Virus record (IMG/VR): IMGVR_UViG_3300032006_000029
Location: 1 to 39,112 of that record
Origin: a virus
Length of the DNA: 39,112 bases
Strand: one strand, 5' to 3'
The notes under the pieces were generated by a model that was not told where the DNA came from, ran no database searches, and saw only the letters and a program-made list of their open reading frames with translations. The stretch's first letter is position 1, and the number at the start of each line of letters is the position of its first letter. A program made the position numbers and the translations under genes. Shown one piece after another: positions 1 to 39,112 of the stretch.

Positions 1-112
1 TCTTCGCTTTATAAGCTGCTAAAGCATCATTATCTGTAGTAACTATAGCCTGACTAAACGTATCTCTTATAAGTTTAGGATTATCAGTTATTTTTGCATA
101 CTGTTGTGTCAT
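1..112 (-). CDS. N-terminus of an unidentified virion protein (partial)
   Basis: The ATG lies at 112 and the reading frame runs off the left edge, giving 37 residues that begin MTQQYAKITDNPKLIRDTFS. It starts 2 bases after the stop of the giant DUF4815-type gene, so it is the next gene in the same minus-strand structural operon. The wording resembles the beginning of small virion proteins that follow this gene in marine T4-like phages, but 37 residues are too few for a function. The call of a real gene rests on the tight spacing and an open frame to the window edge. Confidence 0.6.
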   Translation of the reverse strand, partial: MTQQYAKITDNPKLIRDTFSQAIVTTDNDALAAYKAK

Positions 113-114
113 AA

Positions 115-3100
115 TTACATCTGAAGAGCAATTGCCCTAAAGTCCCGAACTCGTGGAACATTTGAAGAATCTGAAGTATTAAACACTATCTTGACTGCAA
201 AATGTTTATACCCAGTAAATGTTACACCTTCTGAATTAGTATATTGTACTTCTCCGCCACCACCAGTCATTTTAGCAGATGGAATCTTATACTTATACTC
301 GTTGAAATCACCAGTATCCAATCCATCTGATATTAAAGCACCAGAAGAAACATCTTCTTCCATAATCTGCCAACTAGCATCTACAATACCATCAGCATCT
401 TCGGCATTAACAATCTTATAATAAACATATATGTTTGCAGTGGCTGGTTTATATGCATTTAGATAAACTACCATGTCTTCTGCATCTTGACCATCGGCAA
501 GAGATACCGTTCTACTAATATATTTGGATAATGAATCTCCACCAGCAGTATTAGCTTCATTGGTATTTACATTATTGACCAGGTTTTTAACATTAGTAAC
601 AGCAACACGTTGCAAGTCAACAACTGGAGTTATTCGTTTATTTGCCTTACTTGAATTAAATAATTTGCTTAAAACTAATTTATAGTTAATAGATCTATTA
701 CTTGATAGATTTGCTATTTCATTAGACCTACTTAAGATAAATCTTGATGCATCTAATGAATTATTTTCATTAACTGTAGTATTTCTAAACGTACTATCTA
801 AAGTAGAAGAACTTGTAGCCATTTTAGCTGAAGCAACAACTGCTGTTCCAGGGGGCTCAATAGTACTAACCTGTAGCATATGCAGATCAGATCTTAGATT
901 ATCAATACTAACAATCCGCGCGCGTGCGTTCGCACTAGAACCACCTTGTAATGTTAATGTTTGTTCAGCATAAAATTGCCCACTAGTATTTGCCAAATAC
1001 ATGTATGTATTAGAAGCATTTACATTATCATAATGATATATTTTACCTTTTGGTTGAACTATGCTAGCAATCGTAGTAAAGTTACCGGTATAAGTATTAT
1101 TTGCAGTATAATAGAAACGAATTGTTTCTGAAGACTGGAACACATTAGCATTTGGACCTTGATGCTTAACTCGAATCGTAGATCCACTTGCATATTCTAG
1201 AACACCTTTAGCAGCACTAGTTACACCATTTGCATATTCTGTTGCAGTATTAACAGTTGGTGAACTTCCCAAGTTTAATGTTGTTGAACCATAAACCATC
1301 TCACCGATAGAATTGAATGTTCCACCAGATTGGTTGGCAATAGTTAAGAATTCTTTATTTGCATTAGTAAGAACAAGATCACCAGTACTTCGTTCTATAC
1401 TAGTATTTGCTGCATATAGTTTAAATTTATAATCTTCTTCTTGAATATCAGTATATTTTCTATCAGCAGCTGAGGCAAATAGAGTTCCAGCAAAAGCATT
1501 TTTAATAATTGGTTTATCAGTTAATGTATCTTTCTCACCAATTCTAGCAACCCAAATCCTAAGATCTGGATTGAAACCATGAGGAGTTACAACAATACAA
1601 TATTCTTTTGTATTTTTCAAATATACAGGTGAAGGCCAAACAATTGGAGTTGCAACTGATGCATCATCCGAAATATAAATTTCATCTTTAGTAAGATTAA
1701 CATGTCCAAATGGAAGAACAATATTTGTTGGGTTTGTTCCATCCTCATTCATTTCTCTTATTTCAATAAGAGCACCAAGATCTGCATTTTTATTTTGGAA
1801 ATATAAATCAACTTTAGTACAGAAAATACCATCAACTCTCTTCAGACCTTCTGAAGCCATTTGATCTAATATAAATGACTGAGCAACTGGATCTCGGTTA
1901 TGTGCCAAGAAACCATTTGCATGATAAGTATTATTTCCATCTAGAATAAAGTTATAAACTTGTTGGTCTTCCTCACCTTCATAAAGCTCCATGCTTTCAA
2001 TCATTATCCAGTTACCATCAACATCAAGAATCTTATCTCCTGCTGCCAGGTTACCTTCCATGATTTCATGAAGATGTGGATATGCTTTTAAAGTATCATC
2101 TACATTATAGGCTTTCCATCCATCCTTAGTCATAAGAGGATGTTCCGGAGTCATAAGAGGTCCACTACCATTAATACCAACAAGATCACGCCCATCTAAC
2201 ATTGGGTGATCAAATTCTAATACTTTATTTTCTGCACCATCCATACCAATAAGAACATCACCAATTTCTACTTCTTCAATTTTCTTATCAGATCCATCTG
2301 CCAATCGTACAAGTGTACCTTTTACAAAACAACTACTATCCCCATCACCATCATCGCCACCAACATCATTACTAGTAGGACCTGGATCCGGTACGGGTAC
2401 CCATCCAATAATTGTTGAACCAGTAGGTGTAACACTACTTTGCCTAGATACCATAGTTCTAGTTTCTGAAACTGTACTTGAATTAAATGCTGGATATCTT
2501 GTAGAAAGAACAGTTTCTTCTTGAACTTGATGAAGGCCAGAAGCAGAATAATTAGCTTCTGCAGAAGTAACTTGTTTTCCTTGTAGTCTTGAATTAATTT
2601 CACTATCAGTTAAACGGAATTTCTTATTACCAGTACTAAATTTGAGAGTATCATTATTTGGAATAGTAAAGTGGCCGTAAACAGTACCAGTACTATCTGT
2701 AACAACATTTGAGCCTTGAACTCCAGTATTACCAAATGCAGCATTTGATGGAGTAATATATGCACTAACATCTTCTCCATCAAAGAATGAAAATAATCTA
2801 GTATTTGGTTTAAGTCCAAATCCAGCAAATTGTACAACTCTAGAACGCATAAATGGAATAATACTCATATCAACAGTACGAGCTCCCATACGATCAACAC
2901 GTTGTTCTGGTGTTACAGTAGTCCTAACACCTTGACGAGTTTGACGTGTAGAAGTTTCCATAGTAGTTTCACGGCCAAACTGTTGAATAATAGCAGAACC
3001 AGGACCACCAGATGAAGTACCCATTGAAACTGTTCTAGAACCAACTTCAGATACACCAACACCAGTTGTTTGCCAATCATTCCACTCAGTTTCCCAAGAG

Positions 3101-6100
3101 TTTGCCATGGCAACCCAGTTATCAGTATTTAAATCAAAGTTAATATTAACATCAGGACGAGTTGTAGTATCAGTCCAATAATCATTATCTGGATTTAGTT
3201 GAATATCACCAGCCCATGACCACATAAGACCAGCACAAGATCGAGAAGAACTTGCAAGTGGTTGATCAATAATTATATCATGGTTATATGGCAACATAAC
3301 TAAGTCGCCATCTTTTGGAGTTACAACTGAATCAATAACTCTAGATGTTCCAGAAGAAGCTCCAGCAATAGTAGCTGAAGCTAAGAAAGTACCTGAAACT
3401 TGTTCAATAAATAATTTATTGCCTATTTGATATCGAAGCTTACCACTTGCAGCACCAGCTGAAATTGATTCACCATTAGAATATGTTCCAGCTGTTGTTA
3501 ATGTAACGGTAGCATCTTTTGCAGCTCTAACAACTCCAGTAGAAGATGAATCATATTCAAGTTCTACACTATCAAGCCTAAATTTAGGCCGAGCTTCTTT
3601 TTCTGTTTTATCAATAGCAACTGAATAATCTGGGTTATATACGTTACCAATTCCATGACCATTAAATGGATCCACCAACATACCATTTTTAAATCGATCG
3701 TTGCCAGATCCATCTTGAATATTTAAATCTTTAGTTGCTTTTTCAAGAAGATTAAGAGATGAATAATATTCAAGGTTATCAACCCGATCTCTAATAGCGC
3801 CAATATCTTGCATGGTAAAGCGCTTATTTTTTTCGTTCTTAACACCAGAAGCCATTTCCGGCCTATTATACTTATTAGCTCCACCAGGTGTAAGGGATGG
3901 GTAAGGCCCAATATTAAGAATGGCCAAGGTCATTGAGTTTGCTGGTTCTTCTGGCCTAACTGGATGTAGTGCAGGGGTTCCGTCAACTCTAGCTAATACC
4001 CCATCAGTTTGCATAACAATCCGATCAATACGTTTTAGATAATATTGCAAATCAACTACAAAGTCTTCATTTGGCGGAGGAAAGTGTACACCACCAGATG
4101 GCTCAACAATAGTTGTACTTGTTGCTGGATTTGTTGTACCACTACTTACTGTTGTAGTATCTGTTGAAGTATCTGTAATTCTAGGTCTAAAATCAAGAGA
4201 ATCTCTAAGCTTATAGATTTTATTATCTATAGGTGAAGTATAAAATGGAATTTCTTGTGTTGTGATAGCATTTGTATTTGCTGAAGATCCATTAACATCA
4301 TCAATAGGATAACTATCAACTGAGAAATAACCAACACCTTGAGAAGTATCATGAGTGAAATAATCTAAGTCAATAAGCAAATAATCACTAGCCCCAAGAC
4401 TTAATGATGAACTTCTTTTCTTTTTAAGCTTTGCATGTTTATATAATGAATCAGTTTGGCCAGAATCAAGTTCAAAATGATCGGTAACATCAGTACCTTG
4501 AGTTGCCGTTGTAAATGTTGAACTATCAGTACGTACGCTGTTAATTTTCCAGACATCTGAGAAACCTAAATCCCAAGGACCATTTGTTGTATTCGTATGG
4601 GTAGCCAAATTAACTCGTACATATCTACCAGCTTTACGAACCTTAGCCATTTCTTGGCCGTCAACTTTATTAAGTTCAGTTAACAAGCTTGCAGAAACGG
4701 TTCCAGTAAATGTTTCCTGAGTATCAATTGTTGCTGATGTGGTAGTATTAATTGTTACTGATCGATTAGCAGCTTGACCACCAACCCCAGCAAGATCAAT
4801 TACTTGACCATTCTTAAATACTTTATTGAATGCAACCCCTGAAACTGTACCACCGCCAACAGTAAGAATACCTAAGTTTGTATTATCAGTTATGGAACTA
4901 ACAATACGCTCTCCAGCAGCTCCAAGATCAATAATATCACCAACATTAAGTTCAGTTGTAAATGCTGTACCAGATCCAGTAACTGTATTTGCCGCAGCAC
5001 AAGAAACGGTTCCTGTAAGAGCTGCGCCAGTTGCATCAGCATTTAAGCAAAGATAGAATGCACCTTGAACTTGACTATCGCTAAGTGCACCGGTTGAAAA
5101 TGGAAATACTTCTGACGCGTCAGAAGTTGTAACTGTAGTAGTACCATTTGTAGCAATAGTAACTGCAAATTTCTGATGAAACTTAAATAAAGTATCATAT
5201 TGGTTACTACCATCTCTAAGTGTTTTAATATTAGAAGCTGGAATATTATAAACTGCTTTGTTAAAATCAGTTTCATATAATTTTGCAGAACCACTAACAA
5301 GAATTGGATCTGCTTTTGCATCGGCAGTAGAAGTATTATTAATATAAAGAGATCTAACATCTCCAAATGGTGCGCCACTCATAGTTATATCATAAAGATA
5401 TATTTTATATTGGCCTGATGCAGCTCCCATAGTTCCAGTATAATGCTGTACACTACGTACGCGTGCGGTACCAATTTCTGCACCTACAGCAGAAGTAGTT
5501 GAATATTCAGAATTAGAAACAGCGTCTGCTGAAGCATTTCTAAGTGAAACTACTGGATGAGTATTAAAATCCCATTCTCCGACAACGTTATCAGCTATAA
5601 TATAATTACCATATTGTGCTGGAACTGTAAGACCTTCAACTTGTTCAACATCAATACCTTTTTTAACGTTTATTTTTTGTTGAGCTACTATGTCAATATC
5701 ATATCCACCAACATAAGCTTTACCAGCATCAACAGTAGCTATTAATAGTTCATTATTTCCTGATGGCTGATCATAAGTATTAGGATTACTGGTCGGGTAA
5801 AATCCGTTATTATCTCCGTTATCTAAATGCTCTCTTAACCTAACCATTAAACCTCTAACAGTATAATGACCAGATTCGTCGAACGTTCGTGTAGCCATAT
5901 AGTCACGAATAGCATTGTATGCTGTTCTTGGAGGTGCAGTTTGTAATACACCATCTTTAACCCGAGCTATTTCAATAAAGTCCGGATCATTATTAGCATA
6001 ACTAACTGATAATAAGTCTGCAGTAATTTTAAGACGATCGGCGCCAGGAGCAGTATAGTTATATGCACCTTGTGCTGGATCTAATAGAGTTGAATCAGCA

Positions 6101-6780
6101 CTAGATGTTACGATAGACTCATTAATCTGAAATCCAATTCTAGCAGAAGCCGTGTTTGCAGCATATTTTGATACGATGACAGCTTGTGTAGGTACACGTA
6201 CAAAGTGATCCCTAACATAAATTACACCTTCATTAACAGTATAATATCCAGCAAAGCCAGTTGGAGTTTCTGAAAGTTCAGCTACACATCCATTAGATGT
6301 TGCTGTTCCTACAATCTGTATTTTTTCGTTAGGTTCAAATGTTTGTGCGGCTGTATTTGTAGTAGAACCTTTAGTATATTTTATATAAAGTGTAGCAAGA
6401 TTCGGTGTTTGGGCTTCTGAACCAGTATTTGCAGCTATAACTTTAGCTTCAATCCCGTTAGTTAAACCTACAATCGTTTGATCAACATAACTACTTACAC
6501 CACCAATAGCACCATACCCATCTTTAAGTTTAATGTATCTCATATAAATGTCATATCGACCTTCAATTCCACGAACAACACTACCTTCTTTAAATAAATG
6601 TTCTCCTACCCGATCAATTTGATTTTGCAGAATTGTCTGCATTTGGGTAAGTTCTCGAGCCTGAACAGCCAGTCCAGGTCGATATAGAAACCTGTGAAAG
6701 TTTTTTGTTTCGTCAAAATCGTCGTAATACGGATCAACGTTTAGATTTGTTCTTAAAGATACATTATTAGCAATTGCCAT
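115..6780 (-). CDS. Giant DUF4815-type baseplate/tail-fibre protein with embedded Hint domain
   Basis: This 2221-residue protein begins with the DUF4815-like block (residues about 1-70, including PGLAVQARELTQMQ) typical of large baseplate or tail-fibre proteins of marine T4-like phages. Position after gp8 corresponds to the gp9/gp10 region of T4. The middle is rich in Thr, Ser, Ala and Gly with beta-type repeats, as in fibres. Residues 1484-1628 form a complete Hint domain, preceded by a Gly/Asp-rich linker (about 1465-1483) and followed by the conserved virion segment DPVAQSFILDQ. A Shine-Dalgarno AGAGGAAT precedes the ATG, and a late-promoter variant lies at 6820-6827. The exact T4 equivalent is uncertain; the structural role is well supported by context. 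Confidence 0.8.
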   Translation of the reverse strand: MAIANNVSLRTNLNVDPYYDDFDETKNFHRFLYRPGLAVQARELTQMQTILQNQIDRVGEHLFKEGSVVRGIEGRYDIYMRYIKLKDGYGAIGGVSSYVDQTIVGLTNGIEAKVIAANTGSEAQTPNLATLYIKYTKGSTTNTAAQTFEPNEKIQIVGTATSNGCVAELSETPTGFAGYYTVNEGVIYVRDHFVRVPTQAVIVSKYAANTASARIGFQINESIVTSSADSTLLDPAQGAYNYTAPGADRLKITADLLSVSYANNDPDFIEIARVKDGVLQTAPPRTAYNAIRDYMATRTFDESGHYTVRGLMVRLREHLDNGDNNGFYPTSNPNTYDQPSGNNELLIATVDAGKAYVGGYDIDIVAQQKINVKKGIDVEQVEGLTVPAQYGNYIIADNVVGEWDFNTHPVVSLRNASADAVSNSEYSTTSAVGAEIGTARVRSVQHYTGTMGAASGQYKIYLYDITMSGAPFGDVRSLYINNTSTADAKADPILVSGSAKLYETDFNKAVYNIPASNIKTLRDGSNQYDTLFKFHQKFAVTIATNGTTTVTTSDASEVFPFSTGALSDSQVQGAFYLCLNADATGAALTGTVSCAAANTVTGSGTAFTTELNVGDIIDLGAAGERIVSSITDNTNLGILTVGGGTVSGVAFNKVFKNGQVIDLAGVGGQAANRSVTINTTTSATIDTQETFTGTVSASLLTELNKVDGQEMAKVRKAGRYVRVNLATHTNTTNGPWDLGFSDVWKINSVRTDSSTFTTATQGTDVTDHFELDSGQTDSLYKHAKLKKKRSSSLSLGASDYLLIDLDYFTHDTSQGVGYFSVDSYPIDDVNGSSANTNAITTQEIPFYTSPIDNKIYKLRDSLDFRPRITDTSTDTTTVSSGTTNPATSTTIVEPSGGVHFPPPNEDFVVDLQYYLKRIDRIVMQTDGVLARVDGTPALHPVRPEEPANSMTLAILNIGPYPSLTPGGANKYNRPEMASGVKNEKNKRFTMQDIGAIRDRVDNLEYYSSLNLLEKATKDLNIQDGSGNDRFKNGMLVDPFNGHGIGNVYNPDYSVAIDKTEKEARPKFRLDSVELEYDSSSTGVVRAAKDATVTLTTAGTYSNGESISAGAASGKLRYQIGNKLFIEQVSGTFLASATIAGASSGTSRVIDSVVTPKDGDLVMLPYNHDIIIDQPLASSSRSCAGLMWSWAGDIQLNPDNDYWTDTTTRPDVNINFDLNTDNWVAMANSWETEWNDWQTTGVGVSEVGSRTVSMGTSSGGPGSAIIQQFGRETTMETSTRQTRQGVRTTVTPEQRVDRMGARTVDMSIIPFMRSRVVQFAGFGLKPNTRLFSFFDGEDVSAYITPSNAAFGNTGVQGSNVVTDSTGTVYGHFTIPNNDTLKFSTGNKKFRLTDSEINSRLQGKQVTSAEANYSASGLHQVQEETVLSTRYPAFNSSTVSETRTMVSRQSSVTPTGSTIIGWVPVPDPGPTSNDVGGDDGDGDSSCFVKGTLVRLADGSDKKIEEVEIGDVLIGMDGAENKVLEFDHPMLDGRDLVGINGSGPLMTPEHPLMTKDGWKAYNVDDTLKAYPHLHEIMEGNLAAGDKILDVDGNWIMIESMELYEGEEDQQVYNFILDGNNTYHANGFLAHNRDPVAQSFILDQMASEGLKRVDGIFCTKVDLYFQNKNADLGALIEIREMNEDGTNPTNIVLPFGHVNLTKDEIYISDDASVATPIVWPSPVYLKNTKEYCIVVTPHGFNPDLRIWVARIGEKDTLTDKPIIKNAFAGTLFASAADRKYTDIQEEDYKFKLYAANTSIERSTGDLVLTNANKEFLTIANQSGGTFNSIGEMVYGSTTLNLGSSPTVNTATEYANGVTSAAKGVLEYASGSTIRVKHQGPNANVFQSSETIRFYYTANNTYTGNFTTIASIVQPKGKIYHYDNVNASNTYMYLANTSGQFYAEQTLTLQGGSSANARARIVSIDNLRSDLHMLQVSTIEPPGTAVVASAKMATSSSTLDSTFRNTTVNENNSLDASRFILSRSNEIANLSSNRSINYKLVLSKLFNSSKANKRITPVVDLQRVAVTNVKNLVNNVNTNEANTAGGDSLSKYISRTVSLADGQDAEDMVVYLNAYKPATANIYVYYKIVNAEDADGIVDASWQIMEEDVSSGALISDGLDTGDFNEYKYKIPSAKMTGGGGEVQYTNSEGVTFTGYKHFAVKIVFNTSDSSNVPRVRDFRAIALQM
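1897..2331 (-). other. Hint (intein-like / BIL) domain within the structural gene
   Basis: The 145 codons start with Cys1484 (CFVKGTLVRLADG, splicing block A), contain the block B signature TPEHPLMT with the TxxH pattern, then block F (VYNFILDGNNTYHANG) and end with block G FLAHN at Asn1628. All residues needed for the N-S acyl shift (Cys1, Thr and His of block B) and for Asn cyclisation (penultimate His, terminal Asn) are visible. The length leaves no room for a homing endonuclease. The +1 residue is Arg, not Cys, Ser or Thr, so classic splicing is not expected; autocleavage or BIL-type chemistry is more likely. That outcome is inference from family knowledge. Confidence 0.85.
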
Positions 6781-6819
6781 TGAACACTATTCCTCTTAGC
6801 GGACGACATCATATAACAT

Positions 6820-6827
6820 TATTTATT
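6820..6827 (-). promoter_or_regulatory. Late promoter variant AATAAATA
   Basis: On the minus strand this reads AATAAATA, one base off the T4 late octamer TATAAATA. It lies 40 bases upstream of the ATG of the 2221-residue gene, in the short gap after gp8's neighbour start, the same distance seen for exact octamers at other operon heads in this window. The single mismatch makes it less certain than those. Confidence 0.5.
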
Positions 6828-6834
6828 TAAGATA

Positions 6835-8379
6835 TTAGAACTTAACTACGAGTTTAATATCTTCGATTTGATCAGAAGACCTTGCAATTGCAGGCCTATT
6901 TTCTACATAGATTACATCACCCGAATACTTCTTCAAATCGCCATATGTAATTGAAGACACAGTAGCCGTCGTAGTACTCGCATTACCGGTAACCGTTTCA
7001 GCAGTTTCAAAGGTACCTTCAACATCAATAAGATGCATCATACCAGTTGTAGCACCAAAGCCACCTGCAACAGTATTAGAATATTTAACCATTCTGCCAT
7101 TAGCAAGTGAAGTACCACCCTTGATTAATTCATCTGATGTCCATGTTCCACTTACAGAGCTTAGTGTTAGACGCGTTGTAGTATCATAATTTGTGGAGTT
7201 AGCTTCCGTACCAGCAGCAATGAGAGGATCTTTAATCAATCCAATTGTACGGAAATCATTAGTTACTGGTAATGTGTTTGCCTCATCCCCAGTTAACTTC
7301 ACATTCATAATAACATTATGACCTGCTAATTCTCCAACAGGATCAGACCCGTGTCCATCAGGAGGCGGAATCCTGGGTGCAGCAACTGCACCAGCACCGT
7401 GAGAAGAGTTAGCAGAAATTGCAACGTTTGCTTCTGAATAGTTGGCACCAACATTAATCAATGAAATTTGATTAACTGCACCGGATTCAACGTTAGCATA
7501 AGCAGTAGCTGTACTAGTACCATCACCATTAATGGTAATTTTTGGTCCAACAACATATGTGGTAGTATTATCAGGTGCTGGTGAGAATGAACTATCTACA
7601 GTAGCAACTTTCGTAGTACCAGAATAATCAACAATGGTTCTTAGCTGGCCTGAACCAGTACCGCCAGTTGTATAAACTGCTGAATTTACGTAAATATCAT
7701 CAGTTGCGGAAGCACCACTTTGAAGAGTAATAGTACCGGAAGCTCCAGCTTGAGCTGTACCAATATCACCAACATAACCAGTTCCGTTAGTAGTAACATC
7801 AACAATGTCAATCGTTCCATTGGAGGCTGCCTGTTGTACCGTCCACTGAACCGAACCATCATTAGCTGTTAATGTTTTAACCGGAATAAAGTTAGTAGTG
7901 ATAAACTTAAGAGCATCAGCTGTTGATATATTGTACATAAATTTCCATTTATAACCATCTGAAGTGGTTGAAATGGTAGTTGCCGTACCTGTAGGTTTAA
8001 CTGTTGAAGTTCCCCCTTTAGCATTATACAAACACTTATAAACATTGTAATCTTCCGTCATTACAAAGAAGTTATTTGCATAAAGTGTAGTATCAGTGTC
8101 ATCATATTCAGCATACACTGTTCCAGTAGTCCAGTTATTTCTTTCGCAAGCAAAAGTAATATCACCAGAAGGAATCTTCTTAGTTCCTAACATGGACCTC
8201 CAAGATTCAAATCTTGTTTGAGTTACACTATCTGAGGGGGTGGGTGGATTCGCTTCGTCAGGCCAAGGCGTAATTCGTCCGATAAACATATACATGTTTG
8301 TGTCTACGGCTTCGGAAAACGCTTCATGAAACTGCTGAGCATTATGAACGCGAAAGCGTCGTGTTACTATTCCAGGCAT
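6835..8379 (-). CDS. 8: Baseplate wedge protein gp8 homologue
   Basis: The 514-residue protein has the gp8 N-terminal pattern: a short strand, then MYMFIGRITPWPDE followed by PPTPSDSV and a segment ending W-x-x-MLGTKKI, which matches T4 gp8 (FGRSEPW, PPYPTDSV, MMGTVKV). A later DGYKWKFMYNI corresponds to DGYVWEYLFEI of gp8. gp8 is a wedge component that contacts gp6, gp7 and gp10 in the T4 baseplate. This one is longer than T4 gp8 (334 residues) through an expanded Gly/Thr-rich C-terminal half. It has its own exact late promoter at 8419-8426 and an SD CGGAG, so it is transcribed separately from the gp25-gp6-gp7 group upstream. Confidence 0.85.
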   Translation of the reverse strand: MPGIVTRRFRVHNAQQFHEAFSEAVDTNMYMFIGRITPWPDEANPPTPSDSVTQTRFESWRSMLGTKKIPSGDITFACERNNWTTGTVYAEYDDTDTTLYANNFFVMTEDYNVYKCLYNAKGGTSTVKPTGTATTISTTSDGYKWKFMYNISTADALKFITTNFIPVKTLTANDGSVQWTVQQAASNGTIDIVDVTTNGTGYVGDIGTAQAGASGTITLQSGASATDDIYVNSAVYTTGGTGSGQLRTIVDYSGTTKVATVDSSFSPAPDNTTTYVVGPKITINGDGTSTATAYANVESGAVNQISLINVGANYSEANVAISANSSHGAGAVAAPRIPPPDGHGSDPVGELAGHNVIMNVKLTGDEANTLPVTNDFRTIGLIKDPLIAAGTEANSTNYDTTTRLTLSSVSGTWTSDELIKGGTSLANGRMVKYSNTVAGGFGATTGMMHLIDVEGTFETAETVTGNASTTTATVSSITYGDLKKYSGDVIYVENRPAIARSSDQIEDIKLVVKF

Positions 8380-8418
8380 TTATTATCTCCGTTGACTATT
8401 ATAAAGTCTTCCTTTGTT

Positions 8419-8426
8419 TATTTATA
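8419..8426 (-). promoter_or_regulatory. T4-type late promoter TATAAATA (for gp8)
   Basis: An exact minus-strand TATAAATA lies in the 65-base gap between the stop of the gp7-like gene and the ATG of gp8. With the usual T4 geometry, transcription would start about 6 bases downstream, giving a leader of roughly 35 bases that contains the gp8 Shine-Dalgarno. Confidence 0.8.
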
Positions 8427-8444
8427 ATCACGATGACGACCAAT

Positions 8445-10847
8445 CTACGCAAAGTAGTAAAAGATTGTATTAGATAGTGGCGGATGTTCATGCGGTAGTG
8501 AAGTACTCATCAGTACGTTCGAGTAAACCGTATTCGACGCCAACAAGGTATTTGCAGTACCAGAAGGTAGACTGGAGTTTGTAGTATTTGCAATAATTTT
8601 AATATATTCGCCCTCAATTGGTTGAGTTCCGAACATTGTATTATTACCATAAAGCAATCTTGCAGATCCAAGTTCACCAACTGGCAACGTACCAATACCA
8701 GCAACCGTGCTACTACCATAAGAACTAATTACGCTATTAAGCCTATTATACAATTGGCCGGCGGCAAGTGTTAGTGCACCGGTTATTCCTGTAAGTCCAA
8801 CTTCTTCTTCAGTACCACCAATGTTATATTGACCAATATCAATAACAAGTTCTGGTTCAACAAATACATGTCTTGTAAGACTATGTGTTGAAATCGGTAC
8901 TTGTGTTTCCATTTCAACTTCAAATAGTTGAATAGATGGTACAAATCCAAAGAATTGGTGTGTATTAACATTTGATACATGTATCAGTTGCAGCTGATCT
9001 ACAACAGCTGTTGGTACTGTGGTCTGAATTTGTAGTTCGCCTTCAGAATCACCACCTGTAACACCAACATAATTAAATTCAATTTCATTGGCCAGGAAGC
9101 CATCATCGCCCATATACTCATCAATAGATGGGCTACTTGCTAATGGGATATTAATTTCAGATTCCATAATCCGATTAGCAATTAATTGGGAATCTATTTG
9201 TCCAGCATCAGTTGATATATTGATCTGCATAAGACCAAATAATTTTGTACCAGCTGGATGTAGTAAATCGTTTACTATTTTCTTAAATGTACCAACGAAT
9301 TGCTCAGATTTAATAGCATATGAGAATTCTTGGTAGTAATTATTATCTTGAAGCTTATTATTCCAAGATAAGAAACCTTTTGTATCAGTGAAAACACCAG
9401 GATTGTCAATAATACCATAAATTGTTGGAACACCAGTCGCATCTTGTGCAGTTGATTGCTGAACGTTATTTGCGCCTTTATTATCTGAAATATAACCACC
9501 AGTGCCGGTACCTTTAGTTCTATTTCTAATATATACGTCCCTAAACTTACTGTAATCAGATCCTTGTTCATTAACTTCAATAGCTGCTATAGATCCTGGA
9601 GCTCGGTTAGTTACAATTTCTGCATCTGCCCCTTTAAAGAATCCAGGCCTAACACTTGATGCAACTTTAAATCCAGCAACTTCTGTATCATCAACGCTTG
9701 CTTCTGGCAAATTAGTATAACCATAACCAAAATCAAGAGTTGTAATTTTATTAATTGAACCGGTTTCAATAGAAGCATATGAAAATGCATCATTAAATGT
9801 AGAGTGAACATTACAAACTTCCATACTATCTTGCATTGCAGCACTATTAGCAGAAGGATGTCCTCTCCAAGCAGTATTAGCTGCATGGCCAATTACTACA
9901 TCTTTATATGGTTCAAAAACATCAGTATTCAAACCATCTAATAATTCAAGACTATCAATTTCATCCACTCTAAAAGAAGCACCAACTCCACCATTATGAG
10001 TAACACTAACAATAGAATTTGCTCTATAACCAGATCCACCATTACCAATAGTAAAGTAAACTGCAGATTCTCCAGAAGTTACTGTAACTACACCATTTGC
10101 TCCAGCACCAGATCCAGTATCTATTAGATCAACAATATCACCACTTTCATGGAAAGCACCTGCTGTTCTAATAGTTGTAATACCAGATGCAGGACCAACT
10201 GTATTTAGAATTGTAGCTCTAGTAGATTTATCTTCAGTTAATACGTCTTCACCATCTAAAAATCTACCTTGAATATTGGAGATTTTTAATTCAACTGCGG
10301 GAACACCACTAATTTCAGTTTCAAAATATGCAACTACACGAGCTCTTGCACCAGATGTTTGACCATCAATTTGAACACCATCAAATGCTATGGCTTCGCC
10401 ACCAATAAGATTTGAAATTTTAATTGATTTTGTAATCTGATATCTACCATCAGATGCTCTTAATATATCTTCACCTGGATAATAGAAATCAATTTCATCA
10501 TTCCACATAATTCTGAATAATAGCTTATAAGCTGCTTCAGAACCACGGGTTCTATAAAACTCTTTAGCATGTTTAATAAGTAGTTTTTTATCTACTAAAG
10601 CGTCTTTTGGAATTTGTGGAATAAATTCTTTAAGATAAAAAGTGAGAAATGAATCTAAAGAATGATCGATATCTAAATCATTTGGAAGTCGTCTTGCAGC
10701 GGCTATAGCATTCGAATCCTGGCCCATATATTCATAATAAGCTTTAAGAAAAGCTACAAAGGCTGGATGATCAGCCCGAACATGTTCGGGAATTTGGAGA
10801 TCTATCCTAGGTGATATATCTTTATGTATAGTCGTTGCTATAGACAT
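8445..10847 (-). CDS. gp7-like baseplate wedge protein
   Basis: This 800-residue protein lies between gp6 and gp8, the position of gene 7 in T4. Its N-terminus (about 1-150, with FYRTRGSEAAYKLLFRIMW and YYPGEDILRASDGRY) is a strongly patterned helical region found in virion proteins of marine T4-like phages. The rest is rich in Gly-containing beta repeats such as GGSGYRANSIVSVTHNGG. T4 gp7 is longer (1032 residues) and sequence similarity is not obvious, so the gp7 assignment is positional. The start overlaps the gp6 stop by one base (TAATG), implying coupled translation. Confidence 0.55.
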   Translation of the reverse strand: MSIATTIHKDISPRIDLQIPEHVRADHPAFVAFLKAYYEYMGQDSNAIAAARRLPNDLDIDHSLDSFLTFYLKEFIPQIPKDALVDKKLLIKHAKEFYRTRGSEAAYKLLFRIMWNDEIDFYYPGEDILRASDGRYQITKSIKISNLIGGEAIAFDGVQIDGQTSGARARVVAYFETEISGVPAVELKISNIQGRFLDGEDVLTEDKSTRATILNTVGPASGITTIRTAGAFHESGDIVDLIDTGSGAGANGVVTVTSGESAVYFTIGNGGSGYRANSIVSVTHNGGVGASFRVDEIDSLELLDGLNTDVFEPYKDVVIGHAANTAWRGHPSANSAAMQDSMEVCNVHSTFNDAFSYASIETGSINKITTLDFGYGYTNLPEASVDDTEVAGFKVASSVRPGFFKGADAEIVTNRAPGSIAAIEVNEQGSDYSKFRDVYIRNRTKGTGTGGYISDNKGANNVQQSTAQDATGVPTIYGIIDNPGVFTDTKGFLSWNNKLQDNNYYQEFSYAIKSEQFVGTFKKIVNDLLHPAGTKLFGLMQINISTDAGQIDSQLIANRIMESEINIPLASSPSIDEYMGDDGFLANEIEFNYVGVTGGDSEGELQIQTTVPTAVVDQLQLIHVSNVNTHQFFGFVPSIQLFEVEMETQVPISTHSLTRHVFVEPELVIDIGQYNIGGTEEEVGLTGITGALTLAAGQLYNRLNSVISSYGSSTVAGIGTLPVGELGSARLLYGNNTMFGTQPIEGEYIKIIANTTNSSLPSGTANTLLASNTVYSNVLMSTSLPHEHPPLSNTIFYYFA

Positions 10848-12712
10848 TAGTAAACAACCGCTTGAATTCCAGATGATAATAGTGTAGTTTCTACACCGCT
10901 TGTAGTTTGTACAACTGTAGTTGCAACTGTTTCACCAGTATCATTATCAACAATATTAACTCTAGCTCCAGCTATTAACATAATTTGGTTTCTAATTGAA
11001 TCTATATTTAATGATTCTGGAGTTATTTGTATTTTTAGTTCACCTGCATAATCAGTTGGCAAAAATGAATTAACAGAAACCAATCCACCTGAATAATCAA
11101 CTGTACCTGCAGTTCGATCTAAATAGACTCTAGTGCCAGTACTTATATAATAAATTCTTAAAGTTCCACTTCCATTATCATCAAAATAACAAGTTTGTCC
11201 ACCGTATCCAAATGATGAAGAATATAGATAATGACCACCATCAGCTCCAGTAGATTGAACTGGCTGTTTTATTGCATTATTAAAGTTAATCTTATATGTT
11301 GTTTTATTAGTTAAACTTGGATTGAATCTCTTTTCCAATACCATAGAATTATCTACACTTACAATCGCTTCAGATACATCATCAATTTCTCTTATAAATT
11401 GTGAGTTATAGAATGTTCTATTTTCAAATTTACCAAGTTTATCATTTTCATATGCAACTATTTCATCACTTACCATACTTTGTAATTGAGATGCTGTTAA
11501 AGATGTGGCCCTAGAATTATATCTACAAGTTATTGTAGGAACCAAATATAGATAAGTTGGATCAACAAATTCTGGTTCAATGGATAATATATTATAGCGT
11601 TTTAATGAATTTCTAATATCTGTCTTTTTAGTATCTGAAACAAGAATACCGGCTTTTGGTTTAACAGCCATATAAACTTTACCAAATATAGGTGGATCAT
11701 TTTCTTCACCACCCCATACTGAAACGCTATCAATATCAGCATTATCTCTTGTAATAATACGTTCATAATCTTTTGCAGTTACAGCTCTATTTTGAGTTTC
11801 AAATAATCTAGGTGCATTAAATTTAATACTATCAATTTGTTCAGCACCTGTACCACCAGATGCGCGATTAACAATACTCAAACTAACATCACTAAATCCG
11901 CCAATTGTTCCACTTAATGTAAAGTTATTAGCGCCATTAGGTAAATGACCATTAGAAACTCTATATTCAATATGAACATTTGCTCCTTGAACTGGTTTTT
12001 TGCCTATAACATTATCACCAAATTGCACTTTATATCTTCCATCAATTTCAGTTTCTAAGAAGTAAACCAAAGAATCATTTTTTACTTGAGTTATATCATC
12101 AGCTGGAGTATAACTTTCAACATTTGATAAGTTGTTTACTACATTTACAGTAATTGATGTTGTATCAACATTTGCGTTTGGAATAATAAATGAAGAACTA
12201 GTAGAATCAACTGTATATCTATGAGTGAGTACAGTACCTTCAACAACTTCTACATTAGCCGCAAAAATATTTGATGAATTAGCAAGAATAACAGAAGAAC
12301 TTGGTGTTACAAAATCATATGAAATACTATTAACAGTTGTAGTAAATTTTGTATGTTTGTTAATAGTTAATTGTGTTAATGTACTATTTGCTTGTTGAGT
12401 CCAAACAACACCAATAGTAGCACTTGCACCTCTATTAGAAGTAGGGTTATACGATAGTGCTTTTGCTCTAGAAATTGCAGATGGCTTTAATTCGGCGGTA
12501 TCTAAAAACGCTTCATTTACAGCCATGTTTGTAAAGAATGCATTCATATACGTATTATAAGAAAGCAAATCAACTAATGATGAAATTGCTGAATCCTCAT
12601 AATCATAATCTTCTAAATCAGATCTATTTTTTAAGAAAGATACAAGATCAGATCGAATAACATCGTAACTTAATCCTGTAGTTCTTAATGTACTATTTGC
12701 CGTTGTTGCCAT
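10847..12712 (-). CDS. 6: Baseplate wedge protein gp6 (baseplate J-like)
   Basis: The 621-residue product shows the gp6 N-terminal signature: a helical segment YEDSAISSLVDLLSYNTYMN followed by AVNEAFLDTAELKPSAISRA and LSYNPTSNRGA, the segment used by gp6 to form the wedge dimer. It matches T4 gp6 in length (660 residues) and in order next to gp25. In T4, gp6 forms the continuous ring that joins the six wedges. The start overlaps the gp25 stop as TAATG, and the stop overlaps the next start in the same way. Transcription comes from the late promoter before gp25. Confidence 0.9.
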   Translation of the reverse strand: MATTANSTLRTTGLSYDVIRSDLVSFLKNRSDLEDYDYEDSAISSLVDLLSYNTYMNAFFTNMAVNEAFLDTAELKPSAISRAKALSYNPTSNRGASATIGVVWTQQANSTLTQLTINKHTKFTTTVNSISYDFVTPSSSVILANSSNIFAANVEVVEGTVLTHRYTVDSTSSSFIIPNANVDTTSITVNVVNNLSNVESYTPADDITQVKNDSLVYFLETEIDGRYKVQFGDNVIGKKPVQGANVHIEYRVSNGHLPNGANNFTLSGTIGGFSDVSLSIVNRASGGTGAEQIDSIKFNAPRLFETQNRAVTAKDYERIITRDNADIDSVSVWGGEENDPPIFGKVYMAVKPKAGILVSDTKKTDIRNSLKRYNILSIEPEFVDPTYLYLVPTITCRYNSRATSLTASQLQSMVSDEIVAYENDKLGKFENRTFYNSQFIREIDDVSEAIVSVDNSMVLEKRFNPSLTNKTTYKINFNNAIKQPVQSTGADGGHYLYSSSFGYGGQTCYFDDNGSGTLRIYYISTGTRVYLDRTAGTVDYSGGLVSVNSFLPTDYAGELKIQITPESLNIDSIRNQIMLIAGARVNIVDNDTGETVATTVVQTTSGVETTLLSSGIQAVVY

Positions 12713-13119
12713 TATCGTATTCTCTCTACAGTGACAGTTACTTCCTCAGGTTTTACTGAATTAATTGGTCTGAAAACAATAGTTATAGTCAAAGCATTTC
12801 CATCTACATCTGCTGTAACATTTGCTTCTATAAGTTCAGCTCTCTTAATATAAGAATTAAATGCGTATTCAATATCTCTTTCAACGTCTTGTACTGTTCC
12901 TACATCAAATAATTCAAAAAGATGTTGACGAATATTCCCACCATAATCTGGCAAATAAGGTCTTTCATAATAATTAGTAAGAATTAAATTTCGTACACCT
13001 TGTTTTACAGATTCAGCATTCTTTTTAGTCAATAAAGCGCCAGTAACTGGATGTGCGCGCAATCCAAGATCAATATCTTTATAAAATATTGATAACTTAT
13101 TAGCAGGAGTAGCGGCCAT
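12712..13119 (-). CDS. 25: Baseplate wedge protein gp25 (GPW/gp25 family)
   Basis: The 135-residue length and the motif series DIDLGLRAHPVTGALLTKKNAESVKQGVRNLI-type opening, YYERPYLPDYGGNIRQHLFE and the final acidic ERDIEYAF region identify the GPW/gp25 family (lysozyme-like fold without lytic role). gp25 nucleates the sheath ring at the baseplate and binds gp6 and gp53. It heads the gp25-gp6-gp7 group, with SD AAAGGAA and an exact late promoter at 13143-13150. Confidence 0.92.
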   Translation of the reverse strand: MAATPANKLSIFYKDIDLGLRAHPVTGALLTKKNAESVKQGVRNLILTNYYERPYLPDYGGNIRQHLFELFDVGTVQDVERDIEYAFNSYIKRAELIEANVTADVDGNALTITIVFRPINSVKPEEVTVTVERIR

Positions 13120-13142
13120 CAGATGTTCCTTTTATTTCTTAC

Positions 13143-13150
13143 TATTTATA
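13143..13150 (-). promoter_or_regulatory. T4-type late promoter TATAAATA (for gp25-gp6-gp7)
   Basis: An exact minus-strand TATAAATA sits 24 bases upstream of the gp25 ATG, in the 33-base gap after the upstream small gene. The expected start of transcription leaves a leader of about 18 bases that contains the gp25 Shine-Dalgarno. Confidence 0.8.
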
Positions 13151-13152
13151 AA

Positions 13153-13326
13153 TTAGCTATTGTTCTTTTCTTCTTGAATATCTTTTCTTAGCTGTCGACA
13201 CAATCTAGATATTTCGCTTAGTGCTTTCCTGGCTCTAGTCCCTGCAGACTTATTACCGTCTTTAAATTTTTCATACTCAACTTGATATAAATCCATTAGT
13301 TGAATTATTTGTTCATGTGGATCCAT
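13153..13326 (-). CDS. Small histone H1-like (Hc1-like) protein
   Basis: The 57-residue product starting MDPHEQIIQL is largely helical and carries AGTRARKALSEISRLCRQLR followed by a basic-acidic KDIQEEK tail. This AGTRARKAL...KKLxxxxRKxIQ pattern is common in small marine-phage proteins labelled histone H1-like or Hc1-like. The start at 13326 is chosen because it forms a TAATG overlap with the upstream fibre-like gene; the longer open frame reading through that gene is unlikely. Whether it binds DNA or is a virion component is unknown. It is the last gene of the gp48-led operon. Confidence 0.65.
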   Translation of the reverse strand: MDPHEQIIQLMDLYQVEYEKFKDGNKSAGTRARKALSEISRLCRQLRKDIQEEKNNS

Positions 13327-14225
13327 TACGCTATTGCCTTTATAATCATCACTGGTTTGGAAAATGTTGGTATACTTGATCCATCCCAATAGTTTGTTGT
13401 ATGCACTCTCATTGCATTACCTGTATGGAAACACCTGGCCTGGAGTTTTAAAGTCTTTGCTGAAGTCCAGGTTGAAAACTTACCAGTTGCGGCTACATCG
13501 CCGTCTCCAATACGCATATTCCATATAAATGCTATATTACCTTCAAAGTATTCTGCTGCATAACCCTTTTTAGCATCAGTAACTTCAACACCATCAACAT
13601 AAAACCTTTGATGAAGTCTAGGTTGGCTCGAGCTATAACCTACTTGATAATAAAATTGATATTGAACAACTGAAGTACCGCTAGGTGGTGTATAATCTAT
13701 TGAAGAACCAGGAATATCAGTTAAAGTTGTTGGGAATGGATCTGTAGCACTAGTTACATTTGACAAACTATAAGTTCCAGATCCTACAGTTACCTCAGTT
13801 CCATCAGCAATTAAAGCTACTTCTTCAATAATTTCACCTGGGCGATATGCAGCCGCAGATGTAGATACACTTCCATATACAAAAATACCATTGGCAGTTG
13901 TTTTTAATTTTATCGAATTATTATGATAAAGATCTAAAGCGCCGGCAACATTGGCTTGTAAATAGGTGTTTCCATTAGTGGTACCTAATACTAAATTATT
14001 ACTTGTAATTTTATGACCATCATATTGTAAGCTATCAACATTAAGACTATTTGCAGTTAAACTTCCAGTCACATTCACAGATCCAACAGTCATAGCCCTG
14101 CTAGTTGTATTACCATTTAAGATTACTTTATCTAAAGTGGTATCTTCATCTAGATCTCGGATGTTTTCATCCATTTCAGCATAAGTAAGAGCTGATCCTT
14201 TTGTTCCTCTTTTAACTATAGTCAT
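13326..14225 (-). CDS. Tail-fibre-like virion protein
   Basis: This 299-residue protein opens with GTKGSALTYAEMDENIRDLD, a standard N-terminal motif of fibre and baseplate-attached proteins of marine phages, followed by short beta repeats (GSVNVTGSLTANSLNVDSLQ, then TNGNTYLQANVAGALDLYHN) that resemble a fibre shaft. The C-terminal 150 residues look globular and rich in aromatic residues. It sits downstream of the spike proteins and overlaps the preceding small gene by ATGA. A receptor-binding or short-fibre role is inferred from architecture only. Confidence 0.6.
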   Translation of the reverse strand: MTIVKRGTKGSALTYAEMDENIRDLDEDTTLDKVILNGNTTSRAMTVGSVNVTGSLTANSLNVDSLQYDGHKITSNNLVLGTTNGNTYLQANVAGALDLYHNNSIKLKTTANGIFVYGSVSTSAAAYRPGEIIEEVALIADGTEVTVGSGTYSLSNVTSATDPFPTTLTDIPGSSIDYTPPSGTSVVQYQFYYQVGYSSSQPRLHQRFYVDGVEVTDAKKGYAAEYFEGNIAFIWNMRIGDGDVAATGKFSTWTSAKTLKLQARCFHTGNAMRVHTTNYWDGSSIPTFSKPVMIIKAIA

Positions 14226-14398
14226 GCCGTTTTCTGTCCTAAATCATTAAAATATATGCCAATGAAACTAACATATTCATTTCCAGATATTCCTGGATTA
14301 TTATCAAAATAATCAAATGCTACATATTCAAATTGTTCAGTTTCCGCCTTTGTAGGTGGAGAAGTAAATGTAAATCCTGATGCGTCTAACTTAGCCAT
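14222..14398 (-). CDS. Small hypothetical protein
   Basis: The 58-residue product (MAKLDASGFTFTSPPTKAET...) is chosen to start at 14398, which overlaps the PAAR gene by 8 bases; the upstream Met would overlap more without a better ribosome site. It ends in an ATGA overlap with the next gene. The fold is not recognised. Its place between the spike tip and a fibre-like protein suggests a tail accessory protein. Confidence 0.55.
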   Translation of the reverse strand: MAKLDASGFTFTSPPTKAETEQFEYVAFDYFDNNPGISGNEYVSFIGIYFNDLGQKTA

Positions 14399-14687
14399 TA
14401 GCCCATACGTTTGGCGAACCTTCAGATGAAGCATTAGGCACCCATGTTTGATGCCCGCCAGTAGCGTCTCCTTTTCTATGAACTGGAATATTATTCACAT
14501 AAACATTTGGCGATCCGGCAACAGCTGGATCTGTACATGCAGTTATATCTCCAATTCGAGTTGTTTTACAATCGTTAGTATAAACATTTTCCGACCCAGT
14601 CACATAAGAAGTTCTATGAAATGGGTTAGGGGTAGGACTTGCATGTCCTATATGTTTATCTTTACCAACTCTTGTTACTTCTGGCAT
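14391..14687 (-). CDS. PAAR-domain spike tip protein (gp5.4-like)
   Basis: The 98-residue protein starting MPEVTRVGKDKHIGHASPTP is a PAAR protein: a chain of short beta strands with repeats of GSxNVYxN and His/Cys residues (HIGH, C-x-TTRIGD, VHRKGD, GGHQTW) that would bind a metal ion at the apex. In T4, gp5.4 caps the gp5 spike and pierces the outer membrane. It lies 4 bases after gp5, fitting this role exactly. The start is set at the Met after the gp5 stop, since the longer frame overlaps gp5 without need. Confidence 0.88.
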   Translation of the reverse strand: MPEVTRVGKDKHIGHASPTPNPFHRTSYVTGSENVYTNDCKTTRIGDITACTDPAVAGSPNVYVNNIPVHRKGDATGGHQTWVPNASSEGSPNVWANG

Positions 14688-14691
14688 ATTC

Positions 14692-15696
14692 TTACCTATT
14701 CTTATTAAGATCAATTCTTGGAGCATCAGCATCTATAAGTGATGTTGCATACTGCTTTTGAGTTCCGGTAATGTTTGTTGTTTGATTATTTTTATATGTT
14801 TCTTGTACTGTTCCATCAACTGTTTGAGTCATAGTTCCTTTAATATTTTCGGTTACATTACCATCAACCTGAATATCCCAATTGCCTTTAATATATGTTC
14901 TACAATCAGTATCAATAGTTAAATTACAAGTCCCTTTAATATTAACATAATCATCACCGGCTATAATTACATAATTGTTAGCAACAATTCTAGTTTGTTT
15001 ATTACCCGCCGCATCTATTTCATAATGTGTACCGGCCTTATGATATTGATGAATTCTTTCAGATCCAGGTGTTCCATCCCATTCTTGTATATGGCCGGCT
15101 TCTGTTTGCCAAACATGATTATTAGGATATTTTGCATTATATTTGGCATTTGGTTCATCCCATAAAGCTTCTCCATTTGCAGAGTTCTTTTGTTCATTTG
15201 CTATAGGAATTCTTTTTGTTTGTCCTTCATTTCTAGAAATTGGATTTCCTGGAGGAAAGTCCGGATCATTTCTAGATAATCTATTCGTATCTGGTTCATG
15301 ACTTCTAGTAGGATATCTCGATGCATTTCCATCTTCAGCCGACGGCGTCGGATCAGAAAATCCCATTTTTGGAGTTGTTCTAAACTGAGGAATCCCGTGA
15401 AGAGTTCCCATAATAAGAGGTTGTTGAAAATTTTCATCTAACCAGAATCCTACAACCCAAGTTCCTTGCATTAACCCAGTACCATCCCAACCAATATCAT
15501 TAATTGAAGAAGAGTTAGGTGGCATAATTACTTGGGCCCAAGGTAAATCTTTAGTAGGTAATTTTAGCTTATCATTTGTATGAACCCCGTATGCACGTAC
15601 TCGTACGCGCGCGAGCATAAGAGGGTCATTCCGGTCTTCAACAACTCCAAAGAACCATTCAAAATTATCACCTAATCTTTTATCCATTCTATCCAT
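14692..15696 (-). CDS. 5: gp5 central spike protein, lysozyme domain absent
   Basis: The 334-residue protein has an N-terminal OB-fold (about 1-110; FFGVVEDRNDPLMLARVRVRA, GTWVVGFWLDENFQQPLIMG) typical of gp5/VgrG spikes and a C-terminal triple beta-helix region (about 215-330; repeats like IKGTCNLTIDTDC, IKGNWDIQVDGNV). T4 gp5 has a lysozyme domain of about 170 residues between these parts; here there is only a Pro/Asn/Arg-rich linker of about 90 residues with no lysozyme motif. The spike would therefore pierce but not digest peptidoglycan. Neighbours gp27-like and PAAR fit the hub complex. Confidence 0.88.
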   Translation of the reverse strand: MDRMDKRLGDNFEWFFGVVEDRNDPLMLARVRVRAYGVHTNDKLKLPTKDLPWAQVIMPPNSSSINDIGWDGTGLMQGTWVVGFWLDENFQQPLIMGTLHGIPQFRTTPKMGFSDPTPSAEDGNASRYPTRSHEPDTNRLSRNDPDFPPGNPISRNEGQTKRIPIANEQKNSANGEALWDEPNAKYNAKYPNNHVWQTEAGHIQEWDGTPGSERIHQYHKAGTHYEIDAAGNKQTRIVANNYVIIAGDDYVNIKGTCNLTIDTDCRTYIKGNWDIQVDGNVTENIKGTMTQTVDGTVQETYKNNQTTNITGTQKQYATSLIDADAPRIDLNKNR

Positions 15697-15698
15697 AA

Positions 15699-17117
15699 TT
15701 AAGCCTTCTTAGGTATATTCTGCAAAGCATTTGGAAAACTATCTTTGATACATTCAAGAAAAGTAGTATATTTTTCTCCAGCTATATCAATATCATGTCT
15801 AATAGCTGAAATTATAAATTTAGCATCAACATATCTATCACTAGAATCTTGTTTATCTGCAAATCCAGATGAATCTGGAACAAATAGATCAATACAATCT
15901 CCAGCTTCTAATTCAGAATTTCCTGGTACTGCTAGGTGGCACTTAACACTTTCAAAGTTCTTAAACCAAGACATCTTTTTTGATAGATTATTTTGTTTAC
16001 GGCGCCAATCTTGTTTAGAGGCCAATCTCTTTTTAATATATTTGCAATCTTTTTGAATCCAGTCAGACCACATAAGATTGGATCTAATTTCATCAAACTC
16101 ATATTTTTGTTTCAAATTACGATTAATAATTGGATGTTGATCAACATGAGTCTCTTTTTCTTTATTAAATCCCGGCCCATATACGTATGGTACTTCTTTA
16201 TATTGTTTAGTTACTGGATCTATATACTTGGTAGTAGAACCAAAACCTCCATCCATCATCCAATCAAGTGTATCAAATATTGGTTGAATTTCTAATGTTT
16301 CTACTTTTTGATACTCGCGATATGACGACATTCTTTTATTTTCTGGTGGAATGTTTTTAATAACATAGATATATTTTTCTCTAACTTCATTTGATGCTAG
16401 ATCTTCTAAAGTTCCACAAACAAAACCTGTCTTCGTTTCCCAAAATAAAAAGGTTGAACTTTTATTAAGACCGCCTTCAGCTTCATTTAATACTGATCTA
16501 ATTGTTGTGAATGGAGAATCTCCATTACCAACCCATGACATTAGCTGACCATCACCAGCAGGTTCGATTCCTGCCTGCATAAGTACTTTTCCAGTTGGAT
16601 AAACTACATTGTTAAAAACACTATTTGTAGGTAAACCAGGAGACATTCCGGAATCAAGGTTTGTAGATGCATTTTTTATGTGAGTATCAAATATCTTCTG
16701 AACAATATCAAATGGAACTTCATGATTAAAAGATTCTTTAACACCAACATTTAAATCTGTTACAGCTTCTTGTGATACACCATATAATGTATATGCCATT
16801 AATCTATCGTTAAGTGGTTTTCTTTCACTTACTCTATATAAATTAAAAACTAAATTTATAGTTTGCATATCATCAGAGCCAGTTTTATATGCTATTTCTA
16901 ATACTTCATCTCCACAAAGAGGTAAATCTGCAAATAGGCCTTGGCCATCAGCTACGTCAATTTCAATAGACATAGTATCTTCATGAATATCTTCATATAT
17001 TCTAACTATTTGCGCAGTAGCTCTCATATCAACTACTTCTGAACCATCAAAATTTTTGATGGCTAAAGCAGCTAAATTAAAAGATCCAGGTTTAAATGAA
17101 GATTCTTCAGACGCCAT
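15699..17117 (-). CDS. 27: gp27-like baseplate hub protein
   Basis: The 472-residue protein lies directly upstream of gp5. Its N-terminus (SFNLAALAIKNFDGSEVVDMRATAQIVRIYEDIHEDTMSIEI pattern, quoted in part) matches the hub-protein layout of a beta barrel domain that defines position on the tail axis, as in T4 gp27. Length is greater than T4 gp27 (391 residues). gp27 forms the trimeric ring that joins spike gp5 to the tail tube. It overlaps gp53 by 11 bases. The assignment rests on order and general pattern. Confidence 0.7.
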   Translation of the reverse strand: MASEESSFKPGSFNLAALAIKNFDGSEVVDMRATAQIVRIYEDIHEDTMSIEIDVADGQGLFADLPLCGDEVLEIAYKTGSDDMQTINLVFNLYRVSERKPLNDRLMAYTLYGVSQEAVTDLNVGVKESFNHEVPFDIVQKIFDTHIKNASTNLDSGMSPGLPTNSVFNNVVYPTGKVLMQAGIEPAGDGQLMSWVGNGDSPFTTIRSVLNEAEGGLNKSSTFLFWETKTGFVCGTLEDLASNEVREKYIYVIKNIPPENKRMSSYREYQKVETLEIQPIFDTLDWMMDGGFGSTTKYIDPVTKQYKEVPYVYGPGFNKEKETHVDQHPIINRNLKQKYEFDEIRSNLMWSDWIQKDCKYIKKRLASKQDWRRKQNNLSKKMSWFKNFESVKCHLAVPGNSELEAGDCIDLFVPDSSGFADKQDSSDRYVDAKFIISAIRHDIDIAGEKYTTFLECIKDSFPNALQNIPKKA

Positions 17118-17754
17118 TATACAATCGACCTATTCGTTTAAGTACATCAGGAATATATTCTTCACCTAAAAGACTTATTAATCTCTTTCTTTCATTTTCT
17201 TGAATTTCCCAATCATAATTTGTAAGTGAGGTTCTCCAGTCGGTGCTTAAACCATTATAGGTTGTTTGATCTACTTCTATTTTTTTCTCAGGCGCCACAT
17301 TACCTGATGGTAATGTTTTTCTCTTATTTAAAATCTGATAATATGCATATACATTTTCCTGGGATTGCCGCAATGAACCATATTTACTACGAATATAAGT
17401 TTCAAATGTATAAGTATCCATTGGCCAATCATAATATGGATCATGTATTTGATTTGTTAAATAAACAATCCAATCTAATGTAACATCGCCATATAACTTA
17501 TGCGCAATCATTTGAGCAGTTTCACCTTCTTGAATAGAATAATCAAAAAATGTAGCTTTACGAGAAGCAATAACCATTTCTAATGCATATCTTCGAGTAA
17601 TATCTTGGACACCTGATACTATATTTTTAGTACCTTTAACTCCAGGCTCATGCGCGTTTGTTGAAGCATAGGTTGTATTAGACGTAGGATTTACACCTTT
17701 ATAAATGCCAATATCATAATTGACTGTTGGAATATTTTGAAAATAATGGGGCAT
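17107..17754 (-). CDS. 53: Baseplate wedge protein gp53
   Basis: The 215-residue protein shows gp53 features: MPHYFQNIPTVNYDIG at the start and a LysM-like block at about 75-115 (EGETAQMIAHKLYGDVTLDW, then YLTNQIHDPYYDWPMD). In T4, gp53 binds gp25 and the gp6 ring and closes the wedge. It lies 1 base after gp48 and overlaps the gp27-like gene. T4 gp53 has 196 residues, so the length is normal. Confidence 0.88.
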   Translation of the reverse strand: MPHYFQNIPTVNYDIGIYKGVNPTSNTTYASTNAHEPGVKGTKNIVSGVQDITRRYALEMVIASRKATFFDYSIQEGETAQMIAHKLYGDVTLDWIVYLTNQIHDPYYDWPMDTYTFETYIRSKYGSLRQSQENVYAYYQILNKRKTLPSGNVAPEKKIEVDQTTYNGLSTDWRTSLTNYDWEIQENERKRLISLLGEEYIPDVLKRIGRLYNGV

Positions 17755-17755
17755 A

Positions 17756-18724
17756 TTAGAATCCTGCTGCTATTTCGTCTTTACTAACCAATTCAGTTTC
17801 TTGAAATTCTAAACTAAGTTCAACTGTTAAAGGATATGGATTATTTTGTCTACTAAAAGTAGGAGCACCTTCTGTTCCGTATTTAACACCTACACTTTTC
17901 AAAATACTTTTACCTATATTAAATAATTGAGGAATTCCTATACTAGATCCAAATTTTATTTCCCATTCATCAGGGAAGGTATATGCAAGGGATCCCATAA
18001 TTGGAGATGCGTGATATTTAAATACACTAACTATTTGTCTAATTGCTCGAGCATCTTCTATAGATAATGCTGTTAATTTATAAGTAAAAGAATGTGACCT
18101 AAATTCTGTTCCTTTAAATAATACTGCCATATGTGGATTTTTGGAAACACCTGCTAAAAGGCTAGCTGCAGCTGTGGCTGATGCACCTGCACCTTTCATT
18201 ACACCGGCAACAGCACCTTGTGCCATTGTCTCCAAAACCATTTCAGAAGTAATACCTCCTCCACTTTGTGCTGCTCTATTAGCTAATAGTGATTCAACAT
18301 TTTCATAATTTTGAGTATAATTAGTTGCAATCTCTCCAACCATTGGTAATCTTAAAGAATTAAGTCTTTTAACTGTAGGTTGTTGAGTTCCTCTAGTTTG
18401 GAACTTTCGTTCCATTGCAATAAATTCAATCCAAAATGCTTCTTCTTCCATTAACTTAGAAGGATATTTTAAACTACCAGCTCCACCTGTTGCACCTAAT
18501 TTTGCAAGAGGTCCGCCAAATTTCTTCATATGGTCTGAAGTAGATACCTGTTGCTCTTTAACTTTGTTAATCCCGCTCATAATGGCTTGAGTGGCCTTAC
18601 TTTGTTTTTGCTCCTCAGCCTTTTTCCTGGCCGTGGCCTGTTTCTCAGTATTCTTCGCGGCCTCAGCTGATTTTTTATCAGCATCAAGTTGAGCTTGAGT
18701 TACTTTATTTGGGGGTCCAGCCAT
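17756..18724 (-). CDS. 48: Baseplate tail-tube cap protein gp48
   Basis: The 322-residue protein starts with a charged, Lys/Ala/Gln-rich coiled region (about 1-60) and then has the gp19-fold C-terminal part seen in gp48 (FTYKLTALSIEDARAIRQIV, then TFPDEWEIKF and a final TVELSLEFQETELV strand). gp48 forms the first ring on the hub, on which gp54 and the tail tube assemble. It is the head gene of the minus-strand tail operon, with an exact late promoter at 18767-18774. gp48 is preferred over gp54 because of the helical insert and the C-terminal strand; gp54 is assigned to the plus-strand neighbour. Confidence 0.72.
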   Translation of the reverse strand: MAGPPNKVTQAQLDADKKSAEAAKNTEKQATARKKAEEQKQSKATQAIMSGINKVKEQQVSTSDHMKKFGGPLAKLGATGGAGSLKYPSKLMEEEAFWIEFIAMERKFQTRGTQQPTVKRLNSLRLPMVGEIATNYTQNYENVESLLANRAAQSGGGITSEMVLETMAQGAVAGVMKGAGASATAAASLLAGVSKNPHMAVLFKGTEFRSHSFTYKLTALSIEDARAIRQIVSVFKYHASPIMGSLAYTFPDEWEIKFGSSIGIPQLFNIGKSILKSVGVKYGTEGAPTFSRQNNPYPLTVELSLEFQETELVSKDEIAAGF

Positions 18725-18737
18725 GTCTTTTTCCTGT

Positions 18738-18745
18738 TATAAATA
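18738..18745 (+). promoter_or_regulatory. T4-type late promoter TATAAATA (for gp4 operon)
   Basis: An exact plus-strand TATAAATA lies 30 bases upstream of the gp4 ATG. Its expected start point (about 18751) is only some 10 bases from that of the opposing promoter at 18767-18774, so the two promoters overlap. Confidence 0.8.
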
Positions 18746-18766
18746 GGATAGTACTTCCTTACTCAA

Positions 18767-18774
18767 TATTTATA
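18767..18774 (-). promoter_or_regulatory. T4-type late promoter TATAAATA (for gp48 operon)
   Basis: An exact minus-strand TATAAATA lies 43 bases upstream of the gp48 ATG and immediately before the plus-strand gp4 ATG. It would drive the gp48-gp53-gp27-gp5-PAAR group, through to the small gene ending at 13153. Confidence 0.8.
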
Positions 18775-19212
18775 ATGACTTACAAAGGTAAATTCTCACC
18801 AAAGAACTATAAAAAGTACAAAGGTGATCGAACCAAAATAATCTATAGATCTTCTTGGGAACTTAGATTTATGAAGTGGTTAGATCATAATAATAATGTA
18901 TTGTCTTGGGGCTCAGAAACTGTAATTGTTCCTTATAAAAATCCAATTACTGGTCGTAAGCATAGATATTTCCCTGATTTTGTAGTTACTATGAAGAATA
19001 AGCAAGGTCAAACTCAAACATATATGATTGAAATTAAGCCCAAACGCCAAACTGAACAGCCTAAAAAGAAATCTAGAATGACTAAAAGATATATTCAAGA
19101 AGTCTCTACATTCGCTATAAATAACTATAAGTGGAAATATGCGGAAGAATATTGCAAAAATCGTAATTGGAAATTTGTAATACTCACCGAAAACGAATTA
19201 GGACTTGCTTAA
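18775..19212 (+). CDS. 4: Head completion nuclease gp4 (TnsA-like)
   Basis: The 145-residue protein starting MTYKGKFSPKNYKKYKGDRT is a close match to T4 gp4 (gp50), including IIYRSSWELRFMKWLD, the PDF active-site segment HRYFPDFVV and the IEIKPK motif of TnsA/VRR-type nucleases (acidic D and ExK residues). gp4 trims packaged DNA or completes the head before tail joining. The start at 18775 is chosen by homology and because the late promoter lies just upstream. It ends in a TAATG overlap with the next gene. Confidence 0.9.
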   Translation: MTYKGKFSPKNYKKYKGDRTKIIYRSSWELRFMKWLDHNNNVLSWGSETVIVPYKNPITGRKHRYFPDFVVTMKNKQGQTQTYMIEIKPKRQTEQPKKKSRMTKRYIQEVSTFAINNYKWKYAEEYCKNRNWKFVILTENELGLA

Positions 19213-19796
19213 TGGCAACTTCAGTATTTGATACTATTCTTACAAAAGGTGTTAGGGCTGGACAAGTGCCTGCCAGAACTCAAAAAGCTAGAACTTGGTA
19301 TCGACAAACAGCTAGAAAAACTACTAGAGGTGCAGCACCTGGTGCAATCATGAGAGGTGGAGATACTCTAAGAAATAGAGTAGGATTAGGGAGGATGTAT
19401 TCATTCTTTTATGATCCTAAGCATAAAAAGACATTACCTTATTATGATACATTCCCTTTAATTTTTCCATTTGCTACTACTACCGATGGATTTATGGGAA
19501 TCAACATGCACTATCTTCCGTTAAGGTTAAGAGCAAATTTAATGGATCAAATCTATGATCTTGCATCAAATGATAGGTATGATGATAGCACAAGATTGAA
19601 GTTAACTTATAGCACTTTAAAAGCTGCTTCAAAAATATATCACCCTACAGTAAAACGATATCTAAAAAGTCATGTAAAATCTAGATTTTTATTGATTCCA
19701 TCATCAGACTGGGATATAGCTTTATTTCTGCCAACTGAACGATTTGAGAAAGCAAGTAAATCTGAAGTTTGGAGAGATGCTAGGAGAAAACCATAA
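19212..19796 (+). CDS. Conserved virion protein, possibly DNA end protector gp2
   Basis: The 194-residue protein (MATSVFDTILTKGVRAGQVP...) has a basic N-terminal third with many Arg and Lys, then LPYYDTFPLIFPF and GFMGINMHYLPLRLRANLMD, a pattern conserved in marine T4-like phages. In T4, gene 2 (DNA end protector) is beside gene 4, so position supports gp2. I cannot confirm identity from sequence alone. It overlaps gp4 and gp54 by TAATG, so its level is tied to both. Confidence 0.5.
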   Translation: MATSVFDTILTKGVRAGQVPARTQKARTWYRQTARKTTRGAAPGAIMRGGDTLRNRVGLGRMYSFFYDPKHKKTLPYYDTFPLIFPFATTTDGFMGINMHYLPLRLRANLMDQIYDLASNDRYDDSTRLKLTYSTLKAASKIYHPTVKRYLKSHVKSRFLLIPSSDWDIALFLPTERFEKASKSEVWRDARRKP

Positions 19797-20398
19797 TGGG
19801 TAGACAATTTAATATTAATAATTTTCAAGCTGAAGTTATTAATGGAAAACGACTTGCTCGAACTGAAATGTTCGAAGTTCTTGTTTCTCCTCCATCAATA
19901 AGTTTCGTCATGAGTCCTACAAATAGAGGTATTCCAATGAGGGCATTGGCTGTTAATTTGCCTTCTAGAAGTATTCAAACAACTGACCACAAATATCATG
20001 GGCCACTCAGAAAAGTACCATATAGTACAATGGCTGGAGAAATAAGCTTAACTGTTTTATTGTCTCCTGATTATTCTGAAAGAGATTTATTTTATGAATG
20101 GCAAGAATTAGCAGTTGGAGCTGGTCAGCGGACAAATTCAGGTGGAAATTACGCTAGAGGAATGTGGAACACTGTAAATTATTATAGTGATATTATTGGA
20201 ACTATGGAAATAACTACTTTTGATGGTGATGGAGAACCCACACATAAAACAACATTAAGAGAATGTTATCCATTAGGCGTTAATGAAGTAGCTTTAAGTT
20301 GGGGTGAAGTTGGATTGGCACAACTTAATGTTACAATGTATTCTTATACGTTTACAACAGAAAAATTAGGAATGACGGGCGATATTGATTTCGCTTAA
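19796..20398 (+). CDS. 54: Tail-tube-like baseplate protein, probably gp54
   Basis: The 200-residue protein has the gp19 tail-tube fold pattern: a strand-rich N-terminus, ISLTVLLSPDYSERDLFYEWQ in the middle, and a final ALSWGEVGLAQLNVTMYSYTF strand pair. The N-terminal part (NINNFQAEVINGKRLARTEMFEV, quoted in part) resembles the opening of T4 gp54. gp54 starts tail-tube growth on gp48. T4 gp54 is longer (320 residues), and gp19 itself is an alternative, but gp19 normally lies beside the sheath gene gp18, not found here. Confidence 0.6.
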   Translation: MGRQFNINNFQAEVINGKRLARTEMFEVLVSPPSISFVMSPTNRGIPMRALAVNLPSRSIQTTDHKYHGPLRKVPYSTMAGEISLTVLLSPDYSERDLFYEWQELAVGAGQRTNSGGNYARGMWNTVNYYSDIIGTMEITTFDGDGEPTHKTTLRECYPLGVNEVALSWGEVGLAQLNVTMYSYTFTTEKLGMTGDIDFA

Positions 20399-20420
20399 AC
20401 TTACAGGAGAAAATTAAATT

Positions 20421-21140
20421 ATGGCTTTACCGAGGATTGATAGCCCAATCTTCAATGCGGAACTTCCAAGTGGTTTGACAGTACAATATAGACCATTCAG
20501 AGTTAAAGAAGAAAAACTACTTCTTATGGCTCAAGAAGATAAAGAGAATACTGATAATATGGTTCAGGCCGTACGTCAGGTGATTGGAAATTGTGTAATT
20601 GATGAAGGGGTAGAAATAGAAAAACTACCGTCATTTGATTTGGAGTATCTATATGCTGCAATTAGATGTCGGTCAGTTGGAGAAGAAGTCGAAATATATT
20701 ATAAACATGTGGATGGAAAGAACCTATCTGGACAAGATTGCGATCATACACAGGCTGTAAAAGTAAACTTGGAAGATATTGAAGTAATAAAGGATCCAAA
20801 CCATACCAATACTGTTAAATTAAATGATCAATATGGAGTTCGACTTAGATATCCAACTATTGAAATGATACAAAAGGTTAATACTGTTGACGCATATCAG
20901 GCAATATTAGATCTCGTTGTACAATGTATTGACTGTGTATATAGTGAAGATGAAATGTTTGAACCTGATACTATTGAGGAAGCAAGAGATTTTCTAGATA
21001 CATTATCAAAAGAACATGTTGAAGGAATGCAAACCTTTTTTGAAACTATGCCAAAGAACGTTATTAATATTAAATATAAATGTGAAAAGTGCGGTGAGGA
21101 GGAAGAGTTTAAGATTGAGGGGCTAGCGGATTTTTTCTAA
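20421..21140 (+). CDS. 26: Baseplate hub assembly protein gp26
   Basis: The 239-residue protein matches the T4 gp26 family (PF12322-type): PSGLTVQYRPFRVKEEKLLLMAQED at the start, a central acidic region, and a C-terminal CEKCGEEEEFKIEGLADFF with a Cys pair. gp26 acts with gp51 in assembly of the hub and tape measure. A clear SD AGGAG precedes the ATG. The frame ends GAT TTT TTC TAA, and this T TTT TTC is a -1 slippery heptamer that leads into the gp51 reading frame. Confidence 0.88.
   Translation: MALPRIDSPIFNAELPSGLTVQYRPFRVKEEKLLLMAQEDKENTDNMVQAVRQVIGNCVIDEGVEIEKLPSFDLEYLYAAIRCRSVGEEVEIYYKHVDGKNLSGQDCDHTQAVKVNLEDIEVIKDPNHTNTVKLNDQYGVRLRYPTIEMIQKVNTVDAYQAILDLVVQCIDCVYSEDEMFEPDTIEEARDFLDTLSKEHVEGMQTFFETMPKNVINIKYKCEKCGEEEEFKIEGLADFF
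21131..21137 (+). promoter_or_regulatory. Candidate -1 programmed frameshift site T TTT TTC
   Basis: The heptamer TTTTTTC sits directly before the gp26 stop TAA at 21138-21140. A -1 slip of both tRNAs would read TTT TTT CTA ATA and continue through 63 sense codons of the gp51 frame. A purine-rich GAGGGG at 21117-21122 lies about 8 bases upstream and could act as an internal Shine-Dalgarno stimulator. The arrangement parallels the G/GT frameshift of lambda-like tails upstream of the tape measure. Confidence 0.65.
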
Positions 21141-21328
21141 TATCCCTCTCTCATAATACTCTCGAGAACTACTACAAAATTGTATTTTCTTTGGCACAGC
21201 ATCATAATTGGAGTATAAGTGAAATAGAAAATATGATTCCATGGGAGAGGGAAATCTACGTAGCATTACTCCGTCAATGGTTAGAAGAACAACAAAAAGA
21301 AGTAAATAGGAAACAGCACCATGGCTAA
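21137..21328 (+). CDS. 51: gp51-like hub chaperone segment, read as a -1 extension of gp26
   Basis: The frame encodes LISLSHNTLENYYKIVFSLA, then HHNWSISEIENMIPWEREIY and an acidic/basic helical tail. This is the pattern of gp51-like hub assembly proteins, located where expected between gp26 and the tape measure. The open frame begins after a stop at 21116-21118 and has no ATG, GTG or TTG before the conserved region; the first Met is inside ENMIPWE. So the protein needs either the -1 frameshift at 21131 or a non-standard start. It overlaps the tape measure ATG by 8 bases. Alternative: a base-count error in the six-T run. Confidence 0.72.
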   Translation, partial: LISLSHNTLENYYKIVFSLAQHHNWSISEIENMIPWEREIYVALLRQWLEEQQKEVNRKQHHG

Positions 21329-23909
21329 AGACGAAACAGTTGGTCCAATTAAAGGGGTTACTGCCAAACGCGAGGTTAGCGGTATTGACCTTGCAATGGA
21401 TAACCAACTCAAGTTTCTGAGGCAACAGCAAAAAGCTCAAGATAAAGCTTTGAAAGAGACCTTGAGTGAAAAGATGGTCGAATCTGTTGTTGATGCAGTA
21501 CCACTTATAACTGGTCTTGGCTTATTAAAAGCAACTGATTCTCCACTTCTAGCCTTGGGTGGCGCATATTTTTCTGATAAATTAAAAGATGCAGTAGCAG
21601 AAAAACGTGCACGTGTGAAGAAAGAAAAAGATGAAATAAGACAACGGCGTATGGCTGCTAGAATATTAGTAGAAAGAAAGAAGCTTGCCGGTGAACAACT
21701 CGATGAAGCAACAGTTATGCAGCAAATCGAGGAGAATAGACTTAAACAAGCAGAAGATAATTTGGAAGAAGAACAGACTCAGCTTTTAAGAGAAATGGGT
21801 CTTATAGATGATAAAGAAAAGTCTGAAGATACAGAGAAAGAGGCAGTTGATAAAAGAAAAGAAAATGCCGATAAAGAAGCTGAACTTCTTGCTCAAAAAG
21901 AAAATAGTCTATTAAACCCACAAGATACATCAGCCCAATTTGAAAGGGGTGATATTGGGGATATGGATAGAGCGCAGATGACAGAACATCTTCGCAATAT
22001 AAGCGACACTGCTAAAGAAGCACTTGGAATACAAGTTTCAGGTAAAGATAGAGCCATTACTGATTCTCAAGGAATGTTACAATCTAATGTAGCTATGAGA
22101 GATTTACTTGAGCAACATCTAGATAATCTAGAAGAAATGAATACCAATATTGATCGTCAAGCTGATATAGCTAACAAAGATTCAATAAAAGCTGGTATTG
22201 ATAGACAACGTCAATTAGAAGCTCAAAGAGAAGCAGCAAGAAGTGGTGGTGATAGTGCTGCAGGTGCTGGACCTACTGGAAAACAAAAAGTTGATAAAGG
22301 TGGTAAAGGCGGCGGAGGTCGTGGTGGAAAAATAGGTGGACTGGTTGGTAAACTATTTGGTGGTCTTGGCCGAGGTCTTGGCGCATTAATTTCTGGCTTT
22401 ATTATGGCGCTTGGCAATCCAATGATGATTAAAGCTGCCGCTATTTTTGCTATTGTGATGCCAATGATTGGTGTAGGGTTAGGTGGCTTTGTTGCTGCAT
22501 TTGGTAAATTAGCATCATTTGGTATAGATGCTATAGCAAAAACTATGCCAGCATTAGCTAATGGTCTTAAAACATTAGAAGCATTAGATGGTAATAAGCT
22601 TTCAGCTGCTGCTAGTTCATTTGGAGATGTTGGGTATGGATTAGGCGAACTCAGTCTTGCAACTTTATTTACAGGTGATGCGAGTAAAGGAGCTGAAGGA
22701 TTACCAAAACTTTCTAGTGCATTAAAAACTTTTGAAGAATTAAATCCAGAACAACTTTCTAAAGTTGGCCCGGCAATGGGTGCACTTGGTAAAGGACTTG
22801 CTGGTGGTGGTATTGGTGCATTTATATCTCAACTTGCTGATCCAACACAACTTGTTAGTCTTGCCGGTGCAGTTGATAAATTTGCAAATCTAAATGGAGA
22901 TAATTTAGCTAAAGTTGGTCCGGCTATGAATCAACTTGGTCAAGGTTTAAAATCTGCTGGTATTGCTGGATTTATATCTGGAATTACTGAAAAACTTGGT
23001 ATGGATCCAAGTGCAATATTTACAAATGTTGTAAATGGAATCAACAAATTTGCAGTTATAGATGTTGATAGACTTGTTAAAATAGCACCGGCTATGGAAT
23101 CTCTTGGTAAAGGTATGAAGGACTTTGCTGGAGCTGGCATGACTGAGGTCTGGTCTGGTCTAGCTAAAAGTTTCATGGGATTGTTTACAAAAGAAAGAGA
23201 TCCAATTCAAGAAATTAGAAAATTTGAAGTATTAGGAAGTCCAGAAACTTCTGCAGCCTTAACTGCAGCAGGAAATAATATTTCTATCTTTGGTAAAGCT
23301 ATGAATGAAATCAAAGGCTTAGTTGATTTAGAGAGCATGAATCTAGAAAAGATGGATGAGAATGTTATGGAACCACTTGGAAAGATGGCAGAAAGGTTCG
23401 GTAAATTACCTCCTCATACAGCAACTTCAATACTAAGAACTATTAGATCACTTCACCAATTACAAGGCCTTGAAAAATTAGGGTATGCAGAAATTGGTAC
23501 TGGAATGCCCAAGCTTGGTGCAGGATTTGACGAATTTGCAGACTATCTAGATGATGGAGAACCTAAAGATATTGAAGAAGCTTCTAAAGCAATTGCGCAT
23601 TTTGCAGAAGCCATTCAAAAAGGTAATATGGCAGCTAGATTAGCTGGGCCAGCAGGTGATCAAGCAGAAGCTGGAGCAGCAGTTCAAGGAGCGTCTCAAG
23701 GAATTCAAATTATGAATATGCAAGGAAACTTTACTCTTGAAGATGCATCCATTGTTAAAATTGTACAAGGTATGGCTTCAGCAGTTCCAGGTGGTGGTAG
23801 TACTACTGTTAATAATCAAACAGTACAATCAAGTGGATCTATGCAAATTAGAGCTGGAAACGCATCTACTCTTGCTAAAAAGAGTTATTTGAATAGGCGA
23901 GGTTTCTAA
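21321..23909 (+). CDS. 29: Tape measure / gp29-like baseplate hub protein
   Basis: The 862-residue protein has a charged coiled-coil N-terminal half (about 85-205, rich in Lys, Glu, Gln, Arg), a Gly/Lys-rich hinge (about 305-335), a hydrophobic glycine-rich segment (about 340-400; FIMALGNPMMIKAAAIFAIV, then GVGLGGFVAAFGKLA), and four degenerate repeats (about 410-600) built on KVGPAMxxLGxGL. This is the layout of tape measure proteins; T4 gp29 (590 residues) fixes tail length and lies in the hub. The gp26/gp51 pair just upstream supports the call. It ends at a bidirectional terminator. Confidence 0.8.
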   Translation: MAKDETVGPIKGVTAKREVSGIDLAMDNQLKFLRQQQKAQDKALKETLSEKMVESVVDAVPLITGLGLLKATDSPLLALGGAYFSDKLKDAVAEKRARVKKEKDEIRQRRMAARILVERKKLAGEQLDEATVMQQIEENRLKQAEDNLEEEQTQLLREMGLIDDKEKSEDTEKEAVDKRKENADKEAELLAQKENSLLNPQDTSAQFERGDIGDMDRAQMTEHLRNISDTAKEALGIQVSGKDRAITDSQGMLQSNVAMRDLLEQHLDNLEEMNTNIDRQADIANKDSIKAGIDRQRQLEAQREAARSGGDSAAGAGPTGKQKVDKGGKGGGGRGGKIGGLVGKLFGGLGRGLGALISGFIMALGNPMMIKAAAIFAIVMPMIGVGLGGFVAAFGKLASFGIDAIAKTMPALANGLKTLEALDGNKLSAAASSFGDVGYGLGELSLATLFTGDASKGAEGLPKLSSALKTFEELNPEQLSKVGPAMGALGKGLAGGGIGAFISQLADPTQLVSLAGAVDKFANLNGDNLAKVGPAMNQLGQGLKSAGIAGFISGITEKLGMDPSAIFTNVVNGINKFAVIDVDRLVKIAPAMESLGKGMKDFAGAGMTEVWSGLAKSFMGLFTKERDPIQEIRKFEVLGSPETSAALTAAGNNISIFGKAMNEIKGLVDLESMNLEKMDENVMEPLGKMAERFGKLPPHTATSILRTIRSLHQLQGLEKLGYAEIGTGMPKLGAGFDEFADYLDDGEPKDIEEASKAIAHFAEAIQKGNMAARLAGPAGDQAEAGAAVQGASQGIQIMNMQGNFTLEDASIVKIVQGMASAVPGGGSTTVNNQTVQSSGSMQIRAGNASTLAKKSYLNRRGF

Positions 23910-23913
23910 CAAA

Positions 23914-23943
23914 AAAATAGGCGACCCGTAGATCGCCTATTTT
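23914..23943. terminator. Bidirectional rho-independent terminator
   Basis: A perfect 11-bp stem (AAAATAGGCGA at 23914-23924 with TCGCCTATTTT at 23933-23943, 8-base loop) is flanked by A and T runs. It lies between the convergent tape measure gene and gp32 and can end transcription from either side. A second small hairpin (AACCCG at 23946-23951, CGGGTT at 23958-23963) lies on the gp32 side. Confidence 0.88.
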
Positions 23944-23993
23944 CCAACCCGAGCTCACGGGTTCTCCTTTCGGTATATACTAGTCGTAATTGA

Positions 23994-24890
23994 CTAAGCA
24001 GAATTCGCGAGTTTCTGGAAATAATCCAAATCGTCGTCCTGATTCTCCACCGGTTTTTCTACCACCGGAGCTTCTTTTTCCGATGGAGCTGAGAAATTTG
24101 GAGTAAAAGGAGCAACATCCTCAATTTCATCTGCTTGGGTAGTATCTACGCCTTCACCCAAAACTCGATATAGTTTTGTCTTAAGTTCAGCGTAGGATTT
24201 GAAGTTCTTGAGATCCAGAAACTCTGCTAGAGAATGTTCTGACTTCCACAAGGCCTCCAACTTATCATCGTCATCCATGATAGCCGTAGGAGCATCAAAC
24301 TCCGACTTATCATAGTTGCGATAACCTTCCACATTTCGAATCTTCAGTTTAAGATTGGCACCTTCCCATAGATCAAATGGGTTTACAGGATCCTCATCTT
24401 CAAACTCCGGGTTCATCATATCATTAAGCTTATCAAAGATCTTCTTGCCATATTTGTACAAGTAGACTTGACCTTCTTTTTCAGGATGAGCCGGATCCTT
24501 AACAATAAGGATATTCGAAACATAATTTAATCGCCGTTTCTGTTTCCGGGCCTGATCTTTACCGGCATCATCTCCACGATTCCAAAGACTGGAATTGTAT
24601 TCAGAAACCGGGTCATCTTTACCGAGAGTCGTAAGAGAATTCTCGATATACCAGCCTCCTGGTCCTTGAAAACCATGAGAGAACATTCGTACCCAAGGAA
24701 GATCTTCTCCTTGAGGTGCAGGAAGGAACCGGATAACAGCATAGCCATTGCCAGCCTTATCAACTTCGGGCTTCCAAAACCGATCGTCGTCTGATCGACC
24801 ACCAGTGTTTTGAAGCTTATTGGTTTCTTCTAGGATTTTCTCGTAAGTTGATTTACGAGCGCGCTTGAGTTCAGCAAAAGATGTCGTCAT
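23994..24890 (-). CDS. 32: Single-stranded DNA-binding protein gp32
   Basis: The 298-residue protein has the gp32 layout: an N-terminal basic motif KRARKSTYEKI (the LAST-like cooperativity motif), an OB-fold core (about 35-215, with RSDDDRFWKPEVDKAGNGYA and IRFLPAP), and an acidic C-terminal tail (DDDLDYFQKL) used to bind partner proteins. T4 gp32 binds zinc through Cys and His residues, but no Cys is visible here, so the zinc site appears lost. SD AAAGGAG precedes the start. It lies near gp59 and gp33 as in T4. Confidence 0.93.
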   Translation of the reverse strand: MTTSFAELKRARKSTYEKILEETNKLQNTGGRSDDDRFWKPEVDKAGNGYAVIRFLPAPQGEDLPWVRMFSHGFQGPGGWYIENSLTTLGKDDPVSEYNSSLWNRGDDAGKDQARKQKRRLNYVSNILIVKDPAHPEKEGQVYLYKYGKKIFDKLNDMMNPEFEDEDPVNPFDLWEGANLKLKIRNVEGYRNYDKSEFDAPTAIMDDDDKLEALWKSEHSLAEFLDLKNFKSYAELKTKLYRVLGEGVDTTQADEIEDVAPFTPNFSAPSEKEAPVVEKPVENQDDDLDYFQKLANSA

Positions 24891-24963
24891 ATCTGTATAT
24901 CTCCTTTGTATGCGATGTATGTTTGCTTGTCCACATAATTCATAATATAATAGTATTATAATC

Positions 24964-24971
24964 TATTTATA
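24964..24971 (-). promoter_or_regulatory. T4-type late promoter TATAAATA (gp32)
   Basis: An exact minus-strand TATAAATA lies 74 bases upstream of the gp32 ATG, in an AT-rich 120-base gap. The same gap has AT-rich stretches that could hold an early or middle promoter, expected because gp32 is needed early, but none is clear enough to call. Confidence 0.65.
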
Positions 24972-25010
24972 CCGAAATGTAAATAAAAAATGTGAGTTCT
25001 TATTAAAGGA

Positions 25011-26189
25011 TTATTCTTTCCAATTTACTAAATAATCCTTAGGCGAATAATTGTGTTTATTATCTTCTGTAATAATATCTCCTTCAGAAGTAATTGCAAT
25101 AGCTCTTGGTTTATATGATGAATCTGTTCTTGTAAGTCTTTGGGCTCTATCTAAACTTACATATTTCTGATGACCAAATGCATATTCAGCATCTTTAGTA
25201 AAATTATAGATCATGTTTCTCATGTCTTTTTTACAAGTCAAATAGAAATCTTCATCATCATGAGCATTTTCATTTTCCCATGGAGCTGTTGCAGTTAAAT
25301 CATTCCAAGCCCAGAATGGCCAAAGGGTTCCATCTTTTCTTTTATGATGTTCCCTAATCATCCACTTTTCTATCCATGGGTCTGTATAGAATGGTAAACA
25401 ATTAGACATATCTATCTTATCTCCAGGAAAGTCAGATATAAATCTAAACATTCTAAGAGCAAATCTAGATTCTCTTTGAATTTCTAAACGTTCAAAAAGC
25501 CATTCAGTATCTAATAATTTATCATGATCAGTAATATATAATGCGCCACCAGTATACTGATCTATTTCTCCACACCAACTCCAAATATGTTTATCAGCTT
25601 TAGCCATAGAATATAACGACATATCGTTATCTATTTCATAATCTATATTTCCTTTGATTACTTTATTAAAATAGTCTTCATATTCAGTGCCACCACCAAT
25701 TAATATTCTTAATTGTTTTGGACATACTTCTACTAAAGCACATAATGCTGCAGTGCTATCAATTCCACCTGACCAGAAGAAATCAATAGTTTTTCCATGA
25801 GAGGCTAATGATTCTGCGGCTTTAATGAATATTTCATCTGTCGTTAGATTTTGAACTTCCGGCCATTGTTTATATTCAATCCATGGCATATGCTCAGTGG
25901 ATGTCCTATAAGTATATTGTTTATCATGGCTCCTATGAGCCAATAAGCCAGCCCCTTGACCTGGAGCAGGCCAACCGGACCAACGTGATCCAGATGTTTT
26001 GAAGAATTCTTTTTCTTCTTCATTACCCTTTTTGAAGATCTTAATAATATCTTGAGCACCATACTTTTTAAGTTGTTTAGTTTCAAACATATCTCGAATT
26101 TGATCATCATCATATCCAAAATACTTAAAAGTTTCGTGTCTTATATGATTAGTCCACCATGGGGTTCTATGTACAATAGACTTTACCAA
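25011..26189 (-). CDS. PP-loop ATPase 1, asparagine-synthetase-like
   Basis: The 392-residue protein has the PP-loop SGGIDS at residues 140-145 within a FFWSGGIDSTAALCALVEV strand-helix, the signature of N-type ATP pyrophosphatases. A later CGEIDQYTGG aligns with the SGExxDExFGG motif of asparagine synthetase B-type synthetase domains. No N-terminal glutaminase domain is present. It shares LPFY...HHKRK-type and C-terminal features with the gene at 36540, so they are paralogues. The reaction (adenylation and amide or thio transfer) is inferred; the substrate is unknown. It starts at TTG overlapping the stop of the preceding gene, and is inserted between gp59 and gp32. Confidence 0.72.
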   Translation of the reverse strand: MVKSIVHRTPWWTNHIRHETFKYFGYDDDQIRDMFETKQLKKYGAQDIIKIFKKGNEEEKEFFKTSGSRWSGWPAPGQGAGLLAHRSHDKQYTYRTSTEHMPWIEYKQWPEVQNLTTDEIFIKAAESLASHGKTIDFFWSGGIDSTAALCALVEVCPKQLRILIGGGTEYEDYFNKVIKGNIDYEIDNDMSLYSMAKADKHIWSWCGEIDQYTGGALYITDHDKLLDTEWLFERLEIQRESRFALRMFRFISDFPGDKIDMSNCLPFYTDPWIEKWMIREHHKRKDGTLWPFWAWNDLTATAPWENENAHDDEDFYLTCKKDMRNMIYNFTKDAEYAFGHQKYVSLDRAQRLTRTDSSYKPRAIAITSEGDIITEDNKHNYSPKDYLVNWKE

Positions 26190-26410
26190 TACTTATCACT
26201 TTCTACAGTTAATTCCTCATAAGAGGTATATGTTGGAACCTGTTTAAATACAGGATCTTCATCACATCGTTGTTTTCTAAGCTGATCAAGTCTATGTTCC
26301 ATCCAATGAATGGATGTATGAATATGACCAGTATCATGTGGCTGTAATTGGCTTTTTGCGTATTCTATTTCGGATAAAAGTACATCTATTCTATCATTAA
26401 TTGTTATCAT
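26183..26410 (-). CDS. Small hypothetical protein between gp59 and PP-loop gene
   Basis: The 75-residue product starting MITINDRIDVLLSEIEYAKS is mainly helical, with His-rich HDTGHIHTSIHWMEHR in the middle and acidic residues at the end. It overlaps gp59 by 14 bases and the PP-loop gene by a few bases, indicating a coupled transcription unit. The start at 26410 is preferred over an upstream Met lying deep inside gp59. The function is not recognised. Confidence 0.6.
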   Translation of the reverse strand: MITINDRIDVLLSEIEYAKSQLQPHDTGHIHTSIHWMEHRLDQLRKQRCDEDPVFKQVPTYTSYEELTVESDKYW

Positions 26411-26978
26411 CAAATTCTTCTCGCATGATCCTAGCATATTTGCGCTTATCAATATTGAGAAATGGTGTATAATTCTTAATTAACGCAATAGTATCATTCC
26501 ATAAAATATCATCTAAGTTCCAATTCATTGGAGCAATACTATTAAATATGCACATTGTTTCTAGTAAAATCCTATTACCAAGATATTCTTTTAGAATAAT
26601 AGGATGGCTGCTATTCCCGCTATACACACTAGGAAAAGACCCCAGCCCAGCAATATGCTTAACGTCTTCTCGAAAGCGGTAGCTAATTGAATCGATTTTC
26701 TTCGTCCATTCTTTATAGACTTCATTTGCGTTATCTCCAGTAAGTGAACCTGACCACGATCCTGAATCTTTAACAAAATTTGCAACAAAGAAATTTACAA
26801 GTTCGTCCTTGTATTTTCTTTCTATTTTAGCAAAGAAAAATCTATCCTTTCTTTTAAGAAAGGAGGTTTCGTTAACTTTCATCTTACCGTTATATTTAAT
26901 ATAATCGTAAGACCCAGTAAAATGAGCGCGTAAAGCTACATAAACTTTATACGCTTTATATCCTTCGTAATCATTCAT
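26397..26978 (-). CDS. 59: Helicase loader gp59
   Basis: The 193-residue protein matches T4 gp59 across its length: an N-terminal helical domain with KVYVALRAHFTGSYDYIKYN, then KRKDRFFFAKIERKYKDELV and ILWNDTIALIKNYTPFLNID near the C-terminus (T4: KLYLMIKQHMNGKYDVIKYN, KRRDKYFFQKL, LVWNNYSIKLKAYRKILNID). gp59 binds fork DNA and loads the gp41 helicase on gp32-coated DNA. It starts in an ATGA overlap with gp33. Confidence 0.9.
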   Translation of the reverse strand: MNDYEGYKAYKVYVALRAHFTGSYDYIKYNGKMKVNETSFLKRKDRFFFAKIERKYKDELVNFFVANFVKDSGSWSGSLTGDNANEVYKEWTKKIDSISYRFREDVKHIAGLGSFPSVYSGNSSHPIILKEYLGNRILLETMCIFNSIAPMNWNLDDILWNDTIALIKNYTPFLNIDKRKYARIMREEFDDNN

Positions 26979-27217
26979 ACGCCTGGTAGCGAACAGATCT
27001 TTTCCTTCAATAGATTAAGATCGCTTGCCTCTAATTCTATTGATTGACGAATTTTATTCTTTTTAGATGAGAGTAATTTTGCTGCAGATTCAATTTCTAA
27101 ATTATTTTCCTCGCAATATAATACCACGGCATCCATATACGAACATTTTTTTTCTTTGACAAATTGCTCTATAACTTGAGCAAATGACGCTTGACTTAAC
27201 ACGTTTATTTCCTTCAT
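26975..27217 (-). CDS. 33: Late-transcription co-activator gp33
   Basis: The 80-residue protein has the gp33 pattern of marine T4-like phages: SFAQVIEQFVKEKKCSYMDA followed by VVLYCEENNLEIESAAKLLS and a short LNLLKEK tail. In T4, gp33 bridges RNA polymerase and the sliding clamp to activate late promoters with gp55. Its presence fits the many TATAAATA promoters in the window. It starts in an ATGA overlap with the cupin gene and ends in one with gp59, the T4 order 33-59-32. Confidence 0.82.
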   Translation of the reverse strand: MKEINVLSQASFAQVIEQFVKEKKCSYMDAVVLYCEENNLEIESAAKLLSSKKNKIRQSIELEASDLNLLKEKICSLPGV

Positions 27218-27558
27218 GCCAGACCACCAACAGTCTGACGAATAATATCGTCTGAAAGTGGCTCTGGATAATATAATTCAAAAGCTAAAGTATCATCTTC
27301 AGCTTCAAAAGAATGGTACTCACCGGGTTTAACGGTAGTCCATTCTCCATGACCAAGAATAGTTTCATCAATAAGATCATAATCATTCTTATGAACTTTG
27401 ATTTTTAACTTTCCTGATGTTACGTAAAATAAATTCCATTTGAAATCATGTTTATGAGTAGAGCAATATCCACCAGCACCAACAAAAATCCTATGAAATT
27501 CAATAAAGGGGTTCTTGAAAATTAATTCAGTTTGACCCCATACTTTTCCTGCTTTCAT
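27214..27558 (-). CDS. Cupin-fold protein
   Basis: The 114-residue protein is a single cupin barrel: the first motif CSTHKHDFKWNLFYVTSGKL gives His residues and a Glu-less variant of G(X)5HXH, and the second motif is VKPGEYHSFEAEDDTLAFEL. The HKH and YHSF His residues could bind metal. Such small cupins are often sugar-phosphate isomerases or epimerases. It lies downstream of KdsA with a 32-base overlap, suggesting a shared sugar-related role, which is inference. Confidence 0.72.
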   Translation of the reverse strand: MKAGKVWGQTELIFKNPFIEFHRIFVGAGGYCSTHKHDFKWNLFYVTSGKLKIKVHKNDYDLIDETILGHGEWTTVKPGEYHSFEAEDDTLAFELYYPEPLSDDIIRQTVGGLA

Positions 27559-28348
27559 TTAAATCTCCCAATAGATCATCAAACATTTCAAAGGTTAACA
27601 TATTAGGACCGTCTGATGGAGCATTATCCGGATCATTATGAACTTCAGCAAACAAAGCATTAATTCCTACGGCCATTGCAGCTCTTGCTAAAACAGGAGC
27701 GAACTCACGATTTCCACTGGAGCTGTCACCACTGCCACCAGGACGTTGGACACTATGAGTACAGTCGAAACAAATAGGGACGTCATAATCTTTCATCACT
27801 TCCAAGCCAGTCATATCTACTACTAAATTATTATAACCAAATGATGTACCACGTTCAGTTAACATGATATTAGCATCTGGATTAATTAATTTAGCTTTGT
27901 CTACAATATGTCTGGCATCATAAGGAGACAAGAATTGACCCTTTTTAATATTCACGGGACAATTAGTTAAAATACAAGTTTGGATTAAATCAGTTTGTCT
28001 ACAAAGAAAGGCTGGGATCTGGAGGACGTCGACGAGGTCTCCAAGTACTTCTGCTTGCCATCCTTCGTGTATGTCGGTAAGGATTTCGATATCATACTTT
28101 GACTTAAGGTCCGCGAATGCGTATGTTGCTGCGTCGAATCCTTGTCCGCGGAAGCCTTTGCCGCTGGTTCGATTCGCCTTATCGAAAGAGGTCTTATAGA
28201 TGAAATTCGCATCATACTTCTCGCATATATTTCCAAGTTCTAAGACCATATCTTCGGCATGATTAAATCCCTCAAATACACATGGTCCTGCTATAATATT
28301 TAATTTACTCTCCGGAAGAGCTTGCCACCATTTCGAGCGGGTCATCAT
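27527..28348 (-). CDS. kdsA: 3-deoxy-D-manno-octulosonate 8-phosphate synthase (KdsA)
   Basis: The 273-residue protein carries KdsA motifs in order: IIAGPCVFEG, YKTSFDKANRTS, GFRGQGFD, TDIHE, VLQIPAFLCRQTDLI, NIKKGQFLSPYD, TERGTSFGYNNL, CFDCTHSVQRPGG and NDPDNAPSDGPN. It would condense phosphoenolpyruvate and arabinose 5-phosphate to Kdo-8-phosphate, the first Kdo step in lipopolysaccharide synthesis. Cys23 in AGPC marks the metal-dependent class. DNA at about 28015-28190 is clearly more GC-rich than both flanks, so the gene looks mosaic. A phage copy could alter or sustain host surface sugars. Confidence 0.92.
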   Translation of the reverse strand: MMTRSKWWQALPESKLNIIAGPCVFEGFNHAEDMVLELGNICEKYDANFIYKTSFDKANRTSGKGFRGQGFDAATYAFADLKSKYDIEILTDIHEGWQAEVLGDLVDVLQIPAFLCRQTDLIQTCILTNCPVNIKKGQFLSPYDARHIVDKAKLINPDANIMLTERGTSFGYNNLVVDMTGLEVMKDYDVPICFDCTHSVQRPGGSGDSSSGNREFAPVLARAAMAVGINALFAEVHNDPDNAPSDGPNMLTFEMFDDLLGDLNESRKSMGSN

Positions 28349-28481
28349 GTATAAGTTCCTTACTCACCTTGTCACGTTTGCGACCTTCTTCATCATAATA
28401 GAAATCTTCTTCAAAATTAGTTTCTTGAAGAAAATTACGATCAGCATTTCTAACTTTATTTCCTTTAGAAATTCTTCCCAT
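28305..28481 (-). CDS. Small hypothetical charged protein
   Basis: The 58-residue product (MGRISKGNKVRNADRNFLQE...) is highly charged, with an acidic aromatic stretch FEEDFYYDEEGRKRDK. The start at 28481 forms a TAATG overlap with the hydrolase gene and is preferred to an upstream Met. Its end overlaps the kdsA start by 44 bases. No family is recognised; a regulatory or binding role cannot be told from sequence. Confidence 0.6.
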   Translation of the reverse strand: MGRISKGNKVRNADRNFLQETNFEEDFYYDEEGRKRDKVSKELIHDDPLEMVASSSGE

Positions 28482-29008
28482 TAATATTTCCACGTATAAA
28501 AGATGTGGTCCTCTATTTTTGCAACACGGGTTTTAGTTCTAGCCCATGCAGGTTTAACATAATATGCATGATAGAAAACAGCGCCAGATGTAAAGTCAAA
28601 TGTTTCTTTTTCATAAACATGCAATGCTATTTTTAATGCAATTTGATACGCGGTTTCATCTCGTATCTTATCGGATTTTCCATCGCAATACCAACTAAAT
28701 TGACAGCGATGTTTGACTGGATAGAAAATATTCTTATCTTTCCAGCTTGGTCTAACAGGACCCTGATAAACTACTTGGCAATATGAGCCTGGAAACCTTT
28801 TATCAACAACCCTATTACGAGTCACCAATGCTACAGCTAATTGACCAGCTAAACTTTGACTTCTAGCTTCATGGTATATATTCACTGCTAAACATTGAAC
28901 TTCTCTTTCTTTACTCAGCTCTGTAACATCAGCTGATTCATCAGCTACAGAAACGCTTTGAGTCATAAGAAAAAAGGCAGCAACGCCCATAACAATATTT
29001 TTCATCAT
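28481..29008 (-). CDS. Secreted cell wall hydrolase (SleB/CwlJ, Hydrolase_2 family)
   Basis: The 175-residue protein starting MMKNIVMGVAAFFLMTQSVS has a signal peptide, then the SleB/CwlJ pattern: CLAVNIYHEARSQSLAGQLA, VALVTRNRV, a Cys-containing CQFSWYCDG and GAVFYHAYY. The Glu of YHEAR is the likely catalytic acid. Family members cleave peptidoglycan, so this is a candidate endolysin exported by the host Sec system. The ATG at 29008 is chosen over an in-frame TTG at 29026 because it begins the signal peptide. The gene stop forms TAATG with the next gene. Confidence 0.85.
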   Translation of the reverse strand: MMKNIVMGVAAFFLMTQSVSVADESADVTELSKEREVQCLAVNIYHEARSQSLAGQLAVALVTRNRVVDKRFPGSYCQVVYQGPVRPSWKDKNIFYPVKHRCQFSWYCDGKSDKIRDETAYQIALKIALHVYEKETFDFTSGAVFYHAYYVKPAWARTKTRVAKIEDHIFYTWKY

Positions 29009-29014
29009 ATTAAC

Positions 29015-29043
29015 ATTATATATCAATTTAGAGCTTAAGTAAA
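29015..29043 (-). promoter_or_regulatory. Candidate sigma70-type promoter before the hydrolase gene
   Basis: On the minus strand TTTACT (29038-29043) and TATAAT (29015-29020) are separated by 17 bases. The -10 box ends only 7 bases before the ATG at 29008, so a transcript from it would have almost no leader. It may be chance in AT-rich DNA. Confidence 0.35.
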
Positions 29044-29071
29044 CAGTTAATTCATATTCTTATTAAACGAA

Positions 29072-29164
29072 TTAACAAATAAACCCCATTGTTTGTTTAT
29101 CGATATACATTATCAGATAGCTGTATGTTAGATAATTCCATGCACCCACTATTGTTTCAATCAT
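29072..29164 (-). CDS. 30-residue small protein coupled to the TM/coiled-coil gene
   Basis: A 30-codon frame starting MIETIVGAWNYLTYSYLIMY overlaps the stop of the upstream gene as TAATG and has AAGGTGG about 8 bases before the ATG. The centre is aromatic and hydrophobic, possibly a short membrane segment. Without it, 29027-29163 would be empty. Support is the coupling signal and ribosome site only. Confidence 0.4.
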   Translation of the reverse strand: MIETIVGAWNYLTYSYLIMYIDKQTMGFIC

Positions 29165-29724
29165 TATCCACCACCTTGTAGTTTTGATAAAGGATTCTTT
29201 AACGCTTTATTTATCTTGTCGTTTGTATCCTTTTCAAGAGTCTTCATCTTATTAGACAACGTATCATCTAGATTATCCATCCGTGTTTGAATACGTTCTC
29301 TAATCTTATCATTACGATCATTCTCTTTGTCAATCATCTTACGTGTATCATCTTGAATAGCTTTAACACGTCTATCAATTGACTCAACTATTTTTTCTGT
29401 GCGTACAATTTCAGCTTTCAGATCGTGTTTGATCTCTCTAGCTTCATCTCTTGTCGCAGTTGCAGAATCTTCGATTACCTTCTCAATCTTCTGTAACGCA
29501 TCCATATCTGTGCGTAATATTGATAACCTCTTATCAAATTTTGATAAGTCTGGTGCTACATATTTTTCTATCTTCTCACGCATATCCATGTAGTCTTTAT
29601 AAAATTCGAATCCTGCATAAAGACCGCCGCCGAGTGTCGACAATGCTGTAATAATTACGAATATTTTTCCACCTCGAAATTTAACACCGGCAAACTCAAC
29701 TTCCGTTTTGCCGTCGCTAGACAT
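29164..29724 (-). CDS. Membrane-anchored coiled-coil protein
   Basis: The 186-residue protein has one membrane segment at about 20-42 (KIFVIITALSTLGGGLYAGF) followed by a long charged coiled coil (about 45-175) rich in Lys, Asp, Glu and Arg. This shape is shared by spanins and some tail or membrane-organising proteins, but no lipobox or spanin feature is seen. A clear SD AAGGAGTT precedes the ATG. It lies among exported and lytic proteins, suggesting a role at the cell envelope; function is unknown. Confidence 0.65.
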   Translation of the reverse strand: MSSDGKTEVEFAGVKFRGGKIFVIITALSTLGGGLYAGFEFYKDYMDMREKIEKYVAPDLSKFDKRLSILRTDMDALQKIEKVIEDSATATRDEAREIKHDLKAEIVRTEKIVESIDRRVKAIQDDTRKMIDKENDRNDKIRERIQTRMDNLDDTLSNKMKTLEKDTNDKINKALKNPLSKLQGGG

Positions 29725-29736
29725 TTTAAGAACTCC

Positions 29737-31503
29737 TTATCTATACTGCAAATCCACCAACGAATTATGACCTATATTAGAGTCATTGAATAGAAAACCG
29801 CCAAGAACATTATCTTGAATGACTCCACCTGGAATAGTCGTTGGTTTATAAAATTGAGCAGCATCTTTTAATACTATTCCTTGATTGAAAAAAGTTTTGG
29901 TATCTCCAAGAACTTGCATTACAACTAAAGTTTTTGCTTGGTTGACATTTGAGTATTTACCCTTGTCACCCATCTTCTTTAAAATCTTTTTAGCCGCCTT
30001 TTCCTGTTGTTTCTTCTTTGCAACTTTCTTTTGTTTCGGAGTTTGCTTTTTAACAACTTTCTTTGGTTTAACTGTAGCCTTCACCTTTGCTTTAGGTTTG
30101 GCTGCAACAGGTTTTGGTTCTGTCTTTTCTTCAGTTTTAGGTTTAGCTTCAGCTACTTTAGCTTCTTCCGGTTCTGATGAATCTTCACTAGCATTTTCTG
30201 CGCTAGGTTGCTCTCCGCTTCCTGCTTCAGTCTCTGAAACTGGGCCTTCCTGAGAGCTTGATCCACCAGCCGTTTCTTGTGATTCCGGAGCAGGCGTTTC
30301 CATATCCACCGATTCGGATCCTGCATTTGAGATCTCCGTTTCTATCTCTACCTCAACAGTAGCTTCTGCAGAAGCCACTTCAGGAGTCGGTGTTGGTGTC
30401 TGAACCTCAATAGTAGGAGGTGCAATTTCAGCAGTTGGTATTTCTAAATTCATTTCTGCCTCGACTGACTCAAAACTAACTTGAGCTGTTGGAGGCTCTT
30501 GTACATGTGGTGTTATTTCAATTTCTCCCGTTGGGCCAGGTCCAACATCATTGTTTTCGAAAATGTCGTTAACGACGTCTATTGTTTCTTGGTCTGTAAT
30601 TCCTAATGCTACAAATTGTTCTACCGTAGTTATAGTCTCAGTTACGATAGTATTCACAACATTATATAATACATTAATAGTAACATCATCGAATAAAGGT
30701 CCAATGGCTAAGTTTATATCTCTACCACCAACTTCAACTACTAAAGTTGTTAGGCCACCGGCAAAATCAAATCCACCAGAATGAGTTGTAAGTCCAGCTC
30801 CTATAGCTCCAGTTTCTGATAATACATCTGTTCCAGAAAATTTGACTGTAGTACCGTCCGTACCTTTCATATGCATATAAATTCTGTCTTGAGCATCTTG
30901 TTTGTCTACTTTAATTGTATATGTAGCCCTGCCACCTCTAGAGCCAACTCCCAGATCTGATATATCAATTGTTTGTATAAACGTAGTGCCCATGCCCGGA
31001 ACACCAGATGCACTAGTATTATTTCCTGATCCAGTTATCATAGCACATTTATCTACCCCTAGACCTTTACAATTACTTCCCGTTGGCAATGAAGCTGGTC
31101 CTTGACCACCCCAGTCAGATGACATGTCTCCACCAAACCTTTGATTCCTACCCATGGCTTTAACCTTATCATCGGTCAATAGATCACCAGTATCTTCATT
31201 GGTTACTGTTGTTGTAGTCGTAGTTGTTGTAGTGGTAGTTGTGGTGGTTGTACCAGTTCCATCAGTCTCTGTAGTTTCAACTATTGATTCATCAGTCTCT
31301 ACAGTGACACCTGGCTGACATAATCCAGAAACAGTTGATGGGCAGGGTGGCGATTGAGGTGGAGATTCAGCTCTAGAAGAATAAGGGAACACCAAAGAAA
31401 GCGCCAGCAATACCAACAAGAATCCCAACGCCATTGATCCAACCGAAGCTAGATGGCGGGCTTTCTGTATCTTCTTCTGCGTAATCGTCTTCGATATCAT
31501 CAT
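29737..31503 (-). CDS. Large exported low-complexity protein
   Basis: The 588-residue protein has an N-terminal signal or anchor (about 20-45; SMALGFLLVLLALSLVF), a run of 15 Thr (codons at 31207-31251), a beta-rich globular part (about 125-285), an acidic Pro/Glu/Thr/Ser region (about 330-450) and a very basic Lys/Ala/Pro region (about 455-520). The C-terminal 65 residues again look folded. The layout suggests a cell-envelope or virion-surface protein spanning the periplasm. It begins 3 bases after the stop of the upstream signal-peptide protein. I do not recognise a family. Confidence 0.7.
   Translation of the reverse strand: MMISKTITQKKIQKARHLASVGSMALGFLLVLLALSLVFPYSSRAESPPQSPPCPSTVSGLCQPGVTVETDESIVETTETDGTGTTTTTTTTTTTTTTTVTNEDTGDLLTDDKVKAMGRNQRFGGDMSSDWGGQGPASLPTGSNCKGLGVDKCAMITGSGNNTSASGVPGMGTTFIQTIDISDLGVGSRGGRATYTIKVDKQDAQDRIYMHMKGTDGTTVKFSGTDVLSETGAIGAGLTTHSGGFDFAGGLTTLVVEVGGRDINLAIGPLFDDVTINVLYNVVNTIVTETITTVEQFVALGITDQETIDVVNDIFENNDVGPGPTGEIEITPHVQEPPTAQVSFESVEAEMNLEIPTAEIAPPTIEVQTPTPTPEVASAEATVEVEIETEISNAGSESVDMETPAPESQETAGGSSSQEGPVSETEAGSGEQPSAENASEDSSEPEEAKVAEAKPKTEEKTEPKPVAAKPKAKVKATVKPKKVVKKQTPKQKKVAKKKQQEKAAKKILKKMGDKGKYSNVNQAKTLVVMQVLGDTKTFFNQGIVLKDAAQFYKPTTIPGGVIQDNVLGGFLFNDSNIGHNSLVDLQYR
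31207..31251 (-). repeat. Poly-threonine codon repeat
   Basis: Fifteen consecutive Thr codons (mixed ACA, ACC, ACT, ACG) within the large exported protein. The mixed codon use indicates selection for threonine rather than simple DNA slippage. It could be a flexible linker. Confidence 0.9.
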
Positions 31504-31506
31504 AAC

Positions 31507-32022
31507 TTAATCCGTCTGATCCGGATCCGTTATCGATGTCTCGCTCTCCTCCTCCATCGAGTTCGAATTCGTCAACTTTTTTTTTAGAGTTTTTTGCCCA
31601 GAAGGAGCATCATTGAGATTATCTTCCCAAGCTTCTAGAGCATCTTTTCCGATTTTACCTTTGTATGGACAAGGTGTTCCTGCCATAACCATGGCATCAA
31701 ATACTCTAGGATCTTGGCATAGAGTACTAACAGCTGCAACCTTCATTCCCATACCATATAGGGAACGGGCAAGCTTAATTCTTTCACAGTTTTCATCTGT
31801 GATAGTAATGCCTGAGGCAAAACCTAAAATTTGTGTTTGAATAGCCGCACTTGCTGCTGATTTACATACGTCCGAATTGTTTATAACCACTCCAGGTGCA
31901 CTAGCTGTCGGCGGGGCTTTATCCGTCACGACAGTAGAAGAAACCGTATTTGTGTCAGCTGCAAATATCTTAGTAGGACTTAGAAGTACGGCCATCGCCA
32001 ATAACGCAATGACTATCCTCAT
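31507..32022 (-). CDS. Small exported (periplasmic) protein
   Basis: The 171-residue protein starting MRIVIALLAMAVLLSPTKIF has a clear signal peptide ending near FAA-D. The mature part contains four Cys (about residues 50-125) that could form disulphides, then a charged, Ser/Glu-rich tail. The start at 32022 is selected because GGAG lies 9 bases upstream and the signal peptide begins there; the Met at 32037 has no better site. It heads an operon with two late promoters upstream. No family is recognised. Confidence 0.7.
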   Translation of the reverse strand: MRIVIALLAMAVLLSPTKIFAADTNTVSSTVVTDKAPPTASAPGVVINNSDVCKSAASAAIQTQILGFASGITITDENCERIKLARSLYGMGMKVAAVSTLCQDPRVFDAMVMAGTPCPYKGKIGKDALEAWEDNLNDAPSGQKTLKKKLTNSNSMEEESETSITDPDQTD

Positions 32023-32087
32023 ATGTGCATTCTCCATTGAGAGAGCTTCTAAATCATAATATTGTCTTCTCTTATATCACTCTTAAC

Positions 32088-32095
32088 TATTTATA
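32088..32095 (-). promoter_or_regulatory. T4-type late promoter TATAAATA (proximal)
   Basis: Exact minus-strand octamer 66 bases upstream of the 32022 ATG. It pairs with a second exact copy 32 bases further upstream at 32120-32127. Confidence 0.8.
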
Positions 32096-32119
32096 AGAGT
32101 CAAAGGCCTTGATTGCAAT

Positions 32120-32127
32120 TATTTATA
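32120..32127 (-). promoter_or_regulatory. T4-type late promoter TATAAATA (distal)
   Basis: Second exact octamer, placed right after the terminator of the DUF932 gene. The tandem pair could give strong late expression of the exported-protein operon. Confidence 0.75.
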
Positions 32128-32131
32128 AAGA

Positions 32132-32155
32132 AAAGGGCCGCCGAAGCGACCCTTT
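32132..32155 (-). terminator. Rho-independent terminator after the DUF932 gene
   Basis: On the minus strand GGGTCGC-TTCG-GCGGCCC forms a 7-bp stem with one U-G pair and a stable UUCG tetraloop, extended by A-U pairs, followed by TTTTCTTT. It separates the early-type DUF932 gene from the late operon downstream. Confidence 0.9.
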
Positions 32156-32185
32156 CCAATCTACTGAAACTTCCTGCCGGGGGCT

Positions 32186-33151
32186 TTAGGCAGCTTCAGC
32201 AAATTCTACTGCAGTTTCAAGAGCTTTAATCTTGTTCTTGCGGTTAGCACCGAACCAAGCCGAAGTCATCCGTGTATCAGCCGAACGACCCATAACGTGG
32301 TCAGTCATGTATGTAACCGTATTAAAAGCCTGCCAGAATGTTCCCTTAGCAAACTCACTACCAGGCTGCTCTTCAATAACCTCTAGGGCAGTCTGGTGGT
32401 TCCGAGAGAACAGATCTTCCGGAGCTTCTACATCTTCGATCGTCTTCTTTGTGGAGGACGGGAAGATCGTACCGAAGTACCCATCGAGGGAATCCTTAGT
32501 GAACCGCTTGGAACCCAAGAATTCAGCAACCTCTTTGTAGGTATCCAGCTTCTCTTTCGAAACACCCAACATCTCTTTAACATGATCACCATCGAACTCT
32601 TGACGGTGATTAACCCGAACTGCACCAGTAGCCGTAGAGGTATGCAGCGCATAAGAGAGAGTGTTATTGCATACAACTCGGATTGGAGTTGATTGAACAC
32701 CGATCGACTTACCGAATTTGTGAGGATTGGTGAAGAGCAGATACTCGTCGACTTCATCGCCACCGAAGAGATCGAAACCGTTCTTGGTCTTGGCTAACGC
32801 CCAAACCATACGACCGTTTTCAAGAGATCCAGCAGTGTGCATCTCCATATCACCGGCAGTGATAAAATCATTGAAGAAAGCGAAAGCTTCAGAGTTCTGA
32901 AGAGGATTCCATTCTGAGGAAACCATATCCAGGAAGGAACCGTCGCTCGTACGAACGAGTGCCTTTTTATTAGAAGCGCGTTTCCGCTCTCCATTGTTAC
33001 CCTCGTAGGTAACATCCCGCTTCTCAACGTTCCAGTCGAGTTCAGCAGCTTCGAGCATTTGCTCCGGTGTTAGATCAGGAATGACCTTTTTACCGAGACC
33101 GTGCCAGGGAACTTCCCCTGCGTATGCCATTGTTTCTACTTGATGTGCCAT
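32186..33151 (-). CDS. DUF932 phage/plasmid-like protein
   Basis: The 321-residue protein starting MAHQVETMAYAGEVPWHGLG shows the DUF932 (phage/plasmid-like, TIGR03299-type) pattern, including PWHGLGKKV, FTNPHKFGKSIGVQSTPIRV with VCNNTL, and a Trp/Phe-rich C-terminus. The biochemical role of this family is unknown. The start at 33151 has SD AAAGGAG and lies about 30 bases downstream of a sigma70-type promoter. Base composition is GC-richer than the tail genes. It ends at a strong terminator. Confidence 0.85.
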   Translation of the reverse strand: MAHQVETMAYAGEVPWHGLGKKVIPDLTPEQMLEAAELDWNVEKRDVTYEGNNGERKRASNKKALVRTSDGSFLDMVSSEWNPLQNSEAFAFFNDFITAGDMEMHTAGSLENGRMVWALAKTKNGFDLFGGDEVDEYLLFTNPHKFGKSIGVQSTPIRVVCNNTLSYALHTSTATGAVRVNHRQEFDGDHVKEMLGVSKEKLDTYKEVAEFLGSKRFTKDSLDGYFGTIFPSSTKKTIEDVEAPEDLFSRNHQTALEVIEEQPGSEFAKGTFWQAFNTVTYMTDHVMGRSADTRMTSAWFGANRKNKIKALETAVEFAEAA

Positions 33152-33186
33152 GATGTTGCTCCTTTTCAAAATTTCATCATATATAC

Positions 33187-33215
33187 ATTCTACCATACTT
33201 TTGATAAAATGTAAA
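33187..33215 (-). promoter_or_regulatory. Sigma70-type early promoter P1 (DUF932 gene)
   Basis: TTTACA (33210-33215), 17-base spacer and TAGAAT (33187-33192) on the minus strand. The spacer ends TATGG as in P3 and P4, and the upstream block 33207-33229 is nearly identical in those copies. Confidence 0.85.
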
Positions 33216-33220
33216 GGATT

Positions 33221-33241
33221 AATTTCACTTTATGTGAAATT
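33221..33241. repeat. Dyad element upstream of P1
   Basis: AATTTCAC (33221-33228) and GTGAAATT (33234-33241) form an inverted repeat just upstream of the P1 -35 box. Related dyads lie at 33550-33566 (P3) and 33827-33847 (P4). Possible operator; it also covers the stop of the 52-residue gene. Confidence 0.7.
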
Positions 33242-33398
33242 ATTTTCGCTCCCTGCAGATGACGTTAACATCTGCATCGATCGCATCTAAGAGATTGGGA
33301 TAAAGATCTTCGATCTTTTCTAGTACCGCAGTCCGCTCTTCAGCAGTCATACGAGCAAAGCGCTCGGCGGTGTCGGCTATAAGCCAAGATTGTTCCAT
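33240..33398 (-). CDS. 52-residue small protein
   Basis: A 52-codon frame starting MEQSWLIADTAERFARMTAE has GGAG 8 bases before the ATG and its own sigma70-type promoter P2 at 33429-33457. The product is acidic and helical (ERTAVLEKIEDLYPNLLDAI). Small early phage proteins like this often bind host proteins, but nothing specific is visible. Confidence 0.75.
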   Translation of the reverse strand: MEQSWLIADTAERFARMTAEERTAVLEKIEDLYPNLLDAIDADVNVICRERK

Positions 33399-33428
33399 TT
33401 GCAGCTCCGTTATCATCATTATATATCT

Positions 33429-33457
33429 ATTCTACCATATATCTATATATTTGTAAA
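33429..33457 (-). promoter_or_regulatory. Sigma70-type early promoter P2 (52-residue gene)
   Basis: TTTACA (33452-33457), 17-base spacer ending TATGG, TAGAAT (33429-33434) on the minus strand. The upstream block is only partly like P1, P3 and P4. Confidence 0.8.
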
Positions 33458-33480
33458 CGTTTTTTTGCACTAAAATATCC

Positions 33481-33528
33481 AATGATTTCAATGGCTTGTG
33501 ATTTTTTTTATAAGCCATTGATTTCATT
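33481..33528. repeat. Long inverted repeat between divergent early promoters
   Basis: Arms 33481-33497 and 33512-33528 match over 17 bases with two mismatches (core AATGGCTT / AAGCCATT) around a T-rich 14-base loop. It lies midway between the divergent promoters P2 and P3. It could be a two-way transcription barrier, a protein site or a replication element. Confidence 0.8.
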
Positions 33529-33549
33529 AATCTTTTTAAGTGAATTTTT

Positions 33550-33566
33550 TTTCACTCGGAGTGAAA
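33550..33566. repeat. Tight palindrome upstream of P3
   Basis: TTTCACTC-G-GAGTGAAA: 8-base arms around a single base, too tight for a hairpin and so more like a dimeric protein site. It directly precedes the P3 -35 region. Confidence 0.75.
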
Positions 33567-33573
33567 TTAATCG

Positions 33574-33602
33574 TTTACATTTTAGGAGATATATGGTAGA
33601 AT
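33574..33602 (+). promoter_or_regulatory. Sigma70-type early promoter P3
   Basis: TTTACA (33574-33579), 17-base spacer ending TATGG, TAGAAT (33597-33602). It drives the small gene at 33633. The leader has GATGAACAAAAGGAA, nearly repeated after P4. Confidence 0.85.
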
Positions 33603-33632
33603 AGATATACGATGAACAAAAGGAACATCAAA

Positions 33633-33824
33633 ATGGCCTACCAATTTACCCTCTACCCCAACCCAGAGTTCAACTTCAACCTACTCCCTCAGTTCTCTTC
33701 GGAGCACGGGGTTTCATATCATATCAACAAGGGTAATACTATAACCTTCTCTTCTAACAATCTTGACACCCTCGACGAGGTTTCAGACCAACTCTCATTC
33801 CTCACTCAAACTCCCATCTCATAA
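33633..33824 (+). CDS. 63-residue small hypothetical protein
   Basis: The product starts MAYQFTLYPNPEFNFNLLPQ and is rich in Asn, Phe, Ser and Thr. The ATG at 33633 has SD AAAGGAA 8 bases upstream; an upstream in-frame ATG at 33612 falls in the conserved leader and is less likely. It is expressed alone from P3, since P4 restarts transcription after it. No family recognised. Confidence 0.7.
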   Translation: MAYQFTLYPNPEFNFNLLPQFSSEHGVSYHINKGNTITFSSNNLDTLDEVSDQLSFLTQTPIS

Positions 33825-33826
33825 TT

Positions 33827-33847
33827 AATTTCAAAAAAAGTGAAATT
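33827..33847. repeat. Dyad element upstream of P4
   Basis: AATTTCA (33827-33833) and TGAAATT (33841-33847) form an inverted repeat with an A-rich centre, just upstream of the P4 -35 box. Confidence 0.65.
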
Positions 33848-33852
33848 AATCG

Positions 33853-33881
33853 TTTACATTTGCTTGTTTTTATGGTAGAAT
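33853..33881 (+). promoter_or_regulatory. Sigma70-type early promoter P4
   Basis: TTTACA (33853-33858), 17-base spacer ending TATGG, TAGAAT (33876-33881). It would drive the 55-residue gene, nucleotidase, 63-residue basic protein and, by read-through, the tmRNA. Confidence 0.85.
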
Positions 33882-33911
33882 GTATATATGATGAACAAAA
33901 GGAAAATCGAA

Positions 33912-34079
33912 ATGAGTGGTTCTTTTAAGCCAGCGACACACGTTCTGTATCGGACAGACTTCGCAGATGAGCGTTTCTGGAATTATATTCTAGAGGCTCA
34001 CGGTATTGAGACGTCAGAGGAAGACGGAATTCAGTACGATGAGCTCACTATCCGGGCTAAAGTGGAGACCGTAGAATGA
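33912..34079 (+). CDS. 55-residue small hypothetical protein
   Basis: The product starts MSGSFKPATHVLYRTDFADE and is acidic. The start at 33912 follows an AAAGGAA ribosome site; the earlier ATGs lie in the conserved promoter leader. It overlaps the nucleotidase gene by ATGA, so it is the first gene of a coupled set. Function unknown. Confidence 0.68.
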   Translation: MSGSFKPATHVLYRTDFADERFWNYILEAHGIETSEEDGIQYDELTIRAKVETVE

Positions 34080-34597
34080 AGGTCTACGTAGACATGGATG
34101 GAGTGATCGCAGACTTCTTTACGGAGCTCGCTGATCACTACGGAGTTACCCATTGGAAGAATCTCCCTGATAAAGATGCCTCTGTCAAGGCTCTAAAAGG
34201 GACTGACTTCTTTGGAAGACTCCCTAAGTTTGATACGTCAGATGAACTGATTGATTATGTCGATCATCTGACTGCTGGAGATTGGTCCATTCTTTCTAGT
34301 CCTCTCAGAGATGACCACGATAACAGTGGCTTCTGGAAGAGGCATTGGTTAGAAAAGAACGACTATCATCCTCAAGAAGCCATCTTTGCTGGATACAAGG
34401 CAAAGTATGCTGTCAACAAGGATGGAAGTCCAAACATTCTGATCGATGACAGACCCAAGAACATTGATGCTTGGGTTGCTAAGGGTGGAATTGGAATTCG
34501 CTATCAGGCTCTAGAGTCTTCCCTTGATGATCTCAAGGATGCTCTTTCTGAAGCGTATCTTGGAATTAACACAACTGACTTGGAGGTCGTTATATGA
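34076..34597 (+). CDS. HAD-family 5'(3')-deoxyribonucleotidase-like phosphatase
   Basis: The 173-residue protein begins MKVYVDMDGVIADFFTEL, the HAD motif I DxDGV with nucleophile Asp6 and acid Asp8; motif II lies in WSILSSP, a Lys in GYKAKYAV and motif IV in ILIDDRPKNI. This set matches phage and bacterial NT5C-type deoxyribonucleotidases, which remove phosphate from dNMPs. Such enzymes can adjust nucleotide pools during infection. It is coupled on both sides by ATGA overlaps. Confidence 0.85.
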   Translation: MKVYVDMDGVIADFFTELADHYGVTHWKNLPDKDASVKALKGTDFFGRLPKFDTSDELIDYVDHLTAGDWSILSSPLRDDHDNSGFWKRHWLEKNDYHPQEAIFAGYKAKYAVNKDGSPNILIDDRPKNIDAWVAKGGIGIRYQALESSLDDLKDALSEAYLGINTTDLEVVI

Positions 34598-34785
34598 GTG
34601 CACGTAAACATAGTCCAGAGCAAATCGCTGCTTGGGCCAAGGATTGGGGTATCCCAGGATATGACCATCTTGATCCAGTAAAGCGAGAAGCCCATCGCCA
34701 AGAGGCGATTAAGCGAGCCAATAATCCAAATTATCGGCCGCCTAGGTCTAAATTCCGAAAGCAAAATCGCCGGAGGAATAAATAG
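34594..34785 (+). CDS. Small basic hypothetical protein
   Basis: The 63-residue product (MSARKHSPEQIAAWAKDWGI...) is strongly basic at the C-terminus (RPPRSKFRKQNRRRNK). Nucleic acid binding is possible. The stop at 34783-34785 directly abuts the acceptor piece of the tmRNA, so both are probably on one transcript. No family recognised. Confidence 0.7.
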   Translation: MSARKHSPEQIAAWAKDWGIPGYDHLDPVKREAHRQEAIKRANNPNYRPPRSKFRKQNRRRNK

Positions 34786-34850
34786 ATTGTTACGTTGAAG
34801 AGGAGCGAACGCTAAACAGGACTCGGGGGCAGTACCCGACGCCTCCACCA

Positions 34851-34984
34851 CAAGCAGATCAGTAAATATCTGGGCGTGAGTTAGATGCGGGGAAGTTAGC
34901 TACGGACCCAACACTTCTAACCTCGAAGAAATACAGTTGACTTTTGGTGTGCACACCGCGGTCTGGAACTGGTCTGTTTTTGAT
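34851..34984 (+). other. Transcribed spacer of the permuted tmRNA
   Basis: The 134 bases between the acceptor CCA end and the coding piece start would be removed in processing. No tRNA or open frame is recognised in it. Confidence 0.75.
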
Positions 34985-35124
34985 GGGGGCGATATAGGAT
35001 CGACTGGTAGTCAATAGCGAATTAGAGTAACACGGTTGACCGCGTAATAGGTCAAACACTACAAATGCAAACGATAACTTTGCACATGATGATTTCGCCC
35101 TCGCGGCTTAATTAATCGGGGTCC

Positions 35125-35161
35125 GGAGGTACCTGGCAACAGAAACCTCCAACTTTTTTTT
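35125..35161 (+). terminator. Rho-independent terminator at the tmRNA 3' end
   Basis: GGAGGT and ACCTCC form a 6-bp stem followed by a run of eight T. It ends the early transcript right after the tmRNA coding piece. Confidence 0.8.
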
Positions 35162-35173
35162 GAGGAGCTGGAA

Positions 35174-35350
35174 ATGTATCGAGTCAAAGTCTTCTTGGAA
35201 GAGGACTATCATGATTGGGTATGGTTGGTTGACCCATTAACCGGTAGAGTAGAAGAGTATAAAGACAAAAAAGACGCCGATAAGGCGTCTAAAATGTTTC
35301 GTTCTGCTGTACCTGTTAGTGCTACTACGGACCTGCAACCCACAGTATAA
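35174..35350 (+). CDS. 58-residue small hypothetical protein
   Basis: A frame starting MYRVKVFLEEDYHDWVWLVD follows the tmRNA terminator, with GGAG about 8 bases before the ATG. The product is charged with a Trp-rich start. Expression would need read-through or an unseen promoter. Its 3' end overlaps an antisense membrane-protein frame by 26 bases. Confidence 0.6.
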   Translation: MYRVKVFLEEDYHDWVWLVDPLTGRVEEYKDKKDADKASKMFRSAVPVSATTDLQPTV

Positions 35351-35417
35351 ATGCTACACATAGTGCTAGGAAAACGAGTGAGGCTATAAGTTTAGCCCAT
35401 TCACTAGCTGGCGGCAC
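35325..35417 (-). CDS. 30-residue single-span membrane protein (GTG start)
   Basis: A GTG at 35417 overlaps the stop of the 368-residue gene (TAGTG) and has AAGGAG just upstream. The product, MPPASEWAKLIASLVFLALC followed by VAFILWVAGP, is almost entirely one membrane helix. Tiny single-span phage proteins can act in lysis or superinfection exclusion; no evidence selects one. Confidence 0.6.
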   Translation of the reverse strand: MPPASEWAKLIASLVFLALCVAFILWVAGP

Positions 35418-36523
35418 TATAGTATCTCCTTGTTGATAAATTGGCTGTAGTCAACACTATCAGTACTCCTAATAATATCCCCATCACTACAAATAGCAAT
35501 CACTGTACTTTCTTGAGTAGGATTAACTACGTTTCCTTCAACAGTTACATCCGTTCCAGGACGAATAGTAAATGTATTGTCTGAAGCATAATTATCACAC
35601 CATGTATTTGCAGAAGTCTGATGAGTCGTATTTGACTCTCCGTAGTGGACGCATTTTTTCATACCACCTCGAACATCGTTATCTGGCATATCTGCTCCAG
35701 ATGAACTAAGTCCAATAATTCTTTTTTCTACTTCACTTCCATAAAAATCATACCAACGACTGTTGACAATATCTCCAGTAGCTATTTTGCTAGTCATGCA
35801 GAATTGCGTATAATTTTGACCAAAACGGATCTTCCTATAATAAGTATTCCAAGGTGATTGATCTGAATTATGGTATCCATGACCAAACACAACTACATCA
35901 TCTGTAGATATATTATCAGAGCTAGCTCCATTATCATTTAATTTTGTATAAGAAGCAGCTCCACTTCTGCGTTTCGAAGGAGCACCATAATGCATTGGTA
36001 CAATCTTAACATTAAACTTCTTTGAAGCTTTTAGTATACTTGAGATTGTACCTTCATCTCCAGTAGCATTATTATTTGCTAATCGACCATGAGTCCAGAC
36101 TGTAAGATTTGAAAGCGAGTTATTAGAAGCTGGATGATTCATCGCATATTTAATAGCTCCAAGAGCAGCCATTTGAGGAAGATTCGGTCTTGATAGAAGG
36201 AAATGAACCTTTCTACCTTGATTAACTACTTCATATGCACGACTCAACATTGTATTAGCAAAAGGAATTGACCTATTAGCATATGTAGTTTCGGCTTCAC
36301 GATCAGCGACTAGTAATTGGTTTGGTGTAGTATGTACTATATTATTTGCGGTATGCAATCTGTCAATAGCACAAGTGATATTATATGTATTTGCAATTGC
36401 GTCATGTTCAGCCAACTTGGTATTAAACGAAGCCAATTGACTATCAGTCAAAACTGAACTAGCTGCCTCAGCCACTTTAGTCATAAAAGCTGGTGTGTAG
36501 AAAACGACTGAATTAGTTGCCAT
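35417..36523 (-). CDS. Unrecognised 368-residue protein of the PP-loop cluster
   Basis: The protein (MATNSVVFYTPAFMTKVAEA...) alternates predicted strands and helices in its first 200 residues (VHFLLSRPNLPQMAALGAIK, VKIVPMHYGAP, DDVVVFGHGYHN), suggesting an alpha/beta fold. The last 40 residues (VIAICSDGDIIRSTDSVDYS) resemble the tail of PP-loop protein 1 (AIAITSEGDIITEDNKHNYS). SD AAGGAG precedes the ATG, and an exact late promoter lies at 36545-36552. It could be a partner or substrate of the PP-loop enzymes; this is a guess from context. Confidence 0.7.
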   Translation of the reverse strand: MATNSVVFYTPAFMTKVAEAASSVLTDSQLASFNTKLAEHDAIANTYNITCAIDRLHTANNIVHTTPNQLLVADREAETTYANRSIPFANTMLSRAYEVVNQGRKVHFLLSRPNLPQMAALGAIKYAMNHPASNNSLSNLTVWTHGRLANNNATGDEGTISSILKASKKFNVKIVPMHYGAPSKRRSGAASYTKLNDNGASSDNISTDDVVVFGHGYHNSDQSPWNTYYRKIRFGQNYTQFCMTSKIATGDIVNSRWYDFYGSEVEKRIIGLSSSGADMPDNDVRGGMKKCVHYGESNTTHQTSANTWCDNYASDNTFTIRPGTDVTVEGNVVNPTQESTVIAICSDGDIIRSTDSVDYSQFINKEIL

Positions 36524-36539
36524 GGTGATCTCCTTCGTA

Positions 36540-37736
36540 CTATCTATTTATAACAAAATCAACGAAGGGAGTCCACGATTTTAAGTACTGATCGTTGATA
36601 TTTTGTTGTGTCTCTAAATAACCCATATTAACTAAAGGTCTCCAATTGCCTCTTGAATTAATAACCGACATATGCCCGGCATTTACTCGAGTAGGCCTCG
36701 ATAGACTAGCAGTTTTAACTTTGTTATCTCTATAATCTTCATCTCCAGCCATATTATAAATGTAATCCTTAGCTGGCTGTTTATAGGTTAACCAATTACC
36801 ACCTTCTCTTACTTTCTTATTATGGTGACTGATTGACCACTGATGCAGTTCCGGAGCATTATAGAATGGATACCATTTATCTATAGGAAATGGGTTAGCA
36901 ACATTAGCTTTAGCTATAGCCCTATAAACACAAAGATTCCATTTCAAACTATAATTTAACCACCAATATAAATCAAATATTGTTTTAACTTCAAAAGGAC
37001 AATATTCAATTTGTTCTTCTAAATAGCTAATGAATACTTTCTTAATTCTAGATCCTGGATTTTGAAATATTAAATTCCTATGTGGACCCATTATACTATG
37101 AACTGCTGACTTCGGATTAGCAATTAATTCATCCCAAGACATAACATCTTTATATGACTTAACCATTGACTCTGGATCGTTTGCTAAAACCATAGAACCA
37201 AATATTTGATCTCCACATTCTCCAGATGTTACCAATGAATCTTCAAGAGATTGTGGTATCTGTTCAGCAAATAATTCTTGTTCAGTAACCTGCCTATTAT
37301 CTTCAATATGCTTAACAAACTTTTCATAGAACTCTGGATATTCTAAAACACTTGTATCTGTATAGATAACTCGTATTCTCTTTTTCCAATCGTCACATAC
37401 AGATATTAAAGCAGCTAAAGCACATGTAGAATCAATTCCCCCTGACCAAAGAACTGTTATAATATCATTTTCTTTTAATAAGCGATCCGCAATAATTTCG
37501 ACTACATCATCATATTCAGGAGTATTATCTTTATATTCCGGAACTGGAAGAAAGTCAAATCCAAAATTTTTGAATTGATTATCTCGTACTCTATTAACTG
37601 GATTTAAACATACGATAAATGCACCAATGCAAAGTTGAGCTAAGAAAATATCAAGCTCATCTTCTTCACAATGATATAACATATTATCTGTGGTAGTCAT
37701 ATGCTTCATTGAATAGAATTGAATATCTCTATCCAT
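36540..37736 (-). CDS. PP-loop ATPase 2, asparagine-synthetase-like
   Basis: The 398-residue protein has the PP-loop SGGIDS at about 98-103 in TVLWSGGIDSTCALAALISV, and SGECGDQIFGS, matching the SGExxDExFGG motif of asparagine synthetase synthetase domains. Later LxxYPFYNAPELHQW and HHNKK echo PP-loop protein 1. There is no glutaminase domain; the N-terminal 90 residues are unrecognised. The start at 37736 is chosen because it forms a TGATG overlap with the DUF59 gene. It would activate a carboxyl or carbonyl group with ATP; substrate unknown. Confidence 0.75.
   Translation of the reverse strand: MDRDIQFYSMKHMTTTDNMLYHCEEDELDIFLAQLCIGAFIVCLNPVNRVRDNQFKNFGFDFLPVPEYKDNTPEYDDVVEIIADRLLKENDIITVLWSGGIDSTCALAALISVCDDWKKRIRVIYTDTSVLEYPEFYEKFVKHIEDNRQVTEQELFAEQIPQSLEDSLVTSGECGDQIFGSMVLANDPESMVKSYKDVMSWDELIANPKSAVHSIMGPHRNLIFQNPGSRIKKVFISYLEEQIEYCPFEVKTIFDLYWWLNYSLKWNLCVYRAIAKANVANPFPIDKWYPFYNAPELHQWSISHHNKKVREGGNWLTYKQPAKDYIYNMAGDEDYRDNKVKTASLSRPTRVNAGHMSVINSRGNWRPLVNMGYLETQQNINDQYLKSWTPFVDFVINR
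36545..36552 (-). promoter_or_regulatory. T4-type late promoter TATAAATA within the PP-loop 2 gene end
   Basis: The exact minus-strand octamer lies inside the last codons of the PP-loop 2 gene, 22 bases before the ATG of the 368-residue gene. It would allow that gene to be expressed apart from the enzymes upstream. Confidence 0.75.
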
Positions 37737-38047
37737 CACCATCCCAACATAAGTCTGGTTTCTTCCGGAACCATGTCCATAGTAAAAGGGGGATCAAAAG
37801 TAGTTACTATTTGTACACTATGGACATTTTCTACATACCCTGCATGTCTTATATTATATACAATCTCATCTGCAAAAGGACAAAACGCGCTAGTCAATGT
37901 GTGAGTAATAGTAACCTCTTGTTCTCTTGCATTGATAGTAATATCATAGATTAAACCAAGATCGTATAGACTTGCAGAAGGTATCTCTGGGTCATATACA
38001 TTCTTTAGATTTTCTATAATTAATTGCTTATCAATCAGATCTTCCAT
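37736..38047 (-). CDS. DUF59/MIP18-family (SufT/PaaD-like) protein
   Basis: The 103-residue protein starting MEDLIDKQLIIENLKNVYDP shows the DUF59 pattern: DPEIPSASLYDLGLIYDI, VTITHTLTSAFCPFADEI with the conserved Cys, and a final FDPPFTMDMVPEETRLMLG. Family members act in iron-sulphur cluster assembly or as partners of oxygenases. The start at 38047 forms a TGATG overlap with the VOC gene stop. Its place between PP-loop and VOC genes suggests a maturation factor for a cluster enzyme; that is inference. Confidence 0.88.
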   Translation of the reverse strand: MEDLIDKQLIIENLKNVYDPEIPSASLYDLGLIYDITINAREQEVTITHTLTSAFCPFADEIVYNIRHAGYVENVHSVQIVTTFDPPFTMDMVPEETRLMLGW

Positions 38048-38973
38048 CACCACTCCAATTCAGTCTCCATACAATCATTCCACGTATTAAGGAATTTATA
38101 AAGAGCACCTACAGAAGCTATTTCAGCAATTTGATAATCTGTAAAATATTCTCTCATATCAGCCATAGTCTTATAACCTTTTATAAAATCAACAGCCGCA
38201 TTATATCCTTCACTAGAACAAGCAAGATTCTTACCTTCTAATTCATCCCACATCTTTTTGGTATGGGCAGAACAATATGGAGAATAAATTGATACTTCTT
38301 GAGCTAATTTATATTTAAGAGCTCTTGTTATAGAGTCTTTAGTTTCAGCCATAACGGCAGCCATAAGAGATTTATATGCATCAAGAAGTTCTGGTTTTAT
38401 ATTAAGAGTTTTATGAGAGTTCGGAACAAATCCAAGGATTTCAGATTTCTCTAAGAAAGCTTTTTGCTTATCTCTATTTTTATTATCTTGATCACGCCAA
38501 TTTCTTGTATCTGAATTTAGGTCATCTTCGAATCTATACATATAACCATTAGGCGGATTAACTAGGATTTCCCAGTAGTTCGAGTCCTGATCTACAATAT
38601 AGATGAAGTAGGTACCATGCCCATGCGTTGGTTGCGTGATTTTTCTGATGCCATAATTTTCCGTAAGTGGTCGTATGGAGTCATACGCATTCATTACGTC
38701 CTCTTCATTCAGAACATCTATTCCAAAATGATGATGGCACTTATCTGCAATGATAGAACTCGGCGGTTCGTCATATACTTCTATCGCGCTAAAGCAAAAG
38801 TTACCACCCATTTTAAAAGATGCAGAATTATGAGACGTTTGAACATGCTCAAATCCAAACAATTCAGTAAGAAATCGAATCGTATACTGTAAATCAGAAC
38901 ATGGAATAGTTCCATGAGATAAAAATTGTAACCCGTTAATTTTAGACTCCAACTTGCATATCTCCATTTTCAT
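38047..38973 (-). CDS. VOC (glyoxalase-like) domain fused to AhpD-like helical domain
   Basis: Residues about 10-145 form a VOC fold: GLQFLSHGTIPCSDLQYTIR, HHHFGIDV, and FIYIVDQDSNYWEIL with the final Glu as a likely metal ligand. Residues about 180-308 are helical and resemble the AhpD/carboxymuconolactone decarboxylase type (MAAVMAETKDSITRALKYKL, then SIYSPYCSAHT), but with only one Cys of the CxxC pair. The start is uncertain: 38973 or 38967 is chosen before the VOC domain, since the longer frame overlaps the upstream gene extensively. Function unknown; a metal-dependent small-molecule or radical reaction is plausible. Confidence 0.65.
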   Translation of the reverse strand: MKMEICKLESKINGLQFLSHGTIPCSDLQYTIRFLTELFGFEHVQTSHNSASFKMGGNFCFSAIEVYDEPPSSIIADKCHHHFGIDVLNEEDVMNAYDSIRPLTENYGIRKITQPTHGHGTYFIYIVDQDSNYWEILVNPPNGYMYRFEDDLNSDTRNWRDQDNKNRDKQKAFLEKSEILGFVPNSHKTLNIKPELLDAYKSLMAAVMAETKDSITRALKYKLAQEVSIYSPYCSAHTKKMWDELEGKNLACSSEGYNAAVDFIKGYKTMADMREYFTDYQIAEIASVGALYKFLNTWNDCMETELEW

Positions 38974-39112
38974 CACGGTAAATATATCGGTTTTGATATA
39001 CGCCATATCTAATTTCTGGCTGTGGTAATTGCATAGATGCATATTTATTTAGAGTATACACATCTTTGTTTCCACTATAATCATATATATAGTCTTTGAA
39101 TGGTAACTTATA
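38942..39112 (-). CDS. C-terminus of a third PP-loop-family protein (partial)
   Basis: The frame is open from the right edge and ends at TAA 38942-38944, giving 56 residues. KDYIYDYSGNKDVYTLNKYA followed by a Tyr/Asn-rich tail RYIYRDENGDMQ matches the equivalent part of PP-loop protein 2 (KDYIYNMAGDEDY, then VINSRGN) and of PP-loop protein 1. The PP-loop itself lies outside the window, so the call rests on C-terminal similarity only. It overlaps the VOC gene start region. Confidence 0.6.
   Translation of the reverse strand, partial: YKLPFKDYIYDYSGNKDVYTLNKYASMQLPQPEIRYGVYQNRYIYRDENGDMQVGV
39042..39049 (-). promoter_or_regulatory. Possible late promoter variant AATAAATA
   Basis: Minus-strand AATAAATA, the same variant as at 6820-6827, lies about 70 bases upstream of the VOC gene start, inside the end of the partial PP-loop gene. 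It may be chance, since it is formed by coding sequence. Confidence 0.3.

Follow-up and report, generated by a model that had tools for sequence, protein, structure and literature searches.

The stretch of DNA analysed here (the window) is a viral record of 39,112 bases, a 39-kb fragment, and was found to contain a permuted two-piece tmRNA on the plus strand, with the acceptor piece placed first, followed by an intervening sequence and then by the coding piece. The whole window was scanned with Rfam cmscan at the gathering threshold. RF01849 (alpha_tmRNA), the model that an earlier note on this DNA had proposed to run, matched at 34745-35154 (+) with 125.7 bits and an E value of 4.4e-34 against a cut-off of 50 bits, and RF04321 (tmRNA_permuted) matched at 34788-35111 with 109 bits against a cut-off of 47 bits. 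The tmRNA was not reported by ARAGORN when run on the window. The nearest distinct phage copy (L094), which carries the same tag and is 80.6% identical over about 400 bp, was reported by this program, and the copies at two other loci (L092 and L106) were also missed.

The acceptor piece (34787-34850, +), delimited by direct reading and Rfam, was found to contain the 5′ strand of the pairing between the pieces, a T arm with the stem TCGGG/CCCGA (34823-34827/34835-34839) and the loop GGCAGTA, and the acceptor 3′ strand CGCCUCC followed by an encoded CCA (CGCCTCC-A-CCA by direct reading, 34840-34850). The intervening sequence of 134 nt (34851-34984, +), predicted to be removed, contained two ends that pair with each other (AGCAGAUCAG / CUGGUCUGUU); its length was unremarkable beside a viral median of 85.5 nt among the matches listed. 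Its fold was not clearly better than that of shuffled sequences (z -1.2), and, apart from the pairing of the ends, a structured or functional intervening sequence was dropped as a candidate. The coding, mRNA-like piece (34985-35154, +; direct reading and Rfam) began with GGGGGCG (34985-34991), which forms 7/7 pairs with CGCCTCC, G3-U70 included. A pseudoknot of nine pairs (35032-35055, +) was found before the resume codon, with S1 at 35032-35034/35043-35045 (ACG/CGT) and S2 at 35036-35041/35050-35055 (TTGACC/GGTCAA), as supported by covariation among 20 viral sequences. The resume codon GCA at 35067 was followed by the directly read tag frame ANDNFAHDDFALAA (35067-35111, +), which ends in a hydrophobic residue and two alanines before the stop codon TAA (35109-35111). 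The conserved 3′ element GGAGGUACCUGGCAACAGAAACCUCC (GGAGGTACCTGGCAACAGAAACCTCC in the direct reading), followed by eight T nucleotides (35125-35161, +), matched the 3′ end of alpha_tmRNA and was up to 97% identical to bacterial tmRNA 3′ ends; with the T run it looks like an intrinsic terminator, whose 14-nt loop falls outside the limit of the scan. The mature ends of both pieces are those predicted from this reading. The coordinates given in the earlier note were good, and the CCA-ended acceptor piece, T arm, G3-U70 pair, pseudoknot and intact LAA-ended tag that it had claimed were all present. The locus apparently holds a complete and working permuted two-piece tmRNA of the alphaproteobacterial type.

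The claim that this RNA is phage-encoded was upheld by the presence of T4-like genes on the same contig, namely those for a gp6-like baseplate wedge, a tail tube, gp32 and gp59. The closest cultured relatives by the baseplate wedge were Melnitz (39%) and HTVC008M/Mosig (36%), and the source is most probably a marine myovirus of the T4-like kind, with Melnitz and the pelagimyophages among its relatives. Upstream in the same run of genes were found a 5′-3′ deoxyribonucleotidase-like gene (phrog_2643; 34076-34597, +) and a 63-aa ORF (34594-34785, +); as the acceptor piece follows almost at once on the end of this ORF, the tmRNA and the ORF probably share a transcript. The T run was immediately followed by a 58-aa ORF (35174-35350, +) for which no family was found. 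The nearest promoter-like site upstream of this run (33853-33881, +) was part of the arrangement GTGAAATTAATCG-TTTACA-17-TAGAAT (33840-33881, +), with TG before the second hexamer. Four copies of TTTACA, 17 nt and TAGAAT preceded by TGG were present (33187-33215 and 33429-33457 on the minus strand, 33574-33602 and 33853-33881 on the plus strand) against 0.25 expected; GTGAAATTAATCG or a close variant stood before three of the four, and the two plus-strand sites shared the leader ATGAACAAAAGGAA. The four sites look like repeats of a phage early promoter cassette, and the promoters are putatively of an early type. The G+C content was 42-45% at 30000-36000 against 31-40% in the rest of the window, which places the tmRNA in a block of distinct composition. 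A glutamine riboswitch beside the tmRNA, of the kind present in Melnitz, was ruled out, no Rfam match being found down to an E value of 5 within 34500-35500.

Several other genes of the window were recorded. A DUF4815 structural protein of 2221 aa (115-6780, -) contained a Hint/intein-like insert from about residue 1484 (CFVKGT...YHANGFLAHN). A gene of the DAHP/KDO-8-phosphate synthase family (PF00793; 27527-28348, -) was present in this T4-like phage and is possibly a host-surface sugar gene. Two proteins (25011-26189 and 36540-37742, -) contained an SGGIDST ATP-pyrophosphatase-like motif, one of them with a weak match to PAPS reductase, and an FeS assembly gene (PF01883, SufT/MIP18-like; 37736-38053, -) adjoined a glyoxalase-fold gene.

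The description of Melnitz in 2022 had already reported two-piece tmRNAs in marine phages: 53 two-piece cases were counted among the tmRNAs of 18,146 phage genomes, marine or aquatic samples being the source of 50, and a link to the SAR11-type ssrA was drawn (PMC9004378). Methylophilales phage Melnitz (MZ577097) is likewise a T4-like marine myovirus with a permuted tmRNA and short ORFs directly before it, and its tmRNA shares with that of the window an intervening sequence (142 nt in Melnitz), the G3-U70 pair, the GGCAGUA T loop and a tag of 14 residues, which in Melnitz is ANDNYVPVDYALAA. The two differ in the glutamine riboswitch RF01739 that follows the tmRNA in Melnitz only, and in their gene neighbours, and their coding pieces were only 75% identical over 138 bases. 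The Pelagibacter phages Mosig and HTVC008M, T4-like phages of SAR11, likewise contained permuted tmRNAs, which were shorter, divergent and lower-scoring than that of the window (90.6-93.6 bits), with the tags GEDNFALAA in Mosig (intervening sequence 44 nt) and ANFNEYALAA in HTVC008M. The first residue of the Mosig tag, as called, was glycine and not alanine. SsrA is annotated in Mosig, whereas the permuted tmRNAs of HTVC008M (L168, 1121-1462) and of Rhodobacter phage RcSimone-Hastad (L124, 1323-1736; tag ANDNVRMDAQALAA) were unannotated and that of RcRudolph (L125, 1322-1736; tag ANDNVRMDAQALAA) lay in a region annotated as a hypothetical protein. The two-piece tmRNA of alphaproteobacterial hosts (RF01849) shares the gene order, the GGCRGUA type of T loop, the G3-U70 pair and the 3′ element, but the best-scoring host copies reached 123-167 bits with RF04321 against 76-114 bits for the phage copies scored, and the median intervening sequence was 31 nt in hosts against 85.5 nt in phages. 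The gene type is therefore already known, and the copy in the window is one with its own sequence, no glutamine riboswitch and other neighbours. Added here are the tree, the tag comparison, the covariation, the silent changes and the tmRNAs of HTVC008M, RcSimone-Hastad and RcRudolph, which lack such an annotation.

At least 120 stretches were found by an exact-pattern scan of viral contigs for the resume motif, and further permuted tmRNAs were present on at least about 90 viral contigs. Among the matches listed, the acceptor and coding pieces formed 7/7 pairs in 86 of the 94 viral loci that contained exactly one T-arm/CCA acceptor upstream, the acceptor being located by its T arm alone, against 38 of the 94 on average, and 47 at most, when partners were swapped; in the remaining eight the script seems to have placed the 5′ end one base off. 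In the pseudoknot, 83.8% of cells were paired against at most 44.7% when the strands were slid, two-sided changes were found in 14 cells against 4.0 in shuffles, and covariation was 0.296 against 0.132 in shuffles, all among 20 viral sequences picked for a recognisable motif. One of its pairs occurred as CG, GC and AU across this set. The support for the pseudoknot is an alignment-based count; the single-sequence de novo search and the ungapped column test were without power. Four codons of the tag differed between the window and L094, all within the last four residues and all four silent, and a crude pN/pS of 0.38 was obtained for the tag over 74 viral pairs. Since the stems pair across these contigs and the tag survives silent changes, the tmRNA is not a product of chance, and, since the changes in the L094 tag are all silent and the stem pairing covaries across phages, the RNA, with both fold and tag kept, is by these comparisons under selection as a tmRNA.

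Among the matches listed, 52 of the 57 distinct viral tags ended in LAA, against 22 of the 48 bacterial tags sampled, with a Fisher p of 4e-7 that overstates the contrast because the rows are related. The commonest tag length was 14 in viruses and 12 in bacteria, and bacterial tags often ended in VAA, IAA or MAA. The viral permuted tmRNAs of L013 and L014 contained a tag of 30 residues, ANDNASNVYSFVDFGSLKNTYVNEDFALAA. That of L167 (tag ANDNFAPVALAA) contained only about 27 nt from TCGAC to the resume codon and apparently lacks the usual pseudoknot.

A contig near-identical to the window was found (99.99% over 8.5 kb), which together with L094 supplied the closest copies, and the window gave no match to phages by megablast. 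A permuted tmRNA above the cut-off was present in 349 of 385 alphaproteobacterial genomes. Within the 385, the coding piece was matched at best with 76% identity over 96 bases, the other matches being short and confined to the conserved 3′ element. Over genome contigs a first sequence pattern matched nothing; with a looser pattern 19 loci were found, almost all of them alphaproteobacterial according to their titles. In a tree of 92 viral tmRNAs, mostly found through the exact resume motif, and 81 alphaproteobacterial ones, partly the highest-scoring or those nearest to the window, the two groups fell on opposite sides of one branch, with ultrafast bootstrap/SH-aLRT support of 100/100 and presence in 100% of 200 bootstrap trees. 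The bacterial set included small, low-GC, rhodopsin-bearing alphaproteobacterial genomes, standing in for SAR11. The same split was recovered from the tRNA-like domain alone (support 99), and from the pseudoknot region alone it needs two changes. The phage copies were not nested among bacterial tmRNAs, the pattern examined for recent host capture, and such a capture from the sampled hosts is not supported, because the fully supported branch has every one of the 92 phage copies on the same side. Of the earlier note's view on origin, the alphaproteobacterial type of the RNA stood, and the statement that it was probably taken from such a host was not upheld in that form. Given this branch, and the identity of 80.6% to L094 beside 76% over 96 bases to the best bacterial match, the tmRNA has probably long been exchanged between phages, and if it was once captured from an alphaproteobacterium, this was probably an old event. 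The phage copies likely form a lineage separate from the bacterial ones, a reading that is without conflict with the view of the Melnitz ssrA as alphaproteobacterial in type (PMC9004378). In a broader reading, towards which we lean, marine phages carry their two-piece tmRNAs as an old viral lineage that is handed on between phages and kept by selection, with LAA retained more steadily than in hosts, and not as the result of repeated ssrA captures.

The transcript of a two-piece tmRNA is cut by tRNA-processing enzymes, charged with alanine and delivered with SmpB, and the tmRNA releases stalled ribosomes and marks incomplete proteins for degradation. A search for smpB in the window and in Melnitz, Mosig, HTVC008M, RcSimone-Hastad and RcRudolph gave none, and the phage tmRNA therefore probably uses the SmpB of the host. 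By analogy with known tmRNA biology, a single transcript, probably early, would be made from a sigma-70-type promoter and cut by host tRNA-processing enzymes with the loss of the 134-nt intervening piece, leaving two RNAs joined through base pairs, the acceptor RNA (about 64 nt) and the coding RNA (about 165-170 nt). This RNA would be charged with alanine through G3-U70, bound by host SmpB and brought into ribosomes stuck on broken mRNA, where a tag ending in ALAA would be added; the ribosome would be released at the tag stop codon, and the peptide would go to host ClpXP-type proteases. Its most likely use would be to secure ribosomes for the phage during the destruction of host mRNA and DNA, at a stage when the host ssrA may no longer be made; such a ribosome-recycling role is plausible. 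Caulobacter provides a precedent for the two-piece form, according to passages in PMC9004378 and PMC11915505. No direct test of the function of a phage-borne two-piece tmRNA was found in the literature searched. Taken as a whole, the explanation that this is a functional permuted tmRNA, processed into two pieces and used with host SmpB for ribosome rescue during infection, is considered highly probable.

The same RNA could instead serve the phage mainly through its tag, by marking host or stalled proteins for proteolysis and so supplying amino acids. The conserved tag, the LAA ending of 52 of the 57 viral tags listed, more frequent than in the bacterial tags sampled, and the silent-only change between the window and L094 would fit this use, but simple rescue, where release goes together with tagging, would also conserve the tag. 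The tmRNA, to our knowledge, has no means of choosing host proteins, which also counts against the tag as the main use, and we consider this use unlikely, although amino-acid supply through tagging was proposed for Melnitz (PMC9004378). A role in counter-defence, with ribosomes rescued from mRNA that was cleaved by host toxins or anti-phage RNases in abortive infection, would agree with the early-type promoter and the complete, selected RNA; nothing here separates it from general rescue and no link to a defence system was seen, and it is rated as similarly doubtful.

Recent capture of a host ssrA, or an integration remnant with no phage role, was also weighed, since ssrA is a common integration site and the RNA has the alphaproteobacterial type; both pieces and the tag are complete, the tag and stems are under selection, the phage copies group in the tree apart from the bacterial ones, and the phage is T4-like with no integrase noticed among the proteins searched, so that this reading appears largely refuted by the comparisons and extremely improbable. 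Mycobacteriophage DS6A also bears a tmRNA-like RNA, described in a passage of PMC11915505 as tag-less and as inhibiting the host tmRNA, and on this precedent the RNA of the window might be a decoy that blocks host trans-translation; it differs from that of DS6A in keeping a selected tag frame and resume region, which makes a decoy very unlikely.

If the two-piece tmRNAs of marine phages are such an old viral lineage, a phage would bring its own ribosome-rescue RNA, which would compete with or replace that of the host. As regards annotation, several copies were overlooked by ARAGORN, and three sequenced phages have a tmRNA that is not labelled as one. The cultured members Melnitz, Mosig, HTVC008M, RcSimone-Hastad and RcRudolph make phage ribosome rescue testable. 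If the lineage is widespread, selected and nearly fixed for LAA, many marine phages would supply their own ribosome rescue.
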